Position numbers and translations under genes: made by a program
The notes under the pieces: model-generated
Seen by the model: only the letters and a program-made list of their open reading frames with translations
Databases searched by the model: none
Told to the model about the DNA's origin: nothing
NCBI GenBank assembly: GCA_022496185.1
Contig: WTXG01000052.1
Location: 124,001 to 188,000, forward strand
DNA: 64,000 bases
Direction of reading: 5' to 3'
Origin: Multifurca ochricompacta
Lineage: Eukaryota > Basidiomycota > Agaricomycetes > Russulales > Russulaceae
In this document: in pieces, positions 1 to 64,000 of the stretch
Layout: every line of letters begins with the position of its first letter
Position numbering within the stretch: the first letter of the stretch is position 1

Positions 1-1250
1 TGCCTTGGGACCTTCCTTGATGCCTGTGGCCTGTGTGCCCAGGACCCTACCCTGATTCCTGTGACATTGTTCATAGGACTGACCTCCCATGCTGCCATTT
101 ACACCTAACCTGCTGGTAGTTAAGCTGCTACACTGTTGGATGTACACCACCCTTCCTTGCTGCCTTGGCTTATGCCTTGGCCACTGCTCCTGACCCTATC
201 CCTGTGCTTGACACCCATAGGAACCCCTGACATTGTCCCTGCCAATCTGACCAGTCCAGACAACTAGATGACTTTGGCTTGTACTTGACCCTCTGCCAGT
301 CATGTGACTCCTGGCCATGTGACCCTTGACCATGTGATCCTTGACCATGTGATCCCTGACCATGTGACTTTGGACCATGTGATCCCTGACCCTGATCACA
401 GCATCTTCATCTGATCATTTACCCCTTTCTGATCACATGGCCCATCTGGCTTATCATTTGCTTCTCTGATTCCTGTGGGAGTATTCCCACATCCACCCTG
501 ACTCCTGTGGGACCTGTTATCTCCCCATTTACCCCTGACCCTGGTGGGAATCCTCCCACACTGATATGACTCCTGTGGGGCTGTCCCACATGATTATGCT
601 TCTGATAAGGCTTATCCTTATCATGGACTATATTTGACATCTTATCTGCTATTGGATGATAAGGACTCTGACCCTGTTCCTGATTAGCTACAAACCAGAT
701 CCCCATACAGTATATAAGACCCTGTAGACAGTTTGTACAACCCTAGATTTGACCTCTTGGGCCTTCAGCCTAGAATTTCCCTGATCATGGAATACAGACT
801 GGACTTCTAAGTCCTTTTTGCCTTCTTTGTGTCACTGGAAGGACCCCATTGCCTCTGGCAATGGGTGTGCACTTCATCCCCAGATCTCATTCCTTGACCC
901 AGATGCTGTTGCTGCTCTGGTTTCCCCTCTTTTACATCCCTCACTTCTTTTGAGCCCAGTTTGCTTGATGTGCTTCTGGCACTGCAGCTGAGCCTGATCC
1001 CCACTCAACAGCCTTAGGGGATTAGCTCCCTTTGGCTGACTCTTCCCGTCTCCCTCTGTGCTTGGTTATAGCACAAATCCCTGTCTACCTTGAAGCTAGA
1101 GGCCTGGCCCTGTTGTGCCAAGCCTGTTGCAGATCCTGGACCCAGAGCCTTGGGTGAGCTGGACATTAGTCCAAGCCGAATGTTAGGTCCGAGCTAGTGA
1201 GCCCGTGCCGACTCGTGCATGTCACACAGGACACCTCACTGAGCATTACA
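1..1250 (+). repeat. LTR family A, cut by the window edge
   Basis: This is the same LTR as the complete inverted copy at 34789-36049; it begins inside the repeat at the window edge and ends with TTACA at 1250. In this orientation it has a TATATAAG box near 711-718. It contains a cluster of short hairpins with stems GTGGGA/TCCCAC around 475-595 and a run of degenerate 15-16 bp units around CATGTGA at 296-395. It was inserted into an LTR of family B, whose remaining end follows directly. I see no coding capacity; short ORFs here are products of the repeat units. Confidence 0.85.
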
Positions 1251-1357
1251 CGGATCCCAGGATGGAGACATGATCAAGAAGTGCAATGTAGGTGGTAAAG
1301 TGGGGTCAGCATTGGGGAGGGTGAAGAAAAGTGGGTCGCTAGGCAGGGGTCGTAACA
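1251..1357 (-). repeat. LTR family B fragment (3' LTR of gypsy-B copy 1)
   Basis: It matches the last ~105 bp, as read on the plus strand, of the family-B LTRs at 21444, 33192, 48535, 53278 and 56721, and ends with CGTAACA. On the minus strand the element it terminates ends with a purine-rich tract just outside it (plus-strand 1358-1372, pyrimidine-rich), which is the expected polypurine tract next to a 3' LTR. The rest of this LTR is interrupted by the family-A LTR. Confidence 0.8.
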
Positions 1358-1388
1358 TCACCCCCTCTTCTGGTTCTAGCTGACCTGG

Positions 1389-2658
1389 CTAGAAACAACT
1401 TGTACCATCATCATCCTGCACCAGGTCCAGATAGTTGTCAGCTACATTACGATCATCCAGTGTGTAATTCTCCTTGTCCAAATCTTGGGACATCTATGGT
1501 TGCGGAGAAACCCATAAGGGCTGCGCTGTCCGCACAAGTAACAGAGATCATGGACGGGGAAATCCAGCTCACAATGCCCTGAGTTGTGGTGAAGACACTT
1601 GCCACACCACCCAGAGGGATTGATAATCATCAGAGCAACGCCGATGCAACGGAAGATGCAGAACCGGCTCCAGTGCTGATTGCTGCGGCAATAACGGCAC
1701 CACTTGCGATTGAGGGGACAGTTCCAGCTGATATGGTACTTACTGTCGCACTGCCAACATGTTTCTCCACGAGGGTTCTCATGCATTCATGGCATCTCAA
1801 ATCGGTTTGGCAGCAAGGTTGGAGCGGCTCCCAAGGATCATGGGGGAAGGGGTCGTGCATATGTGTCAGCATACCTTTCGGCGATGGTTTGATACACATC
1901 TCCTTTCTCCAATCTCTTCCTAATCTCCACCAGTTCCTGTTCCACCTGGAACATCCCACTCGTCAACCTCGTCATCATCTTCGCATGTTCTTTATATTGC
2001 TTGTTGAGCGTCATACGCAGCATCAAATTCTTCTGCAGTCTCATCACTTCGGCCTTAAGACGTGGAAGGCACATATCATTGAGCACCTCATCTATCGCAA
2101 AGGCTTGGGAGTCATCAGCAGCTAAATGTCCGAGCTGCTTGTTGCTCATCGTGTGATGGAGGTGACCTGTATATCTTTCCTCCAAATAGACCGGGGCTCC
2201 ATAAACCGGACCGTTCTTCTTCATGCAACCTGCCACATCCATCCCTCCATTGGTGTAGAAGATATACTTAGCGATGGCAACCGTCCCGTCCACCATAGTA
2301 ATCTCAAGGGGAAGTACATGGAGGAGTTGGGATTATTAGCAATGAACGGAAATTCGGGTACTTCATCATCCAACTCCATGCCCAACAGATCGTTTGGGTG
2401 CGGCTCTTCATTATGTTCGAAGTCATCATTGGGGTTGGGGGATTGGTTCTTAACTCGTGCTTCAGCCGCTTCATAATCGATGGGGGATGACGGGCGTGTA
2501 GAAGGATGGGCAGAGGGGAAGTTCTCGACAACTACTGTGGAGGCAGTGAAAGCATCGACGGCGGTGTTGGCGGCAATGAAAGACATGATTGATTGTTCGG
2601 TAGTAGGACGTTGCTGTGAGAGCATGTACTGGGGGATTTGATTGGGGTCTGAGGCCAT
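1389..2658 (-). pseudogene. ORF3 of gypsy-B (post-pol zinc-knuckle protein), frameshifted
   Basis: About 400 codons when read through at least two frameshifts. The N-terminal third is low-complexity and acidic. The middle is rich in K/R/E/L and likely coiled coil. The C-terminal part has two perfect CX2CX4HX4C zinc knuckles (CWQC...NC and CRYC...FC) and further Cys/His pairs, ending in an acidic tail with QDDDG. An in-frame ATG at 2658 lies only four bases after the pol stop (2663-2665), suggesting stop-reinitiation coupling; the start conserved with the second copy (53890-55083) is the ATG at 2586. The layout is gag-like, yet it sits where env lies in retroviruses. I see no membrane segment. 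The function is unknown; nucleic-acid binding is an inference from the knuckles. Confidence 0.75.
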
Positions 2659-2662
2659 TCTT

Positions 2663-5600
2663 TTAACTGTCCTTGGGCACTTCTGGATGTCGGGCGTGGA
2701 AGTCCGAGATAAGGACCGGAGCAAAGATGTTCCCGGCTGGCTCCCACGAGTTGTCGGAGTCTGGGAATCCTTTCCACCTAACAAGGTAGTGCAGCTTGCG
2801 CCCTCGGCCTTTACGTCGCGAATCTAGAATCCGTTCCACTTCCCATTCTGCTTCTCCATCGATAAGGTCAGGGGGAGGTCTTGGGAAGTTTTCCCCATGG
2901 AGAGTGGTTTCTTTGTAAGGCGTTAGAAGCCTGGCATGGAAGACCGGATGAATTCTCCATGTGGGAGGGAGTTTGAGCTCATATGACACATCTGACAGCT
3001 TCCTGGATATCTCGAATGGTCCGTGACGTCGGGGCGCTAGCTTGGCAGTTGGGTGTGACATGTGAACATTCCTCCCATTGAGCCATACCCAGTCATTGGT
3101 CTGATAAGGTGTGAAAGTACTTGGCTGTGCAGCCAGAAGTTGCTGTGCTTTGACTATGTTTTCATTGGCCGATTGTTGTAACTCTTCCCATTGGCTTATC
3201 TGTTGGGTCACCGAAGAGACATTAGCGGGTTTGTCTATCCATGTGGTGCACGGGGTCCAGCCCATGATAAGGGAGAAGGGGGTGGCCTTTGTTGTTCCAT
3301 TGGGCCATGAGTTGTGAGCAAACTCCGCAGTTGACAGCCACTCTGCCCAGTCGTCTTGTCTGCTGTTGCACCAAAACCGAAGGTATTGTTCTAACCATTG
3401 ATTTGTTCGTTCGGACTGCCCATCCGTTTGTGGATGGTAAGCTGTAGAGATGTTTTGTGCAATATCTAATGTCTTGCATAGGGTTTTAGCAAATGCCGAA
3501 GTGAACCTGGTGTCTCGGTCCGATATAATCTTCTTAGGGAGTCTGTAGTGGTGGTATACATGATCCAGGTATAACTTCGCCACTCCTTCAGCTGTGATGG
3601 TTTCGTTACAGGGAATGAATAGGGCCGCTTTGGAGCAGTTGTGGTCAGTGATTGTGAGGATGGTGTCAAAGCCCTGTGATTTGGGTAGTTTGACAATAAA
3701 GTCCATGGCAATGGTCTGAAAGGGAGTTGATGTAGCGGGAGTGATGGGGTGTATTGGTGGGACTTTTGGGTGCGTGTTAACCTTGTTTGCTTGACATGCT
3801 GCACATCCCTGTACATAGCTCTCAATGTCCTTCTTCATATTGGGCCACCAATAATCGCGTTTGGCAAGAGCATAGGTGTTGGCGATGCCTGGGTGGCCAG
3901 CAGAAGGGAGGTCATGGTGAAAATGGATCACCCCCTCTTAATGTTGTCACCACCGGTGACAATGAGCTGATCTCCGTCTTTCCACCAAAGGCCACTGATT
4001 TCTTTTAAGTTGTGTGCTTCGGCCCACGAACGGCATAGTTCTTGGTTCATGTTTTGGGAGATTTGTGCCCATAGGTCCATGTCATGGAGGCTGACTATGG
4101 TGGTCTTTGTGAATACCTCCTCCAGGAGGACAGTGACATCATTATTGTCATCCTTGCCTGTATGCATATCTGGTCTGCGCAACAACGCATCTGCTCTAGC
4201 ATTCTGGCTTCCAGCAATGTGTTTCAGGGTAAAGTTGTATTCTTCTAACTCCAGGACTTCTTGTGCCACACGTTGACTGATTTTATGGGGTTCCTTCCAA
4301 TACAATAGGTTGGAATGATCAGTGTGGATGATAGTCTTATGAGGAGTTCCCGCCAGGTAGGGTCGCCAGTGTTGTAATGCTTTGACTATGGCTAAGAGTT
4401 CCCTGTCCCAGATGTCATAGTTCTGTTCTGCTGGGGAGAAGGTTTTGGAATAGTATGCTACTGGGTGAAGCACTTGTGTGGCATCTCTCTGGTATAACAC
4501 TGCCCCATTTGCGAAGTGGGAGGCGTCCACTTCTAATTCAAAGGGATGACTCAGATCCGGTTGGATGAGTACTGGCTCTGAGCCGACTAAGTCTCAGATC
4601 TGTTCGAATGCCTGTTGCTGCACTATGCCCCAGTGCCATGATACATCCTTTTTAGTAGATCGTTTAACAGTCATGCAATGCCTGAAAACCCCTTGACAAA
4701 GTGTCGGTAGAAGTTACAGAACCCAATGAATGATCGGACGTCCTTGATGCAGGTTGGCACAGGCCATTCCCATATCCCTTGTACTTTAACGGGATCCATG
4801 CGCACTTGTCCTCCTTCCAAGATGACTCCTAGATACTCAACACTCCGTTGTTTGAAGGAGCACTTGGCTGGCTTGAGATAAAGGTTGTGTTCATTCAATA
4901 TATCCAGCACCTGATGTACTTGTTCTCAATGGTGGCTTAAGTCGTCTGAGGTGGCTACTAAGATGTCGTCCATGTAGACCACTACTTCACCGGTGAGAAT
5001 GAGATCATGGAAGATATGGTTCATCATAGACTGGAATGTCGCTGGCGAATTCGTGAGACCAAAGAACATGACATTTGGTTCGAACAACCCTTGGTTTGTC
5101 TTGAATGCTGCTTTGCACTGGTTGCCCTCTTTGATCCTGACATTATTGTAACCCCATTGCACATCCATCTTTGAGAAGAGGGACTTATCCCTCATGGTGT
5201 CAATGAGCTCCAAGATAAGTGGCAGGGGGTAGGCATTTTTCACAGTATGAGCATTGATTTGCCAGTAATCCTGGACTGGCCGCAGCTTACCGTCCTTCTT
5301 TTTGATAAAGAAGAAGGGTGAGGTGTACTGCGACTTGGATGGGCGAATGTACCCCTTTGCCAAATGTTCTTCAAGGAATTCTGTCAGCGCCACCTGCTCA
5401 GACTGGGACAGCGGGTAAATTTTGCAGTCTATTGCCGCCAGTGTATCAGGGAGCAGATCTATGGCATGATCCCATGGTCAAGAAGGTGGAAAGCGCTGTG
5501 ACTCTTCTTCGGAGAACACCTTCCAATGCCGGTGATAGGTGCTTGGTACTACGTCACTGTAAGTCCTCTCTGTCTGCCCTTGTACTGCTCTTTGGGCTAA

Positions 5601-6060
5601 CTCCGATGCTTTGGTGGCATAACAGCGACCTGGGTCTTCTTCATCTGTGCTTGTGGCTCTTACTGTCGGGTGTCTGACTGCATAATCATAGCCTATTGAT
5701 GTAATGATGGTGGGGTATGAATCTTTATCCATTGTCACGTTGGCCCAATTGATCTTTGGTTTGAATGTGGTGAGCCATGGATATCCCAGGATAAGATCTT
5801 CATCCCCTAAGTTGGTAATCAGAAAGCGAATGACTTTTGTTGTTTCCCCAACTTGGACGTTTAGGTCGGTATAATGTGTGATCTTTCCTGCACGATTTGC
5901 TGTACTGTCAATATTCCAGATATTCTTTTCTTGGGGGAGAGCCAGCATCCCTAGGCTTAAGGTTTTGATCAGTCGTGGACTGATAAAGTTGTCGGTGGCT
6001 CCAGAGTCCACTAAGATATCTTGGTCAGCTGTCCTCTGTGTAGTCTCGAAATGAACTGGT
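2663..6060 (-). pseudogene. Pol polyprotein of gypsy-B copy 1 (PR-RT-RH-IN-chromodomain)
   Basis: Read right to left. The aspartic protease active site DSGAT is near 6009. Reverse transcriptase spans 4671-5393, with [13 protein letters not shown] and the catalytic YMDDIL. RNase H spans 3928-4530 (VDASHF, DREL, TDHSNL). Integrase spans 2663-3931, with an HHCC zinc finger ending CAACQANK, catalytic residues in AMDF, SDRD and DGQSERTN, and a C-terminal chromodomain containing YLVRWKGFPDSDNSWEP, which classifies it as a chromovirus. A TGA splits the RT near 4920 and more stops and shifts lie at 4531-4670, so no full polyprotein can be made. The stop TAA at 2663-2665 abuts ORF3. Confidence 0.93.
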
Positions 6061-6220
6061 ATTTTTAGAGATTTGAATCAACTAGTATACACAGAGGTAA
6101 CATGGAGTGCCCTCACCCAGGCCGATGGGGTAGGGCTTAACAAAAATCCTTCTTTGCAAACACCTTTTCAACGAGAATGGCACACACTTCCTCACTTTCC
6201 TTCATCATATTTGCCCATAT

Positions 6221-6720
6221 TGTTGAACACAGAAGATGTTCGGTGATGCTTCAGGCATCAGGTGATCAGATTAGCTACTTTGTAGATTAGATTAGATACC
6301 GGAGTTTCGGACTATTGACATTATCATTATTACTTTCTTTCTCACATTCCGCAGTAGCTGACTGATACACCATGTAACATGTGATTTCTGTAGTGGCCAA
6401 TGGCCTTTCTCCCTCTGTTTATTGTTTGGACTTTGTCCGGCACTTGTGGACTTATTCCCAGTGCACAGACCATCCCTTGGAAGTGTATATAAGGGTGTCT
6501 GTTTCGCCTCTTCCACTTCAGAGTTCTTCTAACCTCTGAAGTGTAAGTTTCTCTTTACTATCTACTTTACTATTAGACTAACGTTCTTATGTAGAACTTT
6601 CTTTGTCTAGGTCAGTAGTATAGTTAATATAGAGTTCTTCTAACCTCTGAAGTAACTTTCTTTGTCTAGCCTTACCCGCTAACCTTACAGTCAGTATGCT
6701 GCGCACATGCCTGTTTCACA
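6221..6720 (+). repeat. 5' LTR of copia-1
   Basis: 500 bp, TG...CA ends. A TATATAAG box at 6486-6493 is followed 22 bases later by a perfect 9-bp hairpin (ACTTCAGAG/CTCTGAAGT, 6515-6542) that probably lies at the RNA 5' end, immediately followed by a GTAAGT splice-donor-like hexamer. AGAGTTCTTCTAACCTCTGA recurs at 6631, and a 16-mer ending TTTGTCTAG occurs twice (6595-6610 and 6654-6669). Confidence 0.92.
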
Positions 6721-6741
6721 GGTTATGGGCGCTGAGCACGC
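6721..6741 (+). other. Primer-binding site of copia-1 (initiator tRNA-Met internal half)
   Basis: The sequence directly after the 5' LTR starts GGTTATGGGCGCTGAGCACG. It is the complement of the D-stem-to-anticodon-loop region of an initiator tRNA-Met, the same strategy as Drosophila copia and Ty5 (priming by a cleaved half tRNA), and not the usual 3'-terminal TGG match. Copia-3 and copia-6 have GGTTATGGGCCC in the same place. Confidence 0.75.
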
Positions 6742-7644
6742 TTAAACTGACCACTCTTTGATCAGTCCAAACTTTTCTTCAAGCTCACTGCTTCAAGACT
6801 TCTCTTTCCCAATCAACCGTCACAGTGAGCTTCGATTTCTTTTCCCTTGCCCTTAACTGTCCACAAGGTGGTGCGCTTTATGTGCCCACCTTGATCTGTC
6901 TGGCTAGTCCCTCAGGGGATTCTTGCAAGAGGTGATGAGGGACCCTAAGCGGGTGAAACACCTTAAGCTCCTCATGTGCACTCTAAGTAAATAGTATTCA
7001 TAGTTATAGCTGGGTTTTCGTCCCATCCATAGACTTAGTAGGCCACTTGCCCAGAAGGCTTGGGCTATAGGTTCAGTCAATGCTTGGCTCGATCCGTAAG
7101 CCAGGTTTAGCGACCTGCAGGTAGAGTTTAGGGTCTAGAACAAGGCATGGGTAGTCATTCCCATGACGCTTGGGCTCGATACAAGTAGGCTTGAACTACT
7201 ATAGTATTTACACAGTAGCTAGAGGGTTTTGTCTCTGGGCAGGAGTACCCGCTGCTTTCATTGGGGGTTCGCCCCAACCAGAGGAAACCTAATAGTCTAC
7301 TATAGTCATGGCCCCAATCATCTAGGGCTTAATCATGGACTCCACCACCAGCACTAGAGGAAGGGCTCTATACCCTTTGTCTCTAGTGGAACTTGCGGTT
7401 GGCTCCTCCATGACATGACTCCCCATCTATTTACACAATGTCCCCCTGATGTGGGCTTAGGACTTGTTGTAGATGGTGCTAGACAGCTTACTATACTACT
7501 TAGAAGTCGCACATCAGAGGCAGGACTTTTTTAAGTTCTGAAGCATAGCGCCACAGATTGGATGGGCCCTCTTCAATGAGACCTGGACAACTGGTTCTAA
7601 CTGCTCCTTGGAACCAGGATCAACCTTTTTTAAAATCATCTCAA
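6742..7644 (+). other. Non-coding structured leader of copia-1
   Basis: About 900 bp between primer-binding site and gag with no long ORF. It contains several stem-loops that are conserved in copia-3 and copia-6: TTGGGG/CCCCAA closing a GTTCG loop near 7263-7280, CATGGG/CCCATG near 7146-7163, CACTAGAG/CTCTAGTG at 7352-7388 with an inner AGGG/CCCT, and an outer TCATGGA/TCCATGA (7333-7339 with 7407-7413). Long stretches are identical between diverged subfamilies. Packaging signal or internal ribosome entry are possible roles; neither can be shown here. Confidence 0.7.
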
Positions 7645-10600
7645 ATGTCTTCCATCGTCTTCCCCCCCACCTTCAAGTTCGACAAGCTTGATGGCTCCAA
7701 CTGGCAGCAGTGGTCAGTGTCGTTCACTGCCCTGCTGAGGATCAATGGGATGAAGAGGCACATCACACATGATGCCCCTGAATTCCTCAATCCTCCCAAG
7801 CCAGAAGATGGAGAGAAGGATGATGAGTACGCCAAACGCTTCGCACTTTGGTCGGAGCCAATGTACCTTGAGTGGAACAGGGTGGAGGAAGTCCTCATGG
7901 GAGTTCTGGTGATGGTCACATCGCCAGAAACATACTCCCAAATTGCCTCTGACAGAACTTACCCTTCTGTCAATGCCAAATATGAGCATTTGGAATCACT
8001 CTATGGCTCAGTAGGTAGCATGGCCACCTACAACTTGTGGTGTTCTGTGTCCTCCTTCCGCTTGGAGGAGGGCAAAGCATTCAGACCCCAGTTGCAGCGT
8101 GTGTTGGATGTGAGGAGTACTCTCAAGGAAAATGGGATGGAGATCTCTGATCTCCAGTTGAGCTTTATATTGCTCCAATCCCTACCTCCATCCTACTCAG
8201 CCATTGCTGGCTCAATCCTGGCGTCAGGTCCTCCTGACCGCCTTTCCCCTCAGGACCTTGTACAAAGGTTCCTAAATGAGGAAAGCCGACTAGCCGGCCC
8301 CGCAGGAAGTGGTGTTGGGGCTGCCCTTAACAAGGCAGCCCATGTCAACAAAAACAAAAATAAAAAACAAGTATCTTTCACGCCACCTCCTGCAGGTGCA
8401 TCATCATCCAATGATGTCACCTGCTTCTATTGCCAGAAGCTGGGCCACAAGGCTAATGAATGTCGGCAAAGGAAACAGGACAGAGCCAATGCTGATGCAG
8501 GCAAAAAGGGCAACAAGAGGAAGGGGCAAGGCCCCAGTGTACATAATAACTCCACACAAGTAGCTACCGTAGTAAATGGTAGCAGCAGAATACAGGAGGT
8601 GCATGAGACACCTCGCATTTCACTTTATATGATGACCGAGCACACACAAGAAGTCGATGATGGCAGCAATCCTTGGATGATGGACAGCGGAGCCACCACT
8701 CACTTTACACCATACTTAGACGATTTCTCTGAGTATTACCACACAAGGGACATCAGGTGACAATTGGTGATGGCTCTGTAGTCCAAGTCGAAGGAACAGG
8801 CAAAGTTCTCCTCAAAACTTGCAATAACTATGAGTTAGAGTTGAACAATGTATTTTATATGCCTGGCAGTGAGAGAATACTGTCGACAAGCTGCATCACA
8901 GACAAAGGAGGCTCAGTGGAATTTACTCCATCTGAGGTCAAAATAAAGTACAATAATGCAACTATAGCAGAAGGTGTCAAGGCTATGGGACTCTATTGGG
9001 TCTTTGGGAAAACTATGCAGAATCTAAATACTGCTTCCCATAAATCTGCATCAACTAGCCTTGAAACCTGGCATTACGAATGGGTCATATGTCAAAAGAG
9101 GCCCTCAAAAGATATGCTCCTAAGGCTGTAAAAGGCCTTAGCATTGATAATAGCCAAGTGGAAGACAAGCCGTGTTATGGCTGTGAAATGGGAAAATCAC
9201 ACCATCTTCCATTCCCTCCCTCTCAAAAGAGAGCTTCAGCACCCTTGGAGGTCATTCATAGTGACTTAGTCGGTCCTTTGCAATGTACCTCAATTCAAGG
9301 GAACCTATATTCACCACCTTCATAGACGACTTCAGCAGAACTGCTCTAGTTGTTGCTATGAAAGCAAAAAGTGATTTTACATTGGTCTTTTGTAACATTA
9401 AGGCATTCTTGGAAAATAAAACAGACAAGAAAATAAAGACCTTACACACAGACCGAGGTGGCAAGTTTGTTAATAGGGAGCTGAAGTCAATACTTGAGCA
9501 GGCTGGCATAGAGCATAAATTGACAATGCCATATTCCCCACAACAGAACAGAAGGGCTGAAAGGTTCAACAGAACCATTATGGAAAAGGCTACCAGTATG
9601 CTGCATCATGCTGGTCTTTCCCTTGGTTTCTGGGAATGTGCAGTGCGAACAGCCTGTCACATATACAATAGAACGCCTATCTGCTCTAATAAGTGGAGGA
9701 CACCGCTTGAGCTTCTGGATGGGGACATTCCAGATGTCTCATACTTTAAAATATTTGGCTGCTTAGCCTACTATACTGTCCCAGAGGATAAAAGACGTAA
9801 ACTGGATCACAAAGCCAGGGAGACAGTCTTTGTCGGGTATGCACCCCACTCTAAAGGATATCTTCTTTGGGATATGCATACTCGATCCTTCGTATTGTCA
9901 AGAGATGTGACATTCGATGAAGGGTCCTTCCCATCCAACCTTGCTAAGGATAGCAAGGGAAGCAAAAGGAAAAAGTTATGCCTTTTGTCTTAGAAGTTGA
10001 GAGGCCTGTCCAGCCTCAACCAGCAATAGCCACAGTTCCTCAGGCTCCTGAAGACAAGGAAGCCGAGGTTGAGGAACAGGAGGTAGTGGAACCTCCTCAA
10101 ATAAATCCTGAGCCTACCACACCTGAAAATGAGCTTGACACACATGATCAAACCATCTATCAGACACCACCATCCCAAATCCTGGAACCCTCTGAACTCC
10201 CCCAGAGAACCCGTGCCAAAAGACAATCTAAAAAGAATGTTGGCAAAATTTCCCAACCAGTATTTACTAGGGAAAGTCCACGCTCTCAGCAACGTGACAG
10301 GGCTGTGCAGGAAGATCTAGATCTTGATACTGCCCGTCCCAAATGTTCACGCCGCATGAATCCTTGATTTTATAATGAGGATAATGCTGAGTTTGTGCAG
10401 GGTTCTTCCAGACTTGGGCATATGGAATTGCTAAATGCCGCAGGTGTCTCTTATAGAGACCCCCTGACTTTTCAGGAGGCAATGCAGTCTGACAATGCCA
10501 ATGAATGGCTTGAGGCATGTAAATATGAAATGATGCCTTAGATAAACTTAATGTGTGGCGCCTTGAGGATCTTCCTAAGGAAGAAAGGCTGTCAAGTCAA

Positions 10601-11992
10601 AATGGGTTTTTAAGCTAAACCAGATGGACGGTTTCATGCTAGGCTCGTGGCAAAAGGTTTCACCCAAATAGAAGGGGTGGACTTCGACGAAACATTCTCT
10701 CCAGTCGCCAGATTTGAATCACTCAGATTATTACTAGCACTAGCTACACTAGAGGATTGGGAAATCCACCAGATGGATGTCAAATCGGCATTCCTACATG
10801 GCGATCTGGACGAAGAATTTATATGGAGCAACCAGTTGGTTTCGTCGTTGCTGGTCAAGAGTCCAAAGTTTGTAGGCTACAAAAAGCATTATATGGCCTC
10901 AAACAAGCCTCCCGAGCATGGAATTTACAATTCCATGCAGTTCTTAATGAACTGGGCTTTACTTGGACGTACTCTGATGCAGGAGTATATGTGTTTCATC
11001 AAAAGGAGGGGGATGATTCACTCTATGTCATTCTTTATGTAGATGACATCACTATACTTGGATCTTCCAATGATAAGATAACGTGGCTGAAGTCGGCTCT
11101 ATCTAATCGATATGAGATGACTGACTTGGGAGAAATCCAGTCCTACCTTGGAGTTAACATCACCAGGGATCATCCTAATAAGACACTGGAAATTGACCAA
11201 GCAGCCTACATTTTATCTATTATTGAGAAGTTTGGGATGAGGGATTCCAACCGAGTATATACTCCTCTTCCCTCTGGCGCTGATGTACATCTGGTCAAGT
11301 TTGATGGCCAGGCATCTACTTCTGAAATAAAGAAGTACCAACAGTTGATGGGGTCTCTGCTTTGGGTGCAGATTGGAAGCAGACCTGACATCAGTTTTGC
11401 TGTGGCGTGCCTCAGTCAATACGCTTCCAACCCCTCTCAGATCATATGCGACTTGCAAAATATGTCTTAAAGTATCTTAATAGTACAAAGACTGCAAGTT
11501 GCGGTATTCTGGAGGGAATGGGGAGAGTGGCCTTCATGGCTTTGCAGATCCTCATGGGGAGATCAAGAGGACTGCCACTCACCTCAGGCTACGTGTTTTT
11601 CTTGGCAAATGGTGCCATTTCATGGTGTTCCAGAAAGCAGAAAACAGTAGCACAGTCCACCACTGAGGCCGAATATATGAGCCTCTCGAGGCTGCAAATC
11701 AGGCAGCGTGGTACAGGACTTTTATGGAGGAACTAGGGTATGAGGTATCCTCCCCTATACTACTCCATTGTGACAACAAGGGTGCTGTGGATTTGGCATT
11801 AAACCCTGTCACAGGAAGGCAGTCAAAGCATATACCTATCAAGTACCATGCCATTAGGGGGTACATTGAATTGCACATAATCGAATTAGTGCGAACCCCT
11901 ACGGTGAGATGCTGGCAGATGGCTTCACTAAGTCTCTACCAAGAGCATCGTTTGAAACCATGGTAAATGGACTTGGACTTATGCTGAAATGA
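7645..11992 (+). pseudogene. Copia-1 gag-pol, multiply frameshifted
   Basis: Starts at the ATG of MSSIVFPPTF. Gag has a CCHC zinc knuckle (CFYCQKLGHKANEC, near 8421-8462), protease has WMMDSGATTHF near 8677, and integrase covers about 9070-9960 with an HHCC-type finger ending CYGCEMGKSH and catalytic motifs DDFS, HTDRGG and QNRRAERFN. RT (about 10540-11470) has LYVDDI and RNase H (about 11480-11990) has the ADSS/CDNKGA type motifs. Against copia-6, at least a dozen 1-bp losses break the frame, and a CGA-to-TGA stop lies near 10365. The order PR-IN-RT-RH is diagnostic of Ty1/copia. Confidence 0.92.
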
Positions 11993-12262
11993 GAGAGCTG
12001 GAATTTGGAGACTTTGTATACCAGTCTCACTTTCCCACCATGAGAAAACTCTCAACTTCGAGAGTGACGCAAGAGGTGTGTATGGTTTCAGTTTGCATAA
12101 GCGAATCACCGCAATATGCCTCTGAACACCATGCCTCTCTCGCACTCAGAAGAGTTAGAGAAGTTGGATCTCTGGCTGGCGATATGCTCATTCAATTGTG
12201 ATGACAGTGTGCTCATCCAACTCATTTCCCATCTATGACCAGATGCCTTCAGCATGGAGGGA

Positions 12263-12762
12263 TGTTGAACACAGAAGATGTTCGGTGATGCTTCAGGCAT
12301 CAGGTGATCAGATTAGCTACTTTGTAGATTAGATTAGATACCGGAGTTTCGGACTATTGACATTATCATTATTACTTTCTTTCTCACATTCTGCAGTAGC
12401 TGACTGATACACCATGTAACATGTGATTTCTGTAGTGGCCAATGGCCTTTCTCCCTCTGTTTATTGTTTGGACTTTGTCTGGCACTTGTGGACTTATTCC
12501 CAGTGCACAGACCATCCCTTGGAAGTGTATATAAGGGTGTCTGTTTCGTCTCTTCCACTTCAGAGTTCTTCTAACCTCTGAAGTGTAAGTTTCTCTTTAC
12601 TATCTACTTTACTATTAGACTAACGTTCTTATGTAGAACTTTCTTTGTCTAGGTCAGTAGTATAGTTAATATAGAGTTCTTCTAACCTCTGAAGTAACTT
12701 TCTTTGTCTAGCCTTACCCGCTAACCTTACAGTCAGTATGCTGTGCACATGCCTGTTTCACA
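12263..12762 (+). repeat. 3' LTR of copia-1
   Basis: Same 500-bp length and structure as the 5' LTR with only scattered substitutions, e.g. TTCTGCAGTAGC here for TTCCGCAGTAGC, and TGTGCACATG for TGCGCACATG near the end. It is preceded by the polypurine tract GCATGGAGGGA. The right flank is the start of a different copia gag (ATG at 12771). Confidence 0.92.
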
Positions 12763-12876
12763 CTTAGCAGCATGGCCCCTACATTTTCATTCCCACCTTC
12801 AGCCATGATCGAGATCCTTGATGGAGCAAACTGGCCTACTTGGTCGGCACACATGATGGCAATCTTCCAGATGAAT
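12763..12876 (+). pseudogene. Copia-B gag, N-terminal piece
   Basis: An ATG at 12771 opens a reading frame beginning MAPTFSFPPSAMIEILDGAN, the typical N-terminus of copia gag (compare LDGSNWQQWS in copia-1). The frame runs to QMN at 12876, where gypsy-1 is inserted. TGAAT at 12872-12876 is duplicated at 20029-20033, and the frame continues exactly there (QMN-GVWNH). It belongs to a lineage diverged from copia-1/3/6. Confidence 0.88.
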
Positions 12877-13615
12877 TGTGACGCTTATTGTCGATGTGAC
12901 AGCTTGCGACGCGCGTGTGACGTTTTGTGACGGTTTTTCGAGCCGCGCGCGTTCGACTTTTGTTTCAACGTTTCGACTTCTCGCTCCGAGTCATGTGACT
13001 GGAGCTGATGATCTTTCTTTATCTGATTTTCGGACTTCTTAGGCTGACTGGGATTGACACTCATTCGCTTCTGGAGTGGGTGCAACACCACTTACATTTC
13101 CTGTCTCAATCTCCACTGGAGATTCACATGGACATTTACTTTACTATATTGAATCTTCTACTTTACTTACAAGACACTACAGTACATGTATTTAAGCAGG
13201 ACATCTTGGAGAGACAGACCTTAAGTCTGTTCTCTTGTATCTAATACAGGTCAACTTGTCTTTATCAGAATCCTCTTGAACTTCCCAAGCTGCAACTTAG
13301 GAAGCCTTCACCCCAGATCTTCAGCAGGGCCTATTGCCACTGCCTCGACTTGCTTCTTGCACGCGCCCCTCCTATTTTGTGTGGGCCTTGAACCTTGAAC
13401 GCGGCCCTTGTGGTTTGCCTTGACACCTTGACATTGACGCGTGCCCTCTTGTATCTTGTGGGCCTTTGAACCTTGACCGTAGCTTGCTGTAGCTTGCCTT
13501 GGAACCTTGAATCAGTTTGCCTTTGACAGCTTGACCTTGGAGCTTGCATGCGTCTTGCATCTTGAGGACCTCAGACCAGAACGACCCTTGACACAGCAGA
13601 GACCTGGCTGTGACA
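12877..13615 (+). repeat. 5' LTR of gypsy-1
   Basis: TGTGACGC...CTGTGACA, 739 bp. TATTTAA lies at 13189-13195, and the predicted RNA start falls at TTAAGTCTGTTCT (13221-13233), about 30 bases downstream. The U5/R part (13380-13620) contains many CTTGA/CTTG repeats. A short run of GCGCGC-type sequence lies in U3 near 12935-12950. Confidence 0.96.
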
Positions 13616-13617
13616 TT

Positions 13618-13629
13618 AGAACAGACTTA
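13618..13629 (+). other. Self-priming primer-binding site of gypsy-1
   Basis: AGAACAGACTTA begins two bases after the LTR and is the perfect 12-nt reverse complement of TAAGTCTGTTCT at 13222-13233, which sits about 30 bases below the TATA box at the predicted transcript 5' end. This is the arrangement of Tf1/sushi elements, where the RNA 5' end folds back as primer. No tRNA 3'-end match (TGG...) is present. Confidence 0.85.
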
Positions 13630-13843
13630 CAGAACTTAGAAAGAAAAGAACTTACTGAACGCGCGAGGCGACGACGACGCGTCCCTCGCCCCGACACCAG
13701 ACACCCCCGAACTTGATCCCCGACACCCAGACGCCAGCGATCCTAATCGCCGGCCCCAGAACTTAAGAAGAAAGGAGACTCACCCAGACCCGCGTCCTCT
13801 TGCCCGAACCCTGAACGAAGACGTCTTATTCCGCAAGGGAACC

Positions 13844-14236
13844 TTGGACGCCTTCGGACGACTCCTCCCCCTTCCCCGAATTCCCGAACGACAACGTCCC
13901 ACTCCGCAGCACTCTTCGACAAACGACGTGTCCCTCGAATACCAATCTCCGGATCGAAACCTAGAAGACAGATCAGTAACCCCAGAAATTGAACGCGTCT
14001 TACCTGAAAACCGAAACTACCTTGCCCTTCTTGCAAGCGACTCCCCGATCGATAGCACCCCACTCCACGCCGAACCCACGAATCCCGAACTCTTGCTAGA
14101 ATCCCGACCGGAAGCAAAACTGCTCCAGGAACCCTTAGTAAACATCCATCGAAACGAAGCTTGCAGCTGTGACGACCTCCTTCCCATCCGACTAACCGAC
14201 GACGTCGACCCGGAGCTGAAAAGGAACACACGCTGA
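13844..14236 (+). CDS. Leader ORF of gypsy-1, homologous to the lost gag N-terminus
   Basis: 130 codons upstream of and in a different frame from gag-pol. The segment with EYQSP, NLE, PENRN and ALLASDSP matches an in-frame N-terminal part of gag in gypsy-2 (around 33960-34090: DYQSP, NL, FENQN, FALLASDSP). In gypsy-2 the block begins at an ATG (33909) whose counterpart here is ACG, and a frameshift lies between. So in gypsy-1 this is either a separate small ORF or the relic of a gag N-terminal extension. No known domain is recognised; the protein is hydrophilic and acidic with many prolines. Translation of this ORF is uncertain. Confidence 0.5.
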   Translation: MDAFGRLLPLPRIPERQRPTPQHSSTNDVSLEYQSPDRNLEDRSVTPEIERVLPENRNYLALLASDSPIDSTPLHAEPTNPELLLESRPEAKLLQEPLVNIHRNEACSCDDLLPIRLTDDVDPELKRNTR

Positions 14237-14475
14237 TTAGAATTACGAAAGGAGAACGCACCTTTCAGGAGATATTGGGTTCCCTACCAACATACACCCC
14301 TCGCGGTCGACCTCTACCACGTTCATCCCCACAACCTAGGACAGATTGAATCAGTCAGAATAGCCCCCAAAAGAAACTGGATTAAACGCACCTAATCCCT
14401 TCAGAATCCCACTAACCAAACGAACCCTTCAAATCGTTATTTGAAGCGCTACCAACAGAATCGAACCCGGGCCCA

Positions 14476-17400
14476 ATGTCGACTACACTCCCTGAACCCC
14501 AGCCTGGACAACAACAACAATCAGTAGATCCAGAGAACCCGGAAGAAGGACTGACGGAATCACTCACCACCACGACACCCAAAGACGGCACGACAGGAGG
14601 CCGAATTGAAGGAGCACCACCCCCAATCTTTGATGGAAACCGAGTTGAAGCAGAACATTGGTGGACTCAAGTAGAGCTCCACATCTTCCTAAATAGCCAA
14701 GCAACAGTCATAAAATATGAAATCTCCAGAATATCGTATGTGTTGGCCCTAATGAGAGGACCCAAGATTAGCGGATGGGTGACGGAGCAGACGAAGTGGC
14801 TAGCCAATGTAGCCCACGCCAGAATTCAGGAGCCGCACCCGTGGGAGAAATTCCGACAAACGTTTCGGGCGGCGTTCGCCGATGAAACCGCCGAGCAAAA
14901 AGCACTAGAGGAGTTAGAGGAACTCCGGATGACAAATGGAAACATCGACGATTATATCGCCGATTTCCGAGATCTCGCAGCTCGGGCCGGACTGCACCTG
15001 GATAACCCGGCAACACGGCAGAGTTTCCAGAAAGGATTACCACGGAGACTCGTACAGACTATGATTACCCAGGGCAGCCCCCGGACGTTCGACGAAACAG
15101 TGGATTCAGCTCGAAGATACCACACGAACTGGGTCTTCATCCAGAGCCTCCTTGGGAACAAAACAACAACCACGAGTCAAAACAGTAATCAAGGAGTAAA
15201 GTTCACGCTCCCTCGACGACGCGCTCCGAATGCCATGGACATCGGGACAAACAGAAAGACGGAGGACAAAGAACGTTATAGAAGAGAGGGTCGATGTTTT
15301 GAGTGTGGATACCGAGGACATCTTGTTAGAGATTGCCCAGACAAAACACCACGACAAACTACGACCGCCCCGACCCGGACCGCCACTATCACGAACGTCA
15401 CTCCGACGACTGCGACGGTACCCACCGGATCAAACGTCTCGAAGCCGACAGTGAATATCGCAGCAATCGCGGCTTCCTTGAAATCCATGACCGACAACCA
15501 ACGCCTCGAACTGCAGGGTCAATTTAAAAATGACGAGGATTTTTTGTATCGCTTGAATGGCGCGGCATTCATTCGAGCGATAGTTTCACATCATGTATTC
15601 ATCTCACCTATCCGGGCAATGAATGTGGTTATCCCTCTCCATGGTGTGAAAGAGAAGGCCAGCATAGAAGCACTTGTTGATAGCGGAGCAACAGAGAATT
15701 TTATCAATCACAGAACAGTCATCAAATACCGACTCCCGACCAAACGACTCACGATCCCCAAGAAATTACGAAACGCTGATGGAACTCCTAATGCCACCCC
15801 GAACATTGATCAATATGTGGATCTCGATATAACTACCGACAATCAATCTAAGCGACACCGATTCTACGTTGCGTCGATCGGAACAGACCAAATGATCTTA
15901 GGCTATCCCTGGTTCGCTGCTAGTAACCCGCTTATAAACTGGACACAAGGGCGTTTGATGCAATCGATCCAACTCAGCGTACCAGGAGCACACATTAGAA
16001 GATTGAACATCGCTCAGGAATTAGCGATCAAAGCAAAAGATAATCTTGAGCGCTCTTGGGATCAGATCGTGCCGAAGGAGTACCATCGACATCAGAAGGT
16101 GTTCAGCGACCAGGAAGCGCAGCGATTCCCTGAGGCCCGGCCTTGGGATCACCGAATTGAATTAAAGCCAGATGCACCGTCGACGCTAGATTGTAAGATC
16201 TACCCACTGGGACCAGGAGAACAGGACGCGTTAAACAAATTCCTAGAGGAGCACCTACAGAAGGGGTATATTAAAGAGTCAAAATCGCCATACGCATCGC
16301 CCTTCTTCTTCATCAAGAAGAAGGATGGGAAACTCAGACCGGTCCAGGACTATCGCAAATTAAATCAGTGGACGATCCGAAACACTTATCCATTACCATT
16401 GATCCCCGAGCTTATCGACCGCGTCCGCGGCAGCACTTTATTCACAAAGATGGATGTCCGCTGGGGGTATAACAACATCCAAATAGTCCCTGAGGATAGA
16501 TGGAAGGCAGCTTTCAAGACTAATCGCGGCCTGTACGAACCTAACGTTATGTTCTTTGGACTTACAAACTCTCCGGCAACATTCCAGACCATGATGAATG
16601 CGGAATTCAGAGAGGAACTTAACGAACGAGACGAAGCTGGGAAAGCCTGGTTCACTGTCTACATGGATGACATTTTAATCCACACCGATCATAACCTCCG
16701 AGATCATCAGTCCAAAGTCCATCGCGTCCTAGATAAACTCAGCAAATTGGATCTCTATCTTAAGCCGGGGAAATGCGCCTTTGAGCAAACGCGCATAGAG
16801 TACCTGGGGCTCATTTTAGAAGCAAATCAGGTACACATGGATCCGGTTAAGGTAGAAGGCGTCGCAGCCTGGAAAACGCCCACAACCGTAAAAGAAGTGC
16901 GCTCGTTCCTCGGATTCTGCCAATTCTATCGACGGTTCATCCAAGGATTCAGTAAGATTGCAGCTCCGTTGAACGCGCTTACTAGCGTCAAGAACCCCTG
17001 GAGATGGACGGAAACAGAACAGAAAGCATTTGACATCCTCAAACAGCGCGTAACCTCCCAACCCGTGTTAATGCAACCGGACTTCGAAGAGCCCTTCATC
17101 GTAGACGCGGATGCTTCAGGCTATGCTCTCGGGGCAACTCTCAGCCAAAAGGATCCCGAGGGACGACTACATCCGATCGCTTACCTGTCAAAAACCTTAG
17201 ATGCAACGCAACGTAATTGGGACATCTACGATCGAGAGCTATTCGCGATCATCGTTGCGTTTAGATCGTGGCGTCAATATCTCCTAGGCGCCAAGCACAA
17301 GGTCCAAGTGCGCACCGATCATAACAATCTTCAGTACTTTAAGGAACCCCAGAAACTCAATCGACGACAGGCTAGATGGCTCCAGGAGCTCGCAGACTTT

Positions 17401-18846
17401 GACTTTACATTAGAGCACGTCCCAGGAAAGCTTCATACCGTTGCCGATATGCTCTCACGACGGCCAGATGCGGATCAAGGCGAGAACGATAACGACGAAG
17501 TCACAGTCCTACCAGCAGATTTATTTGTTAAGATGACGCAGTCAGTGAAACGTCCCTTCCCCAGTACCCTTCCAGAACAACGCGAGATTCTACAACGATA
17601 TCACGATCATGTGTTAGCAGGACACCCCGGAATCGACAAGACCACACGCGGAGTACAACGCGAGTTTGAAGGAGGAGACCTGAAGGAATTTGTACGAGAA
17701 TATGTCCGGGGATGCGCCAAATGTCAGGAGAATAAGCCGAAACTCACGAAGAAGGCGCCAATCTTTCCATTAGATGTACCGGCAACTGACGGCCCGTTTC
17801 AATATATTGCTATGGATCTCATCACGGATCTCCTGCCGGCTGGGAAGTATGACGCGGTACTCACGATCGTAGATCAGGGATGTTCTAAGGCAGCCAAATT
17901 CATACCTTGTTCTAAGGATATCACAGGTGAGGGCGTTGCTACACTCTACTATCGCCATCTCCTCCCGTTCTTTGGAGTCCCGCGACGCATTATCTCCGAT
18001 CGAGATCCACGGTTTACATCGCATTTCTCGCGTGCACTAGCAAAAGTCCTTCAAGTTCGACAGAATTTATCAACAGCGTTTCACCCTCGGACAGATGGAT
18101 CTAGTGAACGCATGAACCTTTGGCTCGAACAGTACTTACGACTCTGGATAAGCGAGGATCAACACCGATGGCCCGAGTACCTACCACTTGCAGAATATGT
18201 CCACAATTCCTGGCCACATGATAAAACGAAACTCTCTCCGCATGCACTGATCCACGGCATGCAGTTTGACTGGAAGGCCGAAGCTAGTGATACTAACGTT
18301 CCACAGGTTGATGAGCGTATGCGCAATCTACGCGACGCTCGATCTCGCGCAGAACACGCACTCCGAACGACCACGGATCTATCGGCCCGACCACAATTCA
18401 AGATCGGCGCGCAGGTCTGGCTTGAAGGAAAGCACCTGAAGACACATTTCCCCTCGTCTAAACTGGCCCCTCGTCGCTATGGGCCATTTACTATCTCGGC
18501 TTGTATTTCCCCTGTTGCCTATCGCTTAGCTCTGCCGGACCACATGAAGATTCACAATGTATTCCACATTGATCTTTTATCGCCTTACCTGGAAACTGAC
18601 GCTCATGGCCCTAATTACGCGAGGCCCCCTCCCGATCTTATCAACCAGGAAGAAGAATATGAAGTGGATGCGATCTTAAATCATCGCACTTATGGACGCG
18701 CAAAGAAAGTCCAGTACTTAGTCAGCTGGAAAGGTTATCCAGCCAGTGATAACTCTTGGGTCGATGAGGAGGATTGTCATGCCCCAGATCTCACCCGCGC
18801 CTACTACGATTCACTATCTAGGCGCCAGGGTCGGCACCAGTCTTAG
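14476..18846 (+). CDS. Gag-pol polyprotein of gypsy-1 (1456 aa, intact)
   Basis: A single open frame. Approximate residues: gag capsid region 50-230, CCHC knuckle CFECGYRGHLVRDC at about 273-286, aspartic protease with DSGATENF at about 401, reverse transcriptase about 540-780 with catalytic YMDDIL at about 728, RNase H from about 874 (DADASG, DREL, TDHNNL), integrase with HHCC finger at about 1044-1090 (GHPGIDK...CAKCQENK), catalytic core in AMDL (~1115), SDRDPRF (~1175) and DGSSERMN (~1211), and a chromodomain at about 1394-1446 containing YLVSWKGYPASDNSWV. All key catalytic residues are present. Gag and pol are fused without a frameshift, so protease processing is expected. The chromodomain likely targets integration to heterochromatin. 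A product of this length and order is normal for fungal chromoviruses. Confidence 0.97.
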   Translation: MSTTLPEPQPGQQQQSVDPENPEEGLTESLTTTTPKDGTTGGRIEGAPPPIFDGNRVEAEHWWTQVELHIFLNSQATVIKYEISRISYVLALMRGPKISGWVTEQTKWLANVAHARIQEPHPWEKFRQTFRAAFADETAEQKALEELEELRMTNGNIDDYIADFRDLAARAGLHLDNPATRQSFQKGLPRRLVQTMITQGSPRTFDETVDSARRYHTNWVFIQSLLGNKTTTTSQNSNQGVKFTLPRRRAPNAMDIGTNRKTEDKERYRREGRCFECGYRGHLVRDCPDKTPRQTTTAPTRTATITNVTPTTATVPTGSNVSKPTVNIAAIAASLKSMTDNQRLELQGQFKNDEDFLYRLNGAAFIRAIVSHHVFISPIRAMNVVIPLHGVKEKASIEALVDSGATENFINHRTVIKYRLPTKRLTIPKKLRNADGTPNATPNIDQYVDLDITTDNQSKRHRFYVASIGTDQMILGYPWFAASNPLINWTQGRLMQSIQLSVPGAHIRRLNIAQELAIKAKDNLERSWDQIVPKEYHRHQKVFSDQEAQRFPEARPWDHRIELKPDAPSTLDCKIYPLGPGEQDALNKFLEEHLQKGYIKESKSPYASPFFFIKKKDGKLRPVQDYRKLNQWTIRNTYPLPLIPELIDRVRGSTLFTKMDVRWGYNNIQIVPEDRWKAAFKTNRGLYEPNVMFFGLTNSPATFQTMMNAEFREELNERDEAGKAWFTVYMDDILIHTDHNLRDHQSKVHRVLDKLSKLDLYLKPGKCAFEQTRIEYLGLILEANQVHMDPVKVEGVAAWKTPTTVKEVRSFLGFCQFYRRFIQGFSKIAAPLNALTSVKNPWRWTETEQKAFDILKQRVTSQPVLMQPDFEEPFIVDADASGYALGATLSQKDPEGRLHPIAYLSKTLDATQRNWDIYDRELFAIIVAFRSWRQYLLGAKHKVQVRTDHNNLQYFKEPQKLNRRQARWLQELADFDFTLEHVPGKLHTVADMLSRRPDADQGENDNDEVTVLPADLFVKMTQSVKRPFPSTLPEQREILQRYHDHVLAGHPGIDKTTRGVQREFEGGDLKEFVREYVRGCAKCQENKPKLTKKAPIFPLDVPATDGPFQYIAMDLITDLLPAGKYDAVLTIVDQGCSKAAKFIPCSKDITGEGVATLYYRHLLPFFGVPRRIISDRDPRFTSHFSRALAKVLQVRQNLSTAFHPRTDGSSERMNLWLEQYLRLWISEDQHRWPEYLPLAEYVHNSWPHDKTKLSPHALIHGMQFDWKAEASDTNVPQVDERMRNLRDARSRAEHALRTTTDLSARPQFKIGAQVWLEGKHLKTHFPSSKLAPRRYGPFTISACISPVAYRLALPDHMKIHNVFHIDLLSPYLETDAHGPNYARPPPDLINQEEEYEVDAILNHRTYGRAKKVQYLVSWKGYPASDNSWVDEEDCHAPDLTRAYYDSLSRRQGRHQS

Positions 18847-19289
18847 AGGGGGGGTAAATTCTGACAATTAAAGGCCCATTTTCACTATTTTCCTTAACGA
18901 CTTCCGCTTCCAGCGAACGCTTTGTCAAGACAGATCAAGGTTCACATCTCTAATGGGCTTATCTTTAGACGACTTTCGCGATCATGCAATCTAGACGGAG
19001 ATCTCACATAATCATTATGCTACCAGACGACTCAGATCTAATCTACTAAGAAGAACTCGCGCGTTGACGACGGCAGGCGGACCGGACTGGCCGCGATGTT
19101 CAAACGCAATTTACATCTTATCTAACATCACGCGCACCAATCAGAACTTCACGCGACACTCCAATCAGACGAGATCGGACGCTCTCGACGCCATCGATGA
19201 CGCGAAGATCTCCACCTTCCTCTGCATATCACTGACGCGACTCTAATCAACTGAGCTTAGGGGCAAGCTCGACCGTACAACGGGGGTGA
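18847..19289 (+). other. 3' untranslated part of gypsy-1
   Basis: No gene is seen here apart from a 60-codon ORF without recognisable homology. The equivalent region of gypsy-2 holds a ~365-codon ORF3, so gypsy-1 appears to have lost it. Only short matches remain at both edges (G-rich tract after pol; GGGGCAAGC near 19260). CGGGGGTGA directly before the 3' LTR is the likely polypurine tract. Confidence 0.65.
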
Positions 19290-20028
19290 TGTGACGCTTA
19301 TTGTCGATGTGACAGCTTGCGACGCGCGTGTGACGTTTTGTGACGGTTTTTCGAGCCGCGCGCGTTCGACTTTTGTTTCAACGTTTCGACTTCTCGCTCC
19401 GAGTCATGTGACTGGAGCTGATGATCTTTCTTTATCTGATTTTCGGACTTCTTAGGCTGACTGGGATTGACACTCATTCGCTTCTGGAGTGGGTGCAACA
19501 CCACTTACATTTCCTGTCTCAATCTCCACTGGAGATTCACATGGACATTTACTTTACTATATTGAATCTTCTACTTTACTTACAAGACACTACAGTACAT
19601 GTATTTAAGCAGGACATCTTGGAGAGACAGACCTTAAGTCTGTTCTCTTGTATCTAATACAGGTCAACTTGTCTTTATCAGAATCCTCTTGAACTTCCCA
19701 AGCTGCAACTTAGGAAGCCTTCACCCCAGATCTTCAGCAGGGCCTATTGCCACTGCCTCGACTTGCTTCTTGCACGCGCCCCTCCTATTTTGTGTGGGCC
19801 TTGAACCTTGAACGCGGCCCTTGTGGTTTGCCTTGACACCTTGACATTGACGCGTGCCCTCTTGTATCTTGTGGGCCTTTGAACCTTGACCGTAGCTTGC
19901 TGTAGCTTGCCTTGGAACCTTGAATCAGTTTGCCTTTGACAGCTTGACCTTGGAGCTTGCATGCGTCTTGCATCTTGAGGACCTCAGACCAGAACGACCC
20001 TTGACACAGCAGAGACCTGGCTGTGACA
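19290..20028 (+). repeat. 3' LTR of gypsy-1
   Basis: 739 bp, read against the 5' LTR end to end by eye without a difference. It is followed by TGAAT (20029-20033), the target duplication matching 12872-12876. Confidence 0.96.
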
Positions 20029-21245
20029 TGAATGGTGTCTGGAACCACTTAGTCAGTCCCCCGCCCCCTACTCTCCCAGCAGACTGGGACAAAAAGGAAG
20101 GCGTTCTCATAGGCGTCCTTGAAGTTTACACTCAGAAGGATGTCTGGATGGCTGTAGCAGATGATACTAAGTTTGCTACTTGTAAAGCTAAGTGGGATGA
20201 GCTGCACCATGTCTACGGAGGAGTTGGATCTATGTCTACATTCAACACTTGGGCATCCCTCACAGGCACTGCCCTTGACGACTCCTTGCCAATGCTCCCA
20301 CAATTACAAAAGCTGAATGAAGCTTGCATCAGTCTCAAGAACAATGAGATGGAGATCTCTGATCTCCAATTTTCATTTATCCTCATCAAGGCTCTACCTG
20401 AGTCTTACTCAGCCGTCGTGTCAACAATACTTGCTTCCGGTGCACCATTGGGCCTTCTACCTCAGGTCATACAAGATCGCATTCTCAATGAGGAAGGTCA
20501 GCGATCCGGAGCTTCTGCATCACTCAACAAAGCTGTGCCCATCAAAAACAAGTCAAATAAACCAAACATTAAATGCTTTTATTGTCAGAAAAGCAGGCAC
20601 AAGGCTACAGAGTGTCGGAAGAAGAAGAAGGATGCAGAGGACAAGAAGGCAATGGAGGCAGCATCAGCCAATAAGGCGGTGAATGCTCACTTAGCTACCA
20701 CTTCGGCATTGATTGTAGAGGTAGCCGATGACAATGACAAGCTCTGTGTTGCCCTGTACTTGGCTGAGAGATCCAGATGGATGATGGATTCTGGTGCAAC
20801 TCATCACATTACCCCGCATCGATCAGACTTCATGACATACAAGCTCGCACATGGAATAGTGCGCTTAGGTGACAACTCTAATGTGAAGCAGATTGGGGTT
20901 GGGACTGTGGTATTCACTACCACTGTAGGGAACAAAGAGTCCAAAATCACACTGAACAACGTTCTACACATTCCAGACATGAAGACGTGCTTCATCTCAA
21001 CACGTGCTCTTGCCCAAAAGGGGGCTCAGATCTCGTTCCAAGATAATCACTTTCAGATCTCAGTCCAAGACCGGACAGTAGCACGAGGCTACTTGGAGGT
21101 GAACCTTTACTGGTTGGACACCTCCATGGCAGGCCTCAATGCGCACGTGCGCACTTCACTTCCTATTGACATCTGGCATCATTGCATGGGGCACATGTCA
21201 TACAATGCCCTGAAGTGATACCATGAATCTGTAAAAGGTATAACT
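20029..21245 (+). pseudogene. Copia-B gag-pol fragment, after gypsy-1
   Basis: It continues the gag frame from 12876. It carries the gag body with SDLQFSFILIKALPESYSA, a zinc knuckle CFYCQKSRHKATEC near 20573, protease WMMDSGATHHITPH near 20779, and the beginning of the integrase zinc finger (WHHCMGHMSYNALK). A TGA near 21216 stands where relatives have Arg. The element is cut at 21246 by the LTR of copia-3. The knuckle keeps CX2CX4HX4C but has R for the usual G before H. Confidence 0.88.
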
Positions 21246-22339
21246 TGTTGACATGGGGCGTGTCTGGAGATGCTTCAGGCATCTAAGGTTCGCTTCAGCT
21301 GTAGATAAGATTAGATTAGATTCCGGAGTTTCGGACTTTTTACAATATCTTTATTACACTTCTTTCTCACCTTACTCAGCTGATTAGTGATGTACTTAGT
21401 AATGTGCAGTAAGCACATGACTCCTTGTTGGCCAATGGCTTTATGTTACGTCCGGTGCGGGACGTTCTACACAACTTGTGTGACAGCGTTTGTTTGTAGT
21501 CAGGTAAGAGACCAATAAGATCTCTTGGAGTTTATACAGGAGAAGTCAACGTCAAAGAGGCTGCACTCTAAGACGATGTTGAATGGAAAGTACCAGAAGT
21601 ACTGAGACAATCGAGTCAAGGCTTTCAAAGGGGATGTCTGGAAGACAAGCACCGATGGATTCAATAAGTCAAGTCTGAGGTCTACAGGGTAGCTACAGTG
21701 GACTTATATACGTAATTCAGTGGGCGTCTATGAGATAAGAGTACGGAGTCAGGTGGGCCCAAATATACAAAAGCGGAGGGCATAAAGCCTAGCTTCTGAT
21801 AGGGAACTAAGTAAGTGTCTGGTCATATGATAAGGAGATAAGGAAAAGAGGTAAACATAAACAAGCAGTAAGTCAACAAGGTCAGAGACAGTCATGGGGA
21901 TGGAAGTAAGGCACGTGAGGGATCCCAGGAAGGGGACGTGATCATGAAATGTAGGGTAGGCGGTAACAAGGGGTCCTCGCTGGGCAAAGTGAAGAAAACA
22001 GGGCTGCTCGGCAGAGGTTGTAACACTTTAGTCCCTCATTGTTTATTGTCTGGCACTTGTGGACTTATTCCCAGTGCACACAGACCATCCCTTGGGGTAT
22101 GTAAGGGTGTCTGTTTTGTCTCTTCCACTTCAGAGTTCTTCTAACCTCTGAAGTGTAAGTTCCTTTTACTATACTCTTCTTTTTACCTTTAACTAACCAT
22201 CTTATGTAGACTACTTGTTTTCTAGGTCAGTAGTATAGTTGTAATAGAGTTCTTCTAACCTCTGAAGTACTACTTGTTTTCTAGCCTAACACGCTACTAA
22301 CCCCACAGTCAGTATAACCAGCAGCATGATTGTTTGACA
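21246..22339 (+). repeat. 5' LTR of copia-3, split by a family-B LTR
   Basis: Parts 21246-21443 and 22031-22339 together form one ~507-bp type-II copia LTR. Box and hairpin architecture is as in type I: ACTTCAGAG/CTCTGAAGT hairpin near 22125-22155, then GTAAGT, and a duplicated ACTACTTGTTTTCTAG. The LTR ends TTTGACA just before GGTTATGGGCCCTG (primer-binding site, 22340-). Confidence 0.9.
21444..22025 (-). repeat. Solo LTR, family B
   Basis: Plus-strand TGTTACGTCCGG...GTTGTAACA, 582 bp, flanked by CTTTA at 21439-21443 and 22026-22030. It is transcribed on the minus strand (TATATAAG in minus orientation). No internal sequence remains, so it is the product of LTR-LTR recombination. It sits inside a copia LTR. 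Confidence 0.93.
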
Positions 22340-23134
22340 GGTTATGGGCCCTGCCGCTCATACTGATCTGTAATTCCCTCTGTTCATCTACAGCCCAACT
22401 TGCTCTTGCACACCAAGCTCTCAAAAAGCTTCAAGTCTTTCCCACCACTTTCATCTGTGAGCTTCTTTATTTACCATCTGTGCACCTTAACACCCCACAG
22501 GATGATGCAGCCTACTGCTCATCCTGAACTGTTTGGCTAGCCCTTTGGGGTTCTTGCAAAAGGTGATGAGGGACCCTAAGTGGGTGAAACACCTTGAGCT
22601 CCTTGAGTGCGCACTAGGTATTAGTAACTTCATAGTTGTAGCTGGGTTTTTGTCCCATAGATAGTCTTAGTAGGCCTATAGCCAGAAGCTTGTGGCTTTA
22701 AGTCCAGTTAATGCTTGGCTCGATCCGTAAGCCAGGTTTAGCGACCTGCAGGTAGAGTTTAGGGTCTAGAACAAGGCATGGGTAGTCACTCCCATGATGC
22801 TTGGGCTCGATACAAGTAGGCTGCACTACTATAGTCTATACATAGTAGCTAGAAGGTTTTGTCTCTGGGCAGGAGTATTCGCTGCCATATTGTGGGGGTT
22901 CGCCCCACCAGAGGAAACCTGATAGTCTACTTAGTCGTGGCCCCAATCATCTAGGGCTTAATCATGGACTCCACCACCAGCACTAGAGGAAGGGCTCTAT
23001 ACCCTTTGTCTCTAGTGGAACTTGCGGTTGGCTCCTCCATGACATGACTCCCAGTCTTGTTTACACTAGACACTCTGGCTAGTCTACCAGAGCTTATGTC
23101 TAGTTGCAGGATTGCGCTAGACAGCTATACTATA
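22340..23134 (+). other. PBS and structured leader of copia-3
   Basis: The primer-binding site GGTTATGGGCCCTG is at 22340. The leader is strongly conserved with copia-1 and copia-6 although the gag proteins have diverged; the block from CTTGGCTCGATCC (near 22711) onward is nearly identical for more than 80 bases. The GGGG/CCCC hairpin here has stem GTGGGG/CCCCAC where copia-1 has TTGGGG/CCCCAA, a compensatory pair change. The palindromic Tc1-like element interrupts the leader at a TA. Confidence 0.75.
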
Positions 23135-24756
23135 CAGTGCCTCACAAAACTGAGTCAATGTTTTGCACTTTTGCACTGTTTGTTGAATATCACATCAACC
23201 AAAACAAATATAAACAAAGTCTTGGTATACCATAAAAGGTACAAGATAAGGGTTATGTAATCCAACAATAATTATGTAATTCTGATCAAAACCTGTGGAG
23301 CTATGCTCATTTCAAATCAGGGACTCATTGACTCAGTTTTGTGAGTGGGTATCAGAAATATCAGAATCTCATGCTCCACCAAGTGTACAGCAACCAACCC
23401 TTGATATATGGCTACCATAGTTATCTTACTACTGATGGGACCTGGAATAGAGATATTTAACCATGGTTAACATTCTCAGAATATTATAATTTCCCAATCT
23501 ACCCCACCTCCTCTGCTCAGAAGGAAAACATCCTCTCTTTGGCCTCCAAAGGTCATTCCACTTGCACTATTGCCTCCAGACTCAGCCTCAGCTATTCCAC
23601 AGTCTCTAGGACACACAGAACCCTCCATTTTGACCAGCAAATCTCCTCTGGTGGCTGTCCTTCTGAGCTCTCCACTACCTCCCAGAGAGCTATCCTCACT
23701 GAAATCACTACTGGCAGGGCTTCTAATGCTATCTAGGCCACCAATTACATCAATACCATCATCCCTACTCTAGTCCCCTCAGAAATGGCCAGGAAAGTCC
23801 CCAGAAAAAACTGATTCAAGGCTGTGGTGAAGAAGAAAAAGTGATTGCTTAGTGCAAGGCATAGACAGAAGAGGTTGGCCTTTGCTTTCAAGCACCAAAA
23901 CTGGACTGTGGAGGACTGGAAGAGGGTCATTTGGTCAGGTGAGACCAAAATCACCAGGTTTGGGTCAGATACCAGTCCTCCACAGTCCACTCTCTGTACT
24001 TGAAAGCAAAGGCCAACCTCATCTGCCTATGCCTTGCACTAAGCAAGTGCTTTTTTTTCTTCACCACAGCCTTGAATCAGTTTTTCCTGAGGACTTTCCT
24101 GGCTGTTTCTGAGGAGACTAGAGTGGGGATGATGGTATTGATGTAATTGGTGGCCTGGACAGCATTAGAAGCCTTGCCAGTAGTGATTTCAGTGAGGATA
24201 GCTCTCTGGGAGGTAGTGGAGAGCTTGGAAGGATGGCCACCAGAGGATATTTTCTGGTCAAAATGGAGGGTTATGAGTGTCCTAGAGACTATGGACTGGC
24301 TTAGGCTGAGTCTGGAGGCAATAGTGCAAGTGGAATGACCTTTGGAGGCCAGAGAGTGCATGTTTTCTTTCTGAGCAGAGGAGGTGGGGTGCATTGGGAA
24401 ATTATAATATTCTGAGAATGTTAACCATGGTTAAATATCTCTATTCCAGGTCCCATCAATAGTAAGATAAATATGGTAACCATATATCAAGGATTGGTTG
24501 CTGTACATTTGGTGTAGCATCAGAGTCTGATATTTCTGATACCCACTCACAAAACTGAGTCAATGAGTCCTTGATTTGAAATGGGCATAGCTCCACAGGT
24601 TTTGATCATGCTTACATAATTCTTGTTGGATTACAAAGCCCTTATCTTGTACCTTTTATGGTATACCAAGACTTTGTTTATATTTGTTTTGGCTGATGCA
24701 GTATTCAACAAACAGTGCAAAAGTGCAAAACATTGACTCAGTTTTGTGAGGCACTG
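23135..24756. mobile_element. Palindromic Tc1/mariner-like element 1 (foldback)
   Basis: 1622 bp flanked by the TA target duplication (23133-23134 and 24757-24758), with ends CAGTGCCTCACAAAACTGAG and its inverse. The terminal inverted repeats extend over the whole element: arms 23135-~23919 and ~23972-24756 are inverted copies around a spacer of ~52 bp. Each arm encodes the N-terminal half of a Tc1-type transposase reading inward (HTH region with TIASRLSLS; then WTVEDWKRVIWSGETKI), so the element has two N-termini and no C-terminus. The first catalytic Asp of WSDET is Gly. It is non-autonomous. Confidence 0.9.
24077..24394 (-). pseudogene. Truncated Tc1 transposase N-terminus in the right arm
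   Basis: A 105-codon minus-strand frame with SLASKGHSTCTIASRLSLS, typical of the paired HTH DNA-binding domain of Tc1 transposases, followed by the GHPSKLSTTSQRAI linker (GRPR-like position). It stops at TGA before the catalytic domain. The left arm has the same protein on the plus strand (about 23519-23810) with a TAG. Confidence 0.8.
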
Positions 24757-24901
24757 TACCTAGAAAGTTGCACAACAGAGGCAGGACCTTCTTAGGTTCT
24801 GAAGCATAGCGCCACAGTATGGGGTGGCACTCTTAAGCGAGACCTGGGCACTGGTTCTAACTGCTCCTTGGAACCAGGAACACCTACATACATCTCAAAA
24901 A

Positions 24902-27900
24902 ATGCCATCCTCTATCATCTTCCCTCCCTCCTCCAAGATGGAACGCCTTGATGGCTCCAACTGGCAGGTTTGGTCTGCCAACTTCAACGCCCTTTTGAGG
25001 ATGAATGGGCTCAGGAGGCACATAGTTATGCCTTACCCTGATATGCCCCTCCTCCCAGAGGACAAGGAGGAAAAGGAGAAAATGCAGAAGGAAGTAATCG
25101 ACCCCATCCTTAGGGAATGGATGGGAGAAGAGGAAATGCTTATAGGGCTCCTCTTTCTTAACGTCACCCAAGAGGTCTACTCGCAAGTAGCCTCTGATGC
25201 CAATTATCCTTCTCTTAGTGAGAAGTATAATAAGTTGGAGTGGCTTTATGGCTCTGTAGGTAACATGGCCACATATAATTTGTGGCTTGCCCTGGTGTCC
25301 TTCCATCTTGATGAAGGACAGTCATTTAGAACCCAATTACAAAAGGTTCTAGATGCCAGGAGTACCCTCAGGGAGAATGGGATGGAGGTCAATGACCTCC
25401 AGATGAGCTTCATTCTATTGAAAGCTCTCCCTGACTCCTACAGTGCCATTGCCGGTTCCATACTGGCCTCTGGCGATCCAGAGCAACTCTCTCCTCAGGA
25501 CCTTGTGCAAAGGTTCCTAAATGAGGAGAGTCGCCTGGCGGGTCCCTCAGGAAGTGGTAGTGCAGTCCTATCTAAGGCTGCACCTGTCAAATCAAACAAC
25601 AAAAATAAAAATTTATCACCACTTCCCACTGCTACCCCTAGTTCACAAGGGGTGGTCTGCTTCTATTGCCAAAAGCCTGGACACAAGTTCAATGCTTGTG
25701 CAAAGAAGAAGAAGGACCTGGAAAATGCCAAAAAGGGCAAGGCAGGGAACAAGAAGAGGGCTGAGGCCCAACATGTACATACTATAGCCACCGTAGTTAA
25801 TGGTAGTGGCAAAATAGAGGAGGTGCAAGAAGCACCTTGCATTCGCCTTTATGTTCACACCTATAATCTGGATATCAACTCAGATTATTGGATGCTTGAT
25901 AGTGGAGCAACAGCCCATTTTAGTCCTAACCTTGAAGACTTTGATATGTATAAAGTCGACACTACCCATGAAGTATCACTAGGTGACAACTCCATAGTCA
26001 AAACAAATGGAGTTGGTACTGTGATCATCAGGACTGATCAAGGTTTTGACTTAGAATTGAGCAATGTGCTCCACATGCCTGGAGGACATAAAATACTCTC
26101 TGCCAGTGCCTGTTGAACACAGAAGATGTTCGGTGATGCTTCAGGCATCAGGTGATTAGATTAGCTACTTTGTAGATTAGATTAGATTCCGGAGTTTCGG
26201 ACTTTTACTATATCTTTATTACTTTCTTTCTCACATTCCGCAGTAGCTGACTGATGCACTATGTAACATGTGATTTCTGTAGTGGCCAATGGCCTTTCTC
26301 CCTCATGTTTATTGTTTGGACTTTGTCCGGCACTTGTGGACTTATTCCCAGTGCACAGACCATCCCTTCAAAGAGTATATAAGGGTGTCTGTTTCGTCTC
26401 TTCCACTTCAGAGTTCTTCTAACCTCTGAAGTGTAAGTGCCATCTATACTATCTACTTAACTATTAGACTAACGTTCTTTACATAGAACTTTCTTTGTCT
26501 AGGTCAGTAGTATAGTAATATAGAGTTCTTCTAACCTCTGAAGTAACTTTCTTTGTCTAGCCTAACCCGCTAACGTTATAGTCAGTATGCTGCGCACATG
26601 CCTGTTCATCAGTGCCCTGGTAGAAAAAGGGGCAACTGTGTTCTTTGACAATAAGAAGGCAACAATAAAATATGGTGATAACATTATAGTGGAAGCATGG
26701 AAGTTTGGCAAATTGTATTGGGTATTAGGCAAACACGTCCTAAGCAGTATCCATACATCTGCATCTGCCTCACTAGAAATCTGGCATCAAAGAATGGGCC
26801 ATATGTCAAAAGAGGCCCTGAAGAGATATGCTCCTGAGGCAGTTAAAGGCCTCAAGATTAATAATAGCCAAGTGGAAGACAAGCCATGTTATGGCTGTGA
26901 AATGGGCAAGTCCCATCGTCTTCCATTTCCCCCATCTTCAAAGCACGCATCAGCCCCCCTTGAGATCCTTCATAGTGATCTCATAGGTCCCTTGCAGTGT
27001 AGTTCAATACAAGGGAATCTATACTTTGCCACCTTCTTGGATGATTTTAGCAAATATGCTTTAATCGTTCCAATGAAGTCTAAAGATCTGTTTACACCAG
27101 TTTTTAATAAACTGAAGACACTACTTGAAAATAAATTCAATCATAAAATCAAGTGTCTTCATACAGATCGAGGTGGGAGTATGTGAACAAGGCACTGAAA
27201 GCAATGCTTGAAGATTTTGGCATAGAGCATAAACTCATGATGCTGTATAGTCCACAACAGAATGGAAGAGCTGAGAGATTTAACAGAACCATTATGGAAA
27301 AAGGCACTAGCATGCTACACGATGCTGGCCTGTCTCTTGGTTTCTGGGAGTGTGCTGTTGAAACAGCATGTCATATCTATAATAGAACTCCAATCCACTC
27401 TAATAAGTGGAAAACTCCACTTGAGCTTCTGGTTGGGAACAAACCAGATGTCTTGTATTTTAAGGTCTTTGGTTGCAAAGCCTACTACCATGTTCCAGAG
27501 GGCAAGCAGCATAAATTAGATCCCAAAGCAAGGGAAGCCGTCTTTGTCAGATATGAGCCCACTTCTAAGGGCTATACACTTTGGGATAGTCATATCCAGT
27601 CTCTCATTTCTTCATGAGATGTCACATTTGATGAGAGATCCTTCCCATCCCGCTCTGTGAAGGACAGCAGAGCAGATAAATCCATAGAGCAACCTAGTGA
27701 AGGTGGCTCATTTACTTTACCTGGTGGCTCAGTCCAGCCACCACCAGCAACTGCTACACATGTTCCTGAGGCTCCTCAAGATGAGGAAGACCTAGAAGAG
27801 GAACAGGAGGACATCGTACCTCCTCAATTACCACCACAGCCTACCACACCCACACATAATGTAGACACCACACACCCTCAGACTATATATCAGACCCTCC

Positions 27901-29731
27901 ATCACAAGTCATGGAACCATCCTCCCCTCCCAAGAGAACCCATGCAATTAGAAAATCAGAAAGAATTGCAGGCAGACTTCCTCAACCTAACTTTCAGAGG
28001 ACAAGTCCACACTCTGAATGATGAGATAGGGCAATCCAAGAAGATCTAGACTTGGATACTGCACGTCCCAATCGGAACCATCATCTGAATCCTTGCTTCT
28101 ACAATGAGGATAATGCAGAGTTTGTGCAGGGTTCTTCCAGACTTGGTCAGATGGATCTACTTAATGCTGCAGGATCGCCTTATAGGGATCCTCTTACTTT
28201 TAAAGAAGAAATGGAGTCTGAAAATGCCAGTGATTGGCTTGAGGCATGTCAATATGAAATTGACACCTTAGAAAAACTTAAAGTGTGGCGCCTTGAAGAC
28301 CTTCCTGAAGGTAGAAAGGCTGTAAAGTCCAAGTGGGTCTTTAAATTAAAAGCAGATGGACGCTTTCGTGCTAGGCTTGTAGCAAAAGGGTTTACCCAAA
28401 TAGAGGGGGTAGACTTCGATGAAACTTTCTCCCCAGTTGCCAGATTTGAGTCTCTTAGACTGTTATTAGCATTGGCCACGCTTGAGGATTGGGAAATCCA
28501 TCAAATGGATGTCAAATCGGCATTCCTACATGACGATCTGGATGAAGAGATTTACATGGAGCAACCAGTTGGTTTCATTGTTGCTGGACAAGAGTCCAAA
28601 GTTTGTAGGCTACAGAAGGCTCTGTATGGCCTCAAACAAGCTTCCCAAGCATGGAACTTGCAATTCCATGCAGTTCTCAATGAACTGAGCTTTACTCAGA
28701 CGTACTCTGATGCAGGAGTATATGTGTATCATCACCAAGAGGGGGATGGTTCACTTTTTGTCATTTTATATGTTGATGACATCACTATACTTGGGTCCTC
28801 CACTAAGAAGATTCAATGGCTGAAGGACTCTCTATCTAGCCGATATGAGATGACTGATCTTGGTGAAATTCAGTCCTACCTTGGAGTTAACATCACCAGG
28901 GACCATCCTAACAAGACACTGGATATCGACCAGTCAGCCTATGTTTCATCAATAGTTGAGAGGTTTGGAATGGGGGATTCCAACCCAGTATATACTCCTC
29001 TACCCTCTGGCGTGGATGTTCATTTGGTCAAGTTTGAAGACCAGGTATCTACCTCTGATATTAAGAGGTATCAGCAGTTAATGGGGTCTCTGCTATGGGT
29101 GCAGATTGGAAGCAGACCCAACATTAGTTTTGCTGTTGCATGCCTTAGCCAATTTGCTTCCAACCCTTCCCAGCAGCACATGCGACTAGCAAAGTATGTC
29201 TTAGCATATCTAAATGCTACAAAAGACTACAAGTTGTGCTATTCTGGAGGGAATGGTGAAGTTGGCCTTCATGGCTTCGTGGATTCCTCATGGGGAGATC
29301 AAGAGGACTGCCACTCCACCTCAGGCTACATCTTTTTCCTTGCTAATGGAGCCATTAGCTGGTGTTCCAGAAAGCAAAAGACAGTAGCACAGTCCACCAC
29401 TGAAGCCGAGTATATGAGCCTTGCTGAGGCTTCAAATCAGGCAGCATGGTATAGGACATTTATGCAGGAATTGGGATATGAAGTCAATTCACCCATACAA
29501 CTGCATTGTGACAATAAGGGTGCAGTAGATCTTGCATTAAACCCTGTCACAGGAAGGCGATCAAAGCACATACCAATAAAGTACCATGCCATTAGGGAGT
29601 ATGTAGAATCACACCAGATTGACTTGGTGCGAACTCCCACTGGAGAGATGCTGGCAGATGGCCTCACAAAGTCTCTGCCCAGATCATCTTTTGATCTCAT
29701 GGTAACTGGATTTGGACTAGTGCTGGAATGA
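24902..29731 (+). pseudogene. Copia-3 gag-pol, interrupted by a solo LTR
   Basis: ATG at 24902 (MPSSIIFPPSSKMERLDGSN). Gag with knuckle CFYCQKPGHKFNAC near 25661, protease YWMLDSGATAHFSP near 25889, integrase 26617-27617 (finger HMSK...CYGCEMGKSH; DDFS, HTDRGG, QQNGRAERFN), then RT and RNase H as one long clean frame 28052-29731 (559 codons; LYVDDI at about 28770, CDNKGAVDLAL near 29507, end GLVLE). Defects: the solo LTR at 26111-26611, one base lost near 27173, a TGA near 27614, and frame changes near 27900-28050. Divergence from copia-1/6 is substantial in gag and small in RT. Confidence 0.92.
26111..26611 (+). repeat. Solo type-I copia LTR
   Basis: 501 bp, TGTTGAAC...TTCATCA, flanked by GTGCC at 26106-26110 and 26612-26616. 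Removing it with one GTGCC restores the reading frame of copia-3 across the junction. It closely resembles the copia-6 LTRs. Confidence 0.95.
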
Positions 29732-30030
29732 AAAAGCTGGAATTTGGAGACTTTGTATACCAGTCTCACTTTCCCACCATGCAACATGAGCATGTTCTCG
29801 ACCTCGAGAGTGACGCAAGTGGTGTGAGCATGCCAGAAGTAGGCATTCAAATATGTTAGGCGTTTTAGCCTGCATAAGCGAATATACAACTTGTATGCAA
29901 AGCTCACAAACTGTGCTTGAGAGTTAGAGAAGTTGGATCTCTGGCTGGTGATATGTTAGTTCAATTGTGAACAGCAGTGTGCTCATTTAACTCATTTCCA
30001 TCAATGATTGATGCCTTCACCATGGAGGGA

Positions 30031-30540
30031 TGTTGACACAGGACATGTCTAGAGATGCTTCAGGCATCTGAGGATTGCTTTAGCTGTAGATAAGATTAGA
30101 TTAGATTCCGGAGTTTCGGACTTTTTACGATATCTTTATTACATTTCTTTTTACCTTACTCAGCTGATTAGTGATGTCCTTAGTAATGCGCAGTAAGCAT
30201 GTGATATCTACTTGGCCAATGGCCTTTATCCCTCTTGTTTTATTGTCCGGCACTTGTGGACTTATTCCCAGTGTGCACAGACCATTTCCCCTGGCCCCCA
30301 TGGGTATATAAGGGTGTCTGTTTCATCTCTTCCACTTCAGAGTTCTTCTAACCTCTGAAGTGTAAGTTCCTTTTACTATACTCTTCTTTACCTTTGACTA
30401 ACCATCTTCTGTAGACTACTTGTCTTTTAGGTCAGTAGTATAGTTGTATAGAGTTCTTCTAACCTCTGAAGTACTACTTGTCTTTTAGCCTAACCACTAC
30501 TAACCACAGTCAGTATAACCAGCAGCATGATTGTTTGACA
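30031..30540 (+). repeat. 3' LTR of copia-3
   Basis: 510 bp type-II LTR after the polypurine tract at 30021-30030. TATATAAG near 30305 and the hairpin ACTTCAGAG/CTCTGAAGT follow. The duplicated 16-mer here is ACTACTTGTCTTTTAG in both internal copies, whereas the 5' LTR has ACTACTTGTTTTCTAG in both. Confidence 0.92.
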
Positions 30541-32637
30541 GAAGTCTCTCCCTGACTCCTACAGTGCTATTGCCGGCTCCATACTGGCCTCTGGCAATCC
30601 AGAGTGTCTTTCTCCTCAGGACCTTGTGCAGAGGTTCCTAAATGAGGAGAGTTGCCTGGTGGGTCCCTTGGGAAGTGGTAGTGCAGTCCTATCTAAGGCT
30701 GCACCTGTCAAATCAAAACCAAAAAATACAAATTTATCACCACTTCCCGCTGCTGCCCCTAGTTCACAAGGGGTGGTCTGCTTCTATTGCCAAAAGCCTG
30801 GACACAAGTCCAATGCTTGTGCAAAGAAGAAGAAGGACCTGGAGAATGCCAAAAAGGGCAAGGCAGGGAACAAGAAGAGGGCTGAGGCCCAACATATAAA
30901 TACTATAGCCACTGTAGTTAATGGGAGTGGCAAAATAGAGGAGGTGCATGAAGCACCTCACATTCGCCTTTATGTTCACACCTATAATCTGGATAACAAC
31001 TCAGATTACTGGATGCTTGATAGTGGAGCAACAGCTCATTTCAGTCCCAACCTTGAAGACTTTGATACATATAAAGTTGACACCACCCATGAAGTATCAC
31101 TAGGTGACAACTCCATAGTCAAGACAAGTGGAGTTGGCACTGTGGTCATCAGGTGTCGCACACAGGTCCTTCAGTGTGCGTCGGTTTGGGTTTGGGTCAG
31201 AGTCAATCAAGGTAGTCAAGAGATATAAGTGTCAAGTCAGGTCAAGATGTCACAATGCGTGGCTGGTATGGATCAAGGCAATGAGTCTGGACATTGCATG
31301 TGAAGTCAGGGTTTTCAGATAGCAAGGCAAGAGCCTTTGCTGGAGTTACTGGTGAGCCAAACCCTCTCAAGTCACATCTTGGAAGAGGGCTGAAGGGACT
31401 TCCTAAGGACCTTTGATTGGTACAAGGAGAACAGACTTAGTCTGTCCTTAGATTTATTGCAGTCCTTAAATACAATGTAGCTACTATGAAGTCATAGTCT
31501 AGGGTCTTGTACAAATGATATCATAACAAGTCACAATGGTCATGACATCACCTATGAGATCATACTAGGGTCACAAGGTCTATGACATCAGCTATGAGAT
31601 CATCAATCAGATGACATGGGAGTTGAATCCCTTGTCCAGGCTATGGTCATCAGATAAGTGGATCTGATAAGGTATGTAGTGAAGGAAAGGGACATAGAAG
31701 ACAGAAAAAGAGAGAAAACACGAAATAATAGCAAGAAAGTGTCACATCAGGACTGATCAAGGTTTCGACTTGGAACTGAGTGATGTGCTCCACATGCCTG
31801 GAGGACATAAAATACTCTCCACCAGTGCCCTAGTAGAAAAAGGGGTAACTGTGTTCTTTGATAATAAGAAGGCAACAATTAAATATGGCAACAATATTAT
31901 AGCGGAAGCATGGAAGTTTGGCAAATTGTATTGGGTACTAGGCAAACATGTCCTAAATAGTATCCATGCATCTGCATCTGCCTCACTAGAAATCTGGCAT
32001 CAAAGAATGGGCCACATGTCTAAAGAAGCCCTGAAGAGATATGCTCCAGAGGCAGTTAAAGGCCTCAGAATTAATAATAGCCAAGTGGAAGACAAGCCAT
32101 GTTATGGCTGTGAAATGGGCAAGTCCCATCGTCTTCCATTTCCCCCATCTTCAAAGCGCGCATCAGCCCCCCTTGAGATCCTTCATAGTGATCTTGTAGG
32201 TCCCTTGCAGTGCAGTTCAATACAAGGGAATCTATACTTTGCCACCTTCTTGGACGACTTTAGCAGATACACTTTAATCATTCCAATGAAGTCCAAAGAT
32301 CTGTTTACACCAGTTTTTAATAAACTGAAGACACTACTTGAAAATAAATTTAATCATAAAATCAAGTGTCTTCATACAGATCGTGGTGGCAAGTATGTGA
32401 ACAAGGTGCTGAGGGCAAAGCTTGAAGATTTTGGCATAGAGCATAAACTTACAATGCCGTACAGTCCACAACAGAATGGAAGGGCTGAGAGGTTCAATAG
32501 AACCATTATGGAAAAAGGCACTAGCATGCTGCATGATGCTGGCCTGTCTCTCAGTTTTTGGGAGTGTGCTGTTGAGACAGCATGTCATATATACAACAGA
32601 ACTCCCATTTGTTCTAATAAGTGGAAAACTCTGCTTG
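30541..32637 (+). pseudogene. Copia-D gag-pol, 5' part (gag C-terminus to integrase)
   Basis: Starts abruptly inside gag (SPDSYSAIAGSILASG), adjacent to the copia-3 LTR. It has knuckle CFYCQKPGHKSNAC, protease YWMLDSGATAHFSP near 31009, then, after a solo LTR (31154-31746), the integrase with CYGCEMGKSHRLPF, HTDRGGKYVN and QQNGRAERFN. The frame is open to 32637, where gypsy-2 is inserted with a GCTTG duplication. It is very close to copia-3 in sequence. The rest of the gene is at 50105-53277. Confidence 0.92.
31154..31746 (-). repeat. Solo chromovirus LTR in copia-D
   Basis: Plus strand TGTCGCAC...GTGTCACA, 593 bp, flanked by TCAGG at 31149-31153 and 31747-31751. In minus orientation it has TATTTAAGG and, downstream, TAAGTCTGTTCT, the RNA-5'-end motif used for self-priming in the gypsy-1/2 lineage. 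So it is a diverged relative of that lineage. Confidence 0.9.
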
Positions 32638-33812
32638 TGTGATGTTTATCAAGGTTTTGCATTTATGACTTACTTCACATTTTGGGGTTTTTACAATGAT
32701 TTCTGTTACCTACACTAGATAACTAGGTACCTTATTATCTGTGTCTAGGTCTGTACAAATATTGGGGACACAGCCCCTTCCTATCCACACCAATGTCCCT
32801 CTCTGTACCATCTAGACTACCTCCCTATGATGTAGCTATGACATGGCCATGACGATGTCCCAATGCTGTTGCTCTTAGGTCTAGATAGTTATATTAGCTC
32901 ACTGTCTATCTGCTGTGTACTTAAAAGGACCTACTAGAATCTGGAGACAGACCCTAAGTCTGTTCTCCTGTACCCAATACAGGTGTATAGATCCCCAACT
33001 GAAGAGGCCCCCACTTGAGCCCCTAAGCCATGCCTTAGGAGTCTTCATCCCAATCATCTCGTGACAGGACTGAGCATCCTCATTCGATTTCATTTTCCAT
33101 GTGCACCCACTGCGACTTGCAGGGCTTGAATAATCCAGTCTTGACCCTTGATATCTTGGCTACAGAGCTTGATCCTCCTTGACACGAACTGTGTTACGCC
33201 CGGTGCGGGACGTTCCACACGACTTGTGTGACAGCGCGGTTCGTGGGTTCAGATAAGAAACCAATAAGGCCTCTTGGAGATGAAGTGGAATGAGTCAAAG
33301 TCGAAGGGGCGCTCCCTAAGACAATGTTGAACGGAAAAGTACCCGAAGTACTTGAGACAACTGAGTCAGAGATCAAAGGGGTGTCCGGAAGACAGGCACC
33401 GATGTATTCAATAAGTCAAGTCTGAGGTCTACAGTGTAGCTACAGCGGACTTATATACGTAACTTGATGGGCGTCTACGAGATAAGGACACGGAGTCAAG
33501 TGGGCCCAAATATACGGAAGCGGACGGCGTAAAGTCGAGCTTCTGATAGGGTATTAAGTAAGTGTCCGGTCATAAAGATAAGGCGATAACAAGATAACAA
33601 GTCAAGCATAAACAAACGTGCGTCAACAAGTACAAAGCGGGTCACGGGGATGGAAGTAAGGCATGTGATGGATCCCACGATGGAGACGTGATCGAGAAGT
33701 GCAAAGTGGGTGGCAGGGAGGGGTCGTCGTTGGGGAGTAGAAAGAAAACGGGGGCAGATGGTAGAGGTCGTAACAAACTGACCCTGCACACAGCTAGCAC
33801 CTGGCTGTGACA
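32638..33812 (+). repeat. 5' LTR of gypsy-2, split by a family-B LTR
   Basis: TGTGATGTTTATC... to CTGTGACA. The parts are 32638-33191 and 33781-33812. CTTAAAAGG near 32926 may serve as TATA-like box, and TAAGTCTGTTCT is at 32955-32966. CTTGA-type repeats occur before the end, as in gypsy-1. Confidence 0.88.
33192..33775 (-). repeat. Solo LTR, family B, in the gypsy-2 5' LTR
   Basis: 584 bp, TGTTACGCCCGG...GTCGTAACA on the plus strand, flanked by AACTG at 33187-33191 and 33776-33780. Confidence 0.93.
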
Positions 33813-33814
33813 TT

Positions 33815-33826
33815 AGAACAGACTTA
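33815..33826 (+). other. Self-priming primer-binding site of gypsy-2
   Basis: AGAACAGACTTA lies two bases after the LTR end and is complementary to TAAGTCTGTTCT at 32955-32966, exactly as in gypsy-1. Confidence 0.82.
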
Positions 33827-33908
33827 CAGACTTCACAAGAAATAGTACTACTCACCTGGAAACACAAGGTGACGACGACGCATCCCCTTGCATGAACCTG
33901 AAACAACC

Positions 33909-36900
33909 ATGCCTTATTCAGCACGAGAACCCCAGACCCCCTTGGCCTCCTCAACAGACAACAAATCCCTCGACTACCAGTCACCAGAATGAAACCTACC
34001 AGAACAGTCAGCCAGACAAAGATTTGGAGACATACCATTTGAAAACCAAAATCGCTTTGCATTACTTGCAAGCGATTCCCCTGCCGAAAGCCCCCAAACC
34101 AAAACCCCCACAGCACCTCTCCCATCCAGACCTCCACCCCCTTTTGAAGAAATGGCTACTATCACACTTACTGAACCAGGATGAACACATACCCAACTTA
34201 GCCACCCCATGAGACAACCAAAGAACAATTCTCCCAATTTAGGAGGCCCACCAGGAGGAAGTCCAGGAGGACACCCTGGAGGGAACCCAAGCAGGCACTT
34301 GGGAGGAAACCTAGGCAGAAATCCAGGAGGAAACCCAGGAGGGAACCCTGGAGGGAATCCGGGAGGAAACCCCCAGGGAGCCCCCATCCTGATGCCACAG
34401 GGAGGACACATGGAAGGGGCCCCTCCTTCCTACTTTGACGGCAATAGGGCCCACATGAAACGATGGTTTGCCTTGCTCGAACTCCACTTTGCCCTTAATG
34501 TGTTTGTGCCCCTAGTCCAGAACAAGCGATCCAAGGTGGCCTATGCGTTAGGAATAATTTGTGGTCCAAAGGTCGATCGATGGGTTGAGGAACAAGTATA
34601 TTGGCTGGCTGACATCAACACAGGACGAATCGGAGTTGTAAACGTGTGGGAAACATTCTGGCAAACATTCCTTGCTGCATGGACAGATGTTGTGGCAGGA
34701 CAAAAGGCATTACAGGCGCTTGAGAAATTACAAATGAAGGAGGGAAATATTGATGACTATATCGCCAAATTCTGTGACTTAGCCATTTTGTTACGCTCAG
34801 CGGAGCGTTCTGTGCGGCGTGCACGGGTCGGCGCGGGTCCATTACCTCAGCCACGAGCCTAGCACGATAAGGCTAGACTCTGGGCACTGTCTAGCTTCGG
34901 AATTGGTCAAGGTTTGGTGCTATAATCAAGCACAGAGGGAGACGGGATGAGCCAGCCAAAGGGAGCTAATCCCCTAAGGCTGTTAAGTGGGGACAGGGCC
35001 CAGCTGCTGTGCCGGAAGCACACCAAGTGCACTGGAGCCCTTAGGGAGTGGCAAAGGGGTTCAAAAGGAAGGGTACACACCCATTGCCAGAGGCAATGGG
35101 GGTCCCTGCAGGGATCTCAAGGACGCAAAAAAGGGGGAAAAGGCTTCTGATGTATTGGGGTCTAAGATCTCTAGGCTGAAGGCCCAAGAGGTCAAATCTG
35201 GGGTTGTACAAACTGTCTACAGGGTCTTATATACTGTATGGGGATCTGGTTTGTAGCTAATCAGGAACAGGGTCAGAGTCCTTATCATCCAATAGCAGAT
35301 AAGATGTCAAATATAGTCCATGATAAGGATAAGCCTTATCAGAAGCATAATCATGTGGGACAGCCCCACAGGAGTCATATCAGTGTGGGAGGATTCCCAC
35401 CAGGGTCAGGGGTAAATGGGGAGATAACAGGTCCCACAGGAGTCAGGGTGGATGTGGGAATACTCCCACAGGAATCAGAGAAGCGAATGATAAGCCAGAT
35501 GGGCCATGTGATCAGAAAGGGGTAAATGATCAGATGAAGATGCTGTGATCAGGGTCAGGGATCACATGGTCCAAAGTCACATGGTCAGGGATCACATGGT
35601 CAAGGATCACATGGCCAAGGGTCACATGGCCAGGAGTCACATGACTGGCAGAGGGTCAAGTACAAGCCAAAGTCGTCTAGTTGTCTGGACTGGTCAGATT
35701 GGCAGGGACAATGTCAGGGGTTCCTATGGGTGTCAAGCACAGGGACAGGGTCAGGAGCAGTGGCCAAGGCATAAGCCAAGGCAGCAAGGAAGGGTGGTGT
35801 ACATCCAACAGTGTAGCAGCATAACTACCAGCAGGTTGGGTGTAAATGGCAGCAAGGGAGGTCAGTCCTATGAACAATGTCACAGGAATCAGGGTAGGGT
35901 CCTGGGCACACAGGCCACAGGCATCAAGGAAGGTCCCAAGGCAACAGGCCAAGGGCATCAAAGAGTGGTCCAGAGAAGGAGGAGATCAAGGATGGTGCAA
36001 AGAATAAGGCATGGTGTGCAGGGTCAGGAAAAAGAGTAGGGTCGTAACACATTTGGGCTGGACTACACATCGACGACACAGCGCACAACAATACTTCTAT
36101 CGTGGCTTACCAACCCAATTGGTTGCGACAATGCTGACTCAAGATCAGCCAGAAAATTTTGAAGAAGCATCAACATCCACCCGACATCACCATGCAAATT
36201 GGGTTTTTATGAAAAGCCTAACAAAGAACAAAACAGCCACCTCTCTGTCACCTCGAGGAAATAAGTTCACATTCTATCACAAAAAGGACCCAAATGCAAT
36301 GGATGTGGATGTTATCAGGAAAGCAACTACCACAGAAGAAAAAGAACAATACAGAAAGGAGGGATGGTGCTTTGAGTGTGGGTGATGAGGACACTTGGTC
36401 CAAGATTGCCCCAATAGAAAACCCCAATCGAGTCCAAGTAACTCAGCCCAGACTGCCACCATCTTGGAAGCACCACTCACGACTGTGGTGGTACCCAGCA
36501 GATCTAATGGGGCGTCCACAACTTCCCCAGTGTTGGCCACTCCTACCATCAGCATGTCAACACTCGCAACAGTTCTAAAAACAATGACAGACAAGCAACA
36601 TCTTGAGCTACAAGACCAATTCAAAGGAAATGAGGATTTTTATATCACCTGAATGATGCGGCCTTCATTTGGGCTCTAGTCTCACACCATGTATTTAGAT
36701 CACCACTCAAAGCAATGAAACTATTTGTTCCCTTACATGGAGTGAATCAAGAGGCCACAATAGAAGCACTGATTGATAGCAGTGCAACTGAGAACTTTAT
36801 CAGCTACCGAACAGTAATTAAACATCAACTCCCCATAAAAAAATTAACTATCCCAAAGAAATTACAAAACGCAGACAGCTCTCCTAATGCCACAAAGAAA

Positions 36901-38188
36901 ATAGATCAATGCGTGGACCTCCTTATTACTATGGCAGGAGATACTCAGAAACATTGGTTCTATATAGCATCTATTGGATTAGATGACATGATCCTAGGAT
37001 ATCCATGGTTTGCGGCCAGCAACCCCAATATCAACTGGACCTCAGGACAACTAACACAATCTATTTCCTTCACCATACCAAAAGAACATGTCTGCCGCCT
37101 TAACATCGCACAAGAACTGGCCATCAAAGCAAAGGATAAAACGGAACGATCTTGGGATCAGATTGTGCTGTGGGAATACCATTGACATTGGAAAGTCTTC
37201 AGTGACAAAGAAGCACAACAATTCCCAGCCTTGCAGCCTTGGGATCATAAAATTGAGTTAAAATCAGATGCACCTGCTACCCTGGATTGCAAGATCTACC
37301 CACTCAGACCAGGAGAACAAGATGCACTAAACAGCTTCCTGGAAGAACACTTGCAGAAGGGGTACATACAAGAATCAAAGTCCCCTTATGCCTCGCCATT
37401 TTTCTTTATCAAAAAGAAGGATGGGAAACTGCAACTGGTCCAAGACTACTGAAAACTAAATGACTGGACCGTTCAGAATACATATCCACTTCTGCTGATC
37501 CCTGAGCTAATTGATTGGGTTCACGGAAGCACACTCTTCACAAAGATGGACATCTGATGGGGTTATAATAATGTTCAGATAGCACCGGAAGATTGCTGGA
37601 AGGCAGCATTCAAAACAAATTGCGGCCTCTATGAACCTAATGTCATGTTCTTTGGCTTGACGAACTCTCCCACAACATTTCAAACAATGATGAATGCAGA
37701 ATTCCGAGAAGAATTAAATGAACACGACGCCTCAGGAAGGGCTTGGTTCATGGTCTATATGGATGACATCCTGATCCATACTGACCAGAACCTTCAGAAT
37801 CATCATGATAAAGTGCATCGCATCCTGGACAAACTTAGCAAACTAGATCTATACCTCAAACCAGAGAAGTGTTCATTCGAACAAATGTGTATTGAATATC
37901 TCGGACTTATTCTGGAAGCTAACCAGGTACATATGGACCCAGTCAAAGTGGAGGGAGTTACTACCTGGAAAACGCCTACCACTGTCAAGGAAGTCCGTTC
38001 ATTCCTTGGATTCTGCCAGTTCTATCATCACTTCATTCAGGGGTTTAGTAAAATCGCAGCGCCCCTAAATGCGCTTACTAGCACAAAGAATCCATGGCAA
38101 TGGACAAGCCATGAGCAGAATGCCTTTGACATGCTGAAGCAATGAGTCACCTTGCAACCAGTCCTTGCCCAACCCAACTTTGACAAAC
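33909..38188 (+). pseudogene. Gypsy-2 gag-pol, 5' part (gag, PR, RT)
   Basis: A possible original start is the ATG at 33909 (MPYSAREPQTPLA), with an N-terminal extension homologous to the gypsy-1 leader ORF. A Gly/Asn/Pro repeat (GGNP units, about 34240-34385) precedes the capsid domain (34400-34785). After the family-A LTR, gag resumes at 36055 and includes the zinc-knuckle start WCFECG, broken by TGA. Protease has DSSATENF near 36775, with Gly of the DSG triad replaced by Ser. RT has YMDDIL near 37759. In-frame TGA codons replace Arg at about 36386, 37183, 37450, 37557 and 38143. The frame ends at LTR-C. Confidence 0.9.
34789..36049 (-). repeat. Complete solo LTR, family A
   Basis: 1261 bp, TGTTACGC...GTCGTAACA on the plus strand, flanked by CATTT at 34784-34788 and 36050-36054. 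Excising it rejoins the gag frame. TATATAAG is on the minus strand near 35233. It carries the hairpin cluster (35350-35475) and the CATGTGA-type minisatellite (35560-35650). It is an inverted copy of the LTR at window position 1. Confidence 0.94.
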
Positions 38189-38447
38189 TGTCACAGCCAG
38201 GTGCTAACTGTGTGCAAGTCAATTCGTGTCAAGGAGGTTAAATCAAGTGTCAATGCTTCAAGGCAATCACCAAGTTGTTCAAGCTCTGGAGGTCGCAGCG
38301 GATGCGCGCGTGAGTCGAAATTGGACAGAGACGCGTAGTCTTGTCACTAGATACTGGGGACGAAGACTCCTAAGGCGCGGCTTAGGGGCTCAAGTGGAAT
38401 CAAGGTTTCTGTCTGATATGGAACACCTGTATTGGCACAGGAGAACA
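38189..38447 (-). repeat. LTR-C, left part
   Basis: Begins TGTCACAGCCAG after CAAAC (38184-38188). It is a minus-oriented LTR of the gypsy-1/2 lineage, interrupted by copia-6 at GAACA. The other part is 44998-45317. Confidence 0.88.
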
Positions 38448-38948
38448 TGTTGAACACAGAAGATGTTCGGTGATGCTTCAGGCATCAGGTGATTAGATTA
38501 GCTACTTTGTAGATTAGATTAGATTCCGGAGTTTCGGACTTTTACTATATCTTTATTACTTTCTTTCTCACACTCCACAGTAGCTGACTGATGCACTATG
38601 TAACATGTGATTTCTGTAGTGGCCAATGGCCTTTCTCCCTCATGTTTATTGTTTGGACTTTGTCCGGCACTTGTGGACTTATTCCCAGTGCACAGACCAT
38701 CCCTTCAAAGAGTATATAAGGGTGTCTGTTTCGTCTCTTCCACTTCAGAGTTCTTCTAACCTCTGAAGTGTAAGTGCCATCTATACTATCTACTTAACTA
38801 TTAGACTAATGTTCTTTACATAGAACTTTCTTTGTCTAGGTCAGTAGTATAGTAATACAGAGTTCTTCTAACCTCTGAAGTAACTTTCTTTGTCTAGCCT
38901 AACCCGCTAACGTTTTAGTCAGTATGCTGCGCACATGCCTGTTCATCA
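38448..38948 (+). repeat. 5' LTR of copia-6
   Basis: 501 bp, TGTTGAAC...TTCATCA. TATATAAG near 38712, then the ACTTCAGAG/CTCTGAAGT hairpin and GTAAGT, and the duplicated AACTTTCTTTGTCTAG 16-mer. Confidence 0.95.
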
Positions 38949-38969
38949 GGTTATGGGCCCTGAGCACGC
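38949..38969 (+). other. Primer-binding site of copia-6 (half initiator tRNA-Met)
   Basis: GGTTATGGGCCCTGAGCACG directly follows the LTR. The complement fits the anticodon loop (CAU) and the adjoining 5' stem of an initiator tRNA-Met, as in Drosophila copia, which has GGTTATGGGCCC at this position. Confidence 0.8.
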
Positions 38970-39881
38970 TTAACTGATCTATACCTTTTTTAATTTGATC
39001 AGTCCTACACTTCTTCAAGCTCACTGCTTCAAGACTTCGTCTCTCCCAATCACAGTCACAGTGAGCTTCAAATTTTCTTTTCCTTGCCCTTAACTGTCCA
39101 CAAGGTGGTGGGCTTTATGTCCCCACCTTGATCTGTCTGGCTAGTCCCTCAGGGGATTCTTGCAAGAGGTGATGAGGGACCCTAAGCGGGTGAAACACCT
39201 TGAGTTCCTCATGTGCGCTCTAAGTAAATAGTATTCTTAGTTGTAGCTGGGTTTTCGTCCCATCCATAGTCTTAGTAGGCCCCTTGCCCAGAAGGCTTGG
39301 AGCTATAGGTTCGGTCAATGCTTGGCTCGATCCGTAAGCCAGGTTTAGCGACCTGCAGGTAGAGTTTAGGGTCTAGAACAAGGCATGGGTAGTCACTCCC
39401 ATGACGCTTGGGCTCGATACAAGTAGGCCTGAACTACTATAGTAGACACACAGTAGCTAGAGGGTCTTGTCTCTGGGCAGAAGTACCCGCTGCTTTCATT
39501 GGGGGTCCGCCCCAACCAGAGGAGATCTGATAGTCTACTATAGTCATGGCCCCAATCATCTAGGGCTTAATCATGGACTCCACCACCAGCACTAGAGGAA
39601 GGGCTCTATACCCTTTGTCTCTAGTGGAACTTGCGGTTGGCTCCTCCATGACATGACTCCCCATCTATTTACACAACGTCCCCCTGATGTGGGCTTAGGA
39701 CTTGTTGTAGATGGCGCTAGTTAGCTTACTATACTACTTAGAAGTCGCACATCAGAGGCAGGACTTTTTTAAGTTCTGAAGCATAGCGCCACAGAATGGA
39801 CGGGCCCTCTTCAATGAGACCTGGACAACTGGTTCTAACTGCTCCTTGGAACCAGGATCAACCTTTTTAAAAATCATCTCA
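38970..39881 (+). other. Structured leader of copia-6
   Basis: Non-coding, with the same hairpin set as copia-1: GTCCCTCA/TGAGGGAC near 39145-39182, GGGG/CCCC near 39500, CACTAGAG/CTCTAGTG at about 39590-39626, and outer TCATGGA/TCCATGA. Short ORFs here are not conserved. Confidence 0.72.
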
Positions 39882-42800
39882 ATGTCTTCCATCGTCTTCC
39901 CTCCCACCTTCAAGTTCGATAAGCTTGATGGTTCCAACTGGCAGCAGTGGTCGGTGTCTTTCACTGCCCTGCTTAGGATCAATGGGATGAAGAGGCACAT
40001 CACACATGATGCCCCTGAATTCCTGAATGCTCCGAAGCCAGAGGATGGAGAAAAGGACGAAGAGTACGCCAAGCGCTTTGCTTCATGGTCAGAGCCAATG
40101 TACATGGAGTGGAACAGAGTGGAGGAAATCCTCATGGGAGTTCTGGTGATGGTTACATCGCCGGAAACATACTCCCAAATTGCCTCTGACAGAACTTATC
40201 CTTCTGTCAATGCCAAATATGAGCGTCTGGAATCGCTCTATGGCTCAGTAGGTAGCATGGCCACCTACAACTTGTGGTGTTCTGTATCCTCCTTCCGCTT
40301 GGAAGAAGGAAAGCAATTCAGACCCCAGTTGCAGCGTGTGTTGGATGTGAGGAGTACTCTCAAGGAAAATGGGATGGAGATCTCTGATCTCCAGTTGAGC
40401 TTTATATTGCTCCAATCCCTACCTCCATCCTACTCAGCCATTGCTGGCTCAATCCTGGCGTCAGGTCCTCCTGACCGCCTTTCCCCTCAGGACCTTGTAC
40501 AAAGGTTCCTAAATGAGGAAAGCCGACTAGCCGGCCCCGCAGGAAGTGGTGTTGGGGCTGCCCTTAACAAGGCAGCCCATGTCAACAAAAATAAAAATAA
40601 AAAACAAGTATCTTTCACGCCACAACCTGCAGGTGCATCATCGTCCAATGATGTCACCTGCTTCTATTGCCAGAAGCCGGGCCACAAGGCTAATGAATGT
40701 CGGCAAAGGAAACAGGACAGAGCCAATGCTGATGCAGGCAAAAAGGGCAACAAGAGGAAGGGGCAAGGCCCCAGTGTACACAATAACTCCACACAAGTAG
40801 CTACTATAGTTAATGGTAGTGGCAGAATACAGGAGGTGCATGAGACACCTCGCATTTCACTTTATATGATGACCGAACATACGCAAGAAGTCAATGATGG
40901 CAGCAACCCTTGGATGATGGACAGTGGAGCCACCACTCACTTTACACCATACTTAGACGATTTCTCTGAGTATTACCCTCACAAGGGGCACTCGGTGACA
41001 ATTGGTGATGGTTCCGTAGTCCAAGTCGAAGGAACAGGCAAAGTTATACTCAAAACTCGGAACAATTACGAGTTAGAGTTAAATAACGTCTTCTATATGC
41101 CTGGTAGTGAAAGAATACTATCGACGAGCTGCATCACAGACAAAGGCGGTTCAGTGGAGTTCTCTCCATCTGAGGTCAAAATAAAATACAATAATGCTAT
41201 CATAGCGGAAGGTGTCAAGGCTATGGGACTCTATTGGGTCTTTGGGAAAACTATGCAGAATTTAAATACTGCTTCCCACAAATCTGCATCAACTAGCCTT
41301 GAAACCTGGCATTTGCGCATGGGTCATATGTCAAAAGAGGCCCTCAAAAGACATGCTCCTAAGGCTGTAAAAGGCCTTAGTATTGATAATAGCCAAGTGG
41401 AAGACAAGCCGTGTTATGGCTGTGAAATGGGAAAATCACACCGTCTTCCATTCCCTCCCTCTCAAAAGAGAGCTTCAGCACCCTTGGAAGTCATTCATAG
41501 TGACCTAGTTGGTCCTTTGCAATCCACTTCAATTCAAGGGAACCTATACTTCGCCACTTTCATAGATGACTTTAGCAGAACTGCTTTAGTTGTTGCTATG
41601 AAAGCTAAAAGTGAATTTACATCGGTCTTCAGTAATATTAAGGCATTCCTGGAAAACAAAACAGACAGGAAAATAAAGACCTTACATACAGACCGAGGTG
41701 GCGAATTCGTCAATAGGGAGCTGAAGTCAATACTTGAGAAGGCTGGCATAGAGCATAAATTGACAATGCCATATTCCCCACAACAGAACGGAAGGGCTGA
41801 AAGGTTCAACAGAACCATTATGGAAAAGGCCACCAGTATGCTGCATCATGCTGGTCTTTCCCTTGGTTTCTGGGAATGTGCAGTGCGAACAGCCTGTCAC
41901 ATATACAATAGAACGCCTATCCGTTCTAATAAGTGGAGGACACCGCTAGAACTTCTGGATGGGGACATTCCAGATGTTTCTTACTTTAAAATATTTGGCT
42001 GCCTAGCCTACTACACTGTCCCAGAGGACAAAAGACGTAAACTGGATCACAAAGCCAGGGAGACAGTCTTTGTCAGGTATGCACCCCACTCTAAAGGATA
42101 TCTTCTTTGGGACATGCATACTCGATCCTTCGTATTGTCAAGAGATGTGACATTTGATGAAGGGTCCTTCCCATCCAACCTTGCCAAGGACAGCAAGGGA
42201 AAACAAAAGGAAAAAGTTACACCTTTTGTACTAGAAGATGAGAGGCCTGTCCAGCCTCAACCAGCAATAGCCACAGTTCCTCAGGCTCCTGAAGACAAGG
42301 ACGCCGAGGTTGAGGAACAGGAGGTAGTGGAACCTCCTCAAGTAAATCCAGAGCCTACCACACCGAAAATGAGCTTGACACACACGATCAAACTATCTAT
42401 CAGACGCCCCCATCCCAAATCATGGAACCATCAGAACTCCCCGAAAGAACTCGTGCAAAGAGACAGTCTAAGAAAAAGACTGGTGGAAAATTCCCCAACC
42501 AGTATTTACTAGGGAAAGTCCACGCTCTCAGCAACGTGACCAGGCTGTGCAGGAAGATTTAGATCTTGATACTGCCCGTCCTAGACGTTCACGCCGCATG
42601 AATCCTCGATTTTATAATGAGGATAATGCAGAGTTCGTGCAAGGTTCTTCCAGACTTGGGCACATGGAGTTGCTATATGCCGCAGGTGTCTCTTATAGAG
42701 ACCCCCTGACTTTTCAGGAGGCAATGCAGTCTGACAATGCCAGTGAATGGCTTGAAGCATGTAAATATGAAATTGATGCTTTAGATAAACTTGATGTGTG

Positions 42801-44240
42801 GCGCCTTGAGGATCTTCCAAAAGGAAGAAAGGCTGTCAAATAAAATGGGTTTTTAAGCTGAAACCAGATGGACGGTTTCGTGCTAGGCTCGTGGCAAAAG
42901 GTTTCACCCAAGTAGAAGGGGTGGACTTCGACGAAACATTCTCACCAGTCGCCAGATTCGAATCACTTAGATTATTACTAGCGCTAGCTACGCTAGAGGA
43001 TTGGGAAATCCACCAAATGGATGTCAAATCGGCATTCCTACATGGCGATCTGGACGAAGAGATTTATATGGAGCAACCAGTTGGTTTCGTCGTTGCTGGT
43101 CAAGAGTCCAAAGTTTGTAGGCTACAAAAAGCATTATATGGCCTCAAACAAGCCTCCCGAGCATGGAATCTACAATTCCATGCAGTTCTTAATGAACTGG
43201 GCTTCACTCGGACGTACTCTGATGCAGGAGTATATGTGTTTCATCAAAAGGTGGAGGGTGATTCACTGTATGTCATTCTCTATGTAGATGACATTACTAT
43301 ACTTGGATCTTCCAATGATAAGATAACGTGGCTGAAGTCGTCTCTATCTAGTCGATATGAGATGACTGACTTGGGAGAAATCCAGTCATACCTTGGAGTT
43401 AACATCACCAGGGATCGTCCTAATAAGACACTGGAGATTGATCAAGCAGCCTACGTTTTATCTATTATTGAGAAGTTTGGGATGAGGGATTCCAACCGAG
43501 TATATACTCCACTTCCCTCTGGCGCTGATGTCATCTGGTCAAGTTTGATGGCCAGGCATCTACTTCTGAGATAAAGAAGTACCAACAGCTGATGGGGTCA
43601 CTGCTATGGGTGCAGATTGGAAGCAGACCTGATATCAGTTTTGCAGTGGCGCGCCTTAGTCAATATGCTTCCAACCCCTCTCAAGATCACATGCGACTTG
43701 CAAAATATGTCTTAAAGTATCTTAATAGTACAAAAGATTACAAGTTGCGGTATTCTGGAGGGAATGGGGAGAGTGGCCTTCATGGCTTTGCAGATTCCTC
43801 ATGGGGAGATCAAGAGGACTGCCGCTCTACCTCAGGCTATGTGTTTTTCTTGGCAAATGGTGCCATTTCATGGTGCTCCAGAAAGCAGAAAACAGTAGCA
43901 CAGTCCACCACTGAGGCCGAATATATGAGCCTCTCTGAGGCTGCAAATCAGGCAGTGTGGTATAGGACTTTTATGGAGGAATTAGGGTATGAGGTATCCT
44001 CCCCTATACTACTCCATTGTGACAATAAGGGTGCTGTGGATTTGGCATTAAACCCTGTCACAGGAAGGCGGTCAAAGCATATACCATCAAGTACCATGCC
44101 ATTAGGGGTACATTGAATCGCACATAATTGAATTAGTGCGAACCCCCACAGGTGAGATGCTGGCAGATGGCTTCACTAAGCCTCTACCAAGAGCATCGCT
44201 TGAAACCATGGTCAATGGACTTGGACTTATGCTGAAATGA
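39882..44240 (+). pseudogene. Copia-6 gag-pol (five pieces separated by 1-bp deletions)
   Basis: From MSSIVFPPTF the frame is open to about 42365: gag, knuckle CFYCQKPGHKANEC (~40663), protease WMMDSGATTHF (~40912) and the whole integrase (WHLRMGHMSKEALKR, CYGCEMGKSH, DDFS, HTDRGGEF, QQNGRAERFN). Single-base losses at about 42365, 42840, 43530 and 44090, and a frame change near 42510, split the RT (LYVDDI ~43280) and RNase H (SWCSRKQKTVAQSTTEAEYM). The protein ends GLGLMLK at 44240. If the deletions are assembly errors this would be an intact copia polyprotein of about 1450 residues. Confidence 0.93.
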
Positions 44241-44492
44241 GAGAGCTGGAATTTGGAGACTTTGTATACCAGTCTCACTTTCCCACCATGCCACATGAGC
44301 ACGTTCTCGACCTCGAGAGTGATGCAAGAGGTGTGTAGACTTGCATAAGCGAATCTACAACTCGTATGCAAAACTCACAAAGAGTTAGAGAAGTTGGATC
44401 TCTGGCTGGCGATATGCTCATTTAATTGTGATGGCAGTGTGCTCATCCAACTCGTTTCACATCCATGACCAGATGCCTTCAGCATGGAGGGA

Positions 44493-44992
44493 TGTTGAAC
44501 ACAGAAGATGTTCGGTGATGCTTCAGGCATCAGGTGATTAGATTAGCTACTTTGTAGATTAGATTAGATTCCGGAGTTTCGGACTTTTACTATATCTTTA
44601 TTACTTTCTTTCTCACATTCCGCAGTAGCTGACTGATGCACTATGTAACATGTGATTTCTGTAGTGGCCAATGGCCTTTCTCCCTCATGTTTATTGTTTG
44701 GACTTTGTCCGGCACTTGTGGACTTATTCCCAGTGCACAGACCATCCCTTCAAAGAGTATATAAGGGTGTCTGTTTCGTCTCTTCCACTTCAGAGTTCTT
44801 CTAACCTCTGAAGTGTAAGTGCCATCTATACTATCTACTTAACTATTAGACTAACGTTCTTTACATAGAACTTTCTTTGTCTAGGTCAGTAGTATAGTAA
44901 TACAGAGTTCTTCTAACCTCTGAAGTAACTTTCTTTGTCTAGCCTAACCCGCTAACGTTTAGTCAGTATGCTGCGCACATGCCTGTTCATCA
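44493..44992 (+). repeat. 3' LTR of copia-6
   Basis: 500 bp. It differs from the 5' LTR by a handful of substitutions and one T in a homopolymer near the end. It is followed by GAACA. Confidence 0.95.
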
Positions 44993-44997
44993 GAACA

Positions 44998-45317
44998 GAC
45001 TTAGTCTGTCTCTGTGAACTGGTAGGTCCTTAAATACAGGGATATTGACAGTAATCTAACATAACTATCTAGGCCTATGACGACTGATAGGACTGGGTCA
45101 TAGCTATGTCACAGCTACATCATGGAGGGGTGAGCAGTCTGGGCAAACCAGTGGGAGATGTAGGTGGATAAGGAGGGGCTACGTTGTTAGAAGTCATGCT
45201 AGTCTAGATGTAAATAAAAAGAGAAGCCTAATATGTATAGGCCTGGAGTGATAAGTGACGAAACACTGAAACATGAGGTTGAACACCAAAACGCAAAAGT
45301 TGAAAATACATGTTACA
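44998..45317 (-). repeat. LTR-C, right part
   Basis: Completes the LTR begun at 38189 and ends ATGTTACA, followed by CAAAC (45318-45322), which duplicates 38184-38188. In minus orientation TATTTAAGGACC and TAAGTCTGTTC are readable across the copia-6 insertion point. Apart from the LTR no gene is seen here. Confidence 0.88.
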
Positions 45318-47076
45318 CAAACCCTTCATTGTAGACACAGATGCATCCGGATATGCTCTAGGTGCCACCCTCAGCCAAAAGGATCACAAAGACTGCCTCC
45401 ATCCTGTGGCCTACTTGTCGAAAACCCTAGATGCAACTCAAAGGAACTGGGACATTTATGATCAAGAACTGTTCACCATTATAGTTGCTCTCCGATCTTG
45501 GCATCAGTATCTTTTGGGAGCAAGACATAACGTCCAAGTCTGTACAGATCACAATAATTTGCAATACTTTAAGGAACCCCAGAAACTTAACCGATGACAG
45601 GCCCGATGGCTCCAAGAGCTCGCCGACTTTGACTTTTCATTGGAACATGTCCTGGGAAAATTACACACTGTCGCAGATATGCTCTCGTGCCAACCCAACA
45701 CCAACCAGGGTGAAGACGACAATGACAAAGTCACTGTTTTACCCGCCGATCTATTTATCAATGCAATTTCCAATGCAAAACTTCCATTCCCCAAGGCACT
45801 AGCCGAACGCCATGAGATCCTTCAATGGCATCATGACCATGTACTAGCGGGACACCCGGGGATAGATAAGACAATGTGGAAAGTCCAACAAGAATATTCA
45901 GGTACTGGCTTATGGGAATTCATACAAGATTATGCCTGAGGATGTGCTAAATGTCAAGAAAATAAGCCGAAACTCACAAAGAAGGCCCCTTCTTTCCTGC
46001 TAGATGTACTGGCTTCTGCCGGTCTGTTTCAATATGTTGCTATGGATCTCATTACAGATCTCCCACCATCAGGCAGATATGACATGGTGCTCATGATTGT
46101 TGATCAAGGATGCTTGAAATCTGTGAAATTTATCCCCTGCTCGAAAAACATTATGGGCAAAGGGATCGCCACACTCTACTACCAACATCTCTTCCCATTC
46201 TTTGGTGTCCCATGATGAGTTATCTCTGATCGCAATCCCTGATTCACATCTCATTTCTTGCATGCGCTAGCAAAAGTCCTACACATTCAACAAAACCTGT
46301 CTACAGTGTTTCATCCTCAAACAGATGGTTCGAGCGAATGGATGAATCTCTGGCTTGAACAATACCTACATCTATGGCTTGGCGATGATCAGTACCAATG
46401 GCCCCATTACCTACCACTAGCCGAATATGTCCATAACTCTTGGCTGCATGATAAGACTAAGTTAACCCCCCACATGTTACTCCATGGGACTACCTTTACC
46501 TGGAATGCTCAGACAATTGATACGGATGTCCCACAAGTGAATACTTGAATTCAAAATCTCCTAGCAGCACGCACCTGAGCAGAAGAGGCACTCCAATCAG
46601 GCGCGCGCCCTCCACCCCAACCTGCCTTCTCTGTTGGCTCACAGGTTTGGTTAGAAGGTAAAAACCTCAAAACACACTTTCCCTCAACCAAACTCGCCCC
46701 ACGATGATATGGCCCCTTCATGATCTTGGCCCAGATCTCCCCCATGGCTTATCACTTATTGTTACCTTCACATATGAAAATACATAACATCTTCCACACC
46801 GACCTCCTATCGCCCTATTGCGAGACAGATGCCCATGGCCCCAACTTTTTGCGTCCCCCACCTGACCTGATTAATCAGGAAGAAGAATATGAAGTCGCCT
46901 CCATCCTAGATCACAGACTCTTTGGCCGTAACAAACAATTACAATACCTGGTCAGCTGGGTTGGCTATCCGGCAAGTGAAAATTCCTGGGTTGATGAAAC
47001 TGACTGTCATGCCCCAGATCTCCTCACACAATATCATAGCTCTCTTTCGCAGCATCAGGGTCGACGCTGTCCTTAA
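45318..47076 (+). pseudogene. Gypsy-2 pol, 3' part (RNase H, integrase, chromodomain)
   Basis: Resumes at KPFIVDTDASGYALGATLSQ, exactly where LTR-C interrupted. RNase H motifs are DTDASG, DQEL (DREL in gypsy-1) and TDHNNL. Integrase has GHPGIDK...CAKCQENK, AMDLITD, SDRNP and DGSSEWMN. The chromodomain includes YLVSWVGYPASENSWVDE. In-frame TGA stops at Arg positions lie near 45596, 45938, 46214, 46217, 46241, 46546, 46577 and 46692. Apart from these the protein aligns to gypsy-1 without gaps of note. Confidence 0.92.
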
Positions 47077-47194
47077 AAGGGGGGTGAATTTTCCATTCTA
47101 CCATTCCATACCCCACCTAAAATCCTTCACCCTGGCTCATACCAAATGCACAAACCACCCCTCCATTCTCAAATGACCATGCAACACCCCCAGA

Positions 47195-48295
47195 ATGTCC
47201 ACATCTCACCATATTCCCACCAGTGTTACAAATCCCACCATCATTGACCAAACTATAGCAGCAGTAAACAACACAGCAACCAAAGCAGCCCTAAGACAAC
47301 CCATGGACACCCCAATGCTTCCCCCCACTCTGACAACTCAAACACCTCCACCACACCTTTCTTTCCCTATGACAGACGATCCTTCCCAAAAAGTGACTAA
47401 CACAATCACACTAACTGCACAAAATCAAAATCTAGAGCTCGAGGTTCGAACTAGAGTCCTTGCTATGCTCCAGGAAGCTAGGGTGCATCTGGAAGCGATC
47501 TACAACCCCCCCGAGACTACTAACGAGGCTGCAGTGTATCGTCCAGACTCTCCAGAACTAGGTCAACTCCCTGATGAGGTTGTAGTAACACAAACAGCAG
47601 CTGAGGTTAATGTGGCAGCACGCAGAAACTATGATCCTCCTCCTCCACCTTTCCAATGCAATCACATACACACCCCTTACTACATCGAGCACCGCATCTC
47701 TGACTATGAGGGCCAGATCAATGTGGCCCGATGGCTGGCCTTTGAGTATCAACACGCTGACCCACACATCGCTTTCACTATGGGAGCAGGACAACCAATT
47801 ACTTACCTTCCACTCTATGCCCGACCCCATCCATGCTTCACTTGGGGATCAAACCCAATCCTCACACAATTCCAACAGCGCCTGTTCGAGGCAGAACAGG
47901 CCTTCACACCCTTAGTTAGCTCAGCCCTAGATGACCTACAAGACCCAGGCGCGTGGGCAGAAGTTTCTCACTATTGATATGCTACTAGACATTTGGATCA
48001 GGCTCACTACGAATTAGCCCACTGGCATTGCCAAGCGGACCACACAAATCAAGACATCCAGTTAGCCATACATGCCCTTTCAAGAGGAGACATGTACCAC
48101 AGATTATTTCCTTTCTTAATGTATGCCTATGCTAACAATCAATGTATATGCCCAGAGGAGGCCACTCGTTATGCCCCACATCCCAAACTACGTGCCGTCC
48201 TTCAAGTGGGCAGTATAGGCAGTACCCACCTACCTTGTCGATGCCATCTGCGCCATGCTCCATCTCGTGTCGTTGACCTCACGCATGACGACTAG
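47195..48295 (+). pseudogene. ORF3 of gypsy-2 (post-pol ORF, unknown function)
   Basis: An ATG at 47195 opens 260 codons ending at TGA 47975-47977. The same frame continues to 48295, so the original protein was about 366 residues with one CGA-to-TGA-type stop. The first third is Thr/Pro-rich, and the rest is well composed with PYYIEHRISDYEGQ, an Asp/Gln/Ala-rich middle and a C-terminal Cys/His part (CRCHLRHAPS). I recognise no domain, and there is no signal peptide or membrane segment, so it is not an obvious env. It is unrelated to ORF3 of gypsy-B by eye. It is missing from gypsy-1. Confidence 0.7.
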
Positions 48296-48407
48296 AGGTG
48301 CTTGGGGCAAGCACAACTGTAGGAGGGGAGTAATGTGATGTTTATTGAGGTTTCGTGTTTATGACTTACTTTGCATTTCAGGGTTTTTACAATGATTTCT
48401 GTTACCT

Positions 48408-49573
48408 GTTACAACTCACTGTCGACTGCCTGGACAGTGGGTTGTATGCGAAGGGGAAGGGATTTGGAAGTGGGCAAAGGATGAGAGTGAGGGTGAAAGT
48501 GCAAGGGAGACAAAGTGAACAGCTCAAGGGCAAGTGTTACGTCCGGTGCAGGACGTTCCACACGACTTGTGTGACAGCTTATTCTACGGGTTCAGATAGG
48601 AAAGTCAATAGGACTTCCTGGAGTTCGGGTGAGATGAGTCAAAGTCCAAAGGGCTGCCCCTTGAGACAATGTTGAGCGGAAAGTGCCAAAAGCACTGAGA
48701 CGAACGAGTCAGAGATTCAAAGGGGATGTCCAGAAGACAGGCACCAATGTATTCAATAAGTCGAGTCTGAGGTCTACAAGGTAGCTACAGTGGACTTATA
48801 TACGTAATCGAGTGGGCGTCTACGAGATAAGGAGTATGAGTCAGGTGGGCCTGAATATACGGAAGCGGAGGGCGTAAAGCTTGGCTTCTGATAGGGTACT
48901 AAGTAAGTGTCCGGTCTTAAAGATAAAGAGATAACGAGATAAGAAGGCAAACATAGGTACATAGTCCGTCAACAGATACAAGCAAGTCACAGGGATGGAA
49001 GCAAGGCACGTGAAGGATCCCAGGATGGGGACGTGATCAGGAAGTGTAAAGTGGGCGGTAAAGAAGGGTTGTCATTGGGGAGGGTGAAGAAGACAGGGAG
49101 GGAGGGTAAAATTGTAACAGCAAGGGATGAGAAGCCTTCCACAAGGTGGGGCTAATCTCCTAGGTAATCAGGAACTGGATCACAAGTGGACAGTCTGGAG
49201 CTGTCCATTCTATTCCTAAAGGGTTTATATATGTAATTACAACCGGGACTTTGGTCTGTGCACCACTTTAGGGGAGGTTAACTTTGCTTTAACTCCCTAC
49301 TGATCCACCAATGAGAATAGCCCCACTTTTGGGCTTAGAAATCTGCAGTCCGCAGTCCACAGTTTGTGGACTGCTGTTTAGGCATTGTGGGGTTCTGTTA
49401 GTACTCTTCCCACAGGTCTTCCAATTTGGCAGGAGTCCGGCCCTGGTCCGGACCGGCCCTTCTCTGGTCTTAATCTAGGGTTATCTTTGTCTCTGAGGGT
49501 TCTACAAGGTCTCTGGGAGCATCTGGGGATTTCTGGGGGGTCAGGAGGTCCTCTAGGGTGTCAGTTCATGACA
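48408..49573. mobile_element. Unclassified insertion with 14-bp flanking duplication
   Basis: About 577 bp of non-coding DNA (after removing the family-B LTR within it) sits between two copies of GATTTCTGTTACCT (48394-48407, 49574-49587). It begins GTTACAACTCAC and ends TTCATGACA. TATATATG near 49210 gives a weak LTR-like look, but the 14-bp duplication is too long for a standard retrotransposon LTR. No coding sequence is seen. Confidence 0.55.
48535..49119 (-). repeat. Solo LTR, family B
   Basis: 585 bp flanked by GCAAG at 48530-48534 and 49120-49124. It is nearly identical to the family-B LTR at 56721-57307. Confidence 0.94.
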
Positions 49574-50104
49574 GATTTCTGTTACCTACACTAGATAACT
49601 AGGTACCTTATTATCTGTGTCTAGGTCTGTACAAATATCGGGGATGCAGCCCCTTCCTATCCACACCAATGTCCCTCTCTGTACCATCTAGACTACCTCC
49701 CTATGATGTAGCTATGACATGGCCATGACGATGTCCCAATGCTGTTGCTCTTAGGTCTAGATAGTTATATTAGCTCACTGTCTATCTGCTGTGTACTTAA
49801 AAGGACCTACTAGAATCTGGAGACAGACCCTAAGTCTGTTCTCCTGTACCCAATACAGGTGTATAGATCCCCAACCGAAGAGGCCCCCACTTGAGCCCCT
49901 AAGCCATGCCTTAGGAGTCTTCGTCCCAATCATCTCATGACGGGACCGAGCGTCCTTGTTCAATTTCGTCTTCTGCGCACACCTGCTGCGACTTGCAGGG
50001 CTTGAATAATCCAGTCTTGACCCTTGATATCTTGGCTACAGAGCTTGATCCTCCTTGACATGAACTGACCCTGCACACAGCTAGCACCTGGCTGTGACAG
50101 CTTG

Positions 50105-53100
50105 AGCTTCTGTTTGGGAACAAACCAGATGTCTTGTATTTCAAGGTCTTTGGTTGCAAAGCCTATTATCATGTTCCAGAGGGCAAGCAGCAAAAATTAG
50201 ATCCCAAAGCTAGGGAAGCTGTCTTTGTCAGATATGAGCCCACCTCCAAGGGCTATACACTTTGGGATAGTCATATCCAGTCTCTCATCTCTTCACAAGA
50301 TGTTACATTTGATGAGAGATCCTTCCCATCCCGCTCTGTAAAGGACAACAGAGCAGATAAACCTATAGAGCAACCTAGTGAAGGCAGCTCATTTACTTTA
50401 CCTGGTAGCAATGTCCAGCTACCACCAGCAACTGCTACACATGTTCCTGAGGCCCTCAAGATGAGGAAGACCTGGAAGAGGAACAGGAGGACATAGTACC
50501 TCCTCAATTACCACCACAGCCTACCACACCCACACATAATGTAGACACCACGCAACCTCAGACTATATATCAGACCCCTCCATCACAAGTCATGGAACCA
50601 TCCTCCCCTCCCAAGAGAACCCGTGCAATCAGAAAATCTGAAAGAATTGCAGGCAGACTTCCTCAACCAAATTTTCAGAGGACAAGTCCATGCTCTGAAC
50701 AACAAGATAGGGCAATCCAAGAAGATTTAGACTTGGATACTGCACATCCCAATTGGAATTGTCATCTGAATCCTCGCTTCTACAACAAGGATAATGCAGA
50801 GTTTGTGCAGGGTTCTTCCAGACTTGGTCAGATGGATCTACTCAATGCTGCAGGATCGCCTTATAGGATCCTCTTACCTTTAAAGAAGCAATGGAGTCTG
50901 ATAATGCCAGTGATTGGCTTGAGGCATGTCAATATGAAATCGATGCCTTAGAAAAACTTAAAGTGTGGTGCCTTGAAGACCTTCCTAAAGGTAGAAAGGC
51001 TGTAAAGTCCAAGTGGGTCTTTAAATTGAAAGCAGATGGATGCTTTTGTGCTAGGCTTGTAGCAAAAGGGTTCACCCAAATAGAGGGGTGGACTTTGACG
51101 AAACTTTCTCCCCAGTCACCAGATTTGAGTCTCTTAGACTACTGTTAGCATTGGCCATGCTTGAGGATTGGGAAATCCACCAAATGGATGTCAAATCGGC
51201 ATTCCTACATGGCAATCTGGATGAGGAGATCTATATGGAGCAACCTGTTGGTTTTGTCATTGCTGGACAAGAGTCCAAAGTTTGTAGGCTACAGAAGGCT
51301 CTGTATGGCCTCAAACAAGCTTCCAAGCATGGAACTTGCAATTCCATGCAGTTCTCAATGAACTGAGCTTTACTTGGACATACTCTGATGCAGGAGTACA
51401 GTGGGTCAAAAAACTGTCCCAATGTTTGCACCATTTCTAGTATTCACTCTATAGCACCTCAGCATTTAGGAATCTGGTTATGGTGTGGCTGTATGTCTGA
51501 AAGCCCTGCTTCCTGGCTACCATGCCCAATTTGGATCAAAGAAATTGGCCATGATATAAGCATTTTATGATCAAATCAAATCAATCAATCATCGGGACAG
51601 TTTTTTGACCCACATTTTAAATCCACTATCTGCCCAATTACTCCTTTTTTTCACCCCTTTTTGCCTTGGTAACTCCTTGAATCCTTTTAGTCATCCTTTC
51701 TATAACCTTTTGCCATCATTCTGGTGCATTTTTATTCCACTCCTCCACCACCCTCTCCCACAACTCAGGTATCCCCTTGACTGGTTAAGATCCTTCTTCA
51801 GATCCACCCAGAGGTGTCCAATGGGGCTAATATTTCAAGGGATTGGGCTATCCATACCAGGCTTCAATATTCCTGTCTTAAAACTGCTGGCTTGCCTTCT
51901 TGGAATTGTGTTTTGGGTCATTGTCCCACTGAAACATGCTTTCACCCTCCACCATTTCTTACTTTTCAAACCTTTCCACCACTCTGCCATCCAAAATATC
52001 ACAGTACTGGCATGGATTCATGATCCCCTAAACCCCTGTAAGCATTCCTAGTCCATTCCACCCCATACAAGACCAATACCATAAGTTCTTCCTCCTCCAT
52101 GCTTGACTGTCAGGGTGGTGGTTCTGTCAGAGGGTGGTTCTCCCTTATTTTTCCCAAGTGTAGCTCCTTCTGTCTGAACCAATTCTGTTCATTATAGTCT
52201 CACCTGACCACAAGATCCTTTTCCAGTCATCCACTGTCCAATTTTCATGGTAACCACTCTCTGACAGAACCACCACCCTGACAGTCAAGCATGGAGGAGG
52301 AAGAACTTATGGTATTGGTCTTGTATGGGGTGGAATGGACTAGGAATGCTTACAGGGGTTTAGGGGATCATGAATCCATGCCAGTACTGTGATATTTTGG
52401 ATGGCAGAGTGGTGGAAAGGTTTGAAAAGTAAGAAATGGTGGAGGGTGAAAGCATGTTTCAGTGGGACAATGACCCAAAACACAATTCCAAGAAGGCAAG
52501 CCAGCAGTTTTAAGACAGGAATATTGAAGCCTGGTATGGATAGCCCAATCCCTTGAAATATTAGCCCCATTGGACACCTCTGGGTGGATCTGAAGAAGGA
52601 TCTTAACCAGTCAAGGGGATACCTGAGTTGTGGGAGAGGGTGGTGGAGGAGTGGAATAAAAATGCACCAGAATGATGGCAAAAGGTTATAGAAAGGATGA
52701 CTAAAAGGATTCAAGGAGTTACCAAGGCAAAAAGGGGTGAAAAAAAGGAGTAATTGGGCAGATAGTGGATTTAAAATGTGGGTCAAAAAACTGTCCCGAT
52801 GATTGATTGATTTGATTTGATCATAAAATGCTTATATCATGGCCAATTTCTTTGATCCAAATTGGGCATGGTAGCCAGGAAGCAGGGCTTTCAGACATAC
52901 AGCCACACCATAACCAGATTCCTAAATGCTGAGGTGCTATAGAGTGAATACTAGAAATGGTGCAAACATTGGGACAGTTTTTTGACCCACTGTATATGTG
53001 TATCATCACCAAGAGGGGGATGGCTCACTTTTTGTCATTTTATATGTTGATGACATCACTATACTTGGGTCCTCCACTAAGAAGATTCAATGGCTGAAGG

Positions 53101-53277
53101 ACTCTCTATCCAGCCGATATGAGATGACCGATCTTGGTGAAATCCAGTCCTACCTTGGAGTTAACATCACCAGGGATTGTCCTAACAAGACACTGGATAT
53201 TGACCAGACAGCCTATGTATCCTCAATAGTTGAGAGGTTTGGAATGGGGGATTCCAACCCAGTATATACTCCTCTAC
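50105..53277 (+). pseudogene. Copia-D gag-pol, 3' part (integrase end, RT)
   Basis: Continues the integrase at ELLFGNKPDV after the GCTTG duplication. The linker with IYQTPPSQVMEPSSPPKRTR, then RT from about 50760 (DNAEFVQGSSRLG), [12 protein letters not shown], and after the palindromic element [12 protein letters not shown] and SYLGVNITRD. It ends mid-RT at 53277, where a family-B LTR begins. One-base losses lie near 50450, 50870, 51085 and 51330, all in short homopolymers. RNase H and the 3' LTR are missing. Confidence 0.9.
51399..52992. mobile_element. Palindromic Tc1/mariner-like element 2 (foldback)
   Basis: 1594 bp with ends CAGTGGGTCAAAAAACTGTC and inverse, flanked by TA; removing it and one TA restores the copia-D sequence (GAGTATATGTG). 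Arms 51399-~52131 and ~52259-52992 are inverted copies around a ~127-bp spacer. Each arm encodes the C-terminal half of a Tc1 transposase reading outward (right arm on the plus strand: KHGGGRTYG, FQWDNDPKHNSKK, SPIGHLWVDLKK), with frameshifts and the last catalytic acidic position replaced by Gly. A longer open frame on the opposite strand is only its shadow. Confidence 0.9.
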
Positions 53278-53858
53278 TGTTACGTCTGGTGTGGGACGTT
53301 CCACACAACTTGTGTGACAGCATTGGTCAAGGGTTTCAGATAAGAGGTCAATAGGACTTCTTGGAGTTCAAGGGGACGAGTCAAAGTCAAAGGGGCTGTT
53401 CCCTAAGACGATGTTGAGTGGAAAGTGCCGAAAGCACTGAGACAGACGAGTCAGAGATTGCAAGGGGAAGTCCAAAAGACGAACACTGATGTATTCAATA
53501 AGTCGAGTCTAAGGTCTACAGCATAGCTCAGACGGACTTATATATGTAAATGGATGGGTGTCTATAGATAAGGATATCAGAGTCATGTGGGCCCAAAGAT
53601 ACGAAAGCGGATGGTGTAAAGCCTGGCTTCTGATAGGGGATTAAGTAAATGTCCAGTCATAAAGATAAGAAGATAAGAGAGGACAAGCATGGACAAATAG
53701 TAGATATACAAGTCTAAACAACAGTCACGGGGATGGAAGCAACGCATGTGAGGGGTCCCAGGAGGGAGACGTAATGAGGAAGTGAAGGGTTGGTGGACAG
53801 GTGGGGTCCCGGTTGGGGAGAGTGAAGAAAATAGGGCTGCTGGGCCCTGTTCGTAACA
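53278..53858 (-). repeat. 3' LTR of gypsy-B copy 2
   Basis: TGTTACGTCTGG...TTCGTAACA on the plus strand, 581 bp. The polypurine tract (minus AGAAGGGAGGGTGA) abuts it at 53859-53872. It is diverged from the other family-B LTRs. Confidence 0.9.
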
Positions 53859-53889
53859 TCACCCTCCCTTCTGGCTCGAGCTGACCCAG

Positions 53890-55083
53890 CTAGAAACGCG
53901 CACCATCATCGTCCTGTACCAAGTCCACATAATCATCCACCAGATTTCGATCCTCCACGGTGTAGGTTTCATCTGCCACACATTGGTGTGTGCACAGGAA
54001 ACCGTATGGGCTGCGCCGTCCGCACTGGTGACACAGGTTGTACACTGGACAGTCGAGCTCGCGATGTCCTGCATTGTGTTGCAGACACTTTCCACACCAT
54101 CCCGATGGGTTGACAATGGTGGGTGCGACTCCCAGACGTCGGAAAATGCAGAATCTGCTCCAGTGGAGGTTGCTTCGGCAGTGGCGGCACCATTTGCAAT
54201 TGAGGGGGCAATTCCAGCTAATGTGATACTTGCTGTCACATCACCAGCAGGTCTCCCCTCGGGGGTTCTCGTGCATTCGCGGCATCTCGAATCGGTTCGG
54301 TAGCAGTTGTGGTGCCGCTCCTAGCGATTGTGGGGGAAGGGGTCGGGCGTATGTGTCGGCATACCTCTCTGCAATGGTCTGATATGCGTCCCCTATCTCC
54401 AGCCTTTTCCGAATCTCCGTCAACTCCTGCTCGACTTGGAACATGCCTCTCGTGAGCCTTGTCATTTGCTTTGCATATTCCTTGTACTGGTTATTGAGTG
54501 TGGTGCGAAGTGCGAGGGTCTTCCGCAGTCTCATTACTTTGGCTTTGAGACGCAGGAGTCGCATGTCATTCAACACCTCATTGATTGCAAAGGCTCGGGG
54601 GTCGTTGGCCGCAAGGTGCCCCAGCTGTTCGTCACTCATTGTGTGGTGAAGACGACCTGTATATCGCTCTTCCAAGTAAACCGGGGCCCCATAAACAGGC
54701 CCATCCTTCTTCATGCAGCCTGCGACATCCATTCCTCCATTGGTGTAGAATATGTACTTAGCTATTTCTTTTGTTCCATCAGCCATTGTGATTTTGAGTG
54801 GGAAGTACATGGAGGAGTTTGGGTTGTTGGCGAAGAATGGAAACTCGGGTACTTCATCATCTTGCTCCATGCCAAGGAGGTCGTTTGGGTGGGGTTCTTC
54901 AGAGTGGGTGAAGTCATCATTTGGATTGGGTGACTGGTTCTTGACGTGTTCTTCAGCAGCTTCATAGTCAATAGGAGAGGAAGGGCGAGTGGAGGGATGA
55001 GCAGAGGGGAAGGCTTCCACAACCACAGTAGTGGCAGCAAAGGCGTCAATGGCAGCAGAGGCAGCGATGAAGGAAGAGGACAT
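53890..55083 (-). pseudogene. ORF3 of gypsy-B, best-preserved copy
   Basis: 280 codons open from ATG 55083 to a TGA near 54241; the same frame continues to TAG at 53890-53892, for about 397 residues. N-terminal Ala/Ser/Pro-rich part, an acidic stretch (GMEQDDEVPEFPF), a conserved middle with YIFYTNGGMDVAGCMKKDGP and YLEERYTGRLHHT, a Leu/Lys/Arg/Glu-rich likely coiled coil (RLLRLKAKVMRLRKTLALR), then zinc knuckles (CDSKYHISWNC; CRHCRSNLHWSRFC), more Cys pairs and the acidic end VQDDDGARF. The TGA removes the second Cys region (Gln codon in copy 1). It agrees closely with copy 1 at 1389-2658, which supports a real conserved protein. Confidence 0.78.
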
Positions 55084-55159
55084 ATTGGTTTGTGGTTAGG
55101 ATGTTGCTGGTGAAGCTTTGTTCTGGGGAAGAAAAGTTGGGGGTCTGTTCTCCTTTTAA

Positions 55160-55511
55160 CTATTTCCTGGGCGCCTGAGGATGTCATAAGTGGAACTCCG
55201 TGATCAAGTCTGGGGCAAAAATATTCCCGGCTGGTTCCCACGAATTGTCAGAGTCTGGGAATCCCTTCCACTTGATCAGGTAATGTAGTTTGTGCCCTCG
55301 GCCTCGATAAGCGGAGTTCATAATCCGTTCCACTTCCCACTCTGCTTCTCTGTTGACTAATTCCGGTGGAGGTCTTGGGAAGTTTTCCCCATGAATGGAT
55401 GTTTCCTTGTATGGTGTTAGAAGCTTCGCATGGAAGACTGGGTGGATCTTCCACGTGGGGGGAAGTTCGAGTTCATATGACACATCCAATAATTTCCTTG
55501 TGATTTGGAAG
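55160..55511 (-). pseudogene. Integrase C-terminus and chromodomain of gypsy-B copy 2
   Basis: Minus strand: KLLDVSYELELPPTWKIHPV, FHAKLLTPYKE, then chromodomain EWEVERIMNSAYRGRGHKLH, YLIKWKGFPDSDNSWEPAGN. A TGA at 55184 replaces the Arg of HARHP in copy 1; the original stop is at 55160. The upstream integrase core is lost at the solo LTR junction (55512). Confidence 0.9.
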
Positions 55512-56144
55512 TGTCACAGCCAGGTGTCTGCTGCGTCTGATCGTGTTTCAAGGGGTCAAGAGCTCTCAAGATGCGGAGCACACTCAAGATTCAAGGGCTA
55601 CTATAGAAGGCCCAGTCCAGGTCAAAGTTTCAGGTGCCCACGACGTTATGGAGGGGGCGCGTGCAGGAAACGAGTCGAGAGCAGTGGCAATCAGCCCTGC
55701 TAAAGTCACTGGGGAAGAAGGCTCTCCAAGCTGCTACTTAGGGAGTTCAAGGGGGTCTTTGTGAAGTCGAATACACCTGTATTAGGTACAAGAGAACAGA
55801 CTTAAGGTCTGTCTCAGTAAATCTAGTAGCTTAAGTACATCTTGAGTGAGGCACAATCAGTAAATGTAAGCTAACTAGAAGGTTCCAGTAAGTATCTAAG
55901 TAACCATATGCTCCAGGGGTTAGGCCCTGAGCTGAGATGAGAATTAGTAAGAGGGGTTGCACCCTCTGTAGCGCAAGCGTGGTGTGCACTTAAACAATCA
56001 AATGAGAAGAATGCTAGCCCCTAGTCACATGACTCGGGGGCAGAGATCAGAGAAACCGAAACCGAAATGCGCGCGCGCGCGCGACTCGAAAAACGTCACG
56101 TTCTCGTGACAACCTGTGTCACAAAAACTTCGCAAACCGTCACA
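55512..56144 (-). repeat. Chromovirus solo LTR (gypsy-1 type) at a deletion junction
   Basis: Plus strand TGTCACAGCCAG...CGTCACA, 633 bp. Minus-oriented motif TAAGTCTGTTCTC is present (with a short palindromic AGACTTAAGGTCT). The flanks differ (GGAAG left, CGTCC right), and the left side is integrase while the right side is gag of gypsy-B. A CG-dinucleotide run lies at about 56069-56082. Confidence 0.88.
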
Positions 56145-56701
56145 CGTCCTGACGGTGGGGGAATGTTCGGTGGCAGCATGGCTGGGGGTGGTGGCGGAGG
56201 AGGAGCTGGGTCTGGAAGTTGGGTGGCGATCGTGGACATGTTTTGGTAAAATGGGGTGACGGTGTCGGTGGACTGTATGGAAATCTGGGGGGTTGTCAAA
56301 GCAGGAGCTCTGATCATGACAACTCCGGGTGCAACTGGGGCTGTAGTCAACGCTAATACCAGTGCTTCTTCGCTATTTTCTTCTACGTACTCTTCTGGCT
56401 CAGAGTCTGTAACAATGGCTGGGGGATTTTCTCTCCACGGCCCTAATCCAAATTCAGGCGGAGCAGGTCCTGTAGTGACCCAAGAGTTTCGACTGTCCGA
56501 ATATCGGATATGGTACCAAACTCTTCTCTCGTCGTCATATTCTACTGGTTGGTATCCTCCGTCGTGATAGACGTAGTATCCAAACTCGGATTCAAAGTCT
56601 TTCCAAGCGGCAGAGCCAAGTACTTGTTGTGAAAGATTATTCTCGTCTCTGCGTTTGATGAGTTCTTCTTTAAAGAGGGTCTGACTGCGGCTGGAAGCCA
56701 C
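56145..56701 (-). pseudogene. Gag N-terminus of gypsy-B copy 2, truncated
   Basis: About 185 codons in the minus strand from GTG at 56701 (VASSRSQTLFKEELIKRRDE), where the original ATG probably mutated to GTG. Features: KDFESEFGYYVYHDGG, an acidic patch (DSEPEEYVEENSEE), and a proline run (DPAPPPPPPPAMLPP). It is cut at the solo LTR. No capsid core can be recognised. Calling it gag rests on its position right after the LTR and PBS. Confidence 0.65.
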
Positions 56702-56707
56702 GATGAG

Positions 56708-56718
56708 AGACTCAACTT
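56708..56718 (-). other. Self-priming primer-binding site of gypsy-B
   Basis: Minus strand AAGTTGAGTCT, two bases after the LTR end, pairs with AGACTCGACTT in the same LTR (plus 56944-56954) over 11 positions with one G-U pair. That target lies 34 bases below TATATAAG (56988-56981), i.e. at the expected RNA 5' end. Confidence 0.7.
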
Positions 56719-56720
56719 GA

Positions 56721-57307
56721 TGTTACGTCCAGTGCGGGATGTTCCACACGACTTGTGTGACAGCTTATTCTACGGGTTCAGATAGGAAAGTCAATAGGAC
56801 TTCCTGGAGTTCGGGTGAGATGAGTCAAAGTCCAAAGGGCTGCCCCTTGAGACAATGTTGAGCAGAAAGTGCCAAAAGCACTGAGACGAACGAGTCAGAG
56901 ATTCAAAGGGGATGTCCAGAAGACAGGCACCGATGTATTCAATAAGTCGAGTCTGAGGTCTACAAGGTAGCTACAGTGGACTTATATACGTAATCGAGTG
57001 GGCGTCTACGAGATAAGGAGTACAAGTCAGGTGGGCCCGAATATATGGAAGCGGAGGGCGTAAAGCTTGGCTTCTGATAGGGTACTAAGTAAGTGTCCAG
57101 TCTTAAAGATAAAGAGATAACGAGATAAGAAGGCAAACATAGGTACATAGTCCGTCAACAGATACAAAGCGAGTCATGGGGATGGAAGCAAGGCACGTGA
57201 AGGATCCCAGGATGGGGACGTGATCAGGAAGTGTAAAGTGGGCGGTAAAGAAGGGTTGTCGTTGGGGAGGGTGAAGAAGACAGGGAGGGAGGGTAAAAAT
57301 TGTAACA
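56721..57307 (-). repeat. 5' LTR of gypsy-B copy 2, family B
   Basis: 587 bp, TGTTACGTCCAG...ATTGTAACA on the plus strand, TATATAAG in minus orientation. It is nearly identical to 48535-49119. Confidence 0.92.
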
Positions 57308-57714
57308 GTTCAGTTGTGAATGGTCAAAACTGTATATATTAATTAGTCTTTACCTAAACAGGTAGCAAGATAACTATGCGAGTAATGTTAGCTATATGCA
57401 TGGTAAAGATAATCTAAGTAAATACTCACTTCAGTTGTGAATGGTCAAAACTGAAGTGTACAACACATAAATAATGTCCTTAAATACTGTAAAGAGTGTG
57501 CTGTGCTATGGTCATGAAGGATTGTATCTTAATCATAAGTAATCATAACTAACAAGTGGAATGTCAGTAGGTATATTACAATGTCCACTTAACTCCGTCT
57601 TGTACTGGCAACTCCGGTCACCTCTGATCTGGTCCAGCCAACTCTGATCCGTTACTGGCTCAACAGTCACATGTCCAACAAAAAGAAAGAGACAATGCGG
57701 CAGGGTTCATAACA
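57308..57714 (-). repeat. Truncated copia-like LTR at the edge of the transposon block
   Basis: In minus orientation it starts TGTTATGAACCC at 57714, has TATTTAAGG (57487-57479) and, 29 bases on, a 10-bp perfect hairpin CACTTCAGTT/AACTGAAGTG (57427-57458) followed by GTGAGT. A partial second copy of the hairpin region is at 57309-57332. This repeats the layout of the copia LTRs with a different loop. It is cut by the gypsy-B LTR at 57307. Confidence 0.65.
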
Positions 57715-58354
57715 TTCATCCTCAAAATGGAAAAAAACCAGACTTAACTGGACTTTTAAGCACTAAACATATTTAAAGATACCCTGTAGCATACATCAGA
57801 CTAGATCTTGCATTTTTGGGGCTGCAGATGTATTTTATTTAGGAATTTCTACTGATCTTGTCAATGACAGGTTGGGAAATGTATACCTGTACCCGTACCC
57901 GGCAAAACCCGTGGCGCTCACCCGCGAAAACCCTTGCTGATCACTTATTCCCACAAAGATGAAATACATGATGGGTTCAAGTTTAGATTTTGAACCGCCC
58001 ACAAAGCACTCCACTGGCCTGCGTTTGTTGCCTGGGCAGCACTGCAATACTGGTTTGAAAGGATAGATGGAGAGCCGTCAATTTTCCTCGCCTGGTGCCA
58101 AACATCCCTTCAGACACACGTTACGCCCGTGGACCCTCTCGCCCGCCCTAATATTTACACAGAAAAATTAAAAGGAGGACAAAGATCAAGACGCATTCCA
58201 ATAACAACCATAGCGAAACACGAAACATAAACGTTGATTGAATAAATTCCATCTGCCCTTTGTATTATCCCACCCTTTTCCATCATCATCATCACCACCC
58301 ATCATCATCATCACCAATCATCGTTTCGGTCAGTCATCATTAAGTTTGGCACAC
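57715..58354. other. Intergenic host DNA
   Basis: No gene is seen. The stretch 57715-58090 is moderately AT-rich with short ORFs only. An imperfect CATCAT repeat lies at 58281-58318, just before the putative first exon of the next gene. Confidence 0.5.
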
Positions 58355-59009
58355 ATGATGTCGTCGGACATGGCCTTTGTATCTTTTGCACCCTCCGCGG
58401 TCACGATATCCGCAATGATGTCGGTTTCTGCCCTCACAACCCCAAAGCCACTGCGTGCGTCAGGGTCTATATCAAGTTCGGTGTCAACACCCACGTGCAG
58501 GTCTTTGCCCGTCCAGCACGACATGACGACACCTCGAGCGCGGGCACGCGCGGCACGTTTGCGCGCTAACGAGGCCGCAGAGCGCCAGGAAGACCAGGCG
58601 GCGCTTATCACGACACCGGTGAGCGAACGATTCAATTACGTCCTCCGTTCCACAACGCGGCTAGCACTACTGGATGGAGTACCAGTATCATTGCTTCTTT
58701 TTTCTTTCCTTTACTTGCTATCATATATCGCTTTGACTGATACGGGCTTACCTTTTCTTGTTTTCCCACCAGGCACAGTGGGCGCTGCTAAGACGATCGT
58801 TCGTGGGTGTGAAAACGGAATTCACTGATCTCGATGGATTATCATGGAACGTGTCCCCACAGGTATCAGCAGGGGCCGTTCCAAGGACACATACACATAC
58901 ATTGAAGGTGTGCGCTTCAGCCAGCGCGCCGGTTATTACACTTGACGATAAGACGGTGCGTGCGAGCCAGAGGAGGAAACAACGGTTGCCGGTCTCGGTG
59001 GGTGGGTAG
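58355..59009 (+). CDS. Hypothetical protein, two-exon model
   Basis: Exon 1 58355-58678 (ATG at 58355, or 58358) and exon 2 58773-59009 are joined in phase by a plausible intron (GTACCAG...CCCACCAG, pyrimidine-rich end, TTTGACTGAT branch-like site). The product would be about 186 residues: Ser/Thr-rich start, an Arg/Ala-rich helix (PRARARAARLRANEAAERQE), then AQWALLRRSFVGVKTEF. No domain is recognised. The unspliced frame would instead encode a hydrophobic segment. An antisense frame (58635-58330) is equally open. The true gene structure could be different. Confidence 0.3.
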
Positions 59010-59595
59010 GATCAGACAGTGCTGGGGATGGCTCACTCGTGATATGTGATATGCATCGGTCGGGATGGGAGAGACTTCGCGAGTCGATTGTAATGCTCTC
59101 GCACACCTGCATAAGTTGCTCATAGAACATTGATGATCTTGCTTCGTACATGAATCTTTGGCGAGCGAGGATATGGAATGCTGTTTTGGAAGTCCCTGAT
59201 ACTAGTGCGCAAGTAGACTTACTGTTCTGTTTAGTTGCAGTAGCACTGGCAGTGGAATGGAAAGAAGGACATTGTTCATTTCTCTCTCTCGTGCAAACCG
59301 AGGATTCTGTCGAAATAGAAGGTTGGTCTGATGGGCGTTACTTGCTGACATTTATCAAAGCAAATCTTAGTCGACCCCCAAAACAAGGCTAGAACGGAAC
59401 AAGTGGTCATGAGAGCGAGCGAGGAAAAATAATCTCAAATGAGAGTCTGTCTTCTCTTCTTCATTTTAATGCATACGTTATCGCGAAAGCCTTCCTTACT
59501 CATCACCCCCACCTATCACCCTATATCTTCTCCTCTTTCTCGCTCGCACCTCACCATTTCCCACCATTTTGCAGCATAAACTACTCACACCCAAA
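59010..59595 (+). other. Region with possible further exon, then 5' UTR of the fucose synthase gene
   Basis: A frame at 59150-59392 (MNLWRARIWNAVLEVPDTSA, FCLVAVALAVEWKEGHCSF) may be the last exon of the preceding hypothetical gene or a separate small one; nothing in it is recognised. The stretch 59450-59595 is pyrimidine-rich, typical of fungal promoters and leaders, ahead of ATG 59596. Confidence 0.3.
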
Positions 59596-61046
<1,451 letters not shown>

Positions 61047-61384
61047 CCTGAATCCTTTCTCCTTCTCCCCCGTTGAAATTATGTGTTGACGAGAAGTGGC
61101 ATGTATGGACTGGATAGACTAACTAGTCCATCTGCGCTTGATTAGACAATTAATTGCTCGATCCTGTAGGGGTATTCAAACAAGCGTTGGATATTGTTGT
61201 CGTGCGCGATGATTCCGAAGTCTATTACCCAAAGTACGTGACTCACATGACCATGAGGTCCGCCAAGATAATCCTCAACCCTAATTATTCTCAAAGAGTG
61301 CATGAGTCCACGCATAAATTGTGTTTTGTCTCTTTTTTTTTCTAATTCTATAGCAAAGGGATGACCAGGCCAGACGACGATCAT
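61047..61384. other. Intergenic region between convergent genes
   Basis: 338 bp between the stops of GDP-L-fucose synthase and ATP synthase subunit d, so it holds both 3' ends. A TCTTTTTTTT run is at about 61331-61340. A minus-strand ORF here (61142-61384) lacks recognisable features. No further gene is supported. Confidence 0.6.
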
Positions 61385-62238
61385 TTACATGAGTGACAAG
61401 TCACCGAACTTTTCCTTGTATCCGGGTACGGTCCACTTGCCCTTCTTCACCATGTTCTCGACCGTCTCGAGGATGCGCGGGTGCGCCTGACCGACTTCTT
61501 CGACCTGTGAGTCATTTGGGACGGCCGGTCAGGTTCTCCGAAAACAACAACAAAAAAAAAAAAGGGGGAATATGGCGGGGGGAGGATGGTAAGATGAAAC
61601 GCACCGTGAGGTCTTCGAAAGGACGCGCGTCCTGGATGTTGGAAAGGGTCGCCTGAAGGTCCTTCAATTCAACGTCGATTTGTGCCTCTGTCTCCTTCGC
61701 CTTGGCGATCTACCAACGCGTACAGCCAAAAAATAATAATAATAATGATGTTGATGATGACGATGATGATGACGATGACGGAGTGATGTGACTCACCGCC
61801 TTGGTCTCAAACGTCTCAATGGCCTTGACGTGCGCGCCAACGTCGTAAGTGACAGGTTTAAAGTCACGGAGGATCTTTTCCGCCTCGTCAACGATGGTTT
61901 TATTCTTCAACGCAGAACGGTAGTGCGCAAAATCAACTGTCGTTGGTTGGGCATTCAGTTGACCGGCGATGCGCTGGGCATCCGAATGGCGTTTGCGGAA
62001 TGCCTGCAGGGCGGCAACGGTCTCTGGGGGTGAAAGGGGGGGGGGCGTCAAGAGATGACCTGGGGAGAAAGAGAGGAAAAGGGGGGGAGGGTAAAATACC
62101 TTTTCCGAGACCAAGTGTTGAGTAAATACGGGTGAAATCCTAATGTTTGTTTGGACGGAAGGATGAGTGCTTTGCTCGGAGTTGACGGGGGGAAAGAGAA
62201 CGTACGACCGCAGCTGTGGTGGCAGCTTTTGTGGCCAT
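61385..62238 (-). CDS. ATP7: ATP synthase subunit d, mitochondrial
   Basis: Five exons on the minus strand: 62238-62206, 62139-62100, 62023-61797, 61709-61605, 61504-61385; 525 nt, 174 residues, the same length as yeast Atp7. This is a peripheral-stalk subunit of the mitochondrial F1Fo ATP synthase. Recognisable segments: short N-terminus MATKAATTAAV, DFTRIYSTLGLGKETVAALQ, AFRKRHSDAQR, DFAHYRSALKN, VDEAEKILRDFKPVTYDV, AIETFETKA, and the C-terminal MVKKGKWTVPGYKEKFGDLS. It is rich in charged helices and has no membrane segment, as expected. Introns are 60-100 bp with canonical ends. It is tail to tail with GDP-L-fucose synthase and divergent from the DUF3445 gene. Confidence 0.96.
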
Positions 62239-62727
62239 TATAAGGGCTGATTCAAAGGAGTTATCAGGTTGAGCCTAAGATATACTGTGAGTTTCAGAAA
62301 AAAAACAACCACATACTGAAAAAGAATGTAAGAACGGAGGGATTAAACTTGGTTGGTCGTTGTTGTCGTCGATGGGGGAAGGGAGTTTGACCCTTGTTGA
62401 CAGGGGAGTGTTCGGCCGGCCGGAGTTTAGCGTCACATGACTTCCTTAATTAGAATATTTACTCCCGACATCCACCGGGATGCGGGATGAATTCGCTTGC
62501 CCTCGCGTCGGGTTTGATGTGTGCACGGTGGGCCAAGTCAATTGGACACTCTTGCTCTTGCTCTTGTTGATCGATTAATTTGCCGAGGCTATCAATTCTA
62601 TTCGGAACGGAAAACGAAGTTTGGATCCCCTCCTCCCTTGTTCCACCGCGGGATCTCCCACCACCACAAAGCCAGAGCAGAAGATTTCTCCCTCGTGTTC
62701 TTCGCGGGTGTTATTATTTTTCTCATC
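62239..62727. promoter_or_regulatory. Shared upstream region of ATP synthase d and the DUF3445 gene
   Basis: 489 bp between divergent start codons, so both promoters must lie here. There is no convincing TATA box. A CGGCCGGCCGG palindromic GC-rich motif is at about 62413-62423, and a CTTGCTCTTGCTCTTG repeat at 62552-62567. An ORF that runs into the DUF3445 start in frame from 62521 is more likely leader than coding. Confidence 0.45.
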
Positions 62728-63937
62728 ATGACATTCTTGGACTTCGTCCTCTTCCTAATCCTCCCCTTTCTCACTCTAATCACCGTGGCTAGACGGTGGC
62801 CAATTTTGAAGGCTACAGGAAGCAGCAACCTTCATGCCCCATCGGTTGAGAATGGCAAACCTAAATCATTCCGGACAGACGGTGACGACAACCCGAATAA
62901 AGATCGGCGACCTGGAGGCGAGTTTCACGACGCCACAAATACTCAGACGGGTAGATCGATTGATGAGTAGATGGGATTTAGATTGGACCGCTGTAGACTT
63001 TGTCTACCCTCCCGTGACGTCTATTACTGAACCACTCGATCAAATACCACCTCGTCCTTATCGCCCATACAAACCAGGTCGTTACCAGTCAGCATCTTTG
63101 TCGCCACTTTTGCATGCATCACATCCCACCAACAGGCTTATTTTCCCTTTTATTTTTTTTATTTAAAAAAAAAAAATAATTAAATAAACAGCGTGACGAT
63201 GGGTATTCGCCCGATGGAGTGGGATTCTTGGATTGAGGTACGTCCTCCATCATTTTTCATCAGCGTTTAATACACCCTAAAGAAAAAAATCATACACCGC
63301 CCGCTCGCCCGCGTGCGTTGAATTGGTTTTTTTTCTTTTGGTTTTTTGTTGGGTATAACGAAAAAGTTGGACCGTGATTTCCCCGCATACTACCATTTGC
63401 GCGCCGCACGCCTCGCCTCACCACGCGGGCCCAAACTTCTTCGTACGCTTCCTGACCGTCCGAAACTCGTGCGTGGCGGCGCCGATGCTGCGCGCGAACT
63501 CGTGCACGAACTCGCGGAGTTCCTAGTCGCGCGTTATCCGGGTGTATATCGCGCGACGCGACGCGCGGGTGTGATCGTCGCTGTAGAAGTGCTCCCCGTG
63601 GGGGTCACGCACGATCTAGAGACGGAGGATTCAATGGTGGTGGCCACGATGTTGCAAGTTATTTATTTATTTATTTATTTATTTTCTACAACCTTTCTTA
63701 TTTTTAATTTTTTAATTTTTAGGATCCAGGACGACCTGGCGATCATGATCGAAGGCGCGGACGGACAATATTATCTTCAGGCCGGTGCTATCCTTCTTGG
63801 TGGTTCGTCATCCGCGGTAGCTCCCCCTCCCTCCTTCTTTCTCGTTCGTTGACATGCGAACACAGGCTCATGGCGTCTCGAAGATAAAATTGGTCTTCCA
63901 CTTGACGCGATTCACACGAGTGGCCACGTACCTCACT
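62728..63937 (+). CDS. DUF3445 protein (heme-dependent oxidative N-demethylase alpha-like), 3' end outside window
   Basis: N-terminus MTFLDFVLFLILPFLTLITV is a likely membrane anchor. Well supported exons: (about 62971)-63087, 63192-63237, 63367-63657, 63730-63802, 63866-63937, all in phase. Conserved DUF3445 segments: RPYKPGRYHVTMGIRPMEWD, SWIELDRDFPAYYHLRAARL, VGVTHDLETEDS, LQDDLAIMIEGADGQYYLQA, LLGGSWRLEDKIG and HTSGHVP. The last donor (GTATGC at 63938) shows more exons follow beyond the window. The join between the N-terminal exon and the exon starting near 62971 is uncertain: the frames differ and an intron starting around 62880 is assumed. The family relation is solid; the enzymatic role in fungi is an inference from bacterial relatives. 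An intron holds a (TTTA)n run at about 63660. Confidence 0.82.
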
Positions 63938-64000
63938 GTATGCGCCTTTCCTTCCCTTTCCTTCCCTTCCTTCCTTCCGTATTCTCGATGCCCCCCTTCC

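Follow-up and report, generated by a model that had tools for sequence, protein, structure and literature searches.

A zinc-motif ORF3 downstream of the chromodomain in a Ty3/gypsy chromovirus of Multifurca ochricompacta

A Ty3/gypsy chromovirus of the basidiomycete Multifurca ochricompacta (Russulales, Russulaceae) carries a third reading frame, ORF3, which is a real, strongly conserved accessory gene and is widespread in this genome. We studied ORF3-K, the form with zinc motifs, starting from a window of 64,000 nucleotides (the whole stretch of contig WTXG01000052.1 that was analyzed). On balance (probability about 0.55), we favor the reading that ORF3 is an element-encoded accessory nucleic-acid-binding protein, probably acting on the RNA of its own element. 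Present in diverged form in two element families and missing in a third, ORF3 offers a natural comparison for what an extra RNA-binding protein contributes to an LTR retrotransposon, and it bears on how retroelements have filled the env position with non-envelope genes.

ORF3-K in the window and in its element

In the window, ORF3-K runs on the minus strand from an ATG at 55083 to a stop ending at 53890 (397 codons), exactly as first predicted. An in-frame TGA at 54241-54243, within the first zinc knuckle, splits this copy. Its zinc region, with four motifs, covers residues 279 to 368 (53980-54249, minus strand; coordinates computed from residue numbers). Before it lie a helical, coiled-coil-like region at about residues 151 to 250 (54334-54633, minus strand), placed on the basis of helix 204-273 of the homologue P0002, and a conserved beta-rich region at about residues 76 to 150 (54634-54858, minus strand); the boundaries of both are approximate.

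Upstream, a fragment comprising the integrase C terminus and a chromodomain remnant (55166-55510, minus strand; 93.9% to the chromodomain part of the genomic locus L010) alone survives of the rest of the element, and the 3' LTR follows ORF3-K at 53278-53858 (minus strand; 89% to the L010 LTR). An outer element encloses this remnant with LTRs at 48535-49120 and 56721-57308 (both minus strand), which are 97.3% identical; a gag N-terminal fragment (56668-56138) follows the latter. The insertion is truncated and composite, and ORF3-K of the window survives in it as part of a remnant, not of a whole element. Within the same interval, flanked by copia-like frames, there is a near-perfect inverted repeat at 51386-53005 (arms of 754 nt, 99% complementary, spacer of 112 nt), and a large inverted repeat lies at 23133-24758 (arms of 787 nt, 93% complementary, spacer of 52 nt).

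The original prediction also proposed a second, diverged copy with the same layout at 1389-2658. Indeed, tblastn places a diverged ORF3-K copy at 1401-2583 on the minus strand, 3' of an open integrase-chromodomain frame (2663-3937, minus strand; Pfam Integrase_H2C2 and Chromo, 2.5e-15, with an rve match below the Pfam cut-off); the ORF3 frames of this copy are broken.

Genome-wide, ORF3-K has at least 137 matches (scored among 1,967 candidates), many of them open with 399 to 478 aa, and the idea of a gene captured at this locus only is thereby dismissed. Among the matches listed, a chromodomain lies upstream on the same strand for at least 65 of the 137, with 60 to 83 nt between the match ends, and none has a chromodomain neighbor on the opposite strand. 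Conversely, at least 79 of the 150 chromodomain matches listed have an ORF3-K match directly downstream.

We fetched 19 loci of 10 kb, selected for an open ORF3 frame. LTR pairs are present in 13 of them (527 to 599 nt aligned, 95.7 to 99.7% identity). The other six (L009, L012, L013, L017, L019, and L021) were set aside; in L013 and L019 the repeat pairs are all more diverged, and L009 contains repeats of other kinds only. A script detected exact 5-bp target-site duplications at seven of the 13 LTR-paired loci (L010, L011, L018, L022, L024, L025, and L027). The ORF3-K stop lies 31 nt from the 3' LTR, with a purine-rich tract between, in all 12 loci that could be measured; the ends of L026 were not found. 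From the open reading frame coordinates, the gene order is gag, protease, reverse transcriptase (RT), RNase H, integrase, chromodomain, ORF3. The parts of L010 match Retrotrans_gag, zf-CCHC (one CCHC), gag-asp_proteas, RVT_1, RT_RNaseH, and Chromo (E 1.3e-15) in Pfam; for the Gag of the element, Retrotrans_gag is above the cut-off and Ty3_capsid below it. With its LTRs and duplications, ordered Gag and Pol domains, and chromodomain at the integrase C terminus, the carrier of ORF3-K is a Ty3/gypsy chromovirus, and both the window and the LTR-flanked copies bear out a position 3' of the chromodomain, at the place of env.

No family fits ORF3-K in a Pfam scan, which leaves room for capture of a gene that serves the host. 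Against this, ORF3 recurs within LTR and target-site limits in many copies and has a relative in a second chromovirus (see below), and we consider a host gene very unlikely. No single-copy host relative occurs among the best matches listed, where one would not be expected to show.

Purifying selection on ORF3

ORF3-K is under strong purifying selection, with dN/dS of 0.03 to 0.10 in most classes of divergence. Among 28 open ORF3 coding sequences, the NG86 ratio is 0.035 at dS 0.8-3 (183 pairs; dS above 1 is near saturation), 0.042 at 0.4-0.8 (33 pairs), 0.065 at 0.2-0.4 (8 pairs), 0.077 at 0.1-0.2 (2 pairs), and 0.198 in one closer pair. These classes cover 227 of 378 pairs, which are not independent of one another, the rest lying outside the classes, as with saturated dS. 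Within the protein, the beta-rich (0.066) and zinc (0.075) regions have the lowest pN/pS and the two ends the highest (0.179 and 0.228).

Six element parts were compared across four classes in the 19 full loci; outside the closest class, ORF3 has the lowest ratio throughout (0.068, 0.038, and 0.030). In the closest class (five pairs) ORF3 is at 0.101, and lower values belong to the gag parts (0.076 and 0.063, from two and three pairs) and the chromodomain part (0.097). In each of the four classes ORF3 stays below both the integrase part and the protease-RT part; since the loci were picked for an open ORF3, this comparison with gag and pol favors ORF3. The classes hold 117 of 171 ORF3 pairs and fewer for the other parts.

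A conserved protein had been proposed, with neutral evolution among copies as the contrary outcome; ratios far below 1 decide for the former. They also led us to reject a frame that arose by chance or is decaying: both copies in the window are broken, as such a frame would be, but the selection result and the identical zinc ligands of database homologues leave this reading a negligible probability. Internal stops in genomic ORF3-K matches are TGA, the exceptions being three matches in which TAA occurs, alone or beside TGA. Such near-exclusive use of TGA would fit C-to-T change at CpG, that is, methylation-linked decay, in a tally that does not account for codon opportunity.

Zinc region, relatives, and candidate function

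Four zinc motifs follow one another in the C-terminal part of ORF3-K: CX2CX4HX4C twice, then CX2CX6HX4C, then CX2C-X11-HXC. The two canonical knuckles of the original prediction are both present, but the total is four, the further two being variants. In a seven-sequence alignment, five of whose members are database homologues at 35 to 38% overall identity, none of the sixteen ligand columns varies. The full set of motifs, in this order, is present in all 28 of our own open coding sequences. Of the 30 database homologues with 405 aa or more, 29 have it too, and P0020, which ends after motif 3, does not. Across all 96 database homologues, many of them shorter, any CX2C is found in 48 and a pair of canonical knuckles in 38.

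In a profile search of PDB sequences, the first two motifs match the tandem CCHC of LIN28A (E 2e-6) and a retroviral nucleocapsid (E 0.001), so that this part of the protein looks like a knuckle array of the RNA-binding kind. RNA binding by this part is a prediction from motif likeness, and such motifs can have DNA or protein as ligands too. Beyond the array it shares with nucleocapsid and LIN28, ORF3-K has two noncanonical motifs, a long helix, and a beta-rich region, and it is not part of Gag. The coiled-coil-like middle that was predicted finds a counterpart in an AlphaFold model of the homologue P0002 (68 sequences), which has one confident long helix (204-273); mean pLDDT is 52.7, so that the coiled coil rests on this single helix.

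Taken together, we propose that ORF3 would be made separately from Gag-Pol, would oligomerize via its long helix, and would bind nucleic acid, presumably RNA, via the four C-terminal zinc motifs. Its target is most likely the genomic RNA of the element, with export, packaging, or chaperoning for reverse transcription as the candidate steps. ORF3 would thus work like an extra nucleocapsid that does not descend from Gag.

Descent from Gag, by duplication or capture, is the subject of a separate comparison. The nucleocapsid-type knuckles and the long helix would suit a second Gag, but hhalign of ORF3-K against the Gag of its own element aligns only 21 residues at a probability of 1.5%. Similarly, Retrotrans_gag and Ty3_capsid, matched by Gag, are not among the families listed in Pfam scans of ORF3. 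The low-confidence models of P0002 and of the ORF3-N protein described below show no helical capsid bundle, which at such confidence weighs neither for nor against a capsid fold. We rejected ORF3 as a detectable gag duplicate on the hhalign and Pfam results and hold a second Gag to be quite improbable. Of the proposed "second nucleocapsid-type protein," the nucleocapsid-type zinc region stands, and a second Gag-like protein by descent is not supported.

The env position would also suit an envelope-like or fusogenic protein for cell-to-cell transfer. Hydropathy gives this reading some footing, as the highest 19-residue mean is 1.6 or more in 11 of 58 proteins (best 1.75, at residue 27). Nevertheless, 47 of the 58 fall below that threshold and the C-terminal part is, by its motifs, probably zinc-binding, which makes an envelope extremely unlikely.

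A different chromovirus in the window carries ORF3-N, a zinc-less ORF3 at 47195-48295 on the plus strand, starting at the methionine of MSTS and interrupted by an in-frame stop at 47975-47977; the chromodomain match of this element is at 46633-47037 (plus strand). ORF3-N has 145 matches in the genome, some only pieces. A chromodomain precedes it in L037 (the window locus) to L040, and one of ten other short loci begins with a chromodomain end. When one ORF3-N sequence alone was first set against ORF3-K, the outcome was negative. Profile against profile, hhalign aligns the two over 158 columns (probability 97.4, E 1e-11), compared with 0.2 for the reversed control and 2.2 for the best of 40 column shuffles. 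The shared stretch corresponds to the beta-rich and helical regions, and the joint alignment displays common motifs. Judged by these profiles, ORF3-N is a remote homologue of ORF3-K. A model of the ORF3-N protein P0098 has a mean pLDDT of 57.2, with a more confident beta-rich part at about residues 161 to 220. The arginine-containing tail of ORF3-N is usually basic, with a net charge of 0 to +5 over the last 45 residues in those 11 of the 14 sequences that are longer than 300 aa; the charge is negative in two of the three shorter pieces.

A third chromovirus (12877-20029, plus strand) has 740-bp LTRs that are 100% identical and a single open Gag-Pol frame at 14416-18846 (1476 aa), and is an intact-looking, very recent insertion. 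Between Gag-Pol and the 3' LTR it has no frame longer than 83 aa, i.e., no ORF3. In blastp of the integrase parts it is 51.8% identical to the ORF3-N element and 42.1% to the ORF3-K element; being closer to the former, it implies that ORF3 was lost there or gained twice, on pairwise blastp and not on a tree. A gypsy fragment at 34563-37770 has no chromodomain match and was excluded from the count of chromoviruses.

As a tentative wider reading, which we regard as possible, basidiomycete chromoviruses might share an undescribed accessory superfamily. To the beta-rich region and coiled coil, its members would add a nucleic-acid-binding tail that can be exchanged (one with four zinc motifs or an arginine-containing one); they would be expressed from a spliced subgenomic RNA at the env position, and would form a second ribonucleoprotein component needed for mobility. 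Two observations count against the accessory nucleic-acid-binding protein that we favor: ORF3-N is without CCHC motifs and its tail is not always basic, and the chromovirus with identical LTRs in the same window has no ORF3.

Expression and comparison with known systems

No in-frame fusion of ORF3-K to integrase is conserved among the copies. All 29 aligned copies keep TTAAAAG, and in L010 and L025 the stop codon of integrase lies within it. All 29 also have CCCCAG (CTTCAG in two), with pyrimidines ahead of the CAG, about 40 nt upstream of the ORF3 start codon. At the level of a guess, this conserved CAG would fit a spliced subgenomic mRNA; no splice donor for such an mRNA could be established in the sequence, and reinitiation or an internal promoter may serve instead of splicing.

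Its position and separate frame would likewise be in keeping with an ORF3 that regulates element RNA or chromatin, through Rev- or CERV-like export, anti-silencing, or partnership with the chromodomain in integration targeting, and is not a component of the particle. Gag already supplies a nucleocapsid knuckle, which again favors a regulator. Further, the available account of Cer1, an LTR retrotransposon of C. elegans (PMC10309623), describes the product of its third ORF, CERV, as required for export of genomic RNA. CERV, for which leucine zippers are predicted and a cysteine finger is a potential feature, is the nearest functional analogue found. CERV differs in being from a nematode, with a five-exon spliced mRNA and a frame shared with gag, and the likeness, drawn from descriptions, is one of analogy. 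We consider a regulator unlikely, and continue to favor an accessory protein acting on element RNA.

Extra frames in fungal elements have precedent. As excerpted, the survey of Novikova et al. 2010 (PMC2864245) reports one or two ORFs, Gag and Pol, for most full-length fungal elements, and a figure legend on Ty3/gypsy elements names an additional ORF of function not known. Those elements are, like the carriers of ORF3, fungal and mostly chromodomain-containing; in the text, figure details aside, CCHC motifs are mentioned for Gag only, unlike in ORF3-K. The claim that the arrangement is unusual for fungal chromoviruses holds insofar as three ORFs depart from this majority, and fails insofar as extra ORFs had already been marked. 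In the open-licence literature we found no description of the ORF3-K protein family. As described in part, bdelloid rotifer LTR retrotransposons (PMC5408684) have a non-envelope ORF3 downstream of pol, like ORF3-K, but a DEDDy-like or GDSL-like one, and insect LTR retrotransposons (PMC11952523) have an accessory sORF2, 3' of pol in some Lepidoptera, that is a transmembrane, fusogen-like protein of 63 to 107 residues; both likenesses are by description only.

Other features of the ORF3-K element were seen alongside. L015 and L016 (C34:52500-74899) are nearly identical and lie about 3.5 kb from each other in opposite orientations; their flanks match crosswise (ATACA/TTACG), a pattern such as an inversion or an inverted duplication between the two copies would leave. 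After the 5' LTR, AAGTCGAGTCT (within the first 13 nt) is complementary without mismatch over 11 nt to AGACTCGACTT at nine of the 13 LTR-paired loci, the latter site lying in the LTR close to where the RNA putatively starts. The LTR site is about 26 nt after TATATAAG in this set (L010 and others). Three of the remaining four loci have a substitution on one side, and L014 is without the site; shuffles gave such a complement in 0 to 1 of 500. The complement adjacent to the 5' LTR parallels that of Tf1 self-priming, and a Tf1-like self-priming of this element is likely from its sequence.

Finally, the gag N-terminal part (L010:6697-7368, minus strand, with relatives, and window 56668-56138, minus strand) has about 145 codons before the first conserved ATG, and dN/dS over the whole 223-aa part is 0.08 to 0.18. 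In L022 and L025 the gag frame stays open upstream as far as the end of the LTR, in L010 as far as a nearer stop, and a non-AUG start or a spliced leader exon may account for this part.
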